Positions 1 through 44,151 of a stretch of 44,151 bases of DNA are shown here, in pieces. The position numbers were made by a program, and so were the translations under genes. The stretch is taken from IMG/VR virus record IMGVR_UViG_3300044641_006862, positions 1-44,151 of that record; one strand, 5' to 3'. Each line of letters opens with the position of its first letter. The first letter of the stretch is position 1. This stretch comes from a virus. The notes beneath the pieces are model-generated. The model did no database searches, had not been told where the DNA came from, and saw only the letters and a list, made by a program, of their open reading frames with translations.

Positions 1-23
1 AAAACAAATTTAAAAAATAAGAT

Positions 24-512
24 ATGGCTGATTTATTGATGAAAATGCCGATCCCTTACGAACCGAAAAGGGAGAACCGATGGATTTTAAGGTTTCCATC
101 ATCACTTGGTATTAATGAGTGGTATGTAGAAACTACTTCAAGACCAAAACTTACAATTGCGGCAACAGAGATTCAGTTCTTGAATACTTCAACATATGTT
201 GCGGGTAGATTTACTTGGGGAGAACTTCCAGTTACTTTCCGAGACCCTATTGGTCCTTCGGCATCACAAGCAGTTATGGAGTGGATTCGTTTGTGTGCTG
301 AATCCGTAACAGGTCGTATGGGTTACGCTGCGGGTTACAAGAAAAATGTTGACTTAGAAATGTTAGACCCTACAGGAGTTGTTGTTGAGAAATGGATTTT
401 AGAAGGTACTTTCTTAACAGGATACGATGGAGGTTCTTTATCTTATTCAACTGACGGTATTGCTAAAATTTCGGCAAACATGAGAATGGACCGTTGTATA
501 TTAGTTTACTAA
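24..512 (+). CDS. 19: Tail tube protein, T4 gp19-like
   Basis: This 162-residue protein is very close in length to T4 gp19 (163 aa), the subunit of the inner tube that carries DNA through the contracting sheath. Visible features are a tube-protein N-terminus with NRWILRFPSSLG (residues about 18-29), a central TWGELPVTFRD strand pair (about 64-74) and a C-terminal LTGYDGGSLSYSTDGIA stretch (about 131-147) of the kind that closes the tube beta-barrel. The ATG at 24 follows an A-rich leader with no Shine-Dalgarno. The sheath gene, normally just upstream in T4-like phages, would lie outside the window. A candidate terminator follows, which fits a highly expressed structural gene. The family assignment is from recognised pattern, not a search. 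Confidence 0.88.
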   Translation: MADLLMKMPIPYEPKRENRWILRFPSSLGINEWYVETTSRPKLTIAATEIQFLNTSTYVAGRFTWGELPVTFRDPIGPSASQAVMEWIRLCAESVTGRMGYAAGYKKNVDLEMLDPTGVVVEKWILEGTFLTGYDGGSLSYSTDGIAKISANMRMDRCILVY

Positions 513-532
513 GAACAATTAAAACATATAAT

Positions 533-574
533 AAGACCTATTCGCTTTACTAGTGATAGGTCTTTTCTATTTTT
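533..574 (+). terminator. Candidate rho-independent terminator after the tail tube gene
   Basis: A 9-bp inverted repeat (533-541 pairing with 556-564) with a 14-nt loop is followed by a T-rich tract to 574. It sits in the only gap between the tube and chaperone genes. The long loop makes it weaker than the two other clear terminators at 16821 and 25414. Partial termination would let tube protein be made in excess over the chaperone. Confidence 0.6.
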
Positions 575-595
575 ATACAAAAAGAACTTTATATT

Positions 596-1366
596 ATGGA
601 ACAAGATGTTTATCAGGCAGGACAAGCCGAGTTTAATTTACCGCACGATGTTATAGAATTACCAAGTAAGGGAATATTTTATAAGTCTAAAAAGAAAGCA
701 ATTAAAGTTGGTTACTTAACGGCCGCTGATGAAAATATCATTGCAAATGCCGATTCTAAAAAAAGTATTCAAGAAAGTATTATTGTACCATTACTTAGAA
801 GTAAAATTTATGAAAGAGATTTACGACCTGAGGAAATGATTGATGGTGATATTGAAGCAATATTAATTTTTTTAAGAAACACTTCTTTTGGTCCTGAATA
901 TACATTATCCGCAATTGACCCCGCAACGGACGAAAGGTTTAAAGCGACAATTGTACTTGATGAATTAAACTATAAAAAAACATCAGTAGAACCTGATGAA
1001 GAAGGATTGTTTTCTGCAACACTACCTGTATCGGGAAAAAAGGTAAAGTTGAAAATTTTAAACATGAAAGATAAAATGGAAATTGATCAGTTAATTGACA
1101 GTTATCCATCTGAAAGAACTGCCCCCGTTATTACAACGAGATTAAACAAACAAATGGTTGCGATTGATGGTGATACCGATAGAAACAAAATTGCAACTTT
1201 CATAGAACAAATGCCTATCGGAGATTCTAAATTTATTAGAAGATTTATTTTCGATAACGAACCAAGATTAGACCTAAAAAAAGAAGTAACAGCCCCGTCA
1301 GGAGAAAAAGTAATTATTGATATTACTTTTGGGGTGGAATTTTTTCGGCCTTTCTTATCAGTATAA
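596..1366 (+). CDS. 26: Tail assembly chaperone / baseplate hub assembly protein, gp26-like (zero-frame product)
   Basis: This 256-residue protein has the DVIELPSKGIFY signature near its N-terminus (about 18-29), typical of T4 gp26-like baseplate proteins (Pfam T4_baseplate family; T4 gp26 is 208 aa). In T4-like phages this family acts in hub and tape-measure assembly and is usually not a major part of the virion. The gene directly precedes the tape measure gene, the classic place of a tail assembly chaperone such as lambda G. The zero-frame ORF ends at 1366 soon after a TTT TTT CGG sequence (1340-1348). An overlapping +1-frame ORF continues to 1502 and is likely joined by frameshifting (see the separate entry). 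No Shine-Dalgarno is seen before the ATG. Confidence 0.78.
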   Translation: MEQDVYQAGQAEFNLPHDVIELPSKGIFYKSKKKAIKVGYLTAADENIIANADSKKSIQESIIVPLLRSKIYERDLRPEEMIDGDIEAILIFLRNTSFGPEYTLSAIDPATDERFKATIVLDELNYKKTSVEPDEEGLFSATLPVSGKKVKLKILNMKDKMEIDQLIDSYPSERTAPVITTRLNKQMVAIDGDTDRNKIATFIEQMPIGDSKFIRRFIFDNEPRLDLKKEVTAPSGEKVIIDITFGVEFFRPFLSV

Positions 1367-1502
1367 GTCAGTTATATTAGACGAATTTTACTATTTCTCA
1401 AGAATTTTCAGAACTCAATACTCTGAGTTTATGTCCATGCCTACTTATGTTAGAAAGTATCTAATGGATAAGTATGTTGAGGATACCAAAAAAAATAAAT
1501 AA
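1344..1502 (+). CDS. C-terminal extension of the gp26-like chaperone, reached by a putative +1 frameshift
   Basis: This +1-frame stretch reads on from the end of the gp26-like ORF. The product would be about 301 aa: 250 zero-frame residues ending VEFF, then about 51 residues starting GLSYQYKS and including SMPTYVRKYLMDKY. It has no convincing start of its own: the only upstream candidate is a TTG at 1317 inside the previous gene, without a ribosome site. The charged, helical, MP..RKYL-type C-terminus resembles gp51/T-type extensions of tail assembly chaperones as I recall them. The shift site would be UUU CGG, where a Phe-tRNA on UUU can slide to UUC. A sequencing indel in the six-T run is the main alternative. 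Confidence 0.6.
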   Translation, partial: FGLSYQYKSVILDEFYYFSRIFRTQYSEFMSMPTYVRKYLMDKYVEDTKKNK

Positions 1503-1504
1503 AG

Positions 1505-1512
1505 TATTTATT
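1505..1512 (+). promoter_or_regulatory. TATTTATT motif upstream of tape measure gene
   Basis: TATTTATT lies 15 nt before the ATG at 1527, just after the preceding stop codon. It is one of seven such motifs in short intergenic leaders of this window, so it is proposed as a phage promoter core. Confidence 0.45.
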
Positions 1513-1526
1513 GAGAAACGCTAAAC

Positions 1527-3383
1527 ATGGGATTGTCAGAAGATTTAGATAAAAAGAGTGCCAAAGAACTCAAGGAAATGATCCTTGATCAGGATACTAG
1601 GCTAAAAAATCTTGAAAGACAATCTAAGGAAAAGGGTAGTTCAATTTATGGTAATAAAGCCGCCCAAGAATCAGAAGGAGTAATAAATGCGTTTGATTTT
1701 GATTTAATTAATAAAATTGGATCCACTTTTGAAGCTGCGGTAAAAGGTTTAAAAGATACAATTAATGTATTTGACATGACTGTGTTTGAAGAGTTGGACA
1801 AACAAGCAACTAATATACAGGCAAGTTTTGGTTTAGCAAAAAATAGAATCGGAGAATTTAGGGCAACTATCGCAGAGGCAACTCCTGAGTTGATGATGTT
1901 TGGTTATGAAGAATCTGAGGTCACGGGATTGTTAAAAGAAGCGATGGACGGTTTGGGTACTGCCGCAAGCTTAAGTTCCAAAACAATTATCGAGTTAGGT
2001 GCAACATCAAAAGTCACTGGTCGAGATGTTAAAGAGTTAACAGAAAACTTCAGAGAAGTAGGTATTTCAGTCCAAGGTGTTGGTGAAGAAATGAAATCCG
2101 TTACAGATTACGCAAGAAGTGTTGGTGTTTCTGTAAAAGGAGTTTCTGAATCAGTTTCTGCTAATTTAAAACAAATGAACCTATACAACTTTGAAGGTGG
2201 TGTACAAGGATTGGCAAAAATGGCAGCACAATCTGAAAGGCTTGGGATTAAAATGGATACTGTATTTAGTGTTGCTGAAAAAATATTCAATCCCGAAGGA
2301 GCTATTGAAATGGCTGCAGGACTACAAAGATTGGGTGTTACATCAGGTGCGTTACTTGACCCACTAAGAGCTATGGACTTGGCTCAAAACGACCCTGAAC
2401 AACTTCAAAAAGAAATGGTAAATCTTAGTAAGGAGTTTACCACATTTAATGAGAAGACAGGAAAGATGGAAATTTTACCTGGTGCGAAAAGAAGGTTAAG
2501 AGAAGTGGCAAAAGAATTAGGTGTGATGCCTGACGAGTTTGCAAAAATGTCCATTCAAGCAAGTGACTTTGATAGAAAATTAAAACAAATTCGAATGCCG
2601 TCACTTGCCGAAGGTGATGAAGCAACCAAAGAACTTATTGCATCAATGGCTCAATTAGATGAAAGAGGTGTTGCAACAATACAAGTAAAAGACGAGAAAG
2701 GTTTCCAAACAACTAAAAAAGTTGAGGAATTAACACCTGAAGACATTCAAAATTTACAAAAGGCAAACGAGGAATCTTCAAAAACAATTGAGGAAATTGC
2801 GGTTAATCAATTAGATCAGACTAAACAGATTAATGCTTACTTACAAAGTGGTAGAGTTTCAGGTGCGTTAGCAAAAGCAACGGCACCAAGTATAGAAAAA
2901 CTTGGGTATTTTGTTTCTGACAATACTAAAAGTTTAGCCGAAAATTATAAAAAAGGTTTAGGTACTGTTTCTTCGATGAGAGAAGGAGTCCAAAGTGTTG
3001 CAGGACCAATTGAAGATTATGCATATGGTTTTACAACAGGTAATCAAGAAATAATGAATCAGGCGGTTACTGACTTTGGTACAAGCTTTTCTACACTAGC
3101 CGATAAATTCTTTGATGGTGCACAAGAATATGTAAATAATGTTTTTAATAATGGGATAGAAAGTATTAAATCGACTTTTGGTAGAGAACCACAAACTTCA
3201 CAACCACAAACGGTAAATGTTAATGTAAAAGTTGAAGGTGATTCTAATACTGCAAAAATGGATAAAGAACAAATAACAAATACTGTTATACAAGGATTAC
3301 AAAATCCAAGTGCCTCAAACGCGATGTCTTATGTTCTTGAAGGTGGATCTTCACCAAGTGCAGCAACAGGTAGGAAAAATTAA
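1527..3383 (+). CDS. Tape measure protein, gp29-like
   Basis: This 618-residue protein is mostly helical by composition, with an N-terminal charged coiled-coil (about 1-45). A long Ala/Gly/Ser-rich middle (about 90-290) carries the EVTGLLKEAM and ELGATSKVTGRDVKELT patterns common in phage tape measure proteins. The C-terminus holds a VNVNVKVEGD strand (about 565-574) also seen in this class. Position supports the call: it follows the frameshifted chaperone gene and precedes the tube-initiator-like gene, matching T4 order 29-48-54. T4 gp29 is 590 aa, so a tail of T4-like length is inferred. No clear transmembrane helix or lysozyme domain is visible. Confidence 0.78.
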   Translation: MGLSEDLDKKSAKELKEMILDQDTRLKNLERQSKEKGSSIYGNKAAQESEGVINAFDFDLINKIGSTFEAAVKGLKDTINVFDMTVFEELDKQATNIQASFGLAKNRIGEFRATIAEATPELMMFGYEESEVTGLLKEAMDGLGTAASLSSKTIIELGATSKVTGRDVKELTENFREVGISVQGVGEEMKSVTDYARSVGVSVKGVSESVSANLKQMNLYNFEGGVQGLAKMAAQSERLGIKMDTVFSVAEKIFNPEGAIEMAAGLQRLGVTSGALLDPLRAMDLAQNDPEQLQKEMVNLSKEFTTFNEKTGKMEILPGAKRRLREVAKELGVMPDEFAKMSIQASDFDRKLKQIRMPSLAEGDEATKELIASMAQLDERGVATIQVKDEKGFQTTKKVEELTPEDIQNLQKANEESSKTIEEIAVNQLDQTKQINAYLQSGRVSGALAKATAPSIEKLGYFVSDNTKSLAENYKKGLGTVSSMREGVQSVAGPIEDYAYGFTTGNQEIMNQAVTDFGTSFSTLADKFFDGAQEYVNNVFNNGIESIKSTFGREPQTSQPQTVNVNVKVEGDSNTAKMDKEQITNTVIQGLQNPSASNAMSYVLEGGSSPSAATGRKN

Positions 3384-3418
3384 TAGGTATATACTCCTTA
3401 AAAAAAATACATAATATC

Positions 3419-3426
3419 TATTTATA
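3419..3426 (+). promoter_or_regulatory. TATTTATA motif upstream of the 1684-aa baseplate gene
   Basis: TATTTATA lies 10 nt before the ATG at 3437 in a 53-nt gap. It is the same motif as before six other genes here. Confidence 0.45.
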
Positions 3427-3436
3427 AAATAAAAGT

Positions 3437-6400
3437 ATGGCCGAAAGTTTTTTATCATTTGGTAATTCAGAAACATTTAGAAAACAGTTACTGGTAAGAA
3501 ACCTACCACCATATAATGTGCCGGGAAGTTATACTTCTCCTGATAACCCAATCAACTACGAAACTGATCTTACAGTTAGCAGTGTTGTAGACTCCCCAAA
3601 TAATTATGTCTCAACTAATATATTCGCAAAAGAACTATATCCTTTAAATGAATATGGGCCTGATGGTGGGTTTGGTGTGCCAATCGGTGTTAATTTAACT
3701 CCTATTTTAGAACCAAATCAAGGACCTTATTATCCATTGGATGCTGCTCAAGAAGAAGGATTAGTTGTAATCAATGAGTTTTATATTGAATCGGCATATG
3801 TGACAAACAGATGGGGACCATCAGGAGGATTCAAAGATTTAGTAATAATTACAGATACTTTCTTAACAGATCCTATATACCAACCTTTTTGGAATCCTGG
3901 TTACTACAACTATTCTTCATATTCTTTATTTAATATTGTATTCCAAGATGACCCAATAGGTTCAAACGGTCCATTGTCATCGGATAGTTACTTGGCAAAA
4001 ATTGGAGCCTCTCAGTTAAAGTTTGCGTTTGATGAGAGAGTTGCTCAAGAAATTAATCAGGCAACTATAGGTGCAATAAATTTAGATACAATATCTGATC
4101 CATTTACTGCGAGTTTATTAGCAACAGGTCAACAACCTTTCTTTATTAGAGATTGGAAAATTACCGTTCCTGAAAATCCTTTAGTAAATGCGCTAAATTT
4201 AGCGACTAGAATTACAGGAACATATTTTCCTGTATCATTTATACCTGGAGATTACTTTGATGAGAACACGCCATATGTAAATCCTCAACAACAAAACGGT
4301 ACTTTAAACACTATTAATAATTTAACGGGTGGTTTATTATCACCAATATTAAACAAAAGTAGAAACCCATCTGAAATATTTGTTGCTAATACAGGTAACG
4401 GAACTAGATCTACTTTATTTGCATCATTAAATTATAACTTATATAGACCTTCTTATAATATTGGATTAATACAAGGTCTCTCTGCAGTTGTGGGGGCTTT
4501 GGTTGGTCAAGACACACCGGCAACAGGAACATACTATGTTGGTAGTCCTAACGCTGAACCAAGTTTAATTGATTCTCCACCAAATCAAGTTCCTGTAAAT
4601 CAATTTGGTCAACAACAGGCGACTATTGTTTATGGTCCCCAAGAGTTGGCGATTCTTTATGAAGGTAATAATGAACAAATCAAATTTGGTTTAAAAGGTA
4701 GAGCTTATGAAGATGGTGGTGGAACTGCGGGTCAATTAGTTTGGACTTCACCAAAATACAAACCAAATGCGGGGTTTAGAGCAACAAAAGGTGGTGGAGC
4801 CGGAAGTGTTGACGGAGAGTTCAATGAGATATCAGGAGACTACCTACAGTATGAATCCACAAACATTGATTTTAAACCGGGATCAATTCTTTATAATACC
4901 CAAAGATTGGTCGAATCAGCGGATCAATTACAAGGTGAGGCTAGATTAAAACATGTTGGTACGGCAATCAACCAAGTGTCTAAAGTATTCAATGACGGAT
5001 ATAAAGAACTCACTAAAGGTTCCCAAGTTCTATCATATGTTAATCAAGCGGATGGAACGCAAGCGGGACTTGAATACTGTAGAGTATTCCAAAAAGACAC
5101 TCCATATTTTACTTATGCCGATTTACAAAAAGTTGACGGTATTACTAAAACAGGAAGACAATTCGATTATTCAATTTTTGATAACACATATAACCTTAAC
5201 ATTGCACCTCTTAGAAATCCAGGTTCTACAAACATAGTTGACGGTAAGGTTAAAAAATATATGTTCTCATTAGAGAACTTAGCTTGGAGAACATCAGATA
5301 GACCAGGATTTACTTATGATGATTTACCTGTCTGTGAGAAAGGACCAAATGGTGGAAGAGTAATGTGGTTCCCACCATATAACTTAACATTCTCTGATGA
5401 CTCAAGACCCGAGTTTAACCCAACAACATTCTTAGGAAGACCTGAGCCTATTTATACTTACAAAAATACAAGTAGAAGTGGTCAGTTGAGTTGGACAATA
5501 ATTGTCGATCACCCTGCAATGATGAATACAATTATTGAAAAACAATTAAAAGGTGTTCAAAAAGACAGAATACAAAGTATTGTAGATTCATTCTATGCTG
5601 GTTGTACAAAATATGATCTTTATGAGTTAGGTATTAAGTTTAACACAATACCGACTAAAGATTTATTTGTGTATCAACAAATATTAAACAACCCAAGATT
5701 AACAGAAGAAGAGCAATTCCAAGTTTTACAAAGTTTACCTGTTGATGAAGCAACAAGTACAACTGTTGGAAAGGCAGAAGGTGGTGATGGTAATGCAAAC
5801 AACACAGGAACAGGAACTCAACAAGCAGGAAATCCTGAGTTTGAAACTGTTGATCTTTCTAAGTATGAAGGTACTGGATTCTACTTTCATAATGACATAC
5901 CAAAAGGTAATCCATCTCCTCAGGCGGCGAGCCCTTTTGATGTATATTATAGTGAATATTTAGGATTACAAAATGGGGTTTATAAAACTCAAGCGCCTGC
6001 AAGAGTTAAGTCAGGAAATGATATATTTTCAGGTTCGGGAGTACAGAACTTTTTTAACGAGGTTATTATCGGAAATTTCAATTTTGTTAAAAACGACTTA
6101 ATGAAACAAATTGAAGATATTTTGATAAATAAGAATGGATCAATTGATATTGAAATGATTGGATCCGCTTCGGCAATTGCATCAGTGTCTTACAACCAAA
6201 AATTATCTGAAAGAAGAAATAATTCAGTTCTTAAGTGGTTTTTACAACAACCACTTTCGGGAGGAACAACAATACAAAAATACTATGACGATAAAAGGTT
6301 TAATCTTATACTTAATCCTAATGGTGAAGAAATTGTTATCGCTAAAACAAGAGCTGATGCCTCGGCAACGGCTGATCCTACAGACATTAGTATAAACAAC

Positions 6401-8491
6401 TCTTCAGGTGGAGACATATTAACTGCAAGTGTAAACTGTAGAAACAATGTATTGGATTTAGGTTATAATCCCGCAAAAGTGACTACACAAGCGGAATGGT
6501 ATAGTATACCCGCAATGGCTTGTCGTAGAGTTGCAATAAGTAAAATTTCTGCTAAAGTTCAAAAAGAACCCGAAAAACCTGTAGATCCAGTATCGACACC
6601 GCCTGAACCTGTGGTTAATAACCCACAAGATATTTTAACAGGTATTACACAAAGTATTAAACCTGAACCTAAGATTACTGTAGAACAAAAAATAAAAGAA
6701 GGTATTTCTAAAAAGATACTTAGAAATTTATTTACGGAATGTGATTACTTTGAGGTTATCAAAGAAAGTAATCCAATGGTTTTTGATACAATTAAGGATA
6801 GAATTAAATTCTTTAATCCGGCATTTCACTCTATGACACCTGAAGGTTTAAATGCAAGACTTACATTTTTACATCAGTGTACAAGACCTGGACAAACTAT
6901 TCCAATTATTGGTCCTGACGGTAGACCAAAGTATAATGATGCTTTGAATACTTCATTTGGTGCCCCACCTGTGTTAGTACTAAGAATAGGTGACTTCTTT
7001 AATACTAAGATCATACCTACATCTATGGGATTAACATTTGAACAGTTAGATATTAACCCTGAAGGTATTGGTGTACAACCTATGTTAGCTAAGGTAACGA
7101 TGGGGTTCAATATTATTGGAGGTATGGGACTTAAAGAACCTGTACAACAACTTCAAAACGCACTTTCATTCAATTATTATGCGAATACTGAAATTTATGA
7201 TGAAAGAGCTGTTGCAACTGAAGATACAAGTGAAAGAGATAAATATGTTGTTGAACAGTTAACAGGGGGATTACCGCCAGTTAGTCAACAACAACAGGCG
7301 GCTATTAACAGCGTACAACCTAAACGAGGAGGATCAACAGTTGGTTCAGTGGTTGATGCAACTACAATGGATTATAGTGGTATCTACACGGATTTAGAAA
7401 CAAACATACAAGGATACTTTAAGGCTTATTATGATTCATTAAGTAAAACAACATTAGATTACTCATATGGTGCTGTTTTAATGTCTATTAAAAATAATAA
7501 TTACACAAAAGGTGATGTTGCTGAATACACAAATCAAAAAACCGAAATTCAAATTTTTGGTAAGTCAAATGAATATCAAGATTTTGTAGATGGGTTAGTT
7601 AAAGATTGTGAAGCAGATATTACATTAGGTAATAACCCTATTTTGGAAGCGGCTATAAGTAGATCGGGAGGAATTACAGGAAAACAAAAAAGAGAGATAC
7701 AAGAAAAATTAAAAGCTCAAGTCGGATTAGGAAAGACAGAAATTTTAAATACAATATTCAACAACTCCACAAATATTATATCAGTACAAACTGATTTAAA
7801 CTATGTGTTTAGAAAATTAGATGTTATATCAGATCAGTTAGATGGTAGTATGACACAAACTAATGAACCACTTATGTATGATTTGAGTGGAGATACATTC
7901 TTTAATGTGGACGAAAACAGTGGGTCAGTGTTCGACATCCTAACATTCAAATTAAAAAATATTGTAAAAGAATTTAATGACCTTGTGATTGCAAGAGGGT
8001 TTAATGGTGATAACTATAAAAAACTTAATTCAGTTATAGATAACGGTTCGGGTTGTCAAGTTGTGGTTGGTCAGAACGAATCTTTCTTGGAAAATTGTCC
8101 TACCAATAGATATTACACATTGATGTGTCCTTTCTTCTTAAAAGAAGATAAGTTTACAACTATGGTAAATGAATTAACTAGCGGACCTGAAGTTAAGGGA
8201 GACGCTAATAATTTAGCTAACACAATAACCGCTGAGTGTAATAAATTAAAAGAAGACTTCAAGGCATTCCAAACATATTGGACAAACGAATTAAAGAAGT
8301 TTGAAGATGATCCTGTTTACAAAGAGGCAACAACTTGGAAAGTTCCTGACAACACAGTGAAAACATGTTCATATACAACACCAGCAACAGGTAACTTAAA
8401 CGCAAAAACTAAAAAAATAAAAGATTTGTATTCAAATATTAACTTGAATGATAAGAAAAACACATTCAATGGAAAAGTAACATTTAATTAA
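3437..8491 (+). CDS. Giant baseplate/tail tube initiator-like protein with an OmpA-like domain
   Basis: This 1684-residue virion protein follows the tape measure gene, where T4 places gp48/gp54, the proteins that start tube growth on the baseplate. Residues about 640-735 carry PPYNLTF, then FLGRPEPIYTYKNTSRSG and IIVDHP; residues about 1175-1235 carry VLVLRIGDFFN and KVTMGFNIIGG. Both look like parts of a tube-like beta-barrel. Between them, residues about 870-1040 resemble an OmpA C-terminal peptidoglycan-binding domain, with YNQKLSERRNNSV near 919 and CRRVAISKI near 1032. The C-terminal 400 residues are helical and charged. The N-terminal 600 residues are rich in Tyr, Asn and Pro and unassigned. 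Structural role is fairly sure; the gp48/54 equivalence is inferred from position and pattern. Confidence 0.65.
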   Translation: MAESFLSFGNSETFRKQLLVRNLPPYNVPGSYTSPDNPINYETDLTVSSVVDSPNNYVSTNIFAKELYPLNEYGPDGGFGVPIGVNLTPILEPNQGPYYPLDAAQEEGLVVINEFYIESAYVTNRWGPSGGFKDLVIITDTFLTDPIYQPFWNPGYYNYSSYSLFNIVFQDDPIGSNGPLSSDSYLAKIGASQLKFAFDERVAQEINQATIGAINLDTISDPFTASLLATGQQPFFIRDWKITVPENPLVNALNLATRITGTYFPVSFIPGDYFDENTPYVNPQQQNGTLNTINNLTGGLLSPILNKSRNPSEIFVANTGNGTRSTLFASLNYNLYRPSYNIGLIQGLSAVVGALVGQDTPATGTYYVGSPNAEPSLIDSPPNQVPVNQFGQQQATIVYGPQELAILYEGNNEQIKFGLKGRAYEDGGGTAGQLVWTSPKYKPNAGFRATKGGGAGSVDGEFNEISGDYLQYESTNIDFKPGSILYNTQRLVESADQLQGEARLKHVGTAINQVSKVFNDGYKELTKGSQVLSYVNQADGTQAGLEYCRVFQKDTPYFTYADLQKVDGITKTGRQFDYSIFDNTYNLNIAPLRNPGSTNIVDGKVKKYMFSLENLAWRTSDRPGFTYDDLPVCEKGPNGGRVMWFPPYNLTFSDDSRPEFNPTTFLGRPEPIYTYKNTSRSGQLSWTIIVDHPAMMNTIIEKQLKGVQKDRIQSIVDSFYAGCTKYDLYELGIKFNTIPTKDLFVYQQILNNPRLTEEEQFQVLQSLPVDEATSTTVGKAEGGDGNANNTGTGTQQAGNPEFETVDLSKYEGTGFYFHNDIPKGNPSPQAASPFDVYYSEYLGLQNGVYKTQAPARVKSGNDIFSGSGVQNFFNEVIIGNFNFVKNDLMKQIEDILINKNGSIDIEMIGSASAIASVSYNQKLSERRNNSVLKWFLQQPLSGGTTIQKYYDDKRFNLILNPNGEEIVIAKTRADASATADPTDISINNSSGGDILTASVNCRNNVLDLGYNPAKVTTQAEWYSIPAMACRRVAISKISAKVQKEPEKPVDPVSTPPEPVVNNPQDILTGITQSIKPEPKITVEQKIKEGISKKILRNLFTECDYFEVIKESNPMVFDTIKDRIKFFNPAFHSMTPEGLNARLTFLHQCTRPGQTIPIIGPDGRPKYNDALNTSFGAPPVLVLRIGDFFNTKIIPTSMGLTFEQLDINPEGIGVQPMLAKVTMGFNIIGGMGLKEPVQQLQNALSFNYYANTEIYDERAVATEDTSERDKYVVEQLTGGLPPVSQQQQAAINSVQPKRGGSTVGSVVDATTMDYSGIYTDLETNIQGYFKAYYDSLSKTTLDYSYGAVLMSIKNNNYTKGDVAEYTNQKTEIQIFGKSNEYQDFVDGLVKDCEADITLGNNPILEAAISRSGGITGKQKREIQEKLKAQVGLGKTEILNTIFNNSTNIISVQTDLNYVFRKLDVISDQLDGSMTQTNEPLMYDLSGDTFFNVDENSGSVFDILTFKLKNIVKEFNDLVIARGFNGDNYKKLNSVIDNGSGCQVVVGQNESFLENCPTNRYYTLMCPFFLKEDKFTTMVNELTSGPEVKGDANNLANTITAECNKLKEDFKAFQTYWTNELKKFEDDPVYKEATTWKVPDNTVKTCSYTTPATGNLNAKTKKIKDLYSNINLNDKKNTFNGKVTFN

Positions 8492-8493
8492 TT

Positions 8494-8817
8494 ATGCCAT
8501 ATACATATTGGAACAGATACAGTGATTTTTTAATAAACGGTGAACAAACAGTTGTTCCGTTTGCGCCCCTACCTTCTAAATCATCAGACAAAAATTACAT
8601 TTATAAAGTAGGTCAATCAAGATTAGATAAAATATCTCAACAGTTTTATGGTACTCCATACTTTGGTTGGTTGATTCAGATGGCAAATCCACAATTTTCG
8701 GGTAGTGAATGGGCAATTCCTGATGGTGCAGTATTGACAATTCCATTTCCGTTGGTAGCTTCATTACAAGACTATAAAAACTCATACGAAAATTACTTCT
8801 TTTATTATGGTAGGTGA
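8494..8817 (+). CDS. Small gp53/LysM-like baseplate protein
   Basis: This 107-residue protein carries a LysM-like core: YKVGQSRLDKISQQFYGTP (about 36-54), then FGWLIQMANP and IPDGAVLTIPFP near residue 85. The RLDKI..YG...W......N pattern matches both T4 gp53 (baseplate wedge, 196 aa) and the short LysM/gpX tail proteins that link tube to hub. Its start is 2 nt after the stop of the 1684-aa gene, and its end overlaps the next gene by 11 nt, so it is translationally coupled to both. A structural clamp in the central baseplate is the likely role. Whether it equals gp53 or a gpX-type protein cannot be settled by eye. Confidence 0.62.
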   Translation: MPYTYWNRYSDFLINGEQTVVPFAPLPSKSSDKNYIYKVGQSRLDKISQQFYGTPYFGWLIQMANPQFSGSEWAIPDGAVLTIPFPLVASLQDYKNSYENYFFYYGR

Positions 8818-11800
8818 TCAAGAAAATATCTTAGTAGAACTTGACTACGACAACATAAGTTTAATTGACCCTAACAAAGTTATAGATGAACAGGGGAACA
8901 TATCAGACAGACTTGTAAAACAAGAGAACCTTGTTTACTATGCAAATCTAGAATGCAATGTTCTACCGAGAACAAAACTAGCGGTTGGTACCGCATTAAA
9001 TGATTCTGTCAGAACAGTATCTGTTGGTAAAATAAACTTCCTTAATCCGGGAAACAATACATTCTTAGGTACAGGTTGGGCTGACGAACTTACGGGGCAA
9101 GATACTCTAACAGGAAAGGGAGTAAACCAACCCAAACAAACTTCGGTACAAAACCCAAGTAAATCCGACGACTATTATATCACACAAAACCTATGGTCTA
9201 ATGGAACACCAGGTGCTGTGGATAATGGGTTATTAGGAATGAAGTCTATTAATGTTTCAATAGGAACCGACTTCTTACCTGTAATTGATGTTGACTTAGA
9301 AGATGTAAAAGGAAGAGCACTTTTTGAAGGTGGAAACAATTCACCATACTCAGCATTTTTTCAATTACCTTACCCACAATTTACTTTAACACTTAAAGGT
9401 TATTATGGTAAGGCGATTAAGTTTCCGATAATGTTACAATCTTTTACATCCACATTTGATCCAAGCACACACAATTTTCAAATCAAGTTAAAATTCTACG
9501 GATACAAATATACATTACTTTCTTATGTGAATTTTGGTGCTCTAATGGCGGTTCCACAAATGTATAAGAGTAATATAACAACAACACCGGTATTAAAAGA
9601 ACAAGGTAATACTGTTTCAGGGTCCGGTTCGGTTACCGCTCCACAAACTGTGAGTAGAGGTTATCAGAAAATGAAAGAAGTATATTCTATCTATAAATCG
9701 AAAGGTTTAATTCCTGATAACTTTCCTGAGATAACTTTGTTAGAATTAAAATACAGATTACAAAATTTCATCAAAGAAGTTTTGGATCAGTTTGAAAAAG
9801 AAAATATGGGTCTTTTGACTGATATGACTTTGTATACAAACAACCTTTTGACATATCAACAAAAAGTTTTTTTATTTTCAAGTGGGTCTTGGTTTACAAC
9901 ATATATGGATCGAGATTACCCAATTGTTTTGAAAAAAAAATCTCAAAATGCCTATGTGTTTAAACCACCTTATAATGAGCCTAACAGAAGAGTTGATGCG
10001 ACTTCAAAATTAATTGCTGACATAAATCAATATAATGATGTTTTACAACAAAATTCTGTTTTTGGTTTAAAAGGGAGTTTTACTGTTGGAGGTATAACAA
10101 CACAATCAAATATTCCTGTTGAAATAGATTTGGAAAAAACATTCCAAAGACAAGTTGACATTAGTATGGTAGATTTGGTTGCAACATATGTTGCACAAAA
10201 AAATGCACCAAAAGGAGATTTTTCAGAATCTGACTCTGTTATTATCAACTACAAAAAAACTTTAGAAGGTATATTAGCGGCGAATAGTAACACAGTTTAT
10301 GTATTTGAAGGACCTGGTTCTTTTATGGAAGCGACGGATCAAATCGCTAAAACTGCATCAGATAAAAGAAAAACTATTGAGTCTGCAATTAGCTCAAGTT
10401 TGGCCACAAAATTTAATGCTCAAGGAAATGGTGGGTTAGGATTTATTCCTAGTATCAGAAATATATTGGCGATATTCTATTGTCAAGGTGAATCATTTCT
10501 TAGATTACTTGATGATGTACATAAAAAAGCTTGGGATCAAAGAGAAAATAAATATAGAAGGGCGGCAATATTTGGTAATGTAACCTCAGCACCAAGTGTC
10601 GATGTTAAAACCTCAACGCAAAATAATGAACCAATTTATCCATGGCCGCAAGTCATAAAAGAAACTGTTGGTGAGGATAATAAAGAAAAATTTGAAATTG
10701 TTTATCCTGGTGATCAAACAGTTGCAACAACATATAGAGCGTACAGTCCTGAAGTTTGGCCTGAGGTTGAGTTTGTTGAACAATTCATTAAAGGTTATAC
10801 AGAAAGAATTAACACAGGTATATTTGATTCACAAGTATTTGGATCAAACCAACAACCTGAAAGAGAATCACTTAACGGAATAGATTTCCCCATTTCAAAT
10901 GAGGTATTCCAAAATAAAGAAGAATCTAAATATTTTTACGAGATCTATGAGAGATTAATGATAAACTCTTTTTATAGTAGATTTAATAGAAAATCAGGAT
11001 ACAACTTAAGTGTATATGAAGTTGAGGGGGATGCTGAGGCAGTCAATGTATTACAAAGTTTGGGTGTTGATAACCCATTCTTAGCAAAGAAATTAAAAGA
11101 GTATCTATTAGATTCTAATAACTATGTGCCATTTTTAAGACACATTTCAAATGAAGGACAAGGTGAAAGTTGGCAAACATTTGTTAGAGGTGAGTTTGTT
11201 ACCCCTTACTTACGAAATGATGCGAATAATCCTAATGTGTTATTTAACGGTGCGATATTCCAATCATTAGAATCCCAACCAACGGTATCACTTAGTAATC
11301 AAAACAATATTGTTAATATAACCAAGTATCTAAGTGATTCTACGGCATCTAATGAATTTGATTTTGTTGACACATATCCTATTACTGATTTCTCATGGGT
11401 TAAGTTAAACATGGCGAATGGTAAAAGTTTAAATAATGCAAACGAAGTTTTTGATACCAAAAATATTTTAAATTACAATGAGATACATAAAACGGTAACT
11501 AACTTCACCCTTCAAGATACGAGAAATGATAAAAGACCGTTTACACATTTTAACTTTTTAAACATAGATGTAACCGCAAACTCCGTATTTCTTAAGACAT
11601 TCTACGAAACTAGAAAATTCTCTACTCAAGTAATCACTGAGGGTAATTTGAATTATGAAAATTATATAGGTCAATTGACTGATAAACAGACTACTTCTAT
11701 GATGAACACCCCTTATTTTATTAATGCAATTCAAAAGGGTGTGTTTAACTTTAGATATAAACAAAATGAAACATCACCTTATAAAAGTGCTGCGTATCTA

Positions 11801-14800
11801 TTTTTAAATAGTTTACCATTAGCAACACTTAAGGAACGATATAGAACATTAAAAGACGCAACAACAACTGACTTAGATTATATAGTATCTACTTTAAAAA
11901 AGTTTGGTGCGGTACACAAGTTACCATACGCTTGGATTTTAAAGTATGGATCAATTTGGCATAGATATAAAGTTTACAAAGAAACGGGTGTAGATATTTT
12001 AGATGAGGTTTGGACAGATTTTAACTATTTGGAAAATTGGGATCCCGCAACTTCAGCCGCAACATATTCATACAATCTAACCATAGATGGTACACCAAGA
12101 ACTTTGGTATTAGATGCGACATCACCGGCACCTGAATTTACAGATATTAACACAGGATTTTATCCTCAGTTAGTTGATGATTGGAATGTATTTATACAAG
12201 GATTAAAAATTTTTAGTGGACAGTCACAAGTTAATGGTACTTTAGTTGTGGAATCAATTTCAGGATCATGTAATACAATTCAAGTTACAGGTACCTGTTC
12301 AACAAATGGTACTGGAATTACAATTAACTCAATTACCAATAACTACATTACAACACCACACACAATTTTTATACCGGCTTTAAATGCAACTATACAATTA
12401 GTATCACAACAAAGCGGCACACCAGGAGGTGCCGGGTTTTATACAACACCTTTAAATTTCAATGCGGCCTTTACGACCTTACCTTTTATTTTAGGAAGTT
12501 TTGGTACCATAACAAATAACAGTCAATACTCATTACAAGTAGGTTCTATTTTAAGTGGAAGTCCATCAGTTTCTGCTGTAACAATATTAGATGTTTTCAG
12601 TGCTGTTACACCAAACACACAGATATATGAAATTTCCAATACATCGGCAGAAACATATAACTATACCGTATTAAACCCACCTGTACAAGTCCTTTCAATT
12701 ACTAATAATCTTATAACTAACGGTAGTATACTTAACGGTACCAATTTGTTTGGTAACTTAGTTATTTCATCTCAAACTTCAGGAACAACAGGAGGTGTTG
12801 GTTTATACCAAACCTCATCAATACAACCATCAGTTACATCTCCTTTTGTTATACAAGGGGTTACAATACAAGGTATTGGTTCTCAACAAATTCAAAACAA
12901 TTTGAATAATGAGAATTTAATAATGATGAACACAACAAACTCCACAATATTTGAAACATCAGGATTTGACATTTCTAATTTACAAAGATCAATGAGAATA
13001 AGTCCATGGTCTGTTTTGGTTAGAAATGTAAAAGCACCTAACACTTATTTTGTAACACCTTCTTTTGGATCAAATATTAATCAAGTTAAACCTGAAGCAT
13101 TTAAATTTGGTTTGATGAAACAGGAACTATCTAACAATCCATCCATGTTTAATGGAAGTGTAAGATTGTTCTGGGACGCACCTCAATTTGGTTGGTTTGA
13201 CAACTCAAGAGTGGTTAAAAATAACCCTGAAACATACATGAAGAAAATACTGTTTAATGAGGCCAACCAACAAAACTTCTCAATAAACGGTAAGACTTCA
13301 GAATACTCCAATTTTGAGGAGTTGTTTACAACTTTCGACACAAGTGTATTAGACTATTTAGAATCTGAATTTTTAAACTTTAGTAGATCAATTTATGATT
13401 TCGAAGATACTTTACCAAACCCATTAATAGAACAAGAATTAGTTCCTGGATCACAAAGAAGAGTTAGTGAAATTACAGAAGCTGAAAGATCATATAAGAA
13501 TTTCCAAGCATTAATGAGAGAACTTATGGTTATTAATAAACCTGCTGGTGACTCTCCTGAAGTAAAACTTGAAAATGTAATAACAGAACAAAACCAAAAG
13601 TTCCAAAGCGTCTTAAGTGAATTTATTAATTACGATGTTGCATTTAAGTATGGGAACCCAAGTAATTTTGATAAAAGATTGTTTTATACATTTTCTTCAA
13701 AGTTCCTCGAGGAGCCAATTATTTATGGTCCATATGAACAAGGAAATTTACCTCCTCAAGTAACTCTTGCCCAATCCAAAACACAAAATCCTAAAACATG
13801 GGAAGCTTTAGAATATTATGTTGGTAAATCAACAATACCCCAACTTGAGTATAAAAATAGTGGATCTTACATTACGGACTTCTTTATTAATATGAATGTT
13901 GCGTTTAATGAAAAGAATGTACAGGACTTTGCACCACTAATTAAGATTTATGCGTCACAGAAATTAAAAACACCTAATTTAAATTTAGGAAGTTTTAATA
14001 ACTTGATGAACTTATATATTGATGAATCGGATCTTTATATTGGTAATGTTTTAAATGTGATGTTACCATATGTGAGAAAACAATTACCAAATGTTTTTGT
14101 TAGTAATGATGACACTTCGACAAGAGCAAGCTTGGAAGCCGGATTTACTGAGCAGACAAGAGTTGAATTGTGGGAAACATTCAAAGCGTTAAATGATACA
14201 TGGATTGCAGGATTTGACTTCGAAAGTAAAACATTGTTTGAAGATGTATTACTTGTTGATAGGGCAAGTAGAAATGTTGGTGACAAAATTTTAGTTGACA
14301 TCTATGGTATTATAAACTTACTTGAGGATGGGGCAACTGAAAAAAATCAAGGAAGTAACTCTTACAAGAACACTTTGTTAGATATGGTAACCACAATATT
14401 GGTACAAAACAATTTCCAACACTTTATGTTACCGGCATATGTAAACTTCTACAATGTACAAGACGCACAAAAGAACCCAACACCAAGACCTGATGGAACA
14501 TTAGAAGTTGGTAATATGATGTTTGGTACTTATTTAAATGTGGATTACAGACAAAGTTCACCAAAGTTTCTTTGTTACTATGTTAGCAAACCAAGTGAAC
14601 ACCTTAACATGAATGACAATATTGATTATAGATTCAGAGATGATGCGTTCGATTTAAGAAGAGCAAGCGACAACCCACTTTTAGAAAACCTTAAAAATAA
14701 AAATGATTGGGATAAGTCTAATAAAATCGTAGGGTTCAATGTCGACCCAACAAGGGAGAACCAACAAATCTTTAAATCATTTAGTGTTGCTCAAGATCCT

Positions 14801-15874
14801 GGTAAGCCAACTTCAGAATCTTTGGAGATGTTAAATCAAATGGCGAACTTAGGTAAGAACAGAAGATCGACAACACAAAATGTTTCATTATATAACTTAT
14901 ATAAAAATAGAAGTTACTCTTGTTCAGTAGATATGATGGGATGTGCTTTAATACAACCTATGATGTATTTTAACATTAGAAATATACCTATGTTCTCAGG
15001 ACCATACATGATTACTAAAGTAACTCATACTATTAATGAAAGTGGATTTGAAACTAAATTTGACGGAACAAGACAACCATTCTATAGTTTACCTTCAGTT
15101 GAAAATTTCTTACAAACACTTAATGAAAAACTAGTTTCACAACTACAAACAAAAGTAAGAGAGAACGAGGAGATTTCTAAAGCTAAATCTGAAAATGTTA
15201 AAATCCAAGCTGAAAATACAATCGCTAATTTAAATTCGGAAGATACCTTAACTCAAAACCAAGATTGCGCAGCACAGATTAATTCTAGATATGCCGGATT
15301 TGTAGGGGTCGATACTCCTCAACAAACTACAGTATCAACTAAAGTATTCATGAGTACAATTGAAGAAGTATTAACTGAACAAGGATTATCACCAACTGGT
15401 ATTACTTATCAAGATTTAAGATCAATAATATTCACATTTATTTATGTTGACTCTGGAAATGAAAGTGGATCATCAATAAAAGGGTATGAAAATAACTACA
15501 GTACAATAAACCTAACGGAAATTTACTCTGACAAATTCTTTGAATATATCAATAGAAGATACTTCTGTGTTTCGAGAGGTTCAAACCCTAACTTACCAAT
15601 AGTTGCATTTAGATCTTTAAAAGACTTTATAAGATTTGTGTACACTAGAGTTGGAAACATACCAAAATTTTTAAGTAATGATATCAATGATTTTGCACAA
15701 TTTGGAAATAGTGCAATTCCATTCGCTTTGGCCAAAGAATATGTGTTGTATTACCCCTCAAACCAAAATCCAAATGTATATACTCAAATAGAGGCGGACC
15801 CTAACCAAATAAATAAACTAAGACAAGAATTTGTGAACGCATTCAATCAATCGATTGCAATTTTAAAACAATGA
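8807..15874 (+). CDS. Giant baseplate hub-like protein with candidate C-terminal wall hydrolase domain
   Basis: At 2355 residues this is the largest protein in the window. Residues about 145-252 contain LLGMKSINVSIGTDFLPVID, DLEDVKGRALFEGG and TLTLKGYYGKAIKFP, suggesting a hub-type beta-barrel domain. Residues about 1145-1362 hold Gly/Thr/Ser-rich repeats of the phage fibre type (SGTPGGAGFY, SGTTGGVGLY). Residues about 2036-2090 (MYFNIRNIPMFSGPYMITKV, then FETKFDGTRQP) resemble the end of gp27/VgrG-like hub domains. Residues about 2150-2330 include YVDSGNESGSSIKGYENNY, YFCVSRG and IVAFRSLKDFIRF, reminiscent of glucosaminidase-type domains; Glu2219 would be the catalytic candidate. It overlaps the gp53-like gene by 11 nt. 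A hub with a wall-cutting tip would parallel T4 gp27 and gp5. This role is inferred. Confidence 0.6.
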   Translation: MVGDQENILVELDYDNISLIDPNKVIDEQGNISDRLVKQENLVYYANLECNVLPRTKLAVGTALNDSVRTVSVGKINFLNPGNNTFLGTGWADELTGQDTLTGKGVNQPKQTSVQNPSKSDDYYITQNLWSNGTPGAVDNGLLGMKSINVSIGTDFLPVIDVDLEDVKGRALFEGGNNSPYSAFFQLPYPQFTLTLKGYYGKAIKFPIMLQSFTSTFDPSTHNFQIKLKFYGYKYTLLSYVNFGALMAVPQMYKSNITTTPVLKEQGNTVSGSGSVTAPQTVSRGYQKMKEVYSIYKSKGLIPDNFPEITLLELKYRLQNFIKEVLDQFEKENMGLLTDMTLYTNNLLTYQQKVFLFSSGSWFTTYMDRDYPIVLKKKSQNAYVFKPPYNEPNRRVDATSKLIADINQYNDVLQQNSVFGLKGSFTVGGITTQSNIPVEIDLEKTFQRQVDISMVDLVATYVAQKNAPKGDFSESDSVIINYKKTLEGILAANSNTVYVFEGPGSFMEATDQIAKTASDKRKTIESAISSSLATKFNAQGNGGLGFIPSIRNILAIFYCQGESFLRLLDDVHKKAWDQRENKYRRAAIFGNVTSAPSVDVKTSTQNNEPIYPWPQVIKETVGEDNKEKFEIVYPGDQTVATTYRAYSPEVWPEVEFVEQFIKGYTERINTGIFDSQVFGSNQQPERESLNGIDFPISNEVFQNKEESKYFYEIYERLMINSFYSRFNRKSGYNLSVYEVEGDAEAVNVLQSLGVDNPFLAKKLKEYLLDSNNYVPFLRHISNEGQGESWQTFVRGEFVTPYLRNDANNPNVLFNGAIFQSLESQPTVSLSNQNNIVNITKYLSDSTASNEFDFVDTYPITDFSWVKLNMANGKSLNNANEVFDTKNILNYNEIHKTVTNFTLQDTRNDKRPFTHFNFLNIDVTANSVFLKTFYETRKFSTQVITEGNLNYENYIGQLTDKQTTSMMNTPYFINAIQKGVFNFRYKQNETSPYKSAAYLFLNSLPLATLKERYRTLKDATTTDLDYIVSTLKKFGAVHKLPYAWILKYGSIWHRYKVYKETGVDILDEVWTDFNYLENWDPATSAATYSYNLTIDGTPRTLVLDATSPAPEFTDINTGFYPQLVDDWNVFIQGLKIFSGQSQVNGTLVVESISGSCNTIQVTGTCSTNGTGITINSITNNYITTPHTIFIPALNATIQLVSQQSGTPGGAGFYTTPLNFNAAFTTLPFILGSFGTITNNSQYSLQVGSILSGSPSVSAVTILDVFSAVTPNTQIYEISNTSAETYNYTVLNPPVQVLSITNNLITNGSILNGTNLFGNLVISSQTSGTTGGVGLYQTSSIQPSVTSPFVIQGVTIQGIGSQQIQNNLNNENLIMMNTTNSTIFETSGFDISNLQRSMRISPWSVLVRNVKAPNTYFVTPSFGSNINQVKPEAFKFGLMKQELSNNPSMFNGSVRLFWDAPQFGWFDNSRVVKNNPETYMKKILFNEANQQNFSINGKTSEYSNFEELFTTFDTSVLDYLESEFLNFSRSIYDFEDTLPNPLIEQELVPGSQRRVSEITEAERSYKNFQALMRELMVINKPAGDSPEVKLENVITEQNQKFQSVLSEFINYDVAFKYGNPSNFDKRLFYTFSSKFLEEPIIYGPYEQGNLPPQVTLAQSKTQNPKTWEALEYYVGKSTIPQLEYKNSGSYITDFFINMNVAFNEKNVQDFAPLIKIYASQKLKTPNLNLGSFNNLMNLYIDESDLYIGNVLNVMLPYVRKQLPNVFVSNDDTSTRASLEAGFTEQTRVELWETFKALNDTWIAGFDFESKTLFEDVLLVDRASRNVGDKILVDIYGIINLLEDGATEKNQGSNSYKNTLLDMVTTILVQNNFQHFMLPAYVNFYNVQDAQKNPTPRPDGTLEVGNMMFGTYLNVDYRQSSPKFLCYYVSKPSEHLNMNDNIDYRFRDDAFDLRRASDNPLLENLKNKNDWDKSNKIVGFNVDPTRENQQIFKSFSVAQDPGKPTSESLEMLNQMANLGKNRRSTTQNVSLYNLYKNRSYSCSVDMMGCALIQPMMYFNIRNIPMFSGPYMITKVTHTINESGFETKFDGTRQPFYSLPSVENFLQTLNEKLVSQLQTKVRENEEISKAKSENVKIQAENTIANLNSEDTLTQNQDCAAQINSRYAGFVGVDTPQQTTVSTKVFMSTIEEVLTEQGLSPTGITYQDLRSIIFTFIYVDSGNESGSSIKGYENNYSTINLTEIYSDKFFEYINRRYFCVSRGSNPNLPIVAFRSLKDFIRFVYTRVGNIPKFLSNDINDFAQFGNSAIPFALAKEYVLYYPSNQNPNVYTQIEADPNQINKLRQEFVNAFNQSIAILKQ

Positions 15875-15877
15875 TGA

Positions 15878-15889
15878 TATTTATAAATA
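15878..15889 (+). promoter_or_regulatory. Palindromic TATTTATAAATA motif upstream of the 74-aa gene
   Basis: A 12-nt perfect palindrome begins 4 nt after the hub gene stop and ends 9 nt before the ATG at 15899. It contains the window's TATTTATA motif and, overlapping it, TATAAATA, which equals the T4 late promoter core. Confidence 0.5.
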
Positions 15890-15898
15890 AAATAACTT

Positions 15899-16123
15899 AT
15901 GAGCGTTAAATTAATATTGGATAACTACTTAGGAAAAAACACTAGAGTTTCCGAAAAAGATATGGGTGATGGCACAAAACAAGTTTGTGACTTAGATACC
16001 GGTGACTGTTACACAGTTAGAATGAAAGACGGATTGATTGAAAGAGTTGACAACACAATGAAGACATTCAAAAAAATTCAAGTTGAAACCAATAAAGGGA
16101 TAAAAACACTGTTAAACGGATAG
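15899..16123 (+). CDS. Unrecognised 74-aa protein
   Basis: I do not recognise this small, charged, soluble protein. It has two close cysteines (VCDLDTGDCYTV, about residues 32-43) and a Lys-rich C-terminal half, with no signal peptide or membrane segment. Its start follows the palindromic motif at 15878, and its stop is 2 nt before the next ATG, so it is probably co-expressed with the repeat protein at 16126. Gene-like spacing and a following coupled gene support that it is real. Confidence 0.6.
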   Translation: MSVKLILDNYLGKNTRVSEKDMGDGTKQVCDLDTGDCYTVRMKDGLIERVDNTMKTFKKIQVETNKGIKTLLNG

Positions 16124-16125
16124 AA

Positions 16126-16818
16126 ATGAAAATTGACGAAAAAATATTAAATGAGATATCAAGATATAAACAAATTAACAAATATATCTTAGAACAAGAC
16201 GCACCACCAATCCCTGATCCTGCAGCGGCGGGAGCACCACCTGCAGATCCTGCGGCGGCGGGAGCACCACCTGCAGATCCTGCAGCGGCAGGAACACCAC
16301 CTGCACCGGCAGCACCAGCAGCAGGAGGAGAACCTGTGGATGTTGCGGCAGATCCTGATGTTGAGGAAGTTACACCTGAAGGTGAAGGAGGAGAAGGAGA
16401 AGGAGATGTTGAAGAATTAGACATCACAGATCTTGTTGATTCTCAAAAAACCATGGCTGATAAACAAGAAGAGTATTTTGAAAACTTGTTTAATCAAATT
16501 AAAACTATGGAAGAAAAATTAGCTGAGATGGATAGTTTAGTACAAAAAATTGATTTAGTTGACGCTAAACTTGAGAAGTACAGACCTAAAACAGCACAAG
16601 AAAAACTAGAACTAAGATCGTTAGATTCAGGACCATACAAACAAAACTTAGCAGATTTCTTCAAAGACAAAGAAGAAGAAATGGAAAGAAGTGGAAAAAA
16701 TGAATATGTTCTTACAAAAGATGATGTTGAAAATTACAGCCCATCAGAAATTGAACAATCATTTAATGAACCAATGGAAGATGAAGATGATATGATTTTA
16801 AATAGATACAATTCATAA
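16126..16818 (+). CDS. Protein with Pro/Ala repeat linker, acidic stretch and coiled-coil (function unknown)
   Basis: This 230-residue protein starts with a short helix (about 1-26). Then come three near-perfect copies of a 10-residue DPAAAGAPPA unit (about 31-60), a run rich in Pro, Ala and Gly, and a highly acidic Glu/Gly stretch (about 75-105). A predicted coiled-coil follows (about 110-155), with a conserved-looking tail that includes KTAQEKLELRSLDSGPY. The linker would tether two folded ends. It is followed at once by a strong terminator. Related proteins seem to occur near structural genes of marine T4-like phages, but I cannot name a role. The repeat DNA is clearly more GC-rich than its surroundings. 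Confidence 0.72.
   Translation: MKIDEKILNEISRYKQINKYILEQDAPPIPDPAAAGAPPADPAAAGAPPADPAAAGTPPAPAAPAAGGEPVDVAADPDVEEVTPEGEGGEGEGDVEELDITDLVDSQKTMADKQEEYFENLFNQIKTMEEKLAEMDSLVQKIDLVDAKLEKYRPKTAQEKLELRSLDSGPYKQNLADFFKDKEEEMERSGKNEYVLTKDDVENYSPSEIEQSFNEPMEDEDDMILNRYNS
16216..16305 (+). repeat. Three tandem 30-nt repeats encoding DPAAAGAPPA
   Basis: Units 16216-16245, 16246-16275 and 16276-16305 differ at only a few bases and keep the reading frame. Copy number is probably variable through slippage. The unit is GC-rich in an AT-rich genome. Confidence 0.9.
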
Positions 16819-16820
16819 GG

Positions 16821-16854
16821 TTTAAGGTCGATAATTTCGACCTTAAATTTTTTT
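16821..16854 (+). terminator. Strong rho-independent terminator
   Basis: A perfect 11-bp stem (16821-16831 with 16837-16847), a 5-nt loop and a run of seven Ts follow the stop of the repeat protein gene by 2 nt. It separates the structural block from the replication cassette. Confidence 0.88.
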
Positions 16855-16864
16855 CTGACACAAT

Positions 16865-16893
16865 TTGACTATACCTTTTTTTACAACTATAAT
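16865..16893 (+). promoter_or_regulatory. Sigma70-type promoter for the SSB gene
   Basis: TTGACT at 16865-16870 and TATAAT at 16888-16893 are separated by 17 nt, a near-consensus housekeeping promoter. It lies between the terminator at 16821 and the ATG at 16927, as expected for an early or middle promoter of the replication cassette. A TACCTTTT sequence inside it (16872-16879) resembles the Bacteroidota TAnnTTTG box but lacks a well placed upstream TTG element. Confidence 0.62.
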
Positions 16894-16926
16894 TTTAACA
16901 TATAAACTCTAAATTTTTAATTACAC

Positions 16927-17787
16927 ATGGCGACAAATTCATTAGACGCAGTACTTGCACAGTACGAAAAATCACAAAGTAGTTCTAACACTACAAACAA
17001 AATGTCTTCAGAAGACCGAATGAAAAAATACTTTGCGGCTCTTTTGAAAGATAATGAAAAACAAGGACAGAGAAAAATTCGAATCCTTCCTACACCTGAC
17101 GGATCTTCACCATTCAAAGAAGTATGGTTTCACGAAGTTCAAGTAGACGGTAAATGGCAAAAGTTTTATGACCCATCAAAAAACGACAACGAGCGTTCAC
17201 CTTTGAATGAGGTTTACGAAGAACTTATGTCAACAGGAAAAGAATCTGACAAACAATTGGCAACACAATACAGATCTCGTAAATTCTATATTGTTAAAGT
17301 TATTGATCGTGACAACGAACAAGACGGTGTTAAGTTTTGGAGGTTCAAACACAATTACAAACAAGAAGGAATCCTTGATAAAATTATTCCAATTTGGAAA
17401 GCTAAAGGAGATATTACAGATCCAGATAACGGTCGTGATTTGATTCTTGAATTAACAAAGGCTAAAACTCCAAAAGGGGCGACTTACACGGTTATCCAAA
17501 CAGTTATGTACGATGATCCATCACCAATTTCAGATGATAATAATGAAATGTTAGAGTGGGTTGGAGATGAAATGACATGGGAAGATGTGTATTCTAAAAA
17601 ACCTGTGGAATACCTTGAGGCTATTGCACGAGGAGAAACCCCAAGATGGGATTCTGAAAAGGGAGGATATGTCTATTCAAACAACGAAACATCTGAAGTT
17701 TCTATGGGAGGATCAAAATCAGTATCAATTACTGAAGTTGCGGACCCACAAGCAAATGATGAGGTAGACGAAGAATTACCATTCTAA
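16927..17787 (+). CDS. 32: Single-stranded DNA-binding protein, T4 gp32-like
   Basis: This 286-residue protein is close to T4 gp32 in size (301 aa). It has a basic/helical N-terminus for cooperative binding, then KIRILPTPDGSSPFKEVWFH (about 50-69), SRKFYIVKVIDRD (about 118-130) and FWRFKHNY (about 138-145), matching the OB-fold core of phage gp32-like proteins. The C-terminus is acidic and ends DEVDEELPF. SSB coats unwound DNA and organises helicase, recombinase and polymerase. There is no cysteine in the protein, so the Cys/His zinc site of T4 gp32 is absent. The final ELPF resembles the DDDIPF tip of bacterial SSB. A near-consensus promoter precedes it and a terminator follows, so it is probably a separate, strongly expressed unit. 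Confidence 0.85.
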   Translation: MATNSLDAVLAQYEKSQSSSNTTNKMSSEDRMKKYFAALLKDNEKQGQRKIRILPTPDGSSPFKEVWFHEVQVDGKWQKFYDPSKNDNERSPLNEVYEELMSTGKESDKQLATQYRSRKFYIVKVIDRDNEQDGVKFWRFKHNYKQEGILDKIIPIWKAKGDITDPDNGRDLILELTKAKTPKGATYTVIQTVMYDDPSPISDDNNEMLEWVGDEMTWEDVYSKKPVEYLEAIARGETPRWDSEKGGYVYSNNETSEVSMGGSKSVSITEVADPQANDEVDEELPF

Positions 17788-17806
17788 TTTAATTCAAAAA
17801 AAGTAT

Positions 17807-17837
17807 AACGGGAGCAGTTTATTGTTCCCGTTTTTTT
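17807..17837 (+). terminator. Rho-independent terminator after the SSB gene
   Basis: A 10-bp stem (17807-17816 with 17823-17832, one G-T pair) with a 6-nt loop is followed by five further Ts. It lies 20 nt after the SSB stop, and some read-through is needed to express the genes downstream unless another promoter exists. Confidence 0.85.
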
Positions 17838-17862
17838 GTTTATATTTTTAAAAAAACAAAAC

Positions 17863-18084
17863 ATGAAACCAATTATCGCTGAAAAATTAAAAGACGCTTT
17901 GATAAAGAAATATGAAGCAGAAATTGCCGATGCGGAGGCTAGACTTTATATTTATTTTACAAATCCTGTTGGGATCGGAGAACACCCTCAACATACAGAA
18001 GAAATGGATCATTTAGTTGGACAACTAACTGATGCTAAAGACAAATTAGAAACAATTACAAATTTTAAAATTTACGAATTATAA
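17863..18084 (+). CDS. Small conserved phage protein with NPVGIGEH motif
   Basis: This 73-residue protein contains AEIADAEARLYIYFTNPVGI followed by GEHP (about 19-42) and a coiled-coil-like C-terminus. Similar short proteins with a N-P-x-G-I-G-E-H core occur near replication or tail genes in several T4-like phages, as I recall them; no function is known to me. The ATG at 17863 is preferred to an in-frame start at 17836, which would lie in the terminator T-tract. Its stop overlaps the next start by one base, so it is coupled to the recombinase gene. Confidence 0.72.
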   Translation: MKPIIAEKLKDALIKKYEAEIADAEARLYIYFTNPVGIGEHPQHTEEMDHLVGQLTDAKDKLETITNFKIYEL

Positions 18085-19091
18085 TGGCACTTAAAAAAAA
18101 CGACTTTAGTTCGGTTAAGAAAAAATTTTCTACATCGGCAAAATATAAACCACAAAGATTCTTTGACCTTGGAGGTGAGTTCTTAGATGCGGTTGGTCTA
18201 CCTGGACCAGCGATTGGACACCTTAATATGTTGTTAGGTCACTCAGATACAGGTAAGACAACCGCACTTGTTAAAACTGCGGTAGATGCTCAAAAGAAAG
18301 GAATCCTTCCTGTGTTCATTATTACAGAACAAAAATGGTCTTTTGAACACGCAAAACTTATGGGGTTTGAATGTGATGAGGTAGTTGATACAGAAACAGG
18401 AGAAGTTGATTGGGATGGATTCTACATCTTCAACAATGACTTTGACTACATTGAACAAATTACAGATTACATTAATGACTTACTTGATGCTCAAGAAAAA
18501 GGAGAGTTGGATTATTCATTATGTTTCTTGTGGGATTCAGTAGGTTCAGTTCCTTGTAAAATGACTTACGAGGGTAAAGGAGGTAAACAACACAATGCAA
18601 GTGTTTTGGCCGACAAAATTGGTATGGGTATTAACCAAAGAATTTCAGGATCTCGTAAAGCAGATTCTAAATTCGAAAATACCTTAATCATTGTTAACCA
18701 ACCTTGGGTAGAATTACCTGACAATCCATTTGGTCAACCTAAGATCAAGGCAAAAGGTGGTGAAGCAATTTGGTTAAACTCTTCTTTGGTATTCTTATTT
18801 GGTAATCAAAAAGGTGCGGGAACAACAAAGATAACGGCAACAAAAGACAAGAGAACTGTAAAGTTTGCTTCAAGAACAAAAGTGTCGGTTATGAAAAACC
18901 ACATAAATGGTCTTGGTTTTGAAGACGGAAGAATTATTGTAACACCACACGGATTTTTACCAGGTAAAGATACAACAGAAGAAAAATCATCAATAGAGAA
19001 GTATAAGAAAGAATATGCTGACTATTGGAAAGACATAATCGGAGTTGATGGTGACTTCGATTTGAAAGCAGAAAAAGAAGAGGTAGAGTAA
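18084..19091 (+). CDS. uvsX: UvsX/RecA-type recombinase
   Basis: This 335-residue protein belongs to the RecA/UvsX recombinases, which form filaments on single-stranded DNA and drive strand invasion and recombination-dependent replication. The Walker A motif is GHSDTGKTT (residues 52-60, Lys58), Walker B is LCFLWDSVGSV with Asp151, and a central IIVNQPWVELPDNPFG stretch falls where the DNA-binding loops are expected. The C-terminus is short and acidic. Compared with T4 UvsX (391 aa) it is somewhat shorter. It is coupled by an ATGA-like overlap to the 73-aa gene and lies next to RNase H and helicase genes. Recognition as a RecA-fold phage recombinase is firm; orthology to UvsX is likely. Confidence 0.88.
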   Translation: MALKKNDFSSVKKKFSTSAKYKPQRFFDLGGEFLDAVGLPGPAIGHLNMLLGHSDTGKTTALVKTAVDAQKKGILPVFIITEQKWSFEHAKLMGFECDEVVDTETGEVDWDGFYIFNNDFDYIEQITDYINDLLDAQEKGELDYSLCFLWDSVGSVPCKMTYEGKGGKQHNASVLADKIGMGINQRISGSRKADSKFENTLIIVNQPWVELPDNPFGQPKIKAKGGEAIWLNSSLVFLFGNQKGAGTTKITATKDKRTVKFASRTKVSVMKNHINGLGFEDGRIIVTPHGFLPGKDTTEEKSSIEKYKKEYADYWKDIIGVDGDFDLKAEKEEVE

Positions 19092-19112
19092 GAACAACTT
19101 AACAATTAGAAA

Positions 19113-20123
19113 GTGTCAAAGACATTATTAGTAGACGGAAATAATTTATTGAAAATTGGATTCCACGGTGTTAGAGAATTCTATCACAATGGAAAACATG
19201 TCGGTGGTGTTTGGCATTTTCTAAATACTCTTCGTAAATTCTTAGAAGAACACAACTATAACAAAGTTGTCGTATTTTGGGATTCAAAAACCTCATCTTC
19301 ACAAAGAAGATTGATTTACCCAAAGTACAAATTGAATCGTAAACCTTCAGAGTCCGAACAGAAAGAAGAATCTTTTTCCGAACAAAAGCAAAGGGTTAGA
19401 CAATACCTTGAGGAGATGTTTGTAAGACAACTGGAGACAGAACACGCAGAAGCTGATGACTTAATTGCTCAGTACTGTAAAATCTCTTTAGATGAAGAAA
19501 AAACAATATTCTCAAGTGATAGAGATTTAACTCAACTTATCTCTGAAAAGGTTTCGATTTATTCACCATCTGCAAAAAAATATTATAAGTTTGGGGACAC
19601 AATAAAGTTACACGATGTTGAGATACCTCACTATAATGTTAAAGTGGTTAAAATCCTAACAGGGGATAGTTCTGACAACATTGATGGAATATTCTATTTG
19701 GGTGAAAAAACATTAGTTAAATTATTTCCTGAGCTACTTGAAGAATTAGTACAAATACCCTATATTTTGGATAAAGGTACTAATCTACTTAAAGAAGAAA
19801 AAGGAAATGTTGCCCTTCAGAATCTATTGAGTGGTAAAACAAAAGAAGGTATTTTTGGTGATGAATTTTATGTTATCAATCAAAAGTTAGTCGACTTAGA
19901 TGAACCACTTCTAACGGATGAAGAAAAAGAATTAGTAGGGCTTTATTACTCTGAGTCGATGGATCCCGACGGAAGAGGACATAGAAATCTAATTCGAATG
20001 ATGATGGAGGACGGGTTTTTTAAATACTTACCAAAGGGTGACGATGCTTGGGTTAGTTTTTTAAAACCATTTCTCAAGTTAACAAGAAAAGAAAAAACAA
20101 AATTTAGAAACAAAAAAAACTAA
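19113..20123 (+). CDS. rnh: RNase H / 5'-3' flap exonuclease (T4 Rnh-like, PIN/FEN fold)
   Basis: This 336-residue protein resembles T4 RNase H (305 aa), a FEN1-type nuclease that removes lagging-strand RNA primers. Acidic metal-binding residues are visible as LLVDGNN (Asp8), VVFWDSK (Asp57), AEADDLI (Glu113, Asp115, Asp116), SSDRDLTQL (Asp136, Asp138) and GDSSDNIDGI (Asp185, Asp188, Asp191). The last of these runs into a helix-hairpin-helix-like LGEKTLVKLFP segment. The start is a GTG at 19113. This is supported because the conserved LLVDGNN strand begins five residues later and no upstream ATG is in frame. The Lys-rich C-terminus is typical of DNA-binding tails. It sits between recombinase and helicase genes. 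Confidence 0.83.
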   Translation: MSKTLLVDGNNLLKIGFHGVREFYHNGKHVGGVWHFLNTLRKFLEEHNYNKVVVFWDSKTSSSQRRLIYPKYKLNRKPSESEQKEESFSEQKQRVRQYLEEMFVRQLETEHAEADDLIAQYCKISLDEEKTIFSSDRDLTQLISEKVSIYSPSAKKYYKFGDTIKLHDVEIPHYNVKVVKILTGDSSDNIDGIFYLGEKTLVKLFPELLEELVQIPYILDKGTNLLKEEKGNVALQNLLSGKTKEGIFGDEFYVINQKLVDLDEPLLTDEEKELVGLYYSESMDPDGRGHRNLIRMMMEDGFFKYLPKGDDAWVSFLKPFLKLTRKEKTKFRNKKN

Positions 20124-20132
20124 AAAAACAAA

Positions 20133-20582
20133 ATGAAAGAACAAGATATTACAAAAGTAGAATTTTTGTTAATGTGCAACGACAACATCGTAGTTCAACG
20201 ATTCTTCAATGTTAGAGGTTTCAACAAAAACTCTTACAAATCAGAAGAATTTTTTAATCATATCGAAAGTCTTTGTCATGAATTGAAGTACGACTTAAAG
20301 ATGAGATCGGTAGTCTACATGTTGGACAATCAATACGATATTTTAGAGAATCCAGAATTACTAAACACATCAATTACTGATGGACCTGAAAATTTTAATT
20401 TAATTATTAAGGTCGGAGATATGACAATTTGTCATAGACAGTTTGATGCGAAACCATACCCCCCAAAGGTCAGATACACCGTAGACCTACGCCCAAAGTT
20501 AAAAGCTGTCATGGCGGAATTGACTGACATTTTTTCAGGTCAAGAATTTAATTATTTTTATCCTAACTTTATTAAAAACTAG
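20133..20582 (+). CDS. Unrecognised 149-aa protein in the replication cassette
   Basis: I do not recognise this protein. It reads as a compact alpha/beta domain with alternating strands (VEFLLMCNDNIVVQRFF; MRSVVYMLDN; FNLIIKVGDMTICHRQFD) and a helical end followed by FNYFYPNFIKN. It has no membrane segment or known catalytic motif. Its ATG lies 9 nt after the RNase H stop, and the helicase gene follows 34 nt later, so it is likely co-transcribed and may take part in replication. The position matches that of small helicase-loader or recombination-mediator genes in T4-like phages, but no sequence evidence ties it to either. Confidence 0.7.
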   Translation: MKEQDITKVEFLLMCNDNIVVQRFFNVRGFNKNSYKSEEFFNHIESLCHELKYDLKMRSVVYMLDNQYDILENPELLNTSITDGPENFNLIIKVGDMTICHRQFDAKPYPPKVRYTVDLRPKLKAVMAELTDIFSGQEFNYFYPNFIKN

Positions 20583-20585
20583 TAG

Positions 20586-20592
20586 TATTTAT
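20586..20592 (+). promoter_or_regulatory. TATTTAT motif upstream of the helicase gene
   Basis: TATTTAT lies 24 nt before the ATG at 20617. It is the most distant of the seven motif copies and the only one inside the replication cassette. Confidence 0.38.
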
Positions 20593-20616
20593 CTTTACTA
20601 ACAAGAGAAAAAATAT

Positions 20617-22005
20617 ATGGCGACTAGTAAAAATTTTGAGTATTTAGGAAACACATTTCAGTTACAATTATTAAATCAAATGATTGTAGACAAAGATTTT
20701 TCACACTCTATTTTAGATGTAATCGAGAACAATTATTTTGAAAACAAGTACTTCAAAATAATTATGCAAATGGTAAAAGAGTATTATGTAAAATATGATC
20801 ACACACCATCATTCGAAACACTTGAACAGATAACAAAATCTGAACTACAACAAGCAACAGCATCAAAAATTGTCTTAGACACAATTAAAAAAATTAAAGA
20901 TGCACCCATTGACGGAGTACTTTTTGTTCAAGAAAAGGCTATGAAGTTCTGTAAACAACAAGAGCTTCAAAAAGTAATGGGAAAGGCACAAAAGATTATT
21001 GATGGGGGTGAGTTTGAAAATTACGATACCCTTGAGGAACTGGTTAAATCCGCACTTCAAGTTGGAGCTAAAGATACCTCAATGCTGGATGTATTTTCAA
21101 ACCTTGAACAAGTTCTTGAGGACGATTACAGACACCCAATTCCTATGGGAATACCAGGTATTGATAGATTATTAAAAGGAGGTTTGGCAAAAGGAGAAAT
21201 TGGTGTTATCTTAGCACCTACGGGAGTTGGTAAATCAACTGTCCTAACCAAGATGGCGAATCACGCATTTAACCTTGGGTTTAATGTTCTACAGATATTT
21301 TTTGAGGACAACCCAAAGGTAATACAAAGAAAACACTTCACACTGTGGACTAAGGTTCATCCTGACGATTTGTCAGAAAAAAGAGAAGAGGTAATGACTA
21401 GAGTTAGAGAAATCGAAGAGTCAATGCCAAACAAGTTGATTATGAAAAAGTTACCGTCAGATACAATGACGATGTTGCAAATCAAAAATCAAATTAGAAA
21501 AATGGTATCTGATGGGATCAAGATTGATATGATTGTTTTAGATTATATCGATTGTATTGTACCTGATAAAAACTTAGGTGATGAATGGAAGAGTGAAGGA
21601 TCCGTAATGAGAGCTTTTGAGGCGATGTGTCACGAAATGAATCTTGTGGGTTGGACCGCAACCCAAGGTAACAGAGCTTCAATATCTTCAGAAGTTGTGA
21701 CAACAGATCAAATGGGCGGATCAATTAAAAAGGCACAAGTGGGACATGTTATTATATCTGTGGCAAAAACTTTACAACAGAAAGAATTAAAGTTAGCTAC
21801 GATCGCAATTACAAAGTCTCGTATCGGAGATGACGGTGTTGTATTTGAAAACTGTAAGTTCGATAATGCAATGATTGAAATAGATACTGAAAGCTCAATG
21901 ACTTTCTTAGGTATTGAGGAACAAAAAGAAGAAAGACAAAGACAACGAGTTCGTGAACTTCTTGAAAAAAGAAAACAAAAGGAAACACAAACAAAAAAAA
22001 AATAA
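20617..22005 (+). CDS. 41: Replicative DNA helicase, gp41/DnaB-type
   Basis: This 462-residue protein is close in size to T4 gp41 (475 aa), the ring helicase that unwinds the replication fork. The N-terminal helical domain (about 1-170) is followed by a RecA-like motor with GIPGIDRLLKGGLAKGEIGV, Walker A APTGVGKST (Lys206), a Walker B-type MIVLDYIDCI (about 305-314) and the ATQGNR motif (about 347-352) typical of DnaB-family helicases. The Lys/Glu/Arg-rich C-terminus is unstructured. No intein or insertion is present. The gene follows RNase H and the 149-aa gene and precedes nrdB by 16 nt. Confidence 0.88.
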   Translation: MATSKNFEYLGNTFQLQLLNQMIVDKDFSHSILDVIENNYFENKYFKIIMQMVKEYYVKYDHTPSFETLEQITKSELQQATASKIVLDTIKKIKDAPIDGVLFVQEKAMKFCKQQELQKVMGKAQKIIDGGEFENYDTLEELVKSALQVGAKDTSMLDVFSNLEQVLEDDYRHPIPMGIPGIDRLLKGGLAKGEIGVILAPTGVGKSTVLTKMANHAFNLGFNVLQIFFEDNPKVIQRKHFTLWTKVHPDDLSEKREEVMTRVREIEESMPNKLIMKKLPSDTMTMLQIKNQIRKMVSDGIKIDMIVLDYIDCIVPDKNLGDEWKSEGSVMRAFEAMCHEMNLVGWTATQGNRASISSEVVTTDQMGGSIKKAQVGHVIISVAKTLQQKELKLATIAITKSRIGDDGVVFENCKFDNAMIEIDTESSMTFLGIEEQKEERQRQRVRELLEKRKQKETQTKKK

Positions 22006-22021
22006 ATAAATTTTAAATAAA

Positions 22022-22969
22022 ATGGAAAAAATACTAGTTGAAAATCCTGGTCGGTTCGTCATATTCCCTATCGAACACAATGATATATGGGAATTTTACA
22101 AACAACACCAAGCGGCATTTTGGACGGCAGAAGAGGTGGATTTGAGTAATGATATTAGAGATTGGGAGAAACTTACAGAAAATGAACAATATTTTGTTAA
22201 GAATGTTTTATCATTCTTCGCAGCATCTGATGGAATTGTCAATGAAAACTTGGCGGAAAACTTTTACCGTGAAGTTCAGTACCCTGAGGCTAAGTTCTTT
22301 TATGGGTTTCAGTTAGCGATGGAAAATATACACTCATTGATGTATTCGTTATTGATTGACACATACATATCTAATGCAAAAGAAAAAGACGAATGTTTCA
22401 ATGCAATTGATAGATTACCCGCAGTACAGAAAAAGGCTAAGTGGGCGTTAGATTGGATTGAAAATGCTTCATTTGCGGAAAGATTAGTTGCGTTCGCGGC
22501 AGTTGAAGGTATTTTCTTTTCAGGTTCATTTTGTTCTATCTTTTGGATGAAATCAAGAGGTATCATGCAAGGATTGTGTAACGCAAATTCACTTATCTTC
22601 AAAGACGAAAACCTACACTGTGATTTTGCAATTCACTTGTTAAACAATCACTTGGAAGATAAACCATCTGAAAAAAGAATTAAACAGATTCTATTATCGG
22701 CATTAGAAATCGAAAAAGAATTTATCACTGAATCACTTCCAGTTTCACTTATTGGTATGAATTCTAATCTTATGAAACAATATCTTGAATTTGTTGTTGA
22801 TGGATTGTTAGTTAAATTTGGTTGTAGTAAAGAATTCAATGTAGAACAACCATTTAAGTTTATGGAGCAAATTGCTGTTGAAACAAAAGGTAACTTCTTT
22901 GAATCAAGAACCATGGAATATCAAAAAGCGAAATTAAACGAAACAATAACATTTACAGAAGACTTTTAA
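22022..22969 (+). CDS. nrdB: Ribonucleotide reductase class Ia, small (radical) subunit
   Basis: This 315-residue protein houses the di-iron centre and tyrosyl radical used to reduce ribonucleotides to deoxyribonucleotides. All six iron ligands are visible: Asp70, Glu101, His104, Glu162, Glu196 and His199. The radical tyrosine is Tyr108 in [15 protein letters not shown]. Spacing matches mouse R2 (139, 170, 173, 177, 233, 267, 270) with offsets of 69 to 71. The C-terminal FTEDF parallels the FTLDADF tail that docks on the large subunit. It is closer to eukaryotic-type R2 than to E. coli NrdB in these motifs. It lies 9 nt before nrdA, so the two subunits are made together. Confidence 0.95.
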
Positions 22970-22978
22970 TTTTAGAAT

Positions 22979-25408
22979 ATGTCATTAAAAATAAATAAAC
23001 GAGTAGGAGAGGGTGTATCGTTTAACCCTCAGAAAATCTACAATAGAGTTAAACGAGCGTCTAAAGGTTTGAATGTAAATTCGGACGAGATTTTTATTAA
23101 AGTGATTACATCGGTACCAACTGAGGGTGAAGTTACAACTAAGGAACTTGATAAATTAGTTTACGAAATTGCGGCTTCTTACACAGGTAGTCACCACGAC
23201 TATTCTAGATTGGCGTCGAGTGTTGCGATCTCATCATACCATAAAGAAACAAATGATAGTTTTTCTCAAACAATGATGTTGCTTTATAGTGATGGTATTA
23301 TTAATGAAAAATTAATTGAAACAATTAAAGAATATGGTGAGGACACTATTGATGCGGCAATTAATCACGATAATGATTATAACTTCGATTACTTCGCTTG
23401 GAGATCTTTACAGGAAATGTATCTACTAAAAAGACCAAACGGTAAAGTAGTTGAAAGACCACAACACATGTATATGAGAGTTGCTCTATGGGTTACGGAT
23501 AATATGGCAGACGCATTTGAGTATTACAAATCATTGTCAAATCAGTTGATTTCTAAGGCAACACCAATCATGATTAATGCAGGAACAAAAGTTCCTCAGT
23601 TAGCATCTTGTGTACTTCACTACAATAATTCAGATTCAAGAAAAGGTTTGTTAGATACATTGAATGACATCTCAACTTTCTCATCAGACGCGGCGGGGAT
23701 TGGTTTATCTATGTCTAATATTCGTAGTAAAGAAAGTCGTATCACTACTTCAGGTGGATATGCTGGTGGTCTTTTGAAATACTTGAAGATTGTAAATGAG
23801 TCACTTAGATTCTTTAATCAACAAGGTCGTAGACCTGGTAGTGCTGCTATCTACCTTGAACCTTGGCACAAAGATATTCTTGATCTATTAGATATCAAAA
23901 AGAATACAGGTGCTGAAGAATTGAGAGCTCGTGATTTATTTACCGCACTTTGGATTCCAGACAACTTCATGAACGCGGTTAAAAATAACGATGATTGGTA
24001 TTTGTTCTGTCCTAATGACATTGTAAAGGCGGGATTGAAACCATTACAAGAATGTTATGGTGACGAATACGAGGCGGTTTATAATACTGCGGTAACTATG
24101 GGGTTGGGTAAAAAAGTAAAAGCTCAAGACATTTGGTCTAAAGTGATAGAATCTCAAGTTGAGACTGGTGTTCCTTACTTATGTTCTAAAGATAGTGCCA
24201 ACAGAAAAACTAATCATCAAAACATCGGTGTGATCAAACAATCAAATCTTTGTAATGAAATTTATCAATATACTGATGAGGAAACTACAGCAATTTGTAC
24301 ACTATCTTCAATGGTATTAAAGAACTTCATTCAAAGTGGTAAATTTGATTTTGAATTGTTATTCACGGAAGTTAGAAAGGTTGTTAGATCATTGAATAAA
24401 GTTGTTGACATTAACAACTACTCAACTCAAAAAGGTTTGAAAGGTGGTTTAGAACAAAGAGCAATTGCAATTGGGACTCAGGGATTGGCAGATGTATTCT
24501 ATTTGATGGATTATATTTTCACATCTGAAGAAGCTAAAAAACTTAATAAAAACATTTTTGAGACAATCTATTACGCAGCAATCTACGAAAGTAATCAATT
24601 GTGTATGAATGGTAAGTACGAACAATATAAGTTCTTTAAAGGGTCACCAATGTCGCAAGGAGTATTCCAATTTGATATGTGGGGATTAGACGAAACGCAA
24701 CTTTCAGGAATGTGGGATTGGAGTAAACTTAAAAAGAGTGTAGCCGATTACGGTGTTTGTAACTCATTATTTACAGCTCAAATGCCAGTTGCGTCTTCAG
24801 CTAAGATTACAGGTTCATATGAAATGACAGAACCGGCTCACTCGGCTATTTTTAATAGAAGAGTTGTTGGTGGGGAAATCATGATAGTAAACAAATACTT
24901 AATTAATGATTTTGAAAAAATTGGAATTTGGTGCGAAGACTTGAAAAATGAAATAATTATAAACGAAGGATCAGTTCAAAATATTAATTTTAACAACTAT
25001 TTGGATCCTGAAGATAAAAATTACAATAAGAAAGTTAAACGAATTGAACATTTAATTCCTAAGTATAAAACTATTTGGGAGATCTCACAAAGAGAACTTA
25101 TTGATATGGCGGCAGATAGAGCACCATTCATTGATCAATCACAATCAATGAACATTTATATGTCAAACCCAACATTATCAAAGATTACTTCATCACATTT
25201 CCACTCTTGGGAAAAAGGATTAAAGACTCTTTGTTATTATGTTAGAACAAAAGCGATATCAACAGGAGCGAAACATTTAGCGTTGGATATGTCCAAAAAA
25301 CAAAAACCAAAAGCAACTCCTGAACCACCAAAAGTTGATTATTCTCACTTGAATTTACCACCAAGACCTGAGAGTTCTGACTTTGAATGTTTTGGATGTT
25401 CATCATAA
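22979..25408 (+). CDS. nrdA: Ribonucleotide reductase class Ia, large (catalytic) subunit
   Basis: This 809-residue protein has an N-terminal ATP-cone (about 1-95, with VSFNPQKIYNRVKRA) for allosteric control by ATP/dATP. The catalytic barrel follows. Active-site residues are Cys211 (QLASCVLHY), Asn423, Cys425 and Glu427 (NLCNEI) and Cys440 (AICTLSSMV). They match human R1 Cys218, Asn427, Cys429, Glu431 and Cys444 in order and spacing. The radical-transfer tyrosine pair is seen in CYYVRTKA. The C-terminal ECFGCSS gives a Cys804/Cys807 pair for re-reduction by thioredoxin or glutaredoxin, neither of which is encoded in this window. No intein or intron is visible. A terminator follows 6 nt after the stop. 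Confidence 0.95.
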   Translation: MSLKINKRVGEGVSFNPQKIYNRVKRASKGLNVNSDEIFIKVITSVPTEGEVTTKELDKLVYEIAASYTGSHHDYSRLASSVAISSYHKETNDSFSQTMMLLYSDGIINEKLIETIKEYGEDTIDAAINHDNDYNFDYFAWRSLQEMYLLKRPNGKVVERPQHMYMRVALWVTDNMADAFEYYKSLSNQLISKATPIMINAGTKVPQLASCVLHYNNSDSRKGLLDTLNDISTFSSDAAGIGLSMSNIRSKESRITTSGGYAGGLLKYLKIVNESLRFFNQQGRRPGSAAIYLEPWHKDILDLLDIKKNTGAEELRARDLFTALWIPDNFMNAVKNNDDWYLFCPNDIVKAGLKPLQECYGDEYEAVYNTAVTMGLGKKVKAQDIWSKVIESQVETGVPYLCSKDSANRKTNHQNIGVIKQSNLCNEIYQYTDEETTAICTLSSMVLKNFIQSGKFDFELLFTEVRKVVRSLNKVVDINNYSTQKGLKGGLEQRAIAIGTQGLADVFYLMDYIFTSEEAKKLNKNIFETIYYAAIYESNQLCMNGKYEQYKFFKGSPMSQGVFQFDMWGLDETQLSGMWDWSKLKKSVADYGVCNSLFTAQMPVASSAKITGSYEMTEPAHSAIFNRRVVGGEIMIVNKYLINDFEKIGIWCEDLKNEIIINEGSVQNINFNNYLDPEDKNYNKKVKRIEHLIPKYKTIWEISQRELIDMAADRAPFIDQSQSMNIYMSNPTLSKITSSHFHSWEKGLKTLCYYVRTKAISTGAKHLALDMSKKQKPKATPEPPKVDYSHLNLPPRPESSDFECFGCSS

Positions 25409-25413
25409 ATTTT

Positions 25414-25443
25414 AAATCACTGAGAAATCAGTGATTTTTTTTT
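25414..25443 (+). terminator. Strong terminator with GAAA tetraloop after nrdA
   Basis: A perfect 10-bp stem (25414-25423 with 25428-25437) closes a GAAA loop and runs into six more Ts. It ends the replication and nucleotide cassette before the wedge block. Confidence 0.9.
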
Positions 25444-25464
25444 ACTTAAAAAAAGTGTAAGTTA

Positions 25465-25472
25465 TATTTATA
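25465..25472 (+). promoter_or_regulatory. TATTTATA motif upstream of the gp25-like gene
   Basis: TATTTATA lies only 6 nt before the ATG at 25479 and directly after the terminator at 25414, where a new promoter is needed. If it is a -10 element the transcript would be nearly leaderless. Confidence 0.48.
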
Positions 25473-25478
25473 TGTGAT

Positions 25479-25937
25479 ATGGCTAATGGTATAACTTATG
25501 GAATTGCGTTCCCTTTTGTAGATTCTTTTACAGGAAGATACCTTGATGTTACTAATAGTACGGAAGGTGAAATCAGAGCAAATCTTGTACACCTATTGTT
25601 AACTAGAAAAGGTAGTAGATATTTTTTACCTGATTTTGGTACAAGATTGTATGAATATATATTCGAACCATTAGATGGTCCAACATTTTCTGATATAGAA
25701 AATGAAATTAGAGATACTGTAAGAAACTACATGCCAAATTTACAAGTTACAAATATAACGGTTGAAGATGCTTCTACGGGATTAGAAGACAAAGGATTCA
25801 CTGTTAATCAAAATGGTGAACGAGAATTTAAAGTTACTAATATTGCAACATTAGAACACACTGCCAGAATAAAAATTGATTACAGAGTCACAGACTCGGC
25901 CTTTGAGTCTCAAGATTTTATAATACTTAATATTTAA
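25479..25937 (+). CDS. 25: Baseplate wedge protein, gp25-like
   Basis: This 152-residue protein is a member of the GPW/gp25 family (T4 gp25 is 132 aa), which links the baseplate wedge to the sheath initiation point. Diagnostic features are EGEIRANLVHLLLTRKGSRY (about 28-47), then LPDFGTRLYEYIFEPLDGP (about 50-68) and a C-terminal strand region for wedge contact. It is followed after 6 nt by the gp6-like gene, the same 25-6 wedge association as in many contractile systems. Confidence 0.9.
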   Translation: MANGITYGIAFPFVDSFTGRYLDVTNSTEGEIRANLVHLLLTRKGSRYFLPDFGTRLYEYIFEPLDGPTFSDIENEIRDTVRNYMPNLQVTNITVEDASTGLEDKGFTVNQNGEREFKVTNIATLEHTARIKIDYRVTDSAFESQDFIILNI

Positions 25938-25943
25938 TTATAT

Positions 25944-27785
25944 ATGGCAGAAAAGAAGATTTCCTATACGGTGAGGGACTTTCAAGGAGTAAGAACTGAG
26001 CTAATTAATTTTACAAGAACTTACTACCCTGATTTAGTTCAGAACTTTAACGATGCAGGTATTTTCTCTGTAATGTTAGATTTGAATGCTGCGGTAACAG
26101 ATAACCTTAACTATCAAATAGATAGAAGTATTCAAGAAACCGTACTACAGTTTGCACAACAAAAAAATTCTGTTTACAATATTGCAAGAACATATGGTTT
26201 AAAAGTACCAGGTCAAAGACCTTCAGTTGCGTTAGTGGATTTTTCTATTACTGTTCCTGCTTTTGGGGATAGAGAAGATTTAAGATACTGTGGGGTATTA
26301 AGAAGAGGTTCACAAGTAAACGGTGCGGGTCAACCATTTGAAACTGTTTATGATATTGATTTCGCATCACCAATAAATGCTGAAGGAGCTCCAAATAGAA
26401 TTAAAGTACCAAATTTTGATTCTAGTGGTAAGTTAGTAAACTACACAATTACAAAAAGAGAAGTTGTCGTAAACGGAATTACAAAGGTCTTTAAAAGAGT
26501 TATAACACCAAACGATAGTAAACCTTATTTAGAATTGTTTCTACCTGAAAAAAATGTTTTGGGTATAACTAGTGTTTTGTTAAAATCTGGTACTCAGTAT
26601 TCCACAATACCAAACCCACAAGACTTTATTACTATAGGACCTGAAAGATGGTTTGAAGTGGATGCTCTTGTTCAGGATAGAGTTTTTGTTGAAGACCCAA
26701 CTAAAACTTCTGATCAACCTGGTATTAAAGTTGGGTTATATATAACGACATCTAATAAGTTTATTTCTGAATATACACCTCAAGGTTTCTGTAAGTTAAC
26801 ATTTGGTGGTGGTAATATTTCTGCTGACGAACAATTAAAAGAATTTGCAAGAGACGGTAAAGGTTTTGATCTTAGTCGTTACACCAATAATTACGCTATG
26901 GGTGCTGCACTTTCACCAAACACAACTTTATTTGTTCAGTACAGAATAGGTGGTGGATTATCAAGTAATGTTGGTATCAACACAATAACTCAAATTGGTA
27001 CTGTTTCATTTGCGGTTAACGGACCATCGGCAAGTGCCAATGTAAGTGTAACCAATAGTTTACAGTGTAATAATGTTACTGCGGCAATTGGAGGGGCTAA
27101 CCCACCAACAACTGAAGATGTTAGAAACATGGTATCATTTAACTTTGCGGCACAAAACAGAGCGGTAACGGTAAATGATTACAATTCAATTTTAAGAACT
27201 ATGCCAGCACAGTTCGGGGCACCTGCTAAGGTAGCTATAACTGAAGAAAACAACAAAATTAGAATTAAAATGTTGTCTTATGATTCAAGTGGTGTATTAA
27301 CAAATGTTGTATCAAATACATTAAAACAAAATGTTGCGAACTACCTTTCTAATTTTAGAATGATTAATGATTATATATCTATTGAGGCGGCCGAAACTAT
27401 AGACTTAGCGGTAACTGTAGATGTGGTGTTAGACAATAGTCAGAACCAAGGTGCGATAATTGCAAAAACAATAGAAATAGTTACAGACTTCTTTAATCCT
27501 TTAGTAAGGAACTTAGGTCAGAATGTTAATATATCAGAACTAAAAAGATTAATCCAATCTGAAAACGGTATCGTTTCAGTTTCAGATGTTCTGTTCTTCA
27601 ACCAAGTTGGAGGTCAATACTCATCAACTCAAACTTCGATGACATATTTAGACCCTGTAACAAGACAAATCCAACCAGTTGCAGATACTTTATTTGCAAC
27701 ACCAACTCAAATTTACCAAGTTAGATACCCAAATAAGGACATTAATATCAGAGTTCTTAATCTTAAGTCTGTTAATTTCTCTTAG
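25944..27785 (+). CDS. 6: Baseplate wedge protein, gp6/J-like
   Basis: This 613-residue protein matches the gp6 / baseplate J-like family (T4 gp6 is 660 aa), which forms the inner wedge ring. Visible features are the N-terminal DAGIFSVMLDLNAAVTDNLN helix and YQIDRSIQETVL (about 33-65). In the C-terminal third, AVTVNDYNSILRTMPAQFG (about 407-425) and VRNLGQNVNISELKRLIQSE give the usual J-like domain ending in a SVSDVLFFN strand. It lies immediately after gp25. The last 100 bases hold only a shadow ORF. Structural wedge role is firm at family level. Confidence 0.87.
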   Translation: MAEKKISYTVRDFQGVRTELINFTRTYYPDLVQNFNDAGIFSVMLDLNAAVTDNLNYQIDRSIQETVLQFAQQKNSVYNIARTYGLKVPGQRPSVALVDFSITVPAFGDREDLRYCGVLRRGSQVNGAGQPFETVYDIDFASPINAEGAPNRIKVPNFDSSGKLVNYTITKREVVVNGITKVFKRVITPNDSKPYLELFLPEKNVLGITSVLLKSGTQYSTIPNPQDFITIGPERWFEVDALVQDRVFVEDPTKTSDQPGIKVGLYITTSNKFISEYTPQGFCKLTFGGGNISADEQLKEFARDGKGFDLSRYTNNYAMGAALSPNTTLFVQYRIGGGLSSNVGINTITQIGTVSFAVNGPSASANVSVTNSLQCNNVTAAIGGANPPTTEDVRNMVSFNFAAQNRAVTVNDYNSILRTMPAQFGAPAKVAITEENNKIRIKMLSYDSSGVLTNVVSNTLKQNVANYLSNFRMINDYISIEAAETIDLAVTVDVVLDNSQNQGAIIAKTIEIVTDFFNPLVRNLGQNVNISELKRLIQSENGIVSVSDVLFFNQVGGQYSSTQTSMTYLDPVTRQIQPVADTLFATPTQIYQVRYPNKDINIRVLNLKSVNFS

Positions 27786-27808
27786 TGATTTATTTTTTTT
27801 GAAAGAAA

Positions 27809-27830
27809 CCTATTTTTTATTGAAAATAGG
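27809..27830 (+). other. Stem-loop between gp6-like and 1880-aa genes
   Basis: An 8-bp perfect AT-rich stem (27809-27816 with 27823-27830) has a 6-nt loop and no T-tract after it. It sits just before the TATTTAT motif at 27839. It may be an RNA-processing or stabilising hairpin, or chance in AT-rich DNA. Confidence 0.35.
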
Positions 27831-27838
27831 AAATAAAC

Positions 27839-27845
27839 TATTTAT
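27839..27845 (+). promoter_or_regulatory. TATTTAT motif upstream of the 1880-aa gene
   Basis: TATTTAT lies 17 nt before the ATG at 27863. This gene is also one of the few with a Shine-Dalgarno-like AGGA (27853-27856, 6 nt before the ATG). Confidence 0.45.
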
Positions 27846-27862
27846 CAAAAAAAGGAAAATTA

Positions 27863-30800
27863 ATGTCTAAATCATATAGAATAAGGACACAAGTTGGTGT
27901 CGATAAATACATAAATGTAAATTTAGAACAAGATTGGGAACAACTTGAGATATTGTCTCTGAAGATTCTTGCTAATAATATTTACACTCGTTTTTGTGCC
28001 GATTACGGTGTTGTAACGGGTCGTGTATTTGTAAATGGGGGGTTTGGATTACCAAATGCTAAAGTATCAATTTTCATTCCTTTAACTGATACAGACGAAT
28101 TAGATCCCGTTATTTCAGAACTATACCCATTTAGAAGTATTAATGATACAACTGAAGAGGGTTACAGATATAACCTACTACCTAAGTTACCTTCATACGA
28201 TGGACATGTATCCACAGGGTCATTCCCAAACAAAGGGGATGTATTAATGAATGAATCATATATTGAGGTATATGACAAGTATTATAGATTTTCTGTTACA
28301 ACAAACGAAAGTGGTGACTTTATGATTTTTGGAGTACCGACAGGTGAACAAACTATTGTAATGGATGTTGACTTATCGGATATTGGATGTTTTTCTTTAT
28401 CACCACAAGATTTGATACAACAAGGTTTGGCAACAGAAACACAAGTTGATGGAGCAAGATTCAAGTCATCCACAAACTTAAGAGAGTTACCACAAATCAA
28501 AAACCTTATCTATACAGTTAATGTTAGACCATTTTGGGGAAGTGAGGATTTATGTCAAATTGGTATTACAAGAGTTGACTTTGATTTAACAAAACAAGCT
28601 AATATCAATATACAGCCTACCGCAATATTCATGGGATCGATAATATCAACAACTGATGATGATGCTTTAAAAGTAAGTTGTAAACCAAAAAACAATACCG
28701 GTAATCTTTGTGAGTTGATTGCAGGTCAAGGTGAAATACAAGGAATTAGACAAACAATTTTTTCTGATATCAATGGTTTACCTATTCTTGAAAGATGGAA
28801 CATAGAACAAGCAGGTAAAGTTATTGATGGAGACGGAACCTACTTAGTTAATGTCCCAATGAACTTGGATTATGTTACTACAAATGAATTTGGTCAACAG
28901 GTATTATCTGCGGATCCTGCAGTAGGAGTACCTACAAAAGGAAAATACAGATTCAAATTTAGATGGCAAACACAACAAGGATTACAAGGTAGTTTTTTAA
29001 GAGCCGACTTTTTAGTTCCAAACATTAAAGAATATGGTTGGACCAATTCAGGAAACGATCCTTTTGATCCTACACAAATTACAAACTACGCTTATCCACA
29101 AATCCCTATAGGGTTAATATCAGGTCAGACTGTGAGTCCGCCAGCTGGTGGTTACATAAGTCCGATATTTTACAATGTCGAAAGTTATTCAATATACATT
29201 AATGGTGATCAATATTTTGGATCTCCTGAATCTATACAAATTAATGCGGGAGATACACTACAATTTGTGTCAAGTCCTTTAGATAATACAGTAGCTCAAG
29301 ATATCATATTCCAATTTGTTCCTCAATCGCTCTTTGATGTTTATAGATCTTATGCGTTTAGTACCGATTGGGATGATTATGCAAATGCTCAAGAGGCTAT
29401 TAACTGTGAAGATAGCTTCTATGAATTCAAATACAACAAAGTTTATACTACAGGAATGTTCTTGGATAGATATAAAAATGGTATTGGTAGAGCAAGACAT
29501 TTAGGTATAAAAGAAATTGATAACAGAAGCTGTAAGTCTACTGTTAACACATTTCCTGTGAATGACATTATTAGAAACTTTGATTTCATATTTTTCGTTT
29601 TCAATATACTAATTAATATTCTGACTTTTCCAATCCTAACATTACTATTCATAGCCCACTTTATATCATTTATGTGGCCGTTATTGAAATATGTTTTGAT
29701 TGTTCTTGGAATATATTTTACTTACGAAGCGGCAGTTGCATTAGTGGATTCGGTCCAAACAGCGATTGCGGCTTTTAACACGGCATTGGACATGGTAAGT
29801 TTTGGTGCGGGTGCGGTGGTAAATGTTGGAAGTATTTTAGAGGCGGTAAGATTAGTTTTATCCGCAGCGGCCAAAGTTATTGTTGCAACATTTAAATTAG
29901 GGTTATCAATAGCATTTACTGCCGTGGCTGTGGTTGCCGCGGCAAGAATAAAAGGTTTCCCAAGAATTGGTTTACCTATGATCTCTTATCCTGATTGTAC
30001 AAGTTGTGATTGTGATTGTAAAAGTGCTGAAATGGATGATGATTTCGATGAAAGTTCTGTCACTCAACAAATTGAAGCGGCGGGGGCAGCAAATAACGCT
30101 CAACTTGGAGCGGAAGTTTTGTCTATACCTAAAACTTTAATTGCACCTGTTAACTATTCCGGATCTTATAATATTGACCACCCAAATTTGAGTGTTAATG
30201 AAGATAACGAAGGTCCGTATCATCCTTGTGATAGTTTGGGAACTTTGATTGGTGACCAAGCATTATCAGCGGATTTGGCCGTTAGAGCATCTTTAGATTT
30301 TCTTAGATTATTTTCAGGGTATGATGTTCTTTCATCAACATCGTCTAATAAATACATACCAAATCCTCAGTACTTGTTAAAGGCTCCACAACCTTTTCTT
30401 TTCACAGGTAAAAAATTAGCACCACTTCTTTTAAATGCTGCCGCAGATCAAAGAGGTTTCGCATTTCCAAAAAGTGTAACATTAAGTCAAAAACTAAACG
30501 AGTTTAATACTCGAGATAAGTACTTTAAAAGTAGTACAGTTACACCAAACGGTACTGGTGTTAACAGAATTAAAACAACTGTAAATCCATCTTTGGGGTC
30601 TTCATACTATGAAGATCAAGTTCTCGTTGTTTTAATGAATACAGGGGCGGTTTCACAATTAGGAGTTGGAAATGTGGTTACATTCCAAGACCCAAATTAT
30701 GTTAACCCAAACTTTACCTCACCAGGAAACAGATTAACTAACTTAACAGGAGCTACTACCAATCAATTTCAAAACAATGCAATAACAGGTGTAACAACAA

Positions 30801-33505
30801 CAGGTAACACAATTTCTGTGCAAGTACCATACGCTAACCCTAATTCACCAACTTCCTTTTACTCACCAACACCTAATATAGTTATAGTTTCACCTACGGT
30901 AAGTGGATTTAGTGTTCAAGGTAATAACAATGTTGAACAATCATATTTACAATACCCAACTGATATTGAATATTTCCAACTTATAACTGGAGTTACCTTC
31001 AATGATTTTATTGCGTTATCAAATACAGGTAATACAGGGTTTTTTCCATCTCAGTATTTATTACATGATGTTGTCATTGGGGTAAATCAATGTGGTGTTT
31101 TAGATCTTGTTTATAATAATGTGGTTACAAGAATAACTGATTATCAAAATCTTGAGATCTGTATTTTTGTTCGAGGAGTTGATCCTCATAGCGCAAAACA
31201 ACCAACAATTGAATACGATTTATCTAAGATTTTTGGAAAGTCCTATGGACAAGGACCAATTGTTAGTGGAAGTTATTATCTTAATAGACCAATCCAACCA
31301 ACATCAGGAACAGGATATAAACCATTAAGTCATGATACCGCAGACAACACAACAGCTAATTTATATTACCCATCATTTACATTTACACCAACACCATCAA
31401 ATTACACTGCTTTCACCTCTAATTATCCTTACTATTATTTAAGTACTGATGATATTATATCAACAAACTATAACCCATACCCTGGTCAGTGGCAAACTAA
31501 TATAAATTCAAGTAATCAAATATTAACAAACACAAATGGTAGACAATTACCTGTTGCAAATCAATCATTTTATATGGTTGGTGGTACATACATAAGATGG
31601 GTTGATGCTCAATCCCCAACACAAACTATGTTACTATATACGGGTAACAATTCAAGCTCTCCTTCCTGTGACCAAGACTGTCAGAACCTTGAATACTTTA
31701 ATACGGGGTCAACATTCTACACCGGAATAAACGCGGCAGGTAATCTTACGGCATTGTATTCACCGGCTTATTATAGATATAATTTACCTGGTGTTAATTT
31801 TAGTAGTTCTGTAAACATTGTAATGAGAAGTGATAGGTTACCAACCTCATCAACAGTACAAAATGGTGCCACAGGAACACAGACAGGTTTTGGTCTTCAT
31901 CAAAACGATAATTTTGCCGTATTTACCGTACAAGGTCCCGTATCTTATCCGTTCATAACGGCAGGAGGTGATTTATTTACGGGTGAAAATCAAGATGATG
32001 ACCCAACAACACAAGCACTTACAGAAACATTAAGTTGTGAAGGTATGGTACCTTTGGAATGTTATTCAGGTTCAGGTAGTAATGTTGGTGTGGTACCTGC
32101 AGGTCAATGCTCAATTCCTGAAAATCGAATGATTAATGGTTGTTATTGTTTATTGAACAAAACTTATTTAGTTGAATATGGTGCTGACGCTAGATTGTTT
32201 TTAGAATGGAAAGTAAGATTTACAATGAACTTTGCGGCATGTAGAGGAGTATTTGGTCAGGTATTCCAAAACAATTGGATCAATGGAGTTCTTTACATGT
32301 ACAACTTCAATAAGAGAACAACATTTGATGCTTTTGCGAATCCAGTATACAATTACTGTGAAGATGTGATCATGTTCAATGAGATATCAAATGTGTTCTT
32401 CTATAGATCATCACCATGGAATAAATCAACTCAGAGATTTATTGGTAAAGATTCGCCACAAACTAATCCAAATGCTGCTGGTATTAATTTCCCTGGGTTT
32501 GGTTATAACAAAAAACAAATTCAGTTCCCAACAACTATTACCGATTTAGGACCAAGAGATTATTTTATTAATCAAATTTGTTGTACCTCAGGAGAAGATG
32601 GTTTTGGATCATATTATGCTGACCAAATTAAAACAACATCATATCAAGATAATTCAGATATAATCCAATTAGGATTCCTATCAAGAATCTTGAATGAAGG
32701 TGTAAGACAAAGAATGATACCTATATCTACAGGTGGAGATAGTTCTGAAGGAAAGGGTATAATACAATTCTTTAATAGTACAAGAGGTGGGTATAGAATT
32801 GATGGTGATTGGGCTCAAATGTTATCTATAAATTCAGAATGGAAAGTTTTACCGTTCATAACAGATAACTTACCCCAACCTAACCCTAACGATTATATTT
32901 ATTTTGGTGATAACAATAATGGAACAACATCACTTTCAGGGGACGAAATAAGACCTATCATGGGGTTGTTCTTCCAAGTTGATGATGATGAAACATATTA
33001 TAGAAAGATCATGTCCCCAGGTATTGAAACATACAACTTCAACCCATTAATAGAAGAAGACTTTGGTTATCCTAAATCTCAAGAAGTACCGTTTTATAGA
33101 TGGTCAATAAAAAAACCTTCAGTTTCCGCAGGTACTCCTAATATTTTTGGATCTGAGGATAACAATTGGTTTACTGATACATACCCAATACAAACACCTC
33201 AGAATAATCAATTAGGTTTTTACCCTAAAAAATATCAAGACATAGACTTTACAACAGGAGGTGAAAAGTATAGAACCACAACAACACAAAATGGTTTTAT
33301 AAGTAATTATGTTAATGGGGTTCCTACTCCAATTATGAATTTAGCGAACATCTTACAAGGAGACCCAAGTTCACAGAATAACACAACTCAAATTTATAGT
33401 AATTCAATAATAGTTGGAGCACCATATCATTTTTATTTTGGGTTAAATAATGGTAAGACTGCGATCGACAGATTCTTTAAACTATATGTTGTAAACGAGT
33501 TATAA
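27863..33505 (+). CDS. Giant baseplate/wedge-position protein with internal transmembrane-like segment
   Basis: This 1880-residue protein occupies the slot after gp25-gp6, where T4 has gp7. Residues about 48-170 resemble a carboxypeptidase-regulatory-like Ig fold: VVTGRVFVNGGFGLPNAKVS, then ESGDFMIFGVPTGEQTIVMD. Residues about 570-695 are strongly hydrophobic and could form about four membrane helices, including FFVFNILINILTFPILTLLF and AFTAVAVVAAARI. A DCTSCDCDCK cluster (four Cys) follows near residue 712, then an acidic run. The rest is Tyr/Asn/Gly/Thr-rich, typical of fibre-like structural proteins. Similar large proteins occur in uncultured T4-like phages from memory. A virion structural role is likely; membrane insertion is inference from hydrophobicity. 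Confidence 0.65.
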   Translation: MSKSYRIRTQVGVDKYINVNLEQDWEQLEILSLKILANNIYTRFCADYGVVTGRVFVNGGFGLPNAKVSIFIPLTDTDELDPVISELYPFRSINDTTEEGYRYNLLPKLPSYDGHVSTGSFPNKGDVLMNESYIEVYDKYYRFSVTTNESGDFMIFGVPTGEQTIVMDVDLSDIGCFSLSPQDLIQQGLATETQVDGARFKSSTNLRELPQIKNLIYTVNVRPFWGSEDLCQIGITRVDFDLTKQANINIQPTAIFMGSIISTTDDDALKVSCKPKNNTGNLCELIAGQGEIQGIRQTIFSDINGLPILERWNIEQAGKVIDGDGTYLVNVPMNLDYVTTNEFGQQVLSADPAVGVPTKGKYRFKFRWQTQQGLQGSFLRADFLVPNIKEYGWTNSGNDPFDPTQITNYAYPQIPIGLISGQTVSPPAGGYISPIFYNVESYSIYINGDQYFGSPESIQINAGDTLQFVSSPLDNTVAQDIIFQFVPQSLFDVYRSYAFSTDWDDYANAQEAINCEDSFYEFKYNKVYTTGMFLDRYKNGIGRARHLGIKEIDNRSCKSTVNTFPVNDIIRNFDFIFFVFNILINILTFPILTLLFIAHFISFMWPLLKYVLIVLGIYFTYEAAVALVDSVQTAIAAFNTALDMVSFGAGAVVNVGSILEAVRLVLSAAAKVIVATFKLGLSIAFTAVAVVAAARIKGFPRIGLPMISYPDCTSCDCDCKSAEMDDDFDESSVTQQIEAAGAANNAQLGAEVLSIPKTLIAPVNYSGSYNIDHPNLSVNEDNEGPYHPCDSLGTLIGDQALSADLAVRASLDFLRLFSGYDVLSSTSSNKYIPNPQYLLKAPQPFLFTGKKLAPLLLNAAADQRGFAFPKSVTLSQKLNEFNTRDKYFKSSTVTPNGTGVNRIKTTVNPSLGSSYYEDQVLVVLMNTGAVSQLGVGNVVTFQDPNYVNPNFTSPGNRLTNLTGATTNQFQNNAITGVTTTGNTISVQVPYANPNSPTSFYSPTPNIVIVSPTVSGFSVQGNNNVEQSYLQYPTDIEYFQLITGVTFNDFIALSNTGNTGFFPSQYLLHDVVIGVNQCGVLDLVYNNVVTRITDYQNLEICIFVRGVDPHSAKQPTIEYDLSKIFGKSYGQGPIVSGSYYLNRPIQPTSGTGYKPLSHDTADNTTANLYYPSFTFTPTPSNYTAFTSNYPYYYLSTDDIISTNYNPYPGQWQTNINSSNQILTNTNGRQLPVANQSFYMVGGTYIRWVDAQSPTQTMLLYTGNNSSSPSCDQDCQNLEYFNTGSTFYTGINAAGNLTALYSPAYYRYNLPGVNFSSSVNIVMRSDRLPTSSTVQNGATGTQTGFGLHQNDNFAVFTVQGPVSYPFITAGGDLFTGENQDDDPTTQALTETLSCEGMVPLECYSGSGSNVGVVPAGQCSIPENRMINGCYCLLNKTYLVEYGADARLFLEWKVRFTMNFAACRGVFGQVFQNNWINGVLYMYNFNKRTTFDAFANPVYNYCEDVIMFNEISNVFFYRSSPWNKSTQRFIGKDSPQTNPNAAGINFPGFGYNKKQIQFPTTITDLGPRDYFINQICCTSGEDGFGSYYADQIKTTSYQDNSDIIQLGFLSRILNEGVRQRMIPISTGGDSSEGKGIIQFFNSTRGGYRIDGDWAQMLSINSEWKVLPFITDNLPQPNPNDYIYFGDNNNGTTSLSGDEIRPIMGLFFQVDDDETYYRKIMSPGIETYNFNPLIEEDFGYPKSQEVPFYRWSIKKPSVSAGTPNIFGSEDNNWFTDTYPIQTPQNNQLGFYPKKYQDIDFTTGGEKYRTTTTQNGFISNYVNGVPTPIMNLANILQGDPSSQNNTTQIYSNSIIVGAPYHFYFGLNNGKTAIDRFFKLYVVNEL

Positions 33506-33506
33506 T

Positions 33507-35402
33507 ATGAATGTAGATCCATCAACAAGAATAATTGAATCAACTCAGAGGTTTAAATCGGCACCTTTGAGTGATCAGTTTATTAATGTACCATTGAAAC
33601 AATCAATGAAAGAATTGGTTGAATTTGATCGTACAACAGATCTTAGTTTACTTGCGGTTTTTGATGAAGAAAGACAACAATCTACAATTTTTAGACCTGT
33701 TACTAAGTTTACAATTTTATTTGAAAACGCTTTAAGTGGGTCAACAACATATGTACCATATAGAGATAACCTATATTATACAAACGCACTACAAAACGCA
33801 ATTTCTTATTACCCAACAGGAAATGTACCATCAGTACCACCACAACCAACAGATCAAACAGTACCTTGGGATGGACTCCCACAATACCCTGAGTTTGATT
33901 TTATTAGAACTGATGCTGGCGTACAAGGTTATACCGCAGGATCAGGAAGACATTTAGATTTTAAATCAGTTAGTGCAACAACTTACAATTGGTCACACTA
34001 CTTAAGTTATGCTTACTCAAATAACCCAAACAAACAAATGTATGCCGTTGAACCACAGACTCAAATATCTTGGAGTTGGGTGGCATCAGATGGAATACCT
34101 TTTTATATTGTTGCGGGAAGTGATCTTATTACTAATCAGATTACATTTAAGTGTCCTATAAAACATAATCTTAGTATTGGACAATTTGTTTTGTTGTCTA
34201 TAAACTATAACAATAACTCCATCTTCCAAGTTGATAGTTTAGGGGATGGTGGTTCAGGATCTGAGGAATATATCTTTGGTATTCAAAATGTTGGATACAC
34301 AGGAACAACTTTTGTAACCCTAAATCAAGGTACATTCAAAAGAGTTTTGGATAAGACAAATTTGGCCGATACTATTAGTTCATATTATGTTAGAAGACAT
34401 AGATTACTTACGGATTCAGATTGTGCTGTGTTAGTTAATGCAGGATACGAAAAGAATGTGTATAACGATAAAACAAAATGTGAGATCAAACCTTTAACTC
34501 CTAATCAGGTTAAAAGAACTTCTGTTAAAGAAGGGTCAAGATCCTATACCTTATCATTCAATTGTGATGTCGATTTAAGAAATTTATTAGATAATCAAAA
34601 CAGACCAATAAGTAAATTATATTTTACAACAGTATGGAGAGGTTATTTTGGTTGGACACAAAAATTAAAACAAGGGTGGGAATTCAATACCTATTTAGAT
34701 AAAGGTAAACCACAGGTATGGTGGGACCAAAATAATTTAGATTCAAATACTACAATCAATCAATCTCAATATACTTCTTTGGTAAATCAAGGACCATTCT
34801 TCTATAACGATTTATTGACCTCAGGTGATACGATAGATGGGGATTTTTGTGAATGGAATAATTTTGAACAAATAGAGAGAACACTTTCAGTTTATCAACA
34901 CAAAATTACTTACAACAATAATTGGTTTAGTTTGAATTTCTCAACTTTACCAACAACAAATTTGTTTGGATATTTTTATCAACCTCACAACCCAATCGGG
35001 ATAAGAGAATTTTCAGAATACATTGAAGAATCAAACGATCAGAACATCGTGGATCTTCCTGAATATTCTTACTATTCAACATTAAATTCATCTTTTAGAT
35101 GGAGAGATCTTTATCCTTATGGTTTTATTAGTGGTGATGGTGTTGGTGTTGATTATCCTTTTTTGAATAATGCTCATTATCCTTTTATTGATACAATTTT
35201 TAGAATAACACCTGAAAATTATAACATACCAAGTGATTATGCTACACCAACAAATCCTGATGAGTTAGGTCTTTATCAAGGAGGTAAGGTACCTGTCGAC
35301 TTAACAGTTATAACTGACCCTACAACTGATGGTTGTGATGTAGGTCAGATATTGTTTGATATCGGAACTAACCCAAATAACCCAAACCCAAATACTCAAT
35401 AG
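33507..35402 (+). CDS. Probable virion structural protein, 631 aa
   Basis: I do not recognise a named family. The protein is rich in Tyr, Asn, Thr and Trp, with a charged N-terminus (PSTRIIESTQRFKSAPLSDQ) that looks like an attachment peptide and a beta-rich body typical of baseplate or fibre subunits. No signal peptide, membrane helix or enzyme motif is seen. The ATG is 1 nt after the preceding stop, and the next ATG directly follows its own stop, so it is part of one translational unit with the wedge genes. Likely a peripheral wedge component (T4 gp8-gp10 position). Confidence 0.6.
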   Translation: MNVDPSTRIIESTQRFKSAPLSDQFINVPLKQSMKELVEFDRTTDLSLLAVFDEERQQSTIFRPVTKFTILFENALSGSTTYVPYRDNLYYTNALQNAISYYPTGNVPSVPPQPTDQTVPWDGLPQYPEFDFIRTDAGVQGYTAGSGRHLDFKSVSATTYNWSHYLSYAYSNNPNKQMYAVEPQTQISWSWVASDGIPFYIVAGSDLITNQITFKCPIKHNLSIGQFVLLSINYNNNSIFQVDSLGDGGSGSEEYIFGIQNVGYTGTTFVTLNQGTFKRVLDKTNLADTISSYYVRRHRLLTDSDCAVLVNAGYEKNVYNDKTKCEIKPLTPNQVKRTSVKEGSRSYTLSFNCDVDLRNLLDNQNRPISKLYFTTVWRGYFGWTQKLKQGWEFNTYLDKGKPQVWWDQNNLDSNTTINQSQYTSLVNQGPFFYNDLLTSGDTIDGDFCEWNNFEQIERTLSVYQHKITYNNNWFSLNFSTLPTTNLFGYFYQPHNPIGIREFSEYIEESNDQNIVDLPEYSYYSTLNSSFRWRDLYPYGFISGDGVGVDYPFLNNAHYPFIDTIFRITPENYNIPSDYATPTNPDELGLYQGGKVPVDLTVITDPTTDGCDVGQILFDIGTNPNNPNPNTQ

Positions 35403-36209
35403 ATGGATTTTACACGAATTAAAATAGTTAAAGATGACATTGATAAGTTTGTTAACATACCGATTAACATGCAATGGGATTTTATGGGTAGAGACGACAG
35501 TATTCAAGTGTATGAAGCTGAGGCGGTTAGAGAAGTTATTGGATCACCACAAGATTTTGAAATAATAAGATTTGCACATAACATTTTTCCAAACATTGAT
35601 AGTGAGATAAATTATGTGTTTAACTTCTATGATTATTCACAACCAATCACGGCTAACACCATTGGTAACTGGTCGGTTAATTATCTAAATAACGGATTTT
35701 CGGTTACAGATGTTTATTACTTCTCAAAATCATTTACTAACTCATTTTTTAAGTTGGACTTATATGATACCGATGATGACGCAACACAACAGTTATTCAT
35801 TTCAATTATATTACCGGTACAACAAGGGTTGACACAACCCGCATTTCTATCACCAACATTACCACCTGTTGAAATAAAAATACCAAACATGGTTTTGGAT
35901 TCGATAGGTAATGATAAAGAAGGATATTACATATATTGGTTAAGAAAAAGAAATATTATCGACATAAATACTTTTTATATGACTGCTAAGTTTTTCGATG
36001 CAATCACAGGAGTTTTCAAACAAATGACAAACACAAAACAAGATCAACTCACACCTGACAAATTCAACTATGATCATTCACAATACAACTACTATAGAGT
36101 AGACTTAGATTATAATAAAAAAACTTACGAAGTGTTTTCAACATCAACCAATCTTAGAGTTGGTGATTTGTCAACACCGATAATCTGGTATGAATATGTT
36201 AACCCATAA
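35403..36209 (+). CDS. Probable virion structural protein, 268 aa
   Basis: No family is recognised. The N-terminal half is acidic and aromatic (DFMGRDDSIQVYEAEAVREV, about 27-46) and the C-terminal half carries short strands. There is no cysteine-rich or membrane region. Its ATG directly abuts the TAG of the previous gene, and its TAA overlaps the next ATG by one base. This tight coupling suggests its product is needed in fixed ratio with its neighbours in the tail tip. Confidence 0.58.
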   Translation: MDFTRIKIVKDDIDKFVNIPINMQWDFMGRDDSIQVYEAEAVREVIGSPQDFEIIRFAHNIFPNIDSEINYVFNFYDYSQPITANTIGNWSVNYLNNGFSVTDVYYFSKSFTNSFFKLDLYDTDDDATQQLFISIILPVQQGLTQPAFLSPTLPPVEIKIPNMVLDSIGNDKEGYYIYWLRKRNIIDINTFYMTAKFFDAITGVFKQMTNTKQDQLTPDKFNYDHSQYNYYRVDLDYNKKTYEVFSTSTNLRVGDLSTPIIWYEYVNP

Positions 36210-37384
36210 TGGAATTACAAGAATATAAATTTGTTATATCACCCGAAAACATTAAAAGTGATTTAGTATTTGTTCCATATACAGGTGAAACGGATGTCAC
36301 TACGATTATTGATCCGTGTTGTTTAACGGCAACTACGATAAGTGCAACAACCACAGGAACAACAGGTGTTTATTTACCTATGTCTTATTTGTTGAGTGGA
36401 AACACAGGTGGTACATCTTTTTTAACAGGATTATCTGTTAACATTATGATTACTGAATCTACAGTTGATTTAGGTTACTACACACCTTTTGATGGGTTAA
36501 TAGTACAGTTGGATGTATTAAATAATTTTATAGTTACCGCAGACACAATTAATCCTTACACCTTTAAGTTTTATAACACATCTGATTTAGAGTTTATTAA
36601 GTTTTTGCAATTAGTTACATACACATTAAATTGGGGTGACGGTACGCCAACACAGGCGGTATTAGGAATTACACCTATATCACATACTTACCCAACTGCA
36701 GATACGACTTATACAATAACACTAACCGCTAATTCACCTTGGGGAATATCAACAGTACAAAAAACTATTACCACACCTTATAGTGCGGTCACAATAAACA
36801 ATCCTTTAGGTAATTTAACATTCACACCTGCGGGAGGTAGTTGGTCGTCAACACCAATAAGTTACGATTATATATTTACGGGAGATTCAAACACAAATGT
36901 TGCGGATTATTACTCTTACAATTATACTTCAGTTCCTTTTCCTGTTACAGGTTTGACAGATTCGACCGTTAATGATTTAACGCAATTTGGACCTAAGACT
37001 AACTTATATGACGGTAACTATAAGTTAGGTATTCAAGTCACAGGACAGACAGGTGTTATTGGAACTTATTATGGTCCTGATGTTACTAACACATATACGG
37101 CTTATACTATTAATGGTGTGATTTATCATGATTATGAAGATTTTACAATATACTTTGTTGATTCATATGGTTTGGTACCTGGTGAAATAGAATTGACGGC
37201 TATAACAAAAAATGAAGCACTCATTAATGTTATTGACCAACTTGAGGTCGTTACAAATGTTTTTATAGAAAGAGGTAAAAATTCTCCTTTAGAGAATGTT
37301 ATGAGATTAGGTGAGGTTGATAATGTGGGGGATTTAGGAAAATACGGATACAAATATTTTATTATTGAAAAAGTGTCTACATAA
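36209..37384 (+). CDS. Virion protein with PKD-like domain, 391 aa
   Basis: Residues about 130-190 resemble a PKD Ig-like domain: TYTLNWGDGTP (WGDG near 142), HTYP and YTITLTANSPWG follow in the order usual for PKD repeats, which mediate protein or carbohydrate contacts in surface proteins. The C-terminus holds FIERGKNSPLENVMRLGEVD followed by NVGDLGKYGYKYF, a motif I associate with tail proteins of Bacteroidota phages. Two early adjacent cysteines (about 36-37) are notable. It is coupled to the upstream gene by a one-base overlap. Host-contact or fibre-connector function is inferred. Confidence 0.62.
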   Translation: MELQEYKFVISPENIKSDLVFVPYTGETDVTTIIDPCCLTATTISATTTGTTGVYLPMSYLLSGNTGGTSFLTGLSVNIMITESTVDLGYYTPFDGLIVQLDVLNNFIVTADTINPYTFKFYNTSDLEFIKFLQLVTYTLNWGDGTPTQAVLGITPISHTYPTADTTYTITLTANSPWGISTVQKTITTPYSAVTINNPLGNLTFTPAGGSWSSTPISYDYIFTGDSNTNVADYYSYNYTSVPFPVTGLTDSTVNDLTQFGPKTNLYDGNYKLGIQVTGQTGVIGTYYGPDVTNTYTAYTINGVIYHDYEDFTIYFVDSYGLVPGEIELTAITKNEALINVIDQLEVVTNVFIERGKNSPLENVMRLGEVDNVGDLGKYGYKYFIIEKVST

Positions 37385-37385
37385 A

Positions 37386-37393
37386 TATTTATT
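37386..37393 (+). promoter_or_regulatory. TATTTATT motif upstream of the 301-aa gene
   Basis: TATTTATT lies 19 nt before the ATG at 37413 in a short gap, the same arrangement as before other uncoupled genes of the window. Confidence 0.45.
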
Positions 37394-37412
37394 AAAAAGA
37401 TTATAAGATAAT

Positions 37413-38318
37413 ATGGCAACAGGAAATTACGGAACGATAAGACCGGCAGATGTTAGTCCCGAAGATGTACAGATAGTAATGGTCTATACTGAGTCAAGAG
37501 ACGACACTCAAAATTTTACATTAACAACACTTGATGCTCAAGATGTTTTAAGACCTTACTTCAATAACCAAGAAACGGGAGGTAGTTCGGTTGAAATTTT
37601 GGGGGGTCTTTATAATTTGAAACTTCCTGCTGATCAATTTACTAAATTAGGGATCTATACTTTGATGATTAGACCTGCTGAGATAAGAACATTAATAACA
37701 GATTGTGGTGTTTTATCTTCACTACCAAATGTTAAGGGTATTGTTATTGACTTGAATAATGTTCCTGTTGAGTACCAAAACAAATTTGTTAATCAAGGGT
37801 TAGTTGGTTTTAGAGTTGAGTATTTAAATCCCGATGGGACAAAAATACCAAACTTTTTTAGAATTATCACATCTTCTTTCTATTGTGAACCAGTAGTTCA
37901 AAACCTTACAAACACAATTCAAAAATCAATTAGATATAGGTATGTACAAGGTGCAACAAACTTACTTTTCTGTACAGTGTCACCTTCATCATCACCTACG
38001 AACAAACCAAGTGCAACACCTTACATTGGACAACCAAATCAAAGTATTATTATAACAAATACATACTTCAATCCGATAACAACCGAAATTGAAATTGTTG
38101 ATCAAGATATCTCAACTCTTGCAATTGCACTTTATGGGAACCAAACTAAATCTATGGAAGACGGTATCTACACTATCTACGATGCTAATAACAACATCTA
38201 CAAACAATACAACTTGTACGAAATTAAAGATCAGTTCAATACTCTTCTTTATGAAGTTAGACAAGATCGTGGTGAAAATATCGACTTCTCAAAAGCATTT
38301 AATAACATAACGGTTTAA
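37413..38318 (+). CDS. Probable tail structural protein, 301 aa
   Basis: The family is not named with certainty. The N-terminus (YGTIRPADVSPEDVQIVMVY, about 6-25) and beta-rich body fit a tail-tip or collar subunit. A Ser/Pro/Thr-rich stretch near residues 190-205 (SPSSSPTNKPSATPYIG) looks like a flexible linker between two domains, and the C-terminal part ends with a charged YEIKDQFNTLLYEVRQDRGE strand-helix. The stop overlaps the ATG of the 995-aa gene by one base, so the two products are coupled. Confidence 0.6.
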   Translation: MATGNYGTIRPADVSPEDVQIVMVYTESRDDTQNFTLTTLDAQDVLRPYFNNQETGGSSVEILGGLYNLKLPADQFTKLGIYTLMIRPAEIRTLITDCGVLSSLPNVKGIVIDLNNVPVEYQNKFVNQGLVGFRVEYLNPDGTKIPNFFRIITSSFYCEPVVQNLTNTIQKSIRYRYVQGATNLLFCTVSPSSSPTNKPSATPYIGQPNQSIIITNTYFNPITTEIEIVDQDISTLAIALYGNQTKSMEDGIYTIYDANNNIYKQYNLYEIKDQFNTLLYEVRQDRGENIDFSKAFNNITV

Positions 38319-41305
38319 TGGCGACAAATAAATTTACTTGCCCACCTCAAAGTAGTGCTGCTAACAGCTTCTCCAATAATTTAGTTGGAGTTCAGCTTGT
38401 TACGGGGGGAGGTTTAACGCAAGCGAATTTTGAGTTCACAACAGGTATTAGTGAGAAACAAAATAGAACCTTTACAATAGGTAGTTTTTCCGAACCGATC
38501 AATCTTGAAAGTATCAATATTGAAACAAATGCTGAAGCTGCTGATATACTTGCAAACAATTATAGAGTTTATCCTAATTATGATTTATCTCAAGTTACAA
38601 ACTTTACACAGTATGGATCTTTGGTTAAAAGATTGTCTGTCTCTATAACAAAAATTATCAACTATTTTCCTGGCGGATTAGAAGTTAACTCTAAAACGCC
38701 AAAATTTATAACACAAGAAACCGCAATCAATATACAATACGATTCGGTAGAAAATGACACAACTTTTGAGATATATCTTGAATCAATACAAAACCCATTC
38801 GAATTAGATTATTCTGATAGTGCCGAGACAAACATGTTGTTTAATGAAATGCAAGTTTCTCCTTTAAGAAACATGAAGTTGTTTTACAAAAAGTATGTTC
38901 TGTATCTGAATGGATCTCAATATCCTGTCAATTATTTATTCCCAACTAATAGTTCCTCAACAACATTGAAACTAATAGTTGATGGTAATCCTTTTAGTGG
39001 GGCCGCATCATCATCTGATTATTTGGTTATTAGACCAAATGATTTTGAAAGTAACAAAGTTTTTAATTTAGACTTTGATCCTGTTGAACAATTTCTCTTA
39101 AATAGACAAATTACTCCTGCTTATACTGCACAGTTTACAGTCCCAAGAGAACAAGAGGATGGTTCATATATTTTAACAACAGAATTAGTGACTTGGCCAA
39201 GAGCTGGTCTTTGGAACTTAGATATTAGTTCAGTATCGTTTGATAATTACTTAACACAGATAAATGATTTTGCGGTTAACTTAGATGGTTATAGTACTAA
39301 CATTATATCAAGATTCTTAACTACTGGAGCATTAAAAGAATTTGATACACCCGACCAAAGATTTGAAAAACTAATCCAACTATACGGAAGAAGTTTTGAT
39401 GAAACCAAAGCTTTTATAGGTGCGTTAGGTAATATTAACAGTATTCACTATACACCAAAAAATGACATACCATCACAACTTCTAAAAAATTTAGCTCAAA
39501 CATTAGGGTGGGTTACAAACTTTTCTCCGATATCTCAAGAAGAACTTTTACAGGCGGTTTTCACAACACAACCAAATACTTTTCCAGGTTTACAATTAGG
39601 ACCAACACCTGAAGAAATTAACTATCAGTTTTATAGAAACTTAATTTTAAATTCCGCTTACCTTTTCAAATCAAAAGGTACGAGAAAATCTATTGAGTGT
39701 TTGTTAAGAATGGCAGGGGCGCCTGAAGCATTGATTGATTTTAATGAGTATGTTTATGTTGCAGACCAAAGAATTAACATGTCTGAATTTGACCAACAGT
39801 TTGCTGAAATTAGTACAGGAGTTGTATTACAACAAATACCAATACTTCAGACAAATAATGTGTTCTCAATACAAGGTATACAGTACACAGGGTTTACAAC
39901 CTCATCAACAAACTTGACAGTATTAGCAACAAGAAACGATTTTCCTGTTGATGATTTTGGATGTCCAAAAATGCCAATACCGACGGAAAGTTATTTCTTC
40001 CAAATAGGTGGTGGATGGTTCGAATCTACACCACAACATAGAATGCCTGAGTTTGCGGTACCAACAAATCAAGTTTTCACAGGAAACAATCCTAACTACC
40101 AAACTCAATTATTACCATTCAATTATGGTGAGGAATATTTGTACAGATACAGATACTTCCCATACATGGATTTAGGATTCAAATTGAGAAAAGTTGCGGA
40201 AAACAAAAAAAGTTGGGTAGACACAACACCATTCTTAAGAAGTAGTTTTGAAGGAAACTTTAACGCTTATTATACGGTTGGGGAGGAATGTTTAGTATTG
40301 AATGTTAAAAATGTTGACATTATGATGAATCCGGCACAAGGTTTAGCCTATGATGTTTGGTCAATGTCTCGAGACACTAACTACCCAATACCTGAACAAG
40401 GTTTATTCTATACACCACCGTCACCTTGTAACATACCAAATCCATACCCTAAATTGGGTGGAGTTGATTGGACAACTATAATACCGAAACCAAAAACAAA
40501 AACTTTCTTTGAATTTGCTCAGACATTTTGGAGAAACATGATTAACACAAGAAACCGTCAATTTATAACCGATGGTAAAACTGGTGGTTACCCAACTCTA
40601 CAATCAATATATTGGAGCTACTTAGAATCTTTGACTAATGCCGGAATACCAAACAATAATTTCACATATCAAACAATGATAGATTTTGTTAATGGTATGG
40701 GAGACTATTGGATTAGAATGGTTGAACAAATGGTACCCGCAACAACGATATGGAACACAGGTGTAAAGTTAGAAAACTCTATTTTCCACAGACAAAAGTT
40801 TGTATGGAGAAGACAAGAAGGTTGTAAGTTTATTCCGATTCCTTGTAAGCCTTGTAGTTTAACAACTCAACTTTATGTACTTGATTGTCCTGTACAACAA
40901 GTTACTTGTGCGATTTATCCTTGGAATACAGATCCTAACATTACAAATTTTGGAACTCTTTTAAATACAACCATGAATGATTTCTTTATATCTCAAGGAG
41001 TAAACATTAATAGTTGTCAGTTGAATAGTACTGTTAGTAGTTGGTATGTTGATATTCGAGTAAACGGAAATGTAATCGCCGATGACTTGTTTTATCAAGG
41101 AATTGGTACAGGTCAATACCCTACACCACAACAGTGGTTAACGGCATTAACTGACACATTCCAAAGTTTACAAACATCTGGTTATGGTTATAATATAGAC
41201 GATAGTACAGACGAAATAATTATATTTAATAATAACTGTCTACCAAATTTTGATGATCTTCAAATCAATGTTGGAATAAACTTCGAAATATACTGTAATC
41301 AATAA
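38318..41305 (+). CDS. Tail connector/baseplate periphery protein, 995 aa (gpI-like segment)
   Basis: The middle of this protein (about 430-480) has [20 protein letters not shown] followed by MAGAP, a pattern like the KGT-containing core of P2 gpI-type tail proteins that join the baseplate to fibres. The N-terminal 330 residues are beta-rich; the C-terminal 130 residues hold several cysteines ([20 protein letters not shown]) and short strands, possibly the fibre attachment site. It overlaps both neighbours by one base, and the adhesin gene follows directly. Role as a fibre-bearing connector is inferred from the motif and position. Confidence 0.58.
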
Positions 41306-43050
41306 TGAGTATCGTTTTGTCTAATTATAATGTGACTGGTGATTGTAGTAATACAATGTCAGGATCTGTGTATTTTGAAATAACAACAGGAACACCAGGT
41401 TTTGTTGTAAGTTGTCTAAACACATCTTGTGTTATTCCACCAACAATTGTTTCAGGACCACCATATATCTTTTCATATTATGGACTGTCAGCGGACACAT
41501 ATTTTTTAGAAATTAAAGATGGGGCCTCTAATAGTTACATCCAAAGTGTTTATATATCATCAGGAACTACGGCCACGATAGATTCAACAGATACCGATTG
41601 TGGTCTTAGTAATGGTTCTGTTACAGGATTTACAAGTGGAGTATATGGTCAGGCTGAGTTTGAGTTATTTGACGGAAATGACAATTTTATTGTGTCTGCA
41701 GATACCCCAAATAATTATTACGAATTCCAAGGACTATCGGCGGGAACTTACTATATAGTTGCAAACGATGGTGGTGGTTGTACTGGTATCACAGCATCAG
41801 TGGTAATTAATCCATCAAACGCTTTCACCTTTGGTGCTTATGTTGTTGACGATGGAAGTTGTATTGGTGGACCAAGTGGTAAAATATTTTTAACGGGTCT
41901 TACCTTACCTGTTTCTGCATATACAATAAATTGGTTGACAAATGTTAATGGTCAAACGGGTACTACTATAACAGGTTTAACTTCAGGTTCTTACAATGTT
42001 GAAATTACAGATCCAAATGGTTGTCAGGCGGACGAATCTTTTACAATAACATCGGTAGACCCTATTGGTTCTGCTGGTTTCATAGTAATAACTCAACCAT
42101 CGTGTTTTGGAAGTGATGGTGAAGTGGAGTTCATAATAACTGGCGGAACTGCTCCTTATTATTTTAGCGCATCTACAGGTCAAGTAGAAATTACCTTTAG
42201 TCAATCTGCGGTCTTTTCGGGTCTATCTTCAGGAAGTTATAACTTCTCAGCAACAGATGCGGGACTTTGTACAATATTTGATTCGATTTCTATAGGTACA
42301 CCAAACTCATTCACCACAGTACAGGTAAATACAACACCATCATATTGTTCATCAAATGATGGTACAATACAAGTAATAGTTGACGGAGGGGTCATTAACA
42401 ATCCAAACCTTTTGATCGGAATTTCGGGAACTTCAGGTACGCAACAAGTTGGAACAATAGGGTCACCAACACAAACATTCGTGGGATTACCCAATGGTGA
42501 TTATTTAGTAACAGTAACTTCCGTAGGATGTACTTACACTGCAATCACAACGATAGATTCTGTTGATTTGTTTACTGTAACCGCTTCTACAACAGGTACG
42601 ACTTGTGGTTTAAAAAATGGAACATTACATGTAACAACATCAACAGGTGGAACATTACCATATGTTTATACACTAAATGGTCCTGTTGGACCTAACCCAA
42701 CATCGGTTACAACCTTCTTAAGTACTTTCACTAATCTACAAGGGGGTAATTATATATTGACCGTACAAGATTCTAGTTTACCGGCTTGTGTACAATCTTA
42801 CCCAATTAATATTGACATAAGTTCAAATGTATATTTTAATTTATTAACATCACAACCTATTGTTGGAAATGATGGAACAATAACAGCTTATATTACAAAT
42901 GGTGAACCACCATTTACATACGCTTGGTCAGGAGGAACTGCAGGGTCTCAAACAGGAAGTACGGTTACAGGTTTAACGGCAGGGACATATTCATTAACAG
43001 TAACAGACGCTGACAATTGTTCATATACAAAGTTTACAACACTTACAGGT
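41305..43050 (+). repeat. Seven SprB-like protein repeats
   Basis: Degenerate repeats begin near 41305, 41590, 41845, 42080, 42320, 42580 and 42840. Each carries a GLSxGxY- or NLxGGNY-like turn and most have paired cysteines. They are repeats at protein level only; the DNA has diverged, so they are old. Confidence 0.72.
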
Positions 43051-44151
43051 ACAAAAAAATATACTAACTACAGATACTTTAATATTTGCGACGACGAATT
43101 TCAAAATAGTGGTCTAATAACTAAAAGAAATGTTAGGTCAATGTATCTTGAAGGTTTCAGTGATTTAGCAAGTGGAAATACAAATTGTATTATTAATGAT
43201 GCGATATTTTATATTTACGCTCAAGTAGGATCACAATCAGCACAAACTGAGTTTTATACATCATCAGGGGCGACAGATTACCCAAGTGATACACTTTGGG
43301 CTCAAACAATTACGGATACATTAGATTCTTTTTATGGTATAAGCGGAACTACTGTAGACATTACAAATAACAGAATACAAATTTATACAACATGTGAAGA
43401 CATTCCAAAAAATTGTATTGTTGAACCAATCAACCCATTACAAGATAGTCAAGTTATTGTTAATCTTGTAATTGACTATGATATATCTTGTGTTTATTGT
43501 CCACCACCTACACCATCTGTCACACCAACAGTTACACCAACAATTAGTCTTACACCAAATGTTACACCAAGTGTTACCAAAACACCTACTGTAACACCAA
43601 CAAATACTCAAACACCTACTGTAACAACTACTAATACTCAAACACCAACAACAACCCCTACATTTACTCCAACAAATACTTTTACACCAACAAATTCACA
43701 AACACCAATAGTAAGCCCAACTTTAACACCAACTAATACAGAAACACCAACACCTACTGAAACTCCAACCAATACACCAACACCTACAGTTACTGAAACT
43801 CCTACAAATACCCCAACTAATACTGTAACACCAAGTGTAACGCCGACTTTGGTACCTACTGAATTTATTACTTTACAAATCGCGGTAGATAGTAGTTTAC
43901 CACCAACATCAGGTACAGTGTGGTATGCATCGACAGTTTCTTTCGATGGAACTCAACCTTATCCTTTAGGATTAACATGGACACAATTAGGTTCAGTAAC
44001 TTTGGCTCCTCAGTGTAATTCATCAATTTTTGTTGGTTTTATTCCGTTATCTTTAGGTTCACCTTTTGTGTACATACAATTAAGAACCGATGATTCTACT
44101 TTAATTTACCAAAGTAGAGGATCTTTATCAGTCTTTGGTGATCCTTGTACA
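41305..44151 (+). CDS. Adhesin/tail fibre with SprB-like repeats and Thr/Pro linker (3' end outside window)
   Basis: An open frame of 949 codons runs from the ATG at 41305 (overlapping the previous stop by one base) to the window end without a stop. Residues 1 to about 580 form seven degenerate repeats of about 70-85 residues. Their features are C..N.G.I, G..PYTYAW-like, GLSAGTY, and a V.D..GC-like end (example [11 protein letters not shown] with [17 protein letters not shown] in repeat 7). This is the SprB-type repeat found in Bacteroidota surface proteins. A distinct domain follows (about 584-732). A roughly 120-residue Thr/Pro linker comes next (43501-43860) and then a new globular start. 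Likely the receptor-binding fibre; the true C-terminus is unseen. Confidence 0.75.
43501..43860 (+). repeat. Thr/Pro-rich low-complexity linker (TPTxTPT pattern)
   Basis: About 120 codons consist mainly of Thr and Pro with Asn, Val, Ser and Glu in a TPTNTPT/TPTVTP pattern. At DNA level it is an imperfect 6-to-18-nt repeat of ACACCAACA-like units, prone to slippage. It would be an extended, rigid stalk between two fibre domains. Confidence 0.9.

Follow-up and report, generated by a model that had tools for sequence, protein, structure and literature searches.

In a large group of aquatic phages, one gene appears to give rise to two forms of a tail assembly chaperone because some ribosomes skip a single base. 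In the viral DNA analysed here (44,151 nucleotides, hereafter the window), frameshifting at the end of a gp26-like gene is very probable, at roughly 0.9 by our estimate, and the variation of the slip site among relatives indicates that it is in the +1 direction, although no peptide, profiling or reporter data exist. Both frames, the slip site and a hairpin next to it are conserved by selection.

The chaperone gene and its two frames

The features on which the argument rests, all on the plus strand, are as follows.

24–512, plus strand: tail tube protein gene, the upstream neighbour (phrog_4542, E 5e-21)
596–1366, plus strand: gp26-like tail assembly chaperone, short zero-frame form of 256 aa (PF12322, phrog_150)
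1292–1335, plus strand: RNA hairpin with stem 1 (1292–1297/1330–1335), a 9-nt 5′ bulge (1298–1306) and stem 2 (1307–1314/1322–1329)
1340–1348, plus strand: slip site UUU_UUU_CGG, at which peptidyl-tRNA(Phe) is proposed to move +1 from UUU onto UUC (from codon conservation)
1346–1366, plus strand: end of the short form, with the zero-frame residues RPFLSV and the stop (from the sequence)
1347–1502, plus strand: +1-frame extension of 51 codons and a stop, predicted to be a helical C-terminal (T-like) domain (from selection and a model)
1527–3383, plus strand: probable tape measure gene, the downstream neighbour (from position and a weak match to phrog_10613, E 0.004)

The product of 596–1366 exceeds the curated cut-off of the PF12322 T4_baseplate (gp26) profile (E 8e-8; 32.6 bits against 24.5) and also matches phrog_150, ‘baseplate hub’ (E 2e-14). 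The ORF ends GTG GAA TTT TTT CGG CCT TTC TTA TCA GTA TAA, and the zero-frame reading GAA TTT TTT CGG on which an earlier note had founded the idea of a +1 slip is present at 1337–1348. In the +1 frame, the reading that begins with GGC at 1347 stays open until the TAA at 1500–1502, and the ATG of the following gene (1527) lies 24 nt further on. When TTTC is decoded as a single Phe step the fusion is exactly 301 aa long, in agreement with the product of about that size, ending before the tape measure gene, which the note had foreseen. Its comparison of the gene's position with that of lambda G/GT was likewise sound, since the gene sits between the tail tube gene and a tape-measure-like gene; the match of the latter is weak. 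The second hallmark of a G/GT-type gene, an overlapping out-of-frame extension under selection, is also present. The −1 frame, on the other hand, shuts 4 codons past the zero-frame stop, and the requirement of an X_XXY_YYZ heptamer together with an open −1 frame is not fulfilled. The gene does conform to the UUU_Ynn/UUU_CGN type of site, with cognate re-pairing from UUU to UUC and an A site occupied by a sense codon that is seldom used. The supposition that CGG is uncommon here and AGA preferred was correct: across the 22 window ORFs, CGG accounts for 2 of 422 Arg codons and AGA for 349, and TTT CGG is found once. Against our reading, the +1 A-site codon GGC is likewise rare in these ORFs (4/863 Gly codons). 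Further along, 3437–8491 encodes a 1684-aa protein with a weak OmpA-like stretch (PF00691, E 0.019).

An AlphaFold model of the fusion (pLDDT 86.4, pTM 0.75) has low confidence at the hinge, residues 254–262, and predicts three C-terminal helices after it (252–270, 275–279 and 283–300). By sequence the fusion matched no solved structure at E 1, and Foldseek with the model gave nothing below E 0.001 and listed no strong relative, although the absence of a row proves nothing. The HK97 tail assembly chaperone, 2ob9, came second in Foldseek as a weak match (E 0.55); the leaders in VIA-align, 3fgx (Z 5.5) and 2ob9 again (Z 4.9, rmsd 4.1, 93 aligned), both lie below the level of a clear match.

Conservation across homologous gene ends

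A first search for homologues, using peptide patterns that do not touch the slip site, returned 42 loci, one of them incomplete. All 41 complete loci, together with the window, keep GGGGTKGARTTTTTTCGGCCTTTC and the same +1 extension, so that the proposed check by alignment came out in favour of the site: both frames and UUUC are retained throughout. The conservation of site and extension is far beyond chance. Added queries (immuto, LR756508, L039, L037 and L035) brought the collection to 359 entries, window included. Six without a stop or a hit were left out, and the remaining 353 reduced to 211 distinct ends; we counted on distinct sequences because many loci are contigs fetched more than once. 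In 209 of the 211 distinct ends, which derive from viral contigs, the same hinge leads into an open +1 extension, behind UUU_CGB (137), UUU_UGG (40), CUU_UGG (27), UUU_CUA (4) or CUU_UAC (1, L087). This variation between UUU_U, CUU_U and UUU_C is consistent with re-pairing of the tRNA. In the other two ends, L139 and L144, the gene is split and the C-terminal part is a separate ORF with its own ATG. A separately started downstream gene had been named as the observation that would refute the proposal; it does exist, but only in these two UGG-clade relatives and not in the window's own clade. L144 retains CUU_UGG despite its split gene, and thus the motif alone is no proof of frameshifting. When 69 proteins were placed on a tree, the window grouped with all 32 of the viral-contig rows that have CGN (support 100/100), and recoding modes are clustered, with 7 changes for 6 labels against 31.7 when shuffled; the deep branches are long and their order is uncertain.

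Codon conservation was assessed in 19 representatives sharing less than 95% nucleotide identity (56–94%). The five successive codons TTT TTT CGG CCT TTC are unchanged in all 19, although among 87 columns whose degenerate residue never varies only 11 also keep a single codon. Synonymous variation is low 5′ of the slip site too. Beyond the point where the zero frame stops, the +1 frame has a pN/pS of 0.27 and the two remaining frames 1.34 and 1.25; gp26 itself has 0.32. Only when read in +1, then, does the extension evolve as a protein. The choice of Arg codon after UUU is equally restricted. Among 138 distinct sequences picked by TTY TTT CG it is CGG in 86, CGC in 30, CGU in 22 and never CGA, whereas the other Arg codons of the same genes (n = 1369) are AGA (1123), AGG (126), CGA (65), CGU (53) and CGC (2), with no CGG at all. 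Neither AGA nor AGG follows the slip codon in any of the 211 distinct ends, including those not picked by TTY TTT CG.

The upstream hairpin and competing explanations

Just 5′ of the site lies a hairpin which the earlier note had not picked up and which is a conserved structure. It ends 4 nt before the first UUU and 7 nt before the presumed P-site codon. One common fold, in which the stem RCCCCR/YGGGGY is joined through a 9-nt 5′ bulge to a second, variable stem, is found in 19/19 representatives, where 97.9% of cells are paired as compared with 46–54% when the partners are slid. A second set comprised 32 more divergent rows with less than 85% identity in the 60 nt upstream of the site. Stem 1 is fully paired (6/6) in every one, and 86.3% of cells are paired, against 79.4% in shuffles and 37–60% when slid; 42 cells are changed on both sides, against 20.6 in shuffles (0/500), and the covariation score is 0.323 against 0.218 (0/500). 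Two of the five measures, pairs changed on both sides (409/500) and pair types (333/500), were not above the shuffles, which leave the kinship among rows in place. Compared with codon-shuffled genes, z was below −1 in 31 of the 32 (median −2.36). When 16 of these genes were scanned lengthwise, the scanning segment ending at the site had a mean z of −2.73, against −0.31 (sd 0.52) for all positions and −1.17 for the next lowest; within single genes it ranked from 1 to 9 among about 78 positions.

A pattern built from the hairpin constants and the slip site found at least 120 stretches, which were tallied apart since such a pattern selects both features. Among the 120 matches listed, a zero-frame stop follows within 12 codons in all, and the +1 extension runs for at least 40 codons in 116, the other 4 being cut by the end of the locus; they comprise 113 distinct elements, 107 of them outside the earlier loci. 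The same hairpin was not found in the UGG-type relatives (UUU_UGG/CUU_UGG), where the codon-shuffled z values are scattered, and because these relatives lack it the hairpin cannot be required at every +1 site. No conserved RNA structure was seen 3′ of the site, where folds of about 70 nt differ between loci. That the hairpin acts as a +1 stimulator is likely, although this role is inferred and there are no functional data. Its 9-nt bulge at 1298–1306, UCAGGAGAA, is nearly invariant, beyond what the peptide SGE requires. The AGGAG within the bulge was considered as a Shine-Dalgarno (SD) sequence and set aside, as it varies (GGAAA, GGAAG) and the window genes lack SDs.

The extension might instead be a separate small protein, started from a +1-frame TTG at 1317 or 1329 and never fused to gp26. 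The earlier statement that it has no start of its own holds in the window for ATG and GTG but fails for TTG, which occurs in the +1 frame just 5′ of the site; a TTG lies upstream of the site in 42/42 CGG loci, so that independent initiation remains formally open in this clade, AGGAG stands 10 nt 5′ of the TTG at 1317, and L139 and L144 demonstrate that the C-terminal part can be a gene by itself. Yet 18 of 93 UGG-type loci keep the extension with no ATG, GTG or TTG anywhere between the upstream +1 stop and a point 12 codons beyond the slip site. Some relatives have lost the TTG at −10 (L009, L011), the TTG at −6 is a consequence of zero-frame TTT GGG, and only 1 of the 22 window genes has an SD-like start. 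Separate initiation would also leave the invariant UUU_CGN and the hairpin unexplained, and we consider it very unlikely. Still less can be said for slippage of RNA polymerase on the six-T run, or for a sequencing error in that run. The T6 run is indeed present at the slip site, but it is not kept among relatives (CUU_UGG in 27/211 and UUU CUA in 4/211 distinct ends; TTC TTT CG in 3/138) that have the same frame relation, and the recurrence of the arrangement in 209 of 211 natural sequences rules out sequencing error.

A ribosomal slip of −2, which UUUUUU permits, would reach the same final frame and add one Phe to the fusion; relatives with UUU_CUU_UGG or UUU_CUA_UGG re-pair poorly at −2, and this direction is hardly credible. 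As for the hairpin, a GC-capped stem followed by U6 could be read as an intrinsic terminator or an attenuator that plays no part in decoding. A terminator would not be expected to have a 4-nt gap and a 9-nt bulge, our terminator scan did not flag the hairpin, termination here would cut the tail genes, and among the 120 pattern matches listed the hairpin is always in frame at this slip site. The chance that this explanation is correct seems to us slim, and +1 ribosomal frameshifting remains the preferred reading.

Mechanism and relation to known systems

In the +1 frameshift that we propose, most ribosomes would terminate at 1366 and yield the short form, whilst a minority would slip with tRNA-Phe on the second UUU, held up by a slow CGN codon in the A site. 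Re-pairing would then be with UUC, a better fit to the GAA anticodon of this tRNA, for which the C after UUU would be required, and translation would resume at GGC to give the 301-aa form with its helical C-terminal domain. The hairpin, refolding behind the ribosome, would probably push it forward in the manner of the internal SD duplex of prfB. That the slippage is ribosomal, and its direction and rate, are inferences. The function is inferred too: if the parallel with lambda G/GT holds, the tape measure and the tube protein would be connected by the long form. The accessible part of a 2016 review lists UUU_Ynn among the sequences at which bacterial ribosomes are prone to shift +1, and gives CUU_U for RF2 (PMC5009743). 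In E. coli extract without RF2, +1 shifting was stimulated by a stable upstream hairpin about 60% as much as by an internal SD (PMC6321510). The distance of 7 nt from hairpin to P site exceeds that of prfB, which counts against our scheme. No tRNA-Arg able to read CGG is encoded in the window; in a 272-kb relative (the contig of L030; L165–L169), six tRNAs lie near five hits, including Phe(GAA) and none for Arg.

An SD-like 4-mer occurs at 1 of the 22 window ORF starts, as compared with 10% of random stretches. The start regions of these ORFs are poorer in SD pairing than random ones (mean duplex energy 0.0 against −1.7). Scarce SD starts are expected for Bacteroidota, and the poor pairing hints at a Bacteroidota-like host. 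Isolates on Flavobacterium (immuto) and Rhodothermus (RM378) fall outside the window's clade. In Flavobacterium johnsoniae, according to the available part of PMC12421855, SDs are rarely used and shifting at prfB is weak. This, together with the few SDs in the window, suggests, purely by inference, that the hairpin does the work of the SD duplex. We therefore put forward, tentatively and at slightly less than even odds, that the hairpin is a natural SD-independent +1 ‘pusher’, an exit-side duplex made of mRNA alone that stands in for the prfB-type SD duplex in hosts, probably Bacteroidota, that hardly use the anti-SD; and that one chaperone family has swapped between +1 shifting (with or without a hairpin), −1 shifting, splitting and duplication whilst keeping the same two proteins. 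The system lends itself to experiment, since an isolated Flavobacterium, sp. LMO8, supports growth of related phages (immuto).

Relatives of the family show this variety. PF12322 is matched by T4 gp26 (E 5e-63) as well as by T4 gp51 (E 4e-52). The extension can be aligned to the C-terminal end of gp51 and to the short T ORFs found in KVP40 and P-SSM2, with one Arg common to 24/24 rows; hhalign gives a probability of 73.8 and E 3e-5 over 44 columns. At the same Phe-Phe, a −1 extension follows U_UUU_UUC in KVP40, P-SSM2, Atu_ph07, 121Q, PA5oct and LR756511, and U_UUU_UUU in XacN1; the +1 relatives are SP-15 (UUU_CAC), RM378 and Mel-JY01 (both UUU_UGG), GXN1 (UUU_CGU), LIS04 and LR756508. The −1 extensions at the gp26 ends of Agrobacterium phage Atu_ph07 (L153, about 3268–3513) and Pseudomonas phage PA5oct (L156, about 3283–3519) are unannotated, and the annotations of immuto and LIS04 contain no CDS for the fusion. 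A clear extension was not found in Slicko01 (L163), which was therefore given no class, nor gp26 in the region of S-PM2 examined. T4 itself was ruled out as a frameshifter, having two genes on opposite strands. In the T4 locus (L048, 7803–9229), gp26 and gp51 are PF12322 paralogues, with an additional C-terminal part in gp51.

Much of this background is already published, as far as sources available only in part allow us to say. The identity of gp26 as a chaperone and the two-gene solution of T4 are not new, some T4-like phages have both a short gene and a longer, fused one, and −1 signals of the poly-T kind have been described in the chaperone genes of T4-like phages (PMC10885494, PMC12846349); PRFect (PMC10885494) and the Adele paper (PMC12846349) both cite Vladimirov, Gautam and Davidson 2022 (Virology 566:9-15). 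We found no earlier report, in open-licence literature only, that this family uses UUU_YGG or UUU_CGN for +1 shifting or has a hairpin upstream of the site, and within that literature the +1 UUU_CGN site with a 5′ hairpin looks like a new version of the tail-chaperone frameshift. The 2016 review describes G-T frameshifting, in the part accessible, as conserved in long-tailed phages ‘except T4’ (PMC5009743); despite this exception, the PF12322 relatives of T4's gp26 appear to use frameshifting abundantly.

With lambda G/GT-type chaperones the window gene shares its place before the tape measure gene and a short form with an out-of-frame 3′ extension (PMC5009743, seen in excerpt). Those systems are mostly −1, whereas the window gene would shift +1 at a sense codon, and its PF12322 product shows no obvious relationship in sequence to lambda G. 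T4 gp26/gp51 belong to the same family as the window gene, with short and long forms as two genes rather than one recoded gene. In the haloarchaeal myovirus HSTV-2, whose host is from another domain of life, the same excerpt calls the chaperone counterpart ‘very likely +1’. The earlier appeal to SPP1 as a +1 precedent stands only in part: SPP1 does have a +1 event, but in the tail tube gene (gp17.1*, CCC_UAA), and its chaperone 17.5 has a putative −1 site, according to the portion of PMC6316719 available. The tetramer is shared, as is the CGN codon, with the amalgavirus UUU_CGN +1 motif (PMC5052127) and with UCC_UUU_CGU of influenza A PA-X (PMC3498833), both papers being partly accessible; these are RNA viruses translated by eukaryotic ribosomes, and kinship is not implied.

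The prfB site (CUU_UGA) shares the +1 direction and a duplex just 5′ of the site, and immuto-type relatives use CUU_U. The window fails the prfB-type criteria, which call for an A-site stop and a free SD 3 nt upstream, its A site being CGG and its GGGGU being part of the hairpin stem; the prfB duplex is formed between SD and anti-SD, and that of the window is an intramolecular hairpin. The hairpins examined in 70S extract share the +1 direction and a position near the E site, but were test constructs (PMC6321510), whereas the window hairpin is natural, conserved and separated by 4 nt from the E-site codon. The gene thus adds a +1, sense-codon, hairpin-assisted design to the known tail-chaperone frameshifts, and if the hairpin is indeed the stimulator, it would be the natural counterpart of the mechanism shown with those constructs.

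Follow-up and report, generated by a model that had tools for sequence, protein, structure and literature searches.

Gene content of the window

The window analysed was the whole of IMG/VR virus record IMGVR_UViG_3300044641_006862 (positions 1-44,151; 44151 bases), and it contained a T4-type set of tail genes (Table 1). Directly after the gp25-like and gp6-like genes lay an open reading frame (ORF) encoding a protein of 1880 aa, the subject of this report. The gp6-like protein matched proteins of Flavobacterium phage immuto and of uncultured phages at 25-28% over 98-99% of its length. Gene order was examined in 33 relatives; the series gp25, gp6, 1880, 631, 268, 391, 301, gp7-like (numbers are protein lengths in aa) was retained as far as the contigs reach, with one or two small extra ORFs between these genes in a few of them.

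Table 1. Positions of tail genes in the window and of features within the 1880-aa protein
Feature	Position (nt)	Strand	Remarks
Tube protein	24-512		Part of the T4-type tail set
T4 baseplate/hub family protein	596-1366
Tape measure candidate	1527-3383		Weak match to phrog_10613, E 0.004
gp53-like protein	at 8494
gp25-like baseplate wedge subunit	25479..25937	+	phrog_261 E 3.7e-17, phrog_43 E 1e-12
gp6-like baseplate wedge subunit	25944..27785	+	phrog_219 E 2.5e-19
1880-aa baseplate-locus protein with hydrophobic segment	27863..33505	+	ORF; gene order common to relatives
N-terminal transthyretin/CnaB/carboxypeptidase-regulatory-like beta domain, aa 48-170	28004..28372	+	AlphaFold2 pLDDT ~66-88
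Second beta domain, aa 407-486, just upstream of the segment	29081..29320	+	AlphaFold2 pLDDT ~90
Cys C557, N-terminal flank of the segment	29531..29533	+	Invariant, 93/93
Predicted helix A, aa 574-610, conserved, with W605-P606	29582..29692	+	102-degree periodicity
Variable hydrophobic continuation, aa 611-643	29693..29791	+	Largely absent in L047/L048/L052/L058
Predicted helix B, aa 655-697, variable, hydrophobic	29825..29953	+	AlphaFold2 655-695; periodicity p 0.01-0.02; absent in L047/L048/L052/L058
LPMISYP motif, aa 704-710, just before the Cys cluster	29972..29992	+	Conservation counts in text
Cys cluster CTSCDCDC, aa 712-719	29996..30019	+	C712, C715, C717 invariant; C719 optional
gp7-like candidate, 995 aa	38318..41305	+	Match to Mel-JY01 protein

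Several other features of the window were observed. The large tail-module protein of ORF 3437-8491 contained, at 6050-6640, a weak OmpA-like domain of the peptidoglycan-binding type (Pfam OmpA, E 0.0011, and several NCBIfam OmpA models). Ala/Pro-rich repeats were encoded at 16126-16818; the long antisense ORF overlying them (16068-16427, minus strand) is probably a by-product of these repeats. Replication and recombination genes (gp32-like, RecA-like and a DnaB-like helicase; 16927-22005) were located inside the tail block, with the early tail genes before them and gp25 after them. Between the helicase and gp25, genes for class I ribonucleotide reductase, NrdB and NrdA, occupied 22022-25408. 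A lone ORF of ~619 aa was found at this region in the relatives L098 (5480-7336), L019, L036, L012, L102, L129 and L145; the copy in L098 matched TIGR02505, a model for class II reductase that depends on adenosylcobalamin (E 5e-85, under the curated cut-off of that model), an exchange of enzyme class at a single locus.

SprB repeats are known in the gliding adhesins of Bacteroidota. Such repeats (Pfam E 2.4e-11) were present, with Thr/Pro-rich repeats, in the ORF at 41305-44151, which continues past the window end and may encode a host-facing fibre. Together with the nearest relatives of the ribonucleotide reductase (from Cellulophaga and Tenacibaculum phages) and the nearest gp6 proteins with a named host (from Flavobacterium phages), these repeats suggest a host among the Bacteroidota.

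Identity and distribution of the 1880-aa protein

Searches of PHROGs and Pfam yielded no family for the 1880-aa protein at E 0.01-0.05, and none of note for 14 of its relatives. Among PDB sequences no homologue was found; the sole match, between the hydrophobic part and a potassium transporter (E 0.66-0.97), is meaningless. Three different family members gave no match in a collection of cultured phage genomes, nor was one found in bacterial genomes in a scan that rests on two short peptide patterns. Comparison with the neighbouring proteins of 631, 268, 391, 301 and 995 aa produced no sign of paralogy (hhalign probability at most 1%). One relative with a database entry was UniProt A0A8S5LA66 (Myoviridae sp. 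ctPuP5; Foldseek E 5e-33, 42% identity, 390 columns), which carries no assigned function.

The sequence-only reading had described the product as a wedge-position protein, a description that holds by gene position and fails by homology. The likelier counterpart of gp7 is ORF 38318-41305, of which aa 343-478 matched a 1336-aa protein of Microcystis phage Mel-JY01 (E 9e-6) whose gene sits three genes after gp6. The 1880-aa protein had no sequence match to a wedge family, and we rejected a gp7 identity for it. Its family profile found no match in the immuto, Mel-JY01 or LR756508 loci; since the large Mel-JY01 protein matches ORF 38318-41305 and the profile does not match there, the 1880-aa protein is an additional component, lying after gp6 and before the gp7-like protein. 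A tape measure identity was likewise rejected, as a candidate for that role lies elsewhere (ORF 1527-3383) and the structural model lacks a long coiled coil. From the position of the gene we infer that the protein is part of the virion.

The relatives used came from uncultured contigs, some as long as 296 kb, retrieved from IMG/VR as the best 80 per scan; at least 180 were found at first and later at least 590 with alignments. From the matches listed we selected 93 distinct members, less than 85% identical to each other and down to 40% identical to the window protein. Two exceptions apart, the gene was one uninterrupted ORF in every relative in which it did not run off the contig; the exceptions had internal stops after aa 1382 (L086) and aa 804 (L189), both outside the hydrophobic segment described below.

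The hydrophobic segment

Hydropathy analysis placed a strongly hydrophobic stretch at aa ~569-699, in agreement with the earlier coordinates (nt 29565-30040, or aa ~568-727 of ORF 27863-33505). Fifty overlapping 19-residue windows had a Kyte-Doolittle mean above 1.6. They covered aa 569-629 and 651-699, and the highest of them (aa 579-597) reached 2.32. The best 100-residue mean was 1.62, compared with 0.54 +/- 0.13 (maximum 1.06) when the protein's own sequence was shuffled 500 times, and the best 50-residue value was 1.85, compared with at most 0.89 across 19 T4 virion and assembly proteins. Chance hydrophobicity was rejected on both comparisons, which bear out the existence of the block. 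When 18 other ORFs of the window were tested, only ORF 41305 had a 19-mer above 1.6, and that at a single place; the tape measure candidate had no hydrophobic stretch by the same scan. The number of four membrane helices proposed from the sequence was not borne out, as hydropathy resolved two blocks and AlphaFold2 predicted, with low to moderate confidence, two long helices (aa 575-643 and 655-695).

Absence from close relatives had been named in advance as counting against the segment. It was instead present in 93 of the 93 distinct members among the matches listed, down to 40% identity, and poor conservation can be rejected. Because the peptide patterns that fetched the relatives were located outside the segment in three of the four scans, its presence was unselected in those scans. 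In all 93 it was a hydrophobic, helical segment of bilayer-crossing length (71-142 residues), and its best 19-mer scored at least 2.06, whereas the maximum over the remainder of each protein had a median of 1.30.

The most conserved part of the segment was aa 574-610, helix A. Hydropathy along it, averaged by alignment column, had a period of 102 degrees at 7.1 times the mean power (permutation p 0.0004; p 0.004 for the core, aa 575-608), with window limits that were picked with the alignment in view. Helix A has a thin polar stripe, with D574, N581, N585, T588, H599 and P606 on one side and K609 at its edge; in many far members T588 becomes K and N581 becomes S, and the stripe remains polar. 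A hairpin turning at P590 is disfavoured, as the helical phase runs on across that residue. Residues 575-608 included no charged residue in 59 of 80 members. Hydrophobic positions of helix A interchanged freely among I, L, V and F, with a mean entropy of 1.73 bits; those in aa 1-400 averaged 1.07 bits. H599, W605 and D574, by contrast, were conserved. Substitution of this kind would be anticipated on helix sides that face lipid or pack loosely, rather than in a soluble core.

Downstream, aa 611-697 were hydrophobic and variable in both sequence and length. One clade (L047, L048, L052, L058 and close relatives) was without most of this part and kept helix A and all the invariant cysteines; its naturally occurring deletion marks out the minimal module. 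Other conserved residues lay in and around the segment: P565 and D568 were invariant, N567, H599, W605, P705 and Y709 were kept in 81-92 of 93 members, and within the LPMISYP motif L704 was found in 89/93, P705 in 92/93 and Y709 in 91/93.

Flanking cysteines

The cysteine cluster noted in the sequence-only reading directly follows the hydrophobic stretch, and its conservation, a check which that reading had proposed, was complete at three positions: C712, C715 and C717, like C557 on the opposite flank, occurred in every one of the 93 members. C557 and this CxxCxC thus bracket the segment, which itself lies between two soluble regions of the protein, with four invariant cysteines. C719, the fourth cysteine of the cluster, was present in 52/93. 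Nine cysteines were invariant within the first 900 residues (C45, C231, C273, C283, C515, C557, C712, C715 and C717). Invariance on both flanks supports a putative common site formed by the flanking cysteines, either metal-binding or disulfide-bonded.

Structure prediction

AlphaFold2 was run on aa 1-900 with 49 sequences (mean pLDDT 66, pTM 0.39). The two predicted helices had pLDDT mostly of 60-76 with a low point around 641-660, and the cysteine region (aa 701-728) fell below 50. Outside the segment the protein was modelled as a mixture of strands and short helices. The domain at aa 48-170 matched mainly PDB structures of the TTR/CnaB fold by Foldseek (E 2e-4 and weaker); a weak Pfam match in this domain, to CarboxypepD_reg, was given by two of the 14 members searched (E 0.012 at best). 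A model of aa 715-1880 gave no Foldseek match.

Proposed membrane insertion and its alternatives

The 1880-aa protein is best explained as a structural part of the baseplate region in a phage with a contractile tail, whose hosts are probably Bacteroidota. For the segment we tentatively prefer, while granting it slightly less than an even chance, a role as an obligatory membrane-insertion module, whose shielded helices enter a host membrane during the baseplate switch. The possible order of events is as follows: in the assembled tail, the module would be shielded through packing in an oligomer; once the baseplate rearranges at the cell surface, the module would be freed; the helices would enter a membrane of the host, the outer one being the likeliest, and pack via their polar stripes as an oligomer. 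Insertion would anchor the tail and perhaps help passage, while the four flanking cysteines, as a metal site or as disulfides, would fix the base of the module. A baseplate-locus protein would thereby take on a task proposed, in other phages, for hydrophobic segments of the tape measure. As established for T4, the wedge parts of a contractile tail's baseplate remain on the cell surface, and it is the tube, the hub and the tape measure that travel inward. Since products of genes next to gp6 normally remain at that surface, the outer membrane is more likely to be the target.

Insertion is favoured by the hydropathy of the segment, above both chance and the T4 proteins, by its presence throughout the family and by the lipid-facing pattern of substitution. 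The periodicity and the charge-free core of helix A point the same way, as do the nine invariant cysteines, the synteny with gp25 and gp6, and a tape measure candidate that lacks a hydrophobic stretch of its own. Against it we count the placement in the virion by gene position only, the confidence of the helix models (moderate at best), the low pTM and a polar-stripe window chosen after the alignment was seen. In the clade with helix A only, a module spanning the membrane would cross it just once, and its two ends could then hardly be linked by a cysteine staple. T4 gp7 also counts against insertion: its hydrophobic stretch of 27 residues (aa ~879-907) reaches a 19-residue mean of 2.07 and yet sits in a protein of a solved, soluble baseplate.

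The same stretch gives substance to a second reading, somewhat less probable and still a serious one, in which the segment is a buried assembly core: a permanent helix bundle, formed with its own copies or with neighbouring baseplate proteins, that never touches lipid. The polar stripe and H599/W605 would then provide specific contacts, and the cysteines would hold the base with a structural metal. In the soluble wedge protein gp7 a comparable, shorter hydrophobic stretch carries the GenBank note 'predicted integral membrane domain', placed at the C-terminus (gene 7, L191:5561-8659). A bundle would also suit the coherence of the polar stripe over ~36 residues of helix A, the predicted helices, which are long rather than of short bilayer length, and the need of virion proteins to be soluble during assembly. 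The length and hydrophobicity of the segment are nevertheless far above those of gp7 (50-residue means of 1.85 and 0.54), the surface of the helix is mostly hydrophobic, and its hydrophobic positions are less conserved than those of aa 1-400. One half of the module differs in length among members and was lost in one clade, which is unusual for a packed core.

An improbable third reading is that the protein is inserted in the inner membrane of the host while phage is being produced, and that baseplates assemble on it there. T4 baseplates have been reported at the membrane, and positive residues (K/R609, R695, K697) lie at the helix ends, both in line with such docking. Set against them, inspection by eye revealed no N-terminal signal sequence, the segment is preceded by more than 500 residues that include no membrane-type stretch, the protein is co-conserved with the baseplate genes as one giant ORF, and release of virions would need extraction from the membrane. 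Most unlikely of all is the channel originally proposed, released on contraction to breach the inner membrane. In its favour, a tape measure candidate without hydrophobic segments leaves room for another protein to supply them. Against it, products of genes next to gp6 usually remain at the cell surface, it is the tube, the hub and the tape measure that enter, and nothing recognisable as part of a hub, tube or spike was found in the 1880-aa protein.

Comparison with known systems

The membrane-insertion reading can be set beside several described systems. In phage T5, a hydrophobic segment of ~46 residues in pb2* is proposed to be shielded before infection and then inserted into the outer membrane (PMC10038345). 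The likeness is that of a hydrophobic segment in a virion protein (a putative one in the present case, with a core of ~34 residues and a variable addition); the difference is that T5 pb2 is a tape measure inside a siphophage tube, whereas the 1880-aa protein has predicted beta domains, is encoded next to gp6 and carries invariant cysteines flanking its segment. Transmembrane regions have also been described in the tape measure proteins of diffocin, phiCD119, TP901-1, phage P2 and cyanophage Pam3, with P2 placed among phages that target Gram-positive hosts (PMC10996793). Those proteins likewise combine several hydrophobic helices in a tail protein with a proposed pore, but there the helices belong to the tape measure, and the window's tape measure candidate has none.

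T4 gp7 resembles the 1880-aa protein in being large, in being encoded directly after gp6 and in its hydrophobic stretch annotated as a membrane domain; it differs in that the stretch is far shorter and no sequence relation was found, its counterpart in the window being ORF 38318-41305. A hydrophobic stretch in a baseplate protein is therefore not unprecedented, and the earlier suggestion that such helices are rare in baseplates is borne out by the 19 T4 proteins, beside which the present segment is unusual, and is weakened by gp7. In phage Milano, disulfides in a cysteine-rich tail and baseplate hold back contraction (PMC10811340). That system shares with the present one contractile-tail baseplate proteins containing cysteines and differs in that the invariant cysteines here flank a hydrophobic segment. 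Milano shows that disulfide-linked baseplates exist; it is not evidence that the baseplate of the 1880-aa protein is one.

Significance

The hydrophobic segment and its flanking invariant cysteines define a so far unnamed protein family. How contractile-tailed phages seal or cross the membranes of their hosts is poorly known, and even in T4 the way in which DNA crosses the cell wall and reaches the cytoplasm has been described as essentially unknown (PMC11054660). The most far-reaching version of our proposal, which we regard as doubtful, is that a widespread group of uncultured contractile-tailed phages may carry their insertion helices in a giant baseplate-locus protein rather than in the tape measure, with assembly along polar stripes and an invariant four-cysteine clamp, giving a baseplate that, on being triggered, would plug itself into the membrane of the host. 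Should the segment prove to be a buried core, the family would still be instructive, as a case in which predicting membrane helices in a baseplate yields a false positive. If the segment does insert, a large group of environmental phages would possess a baseplate-encoded membrane anchor, and the residues to test in it are already defined: C557, C712, C715, C717, H599 and N581.
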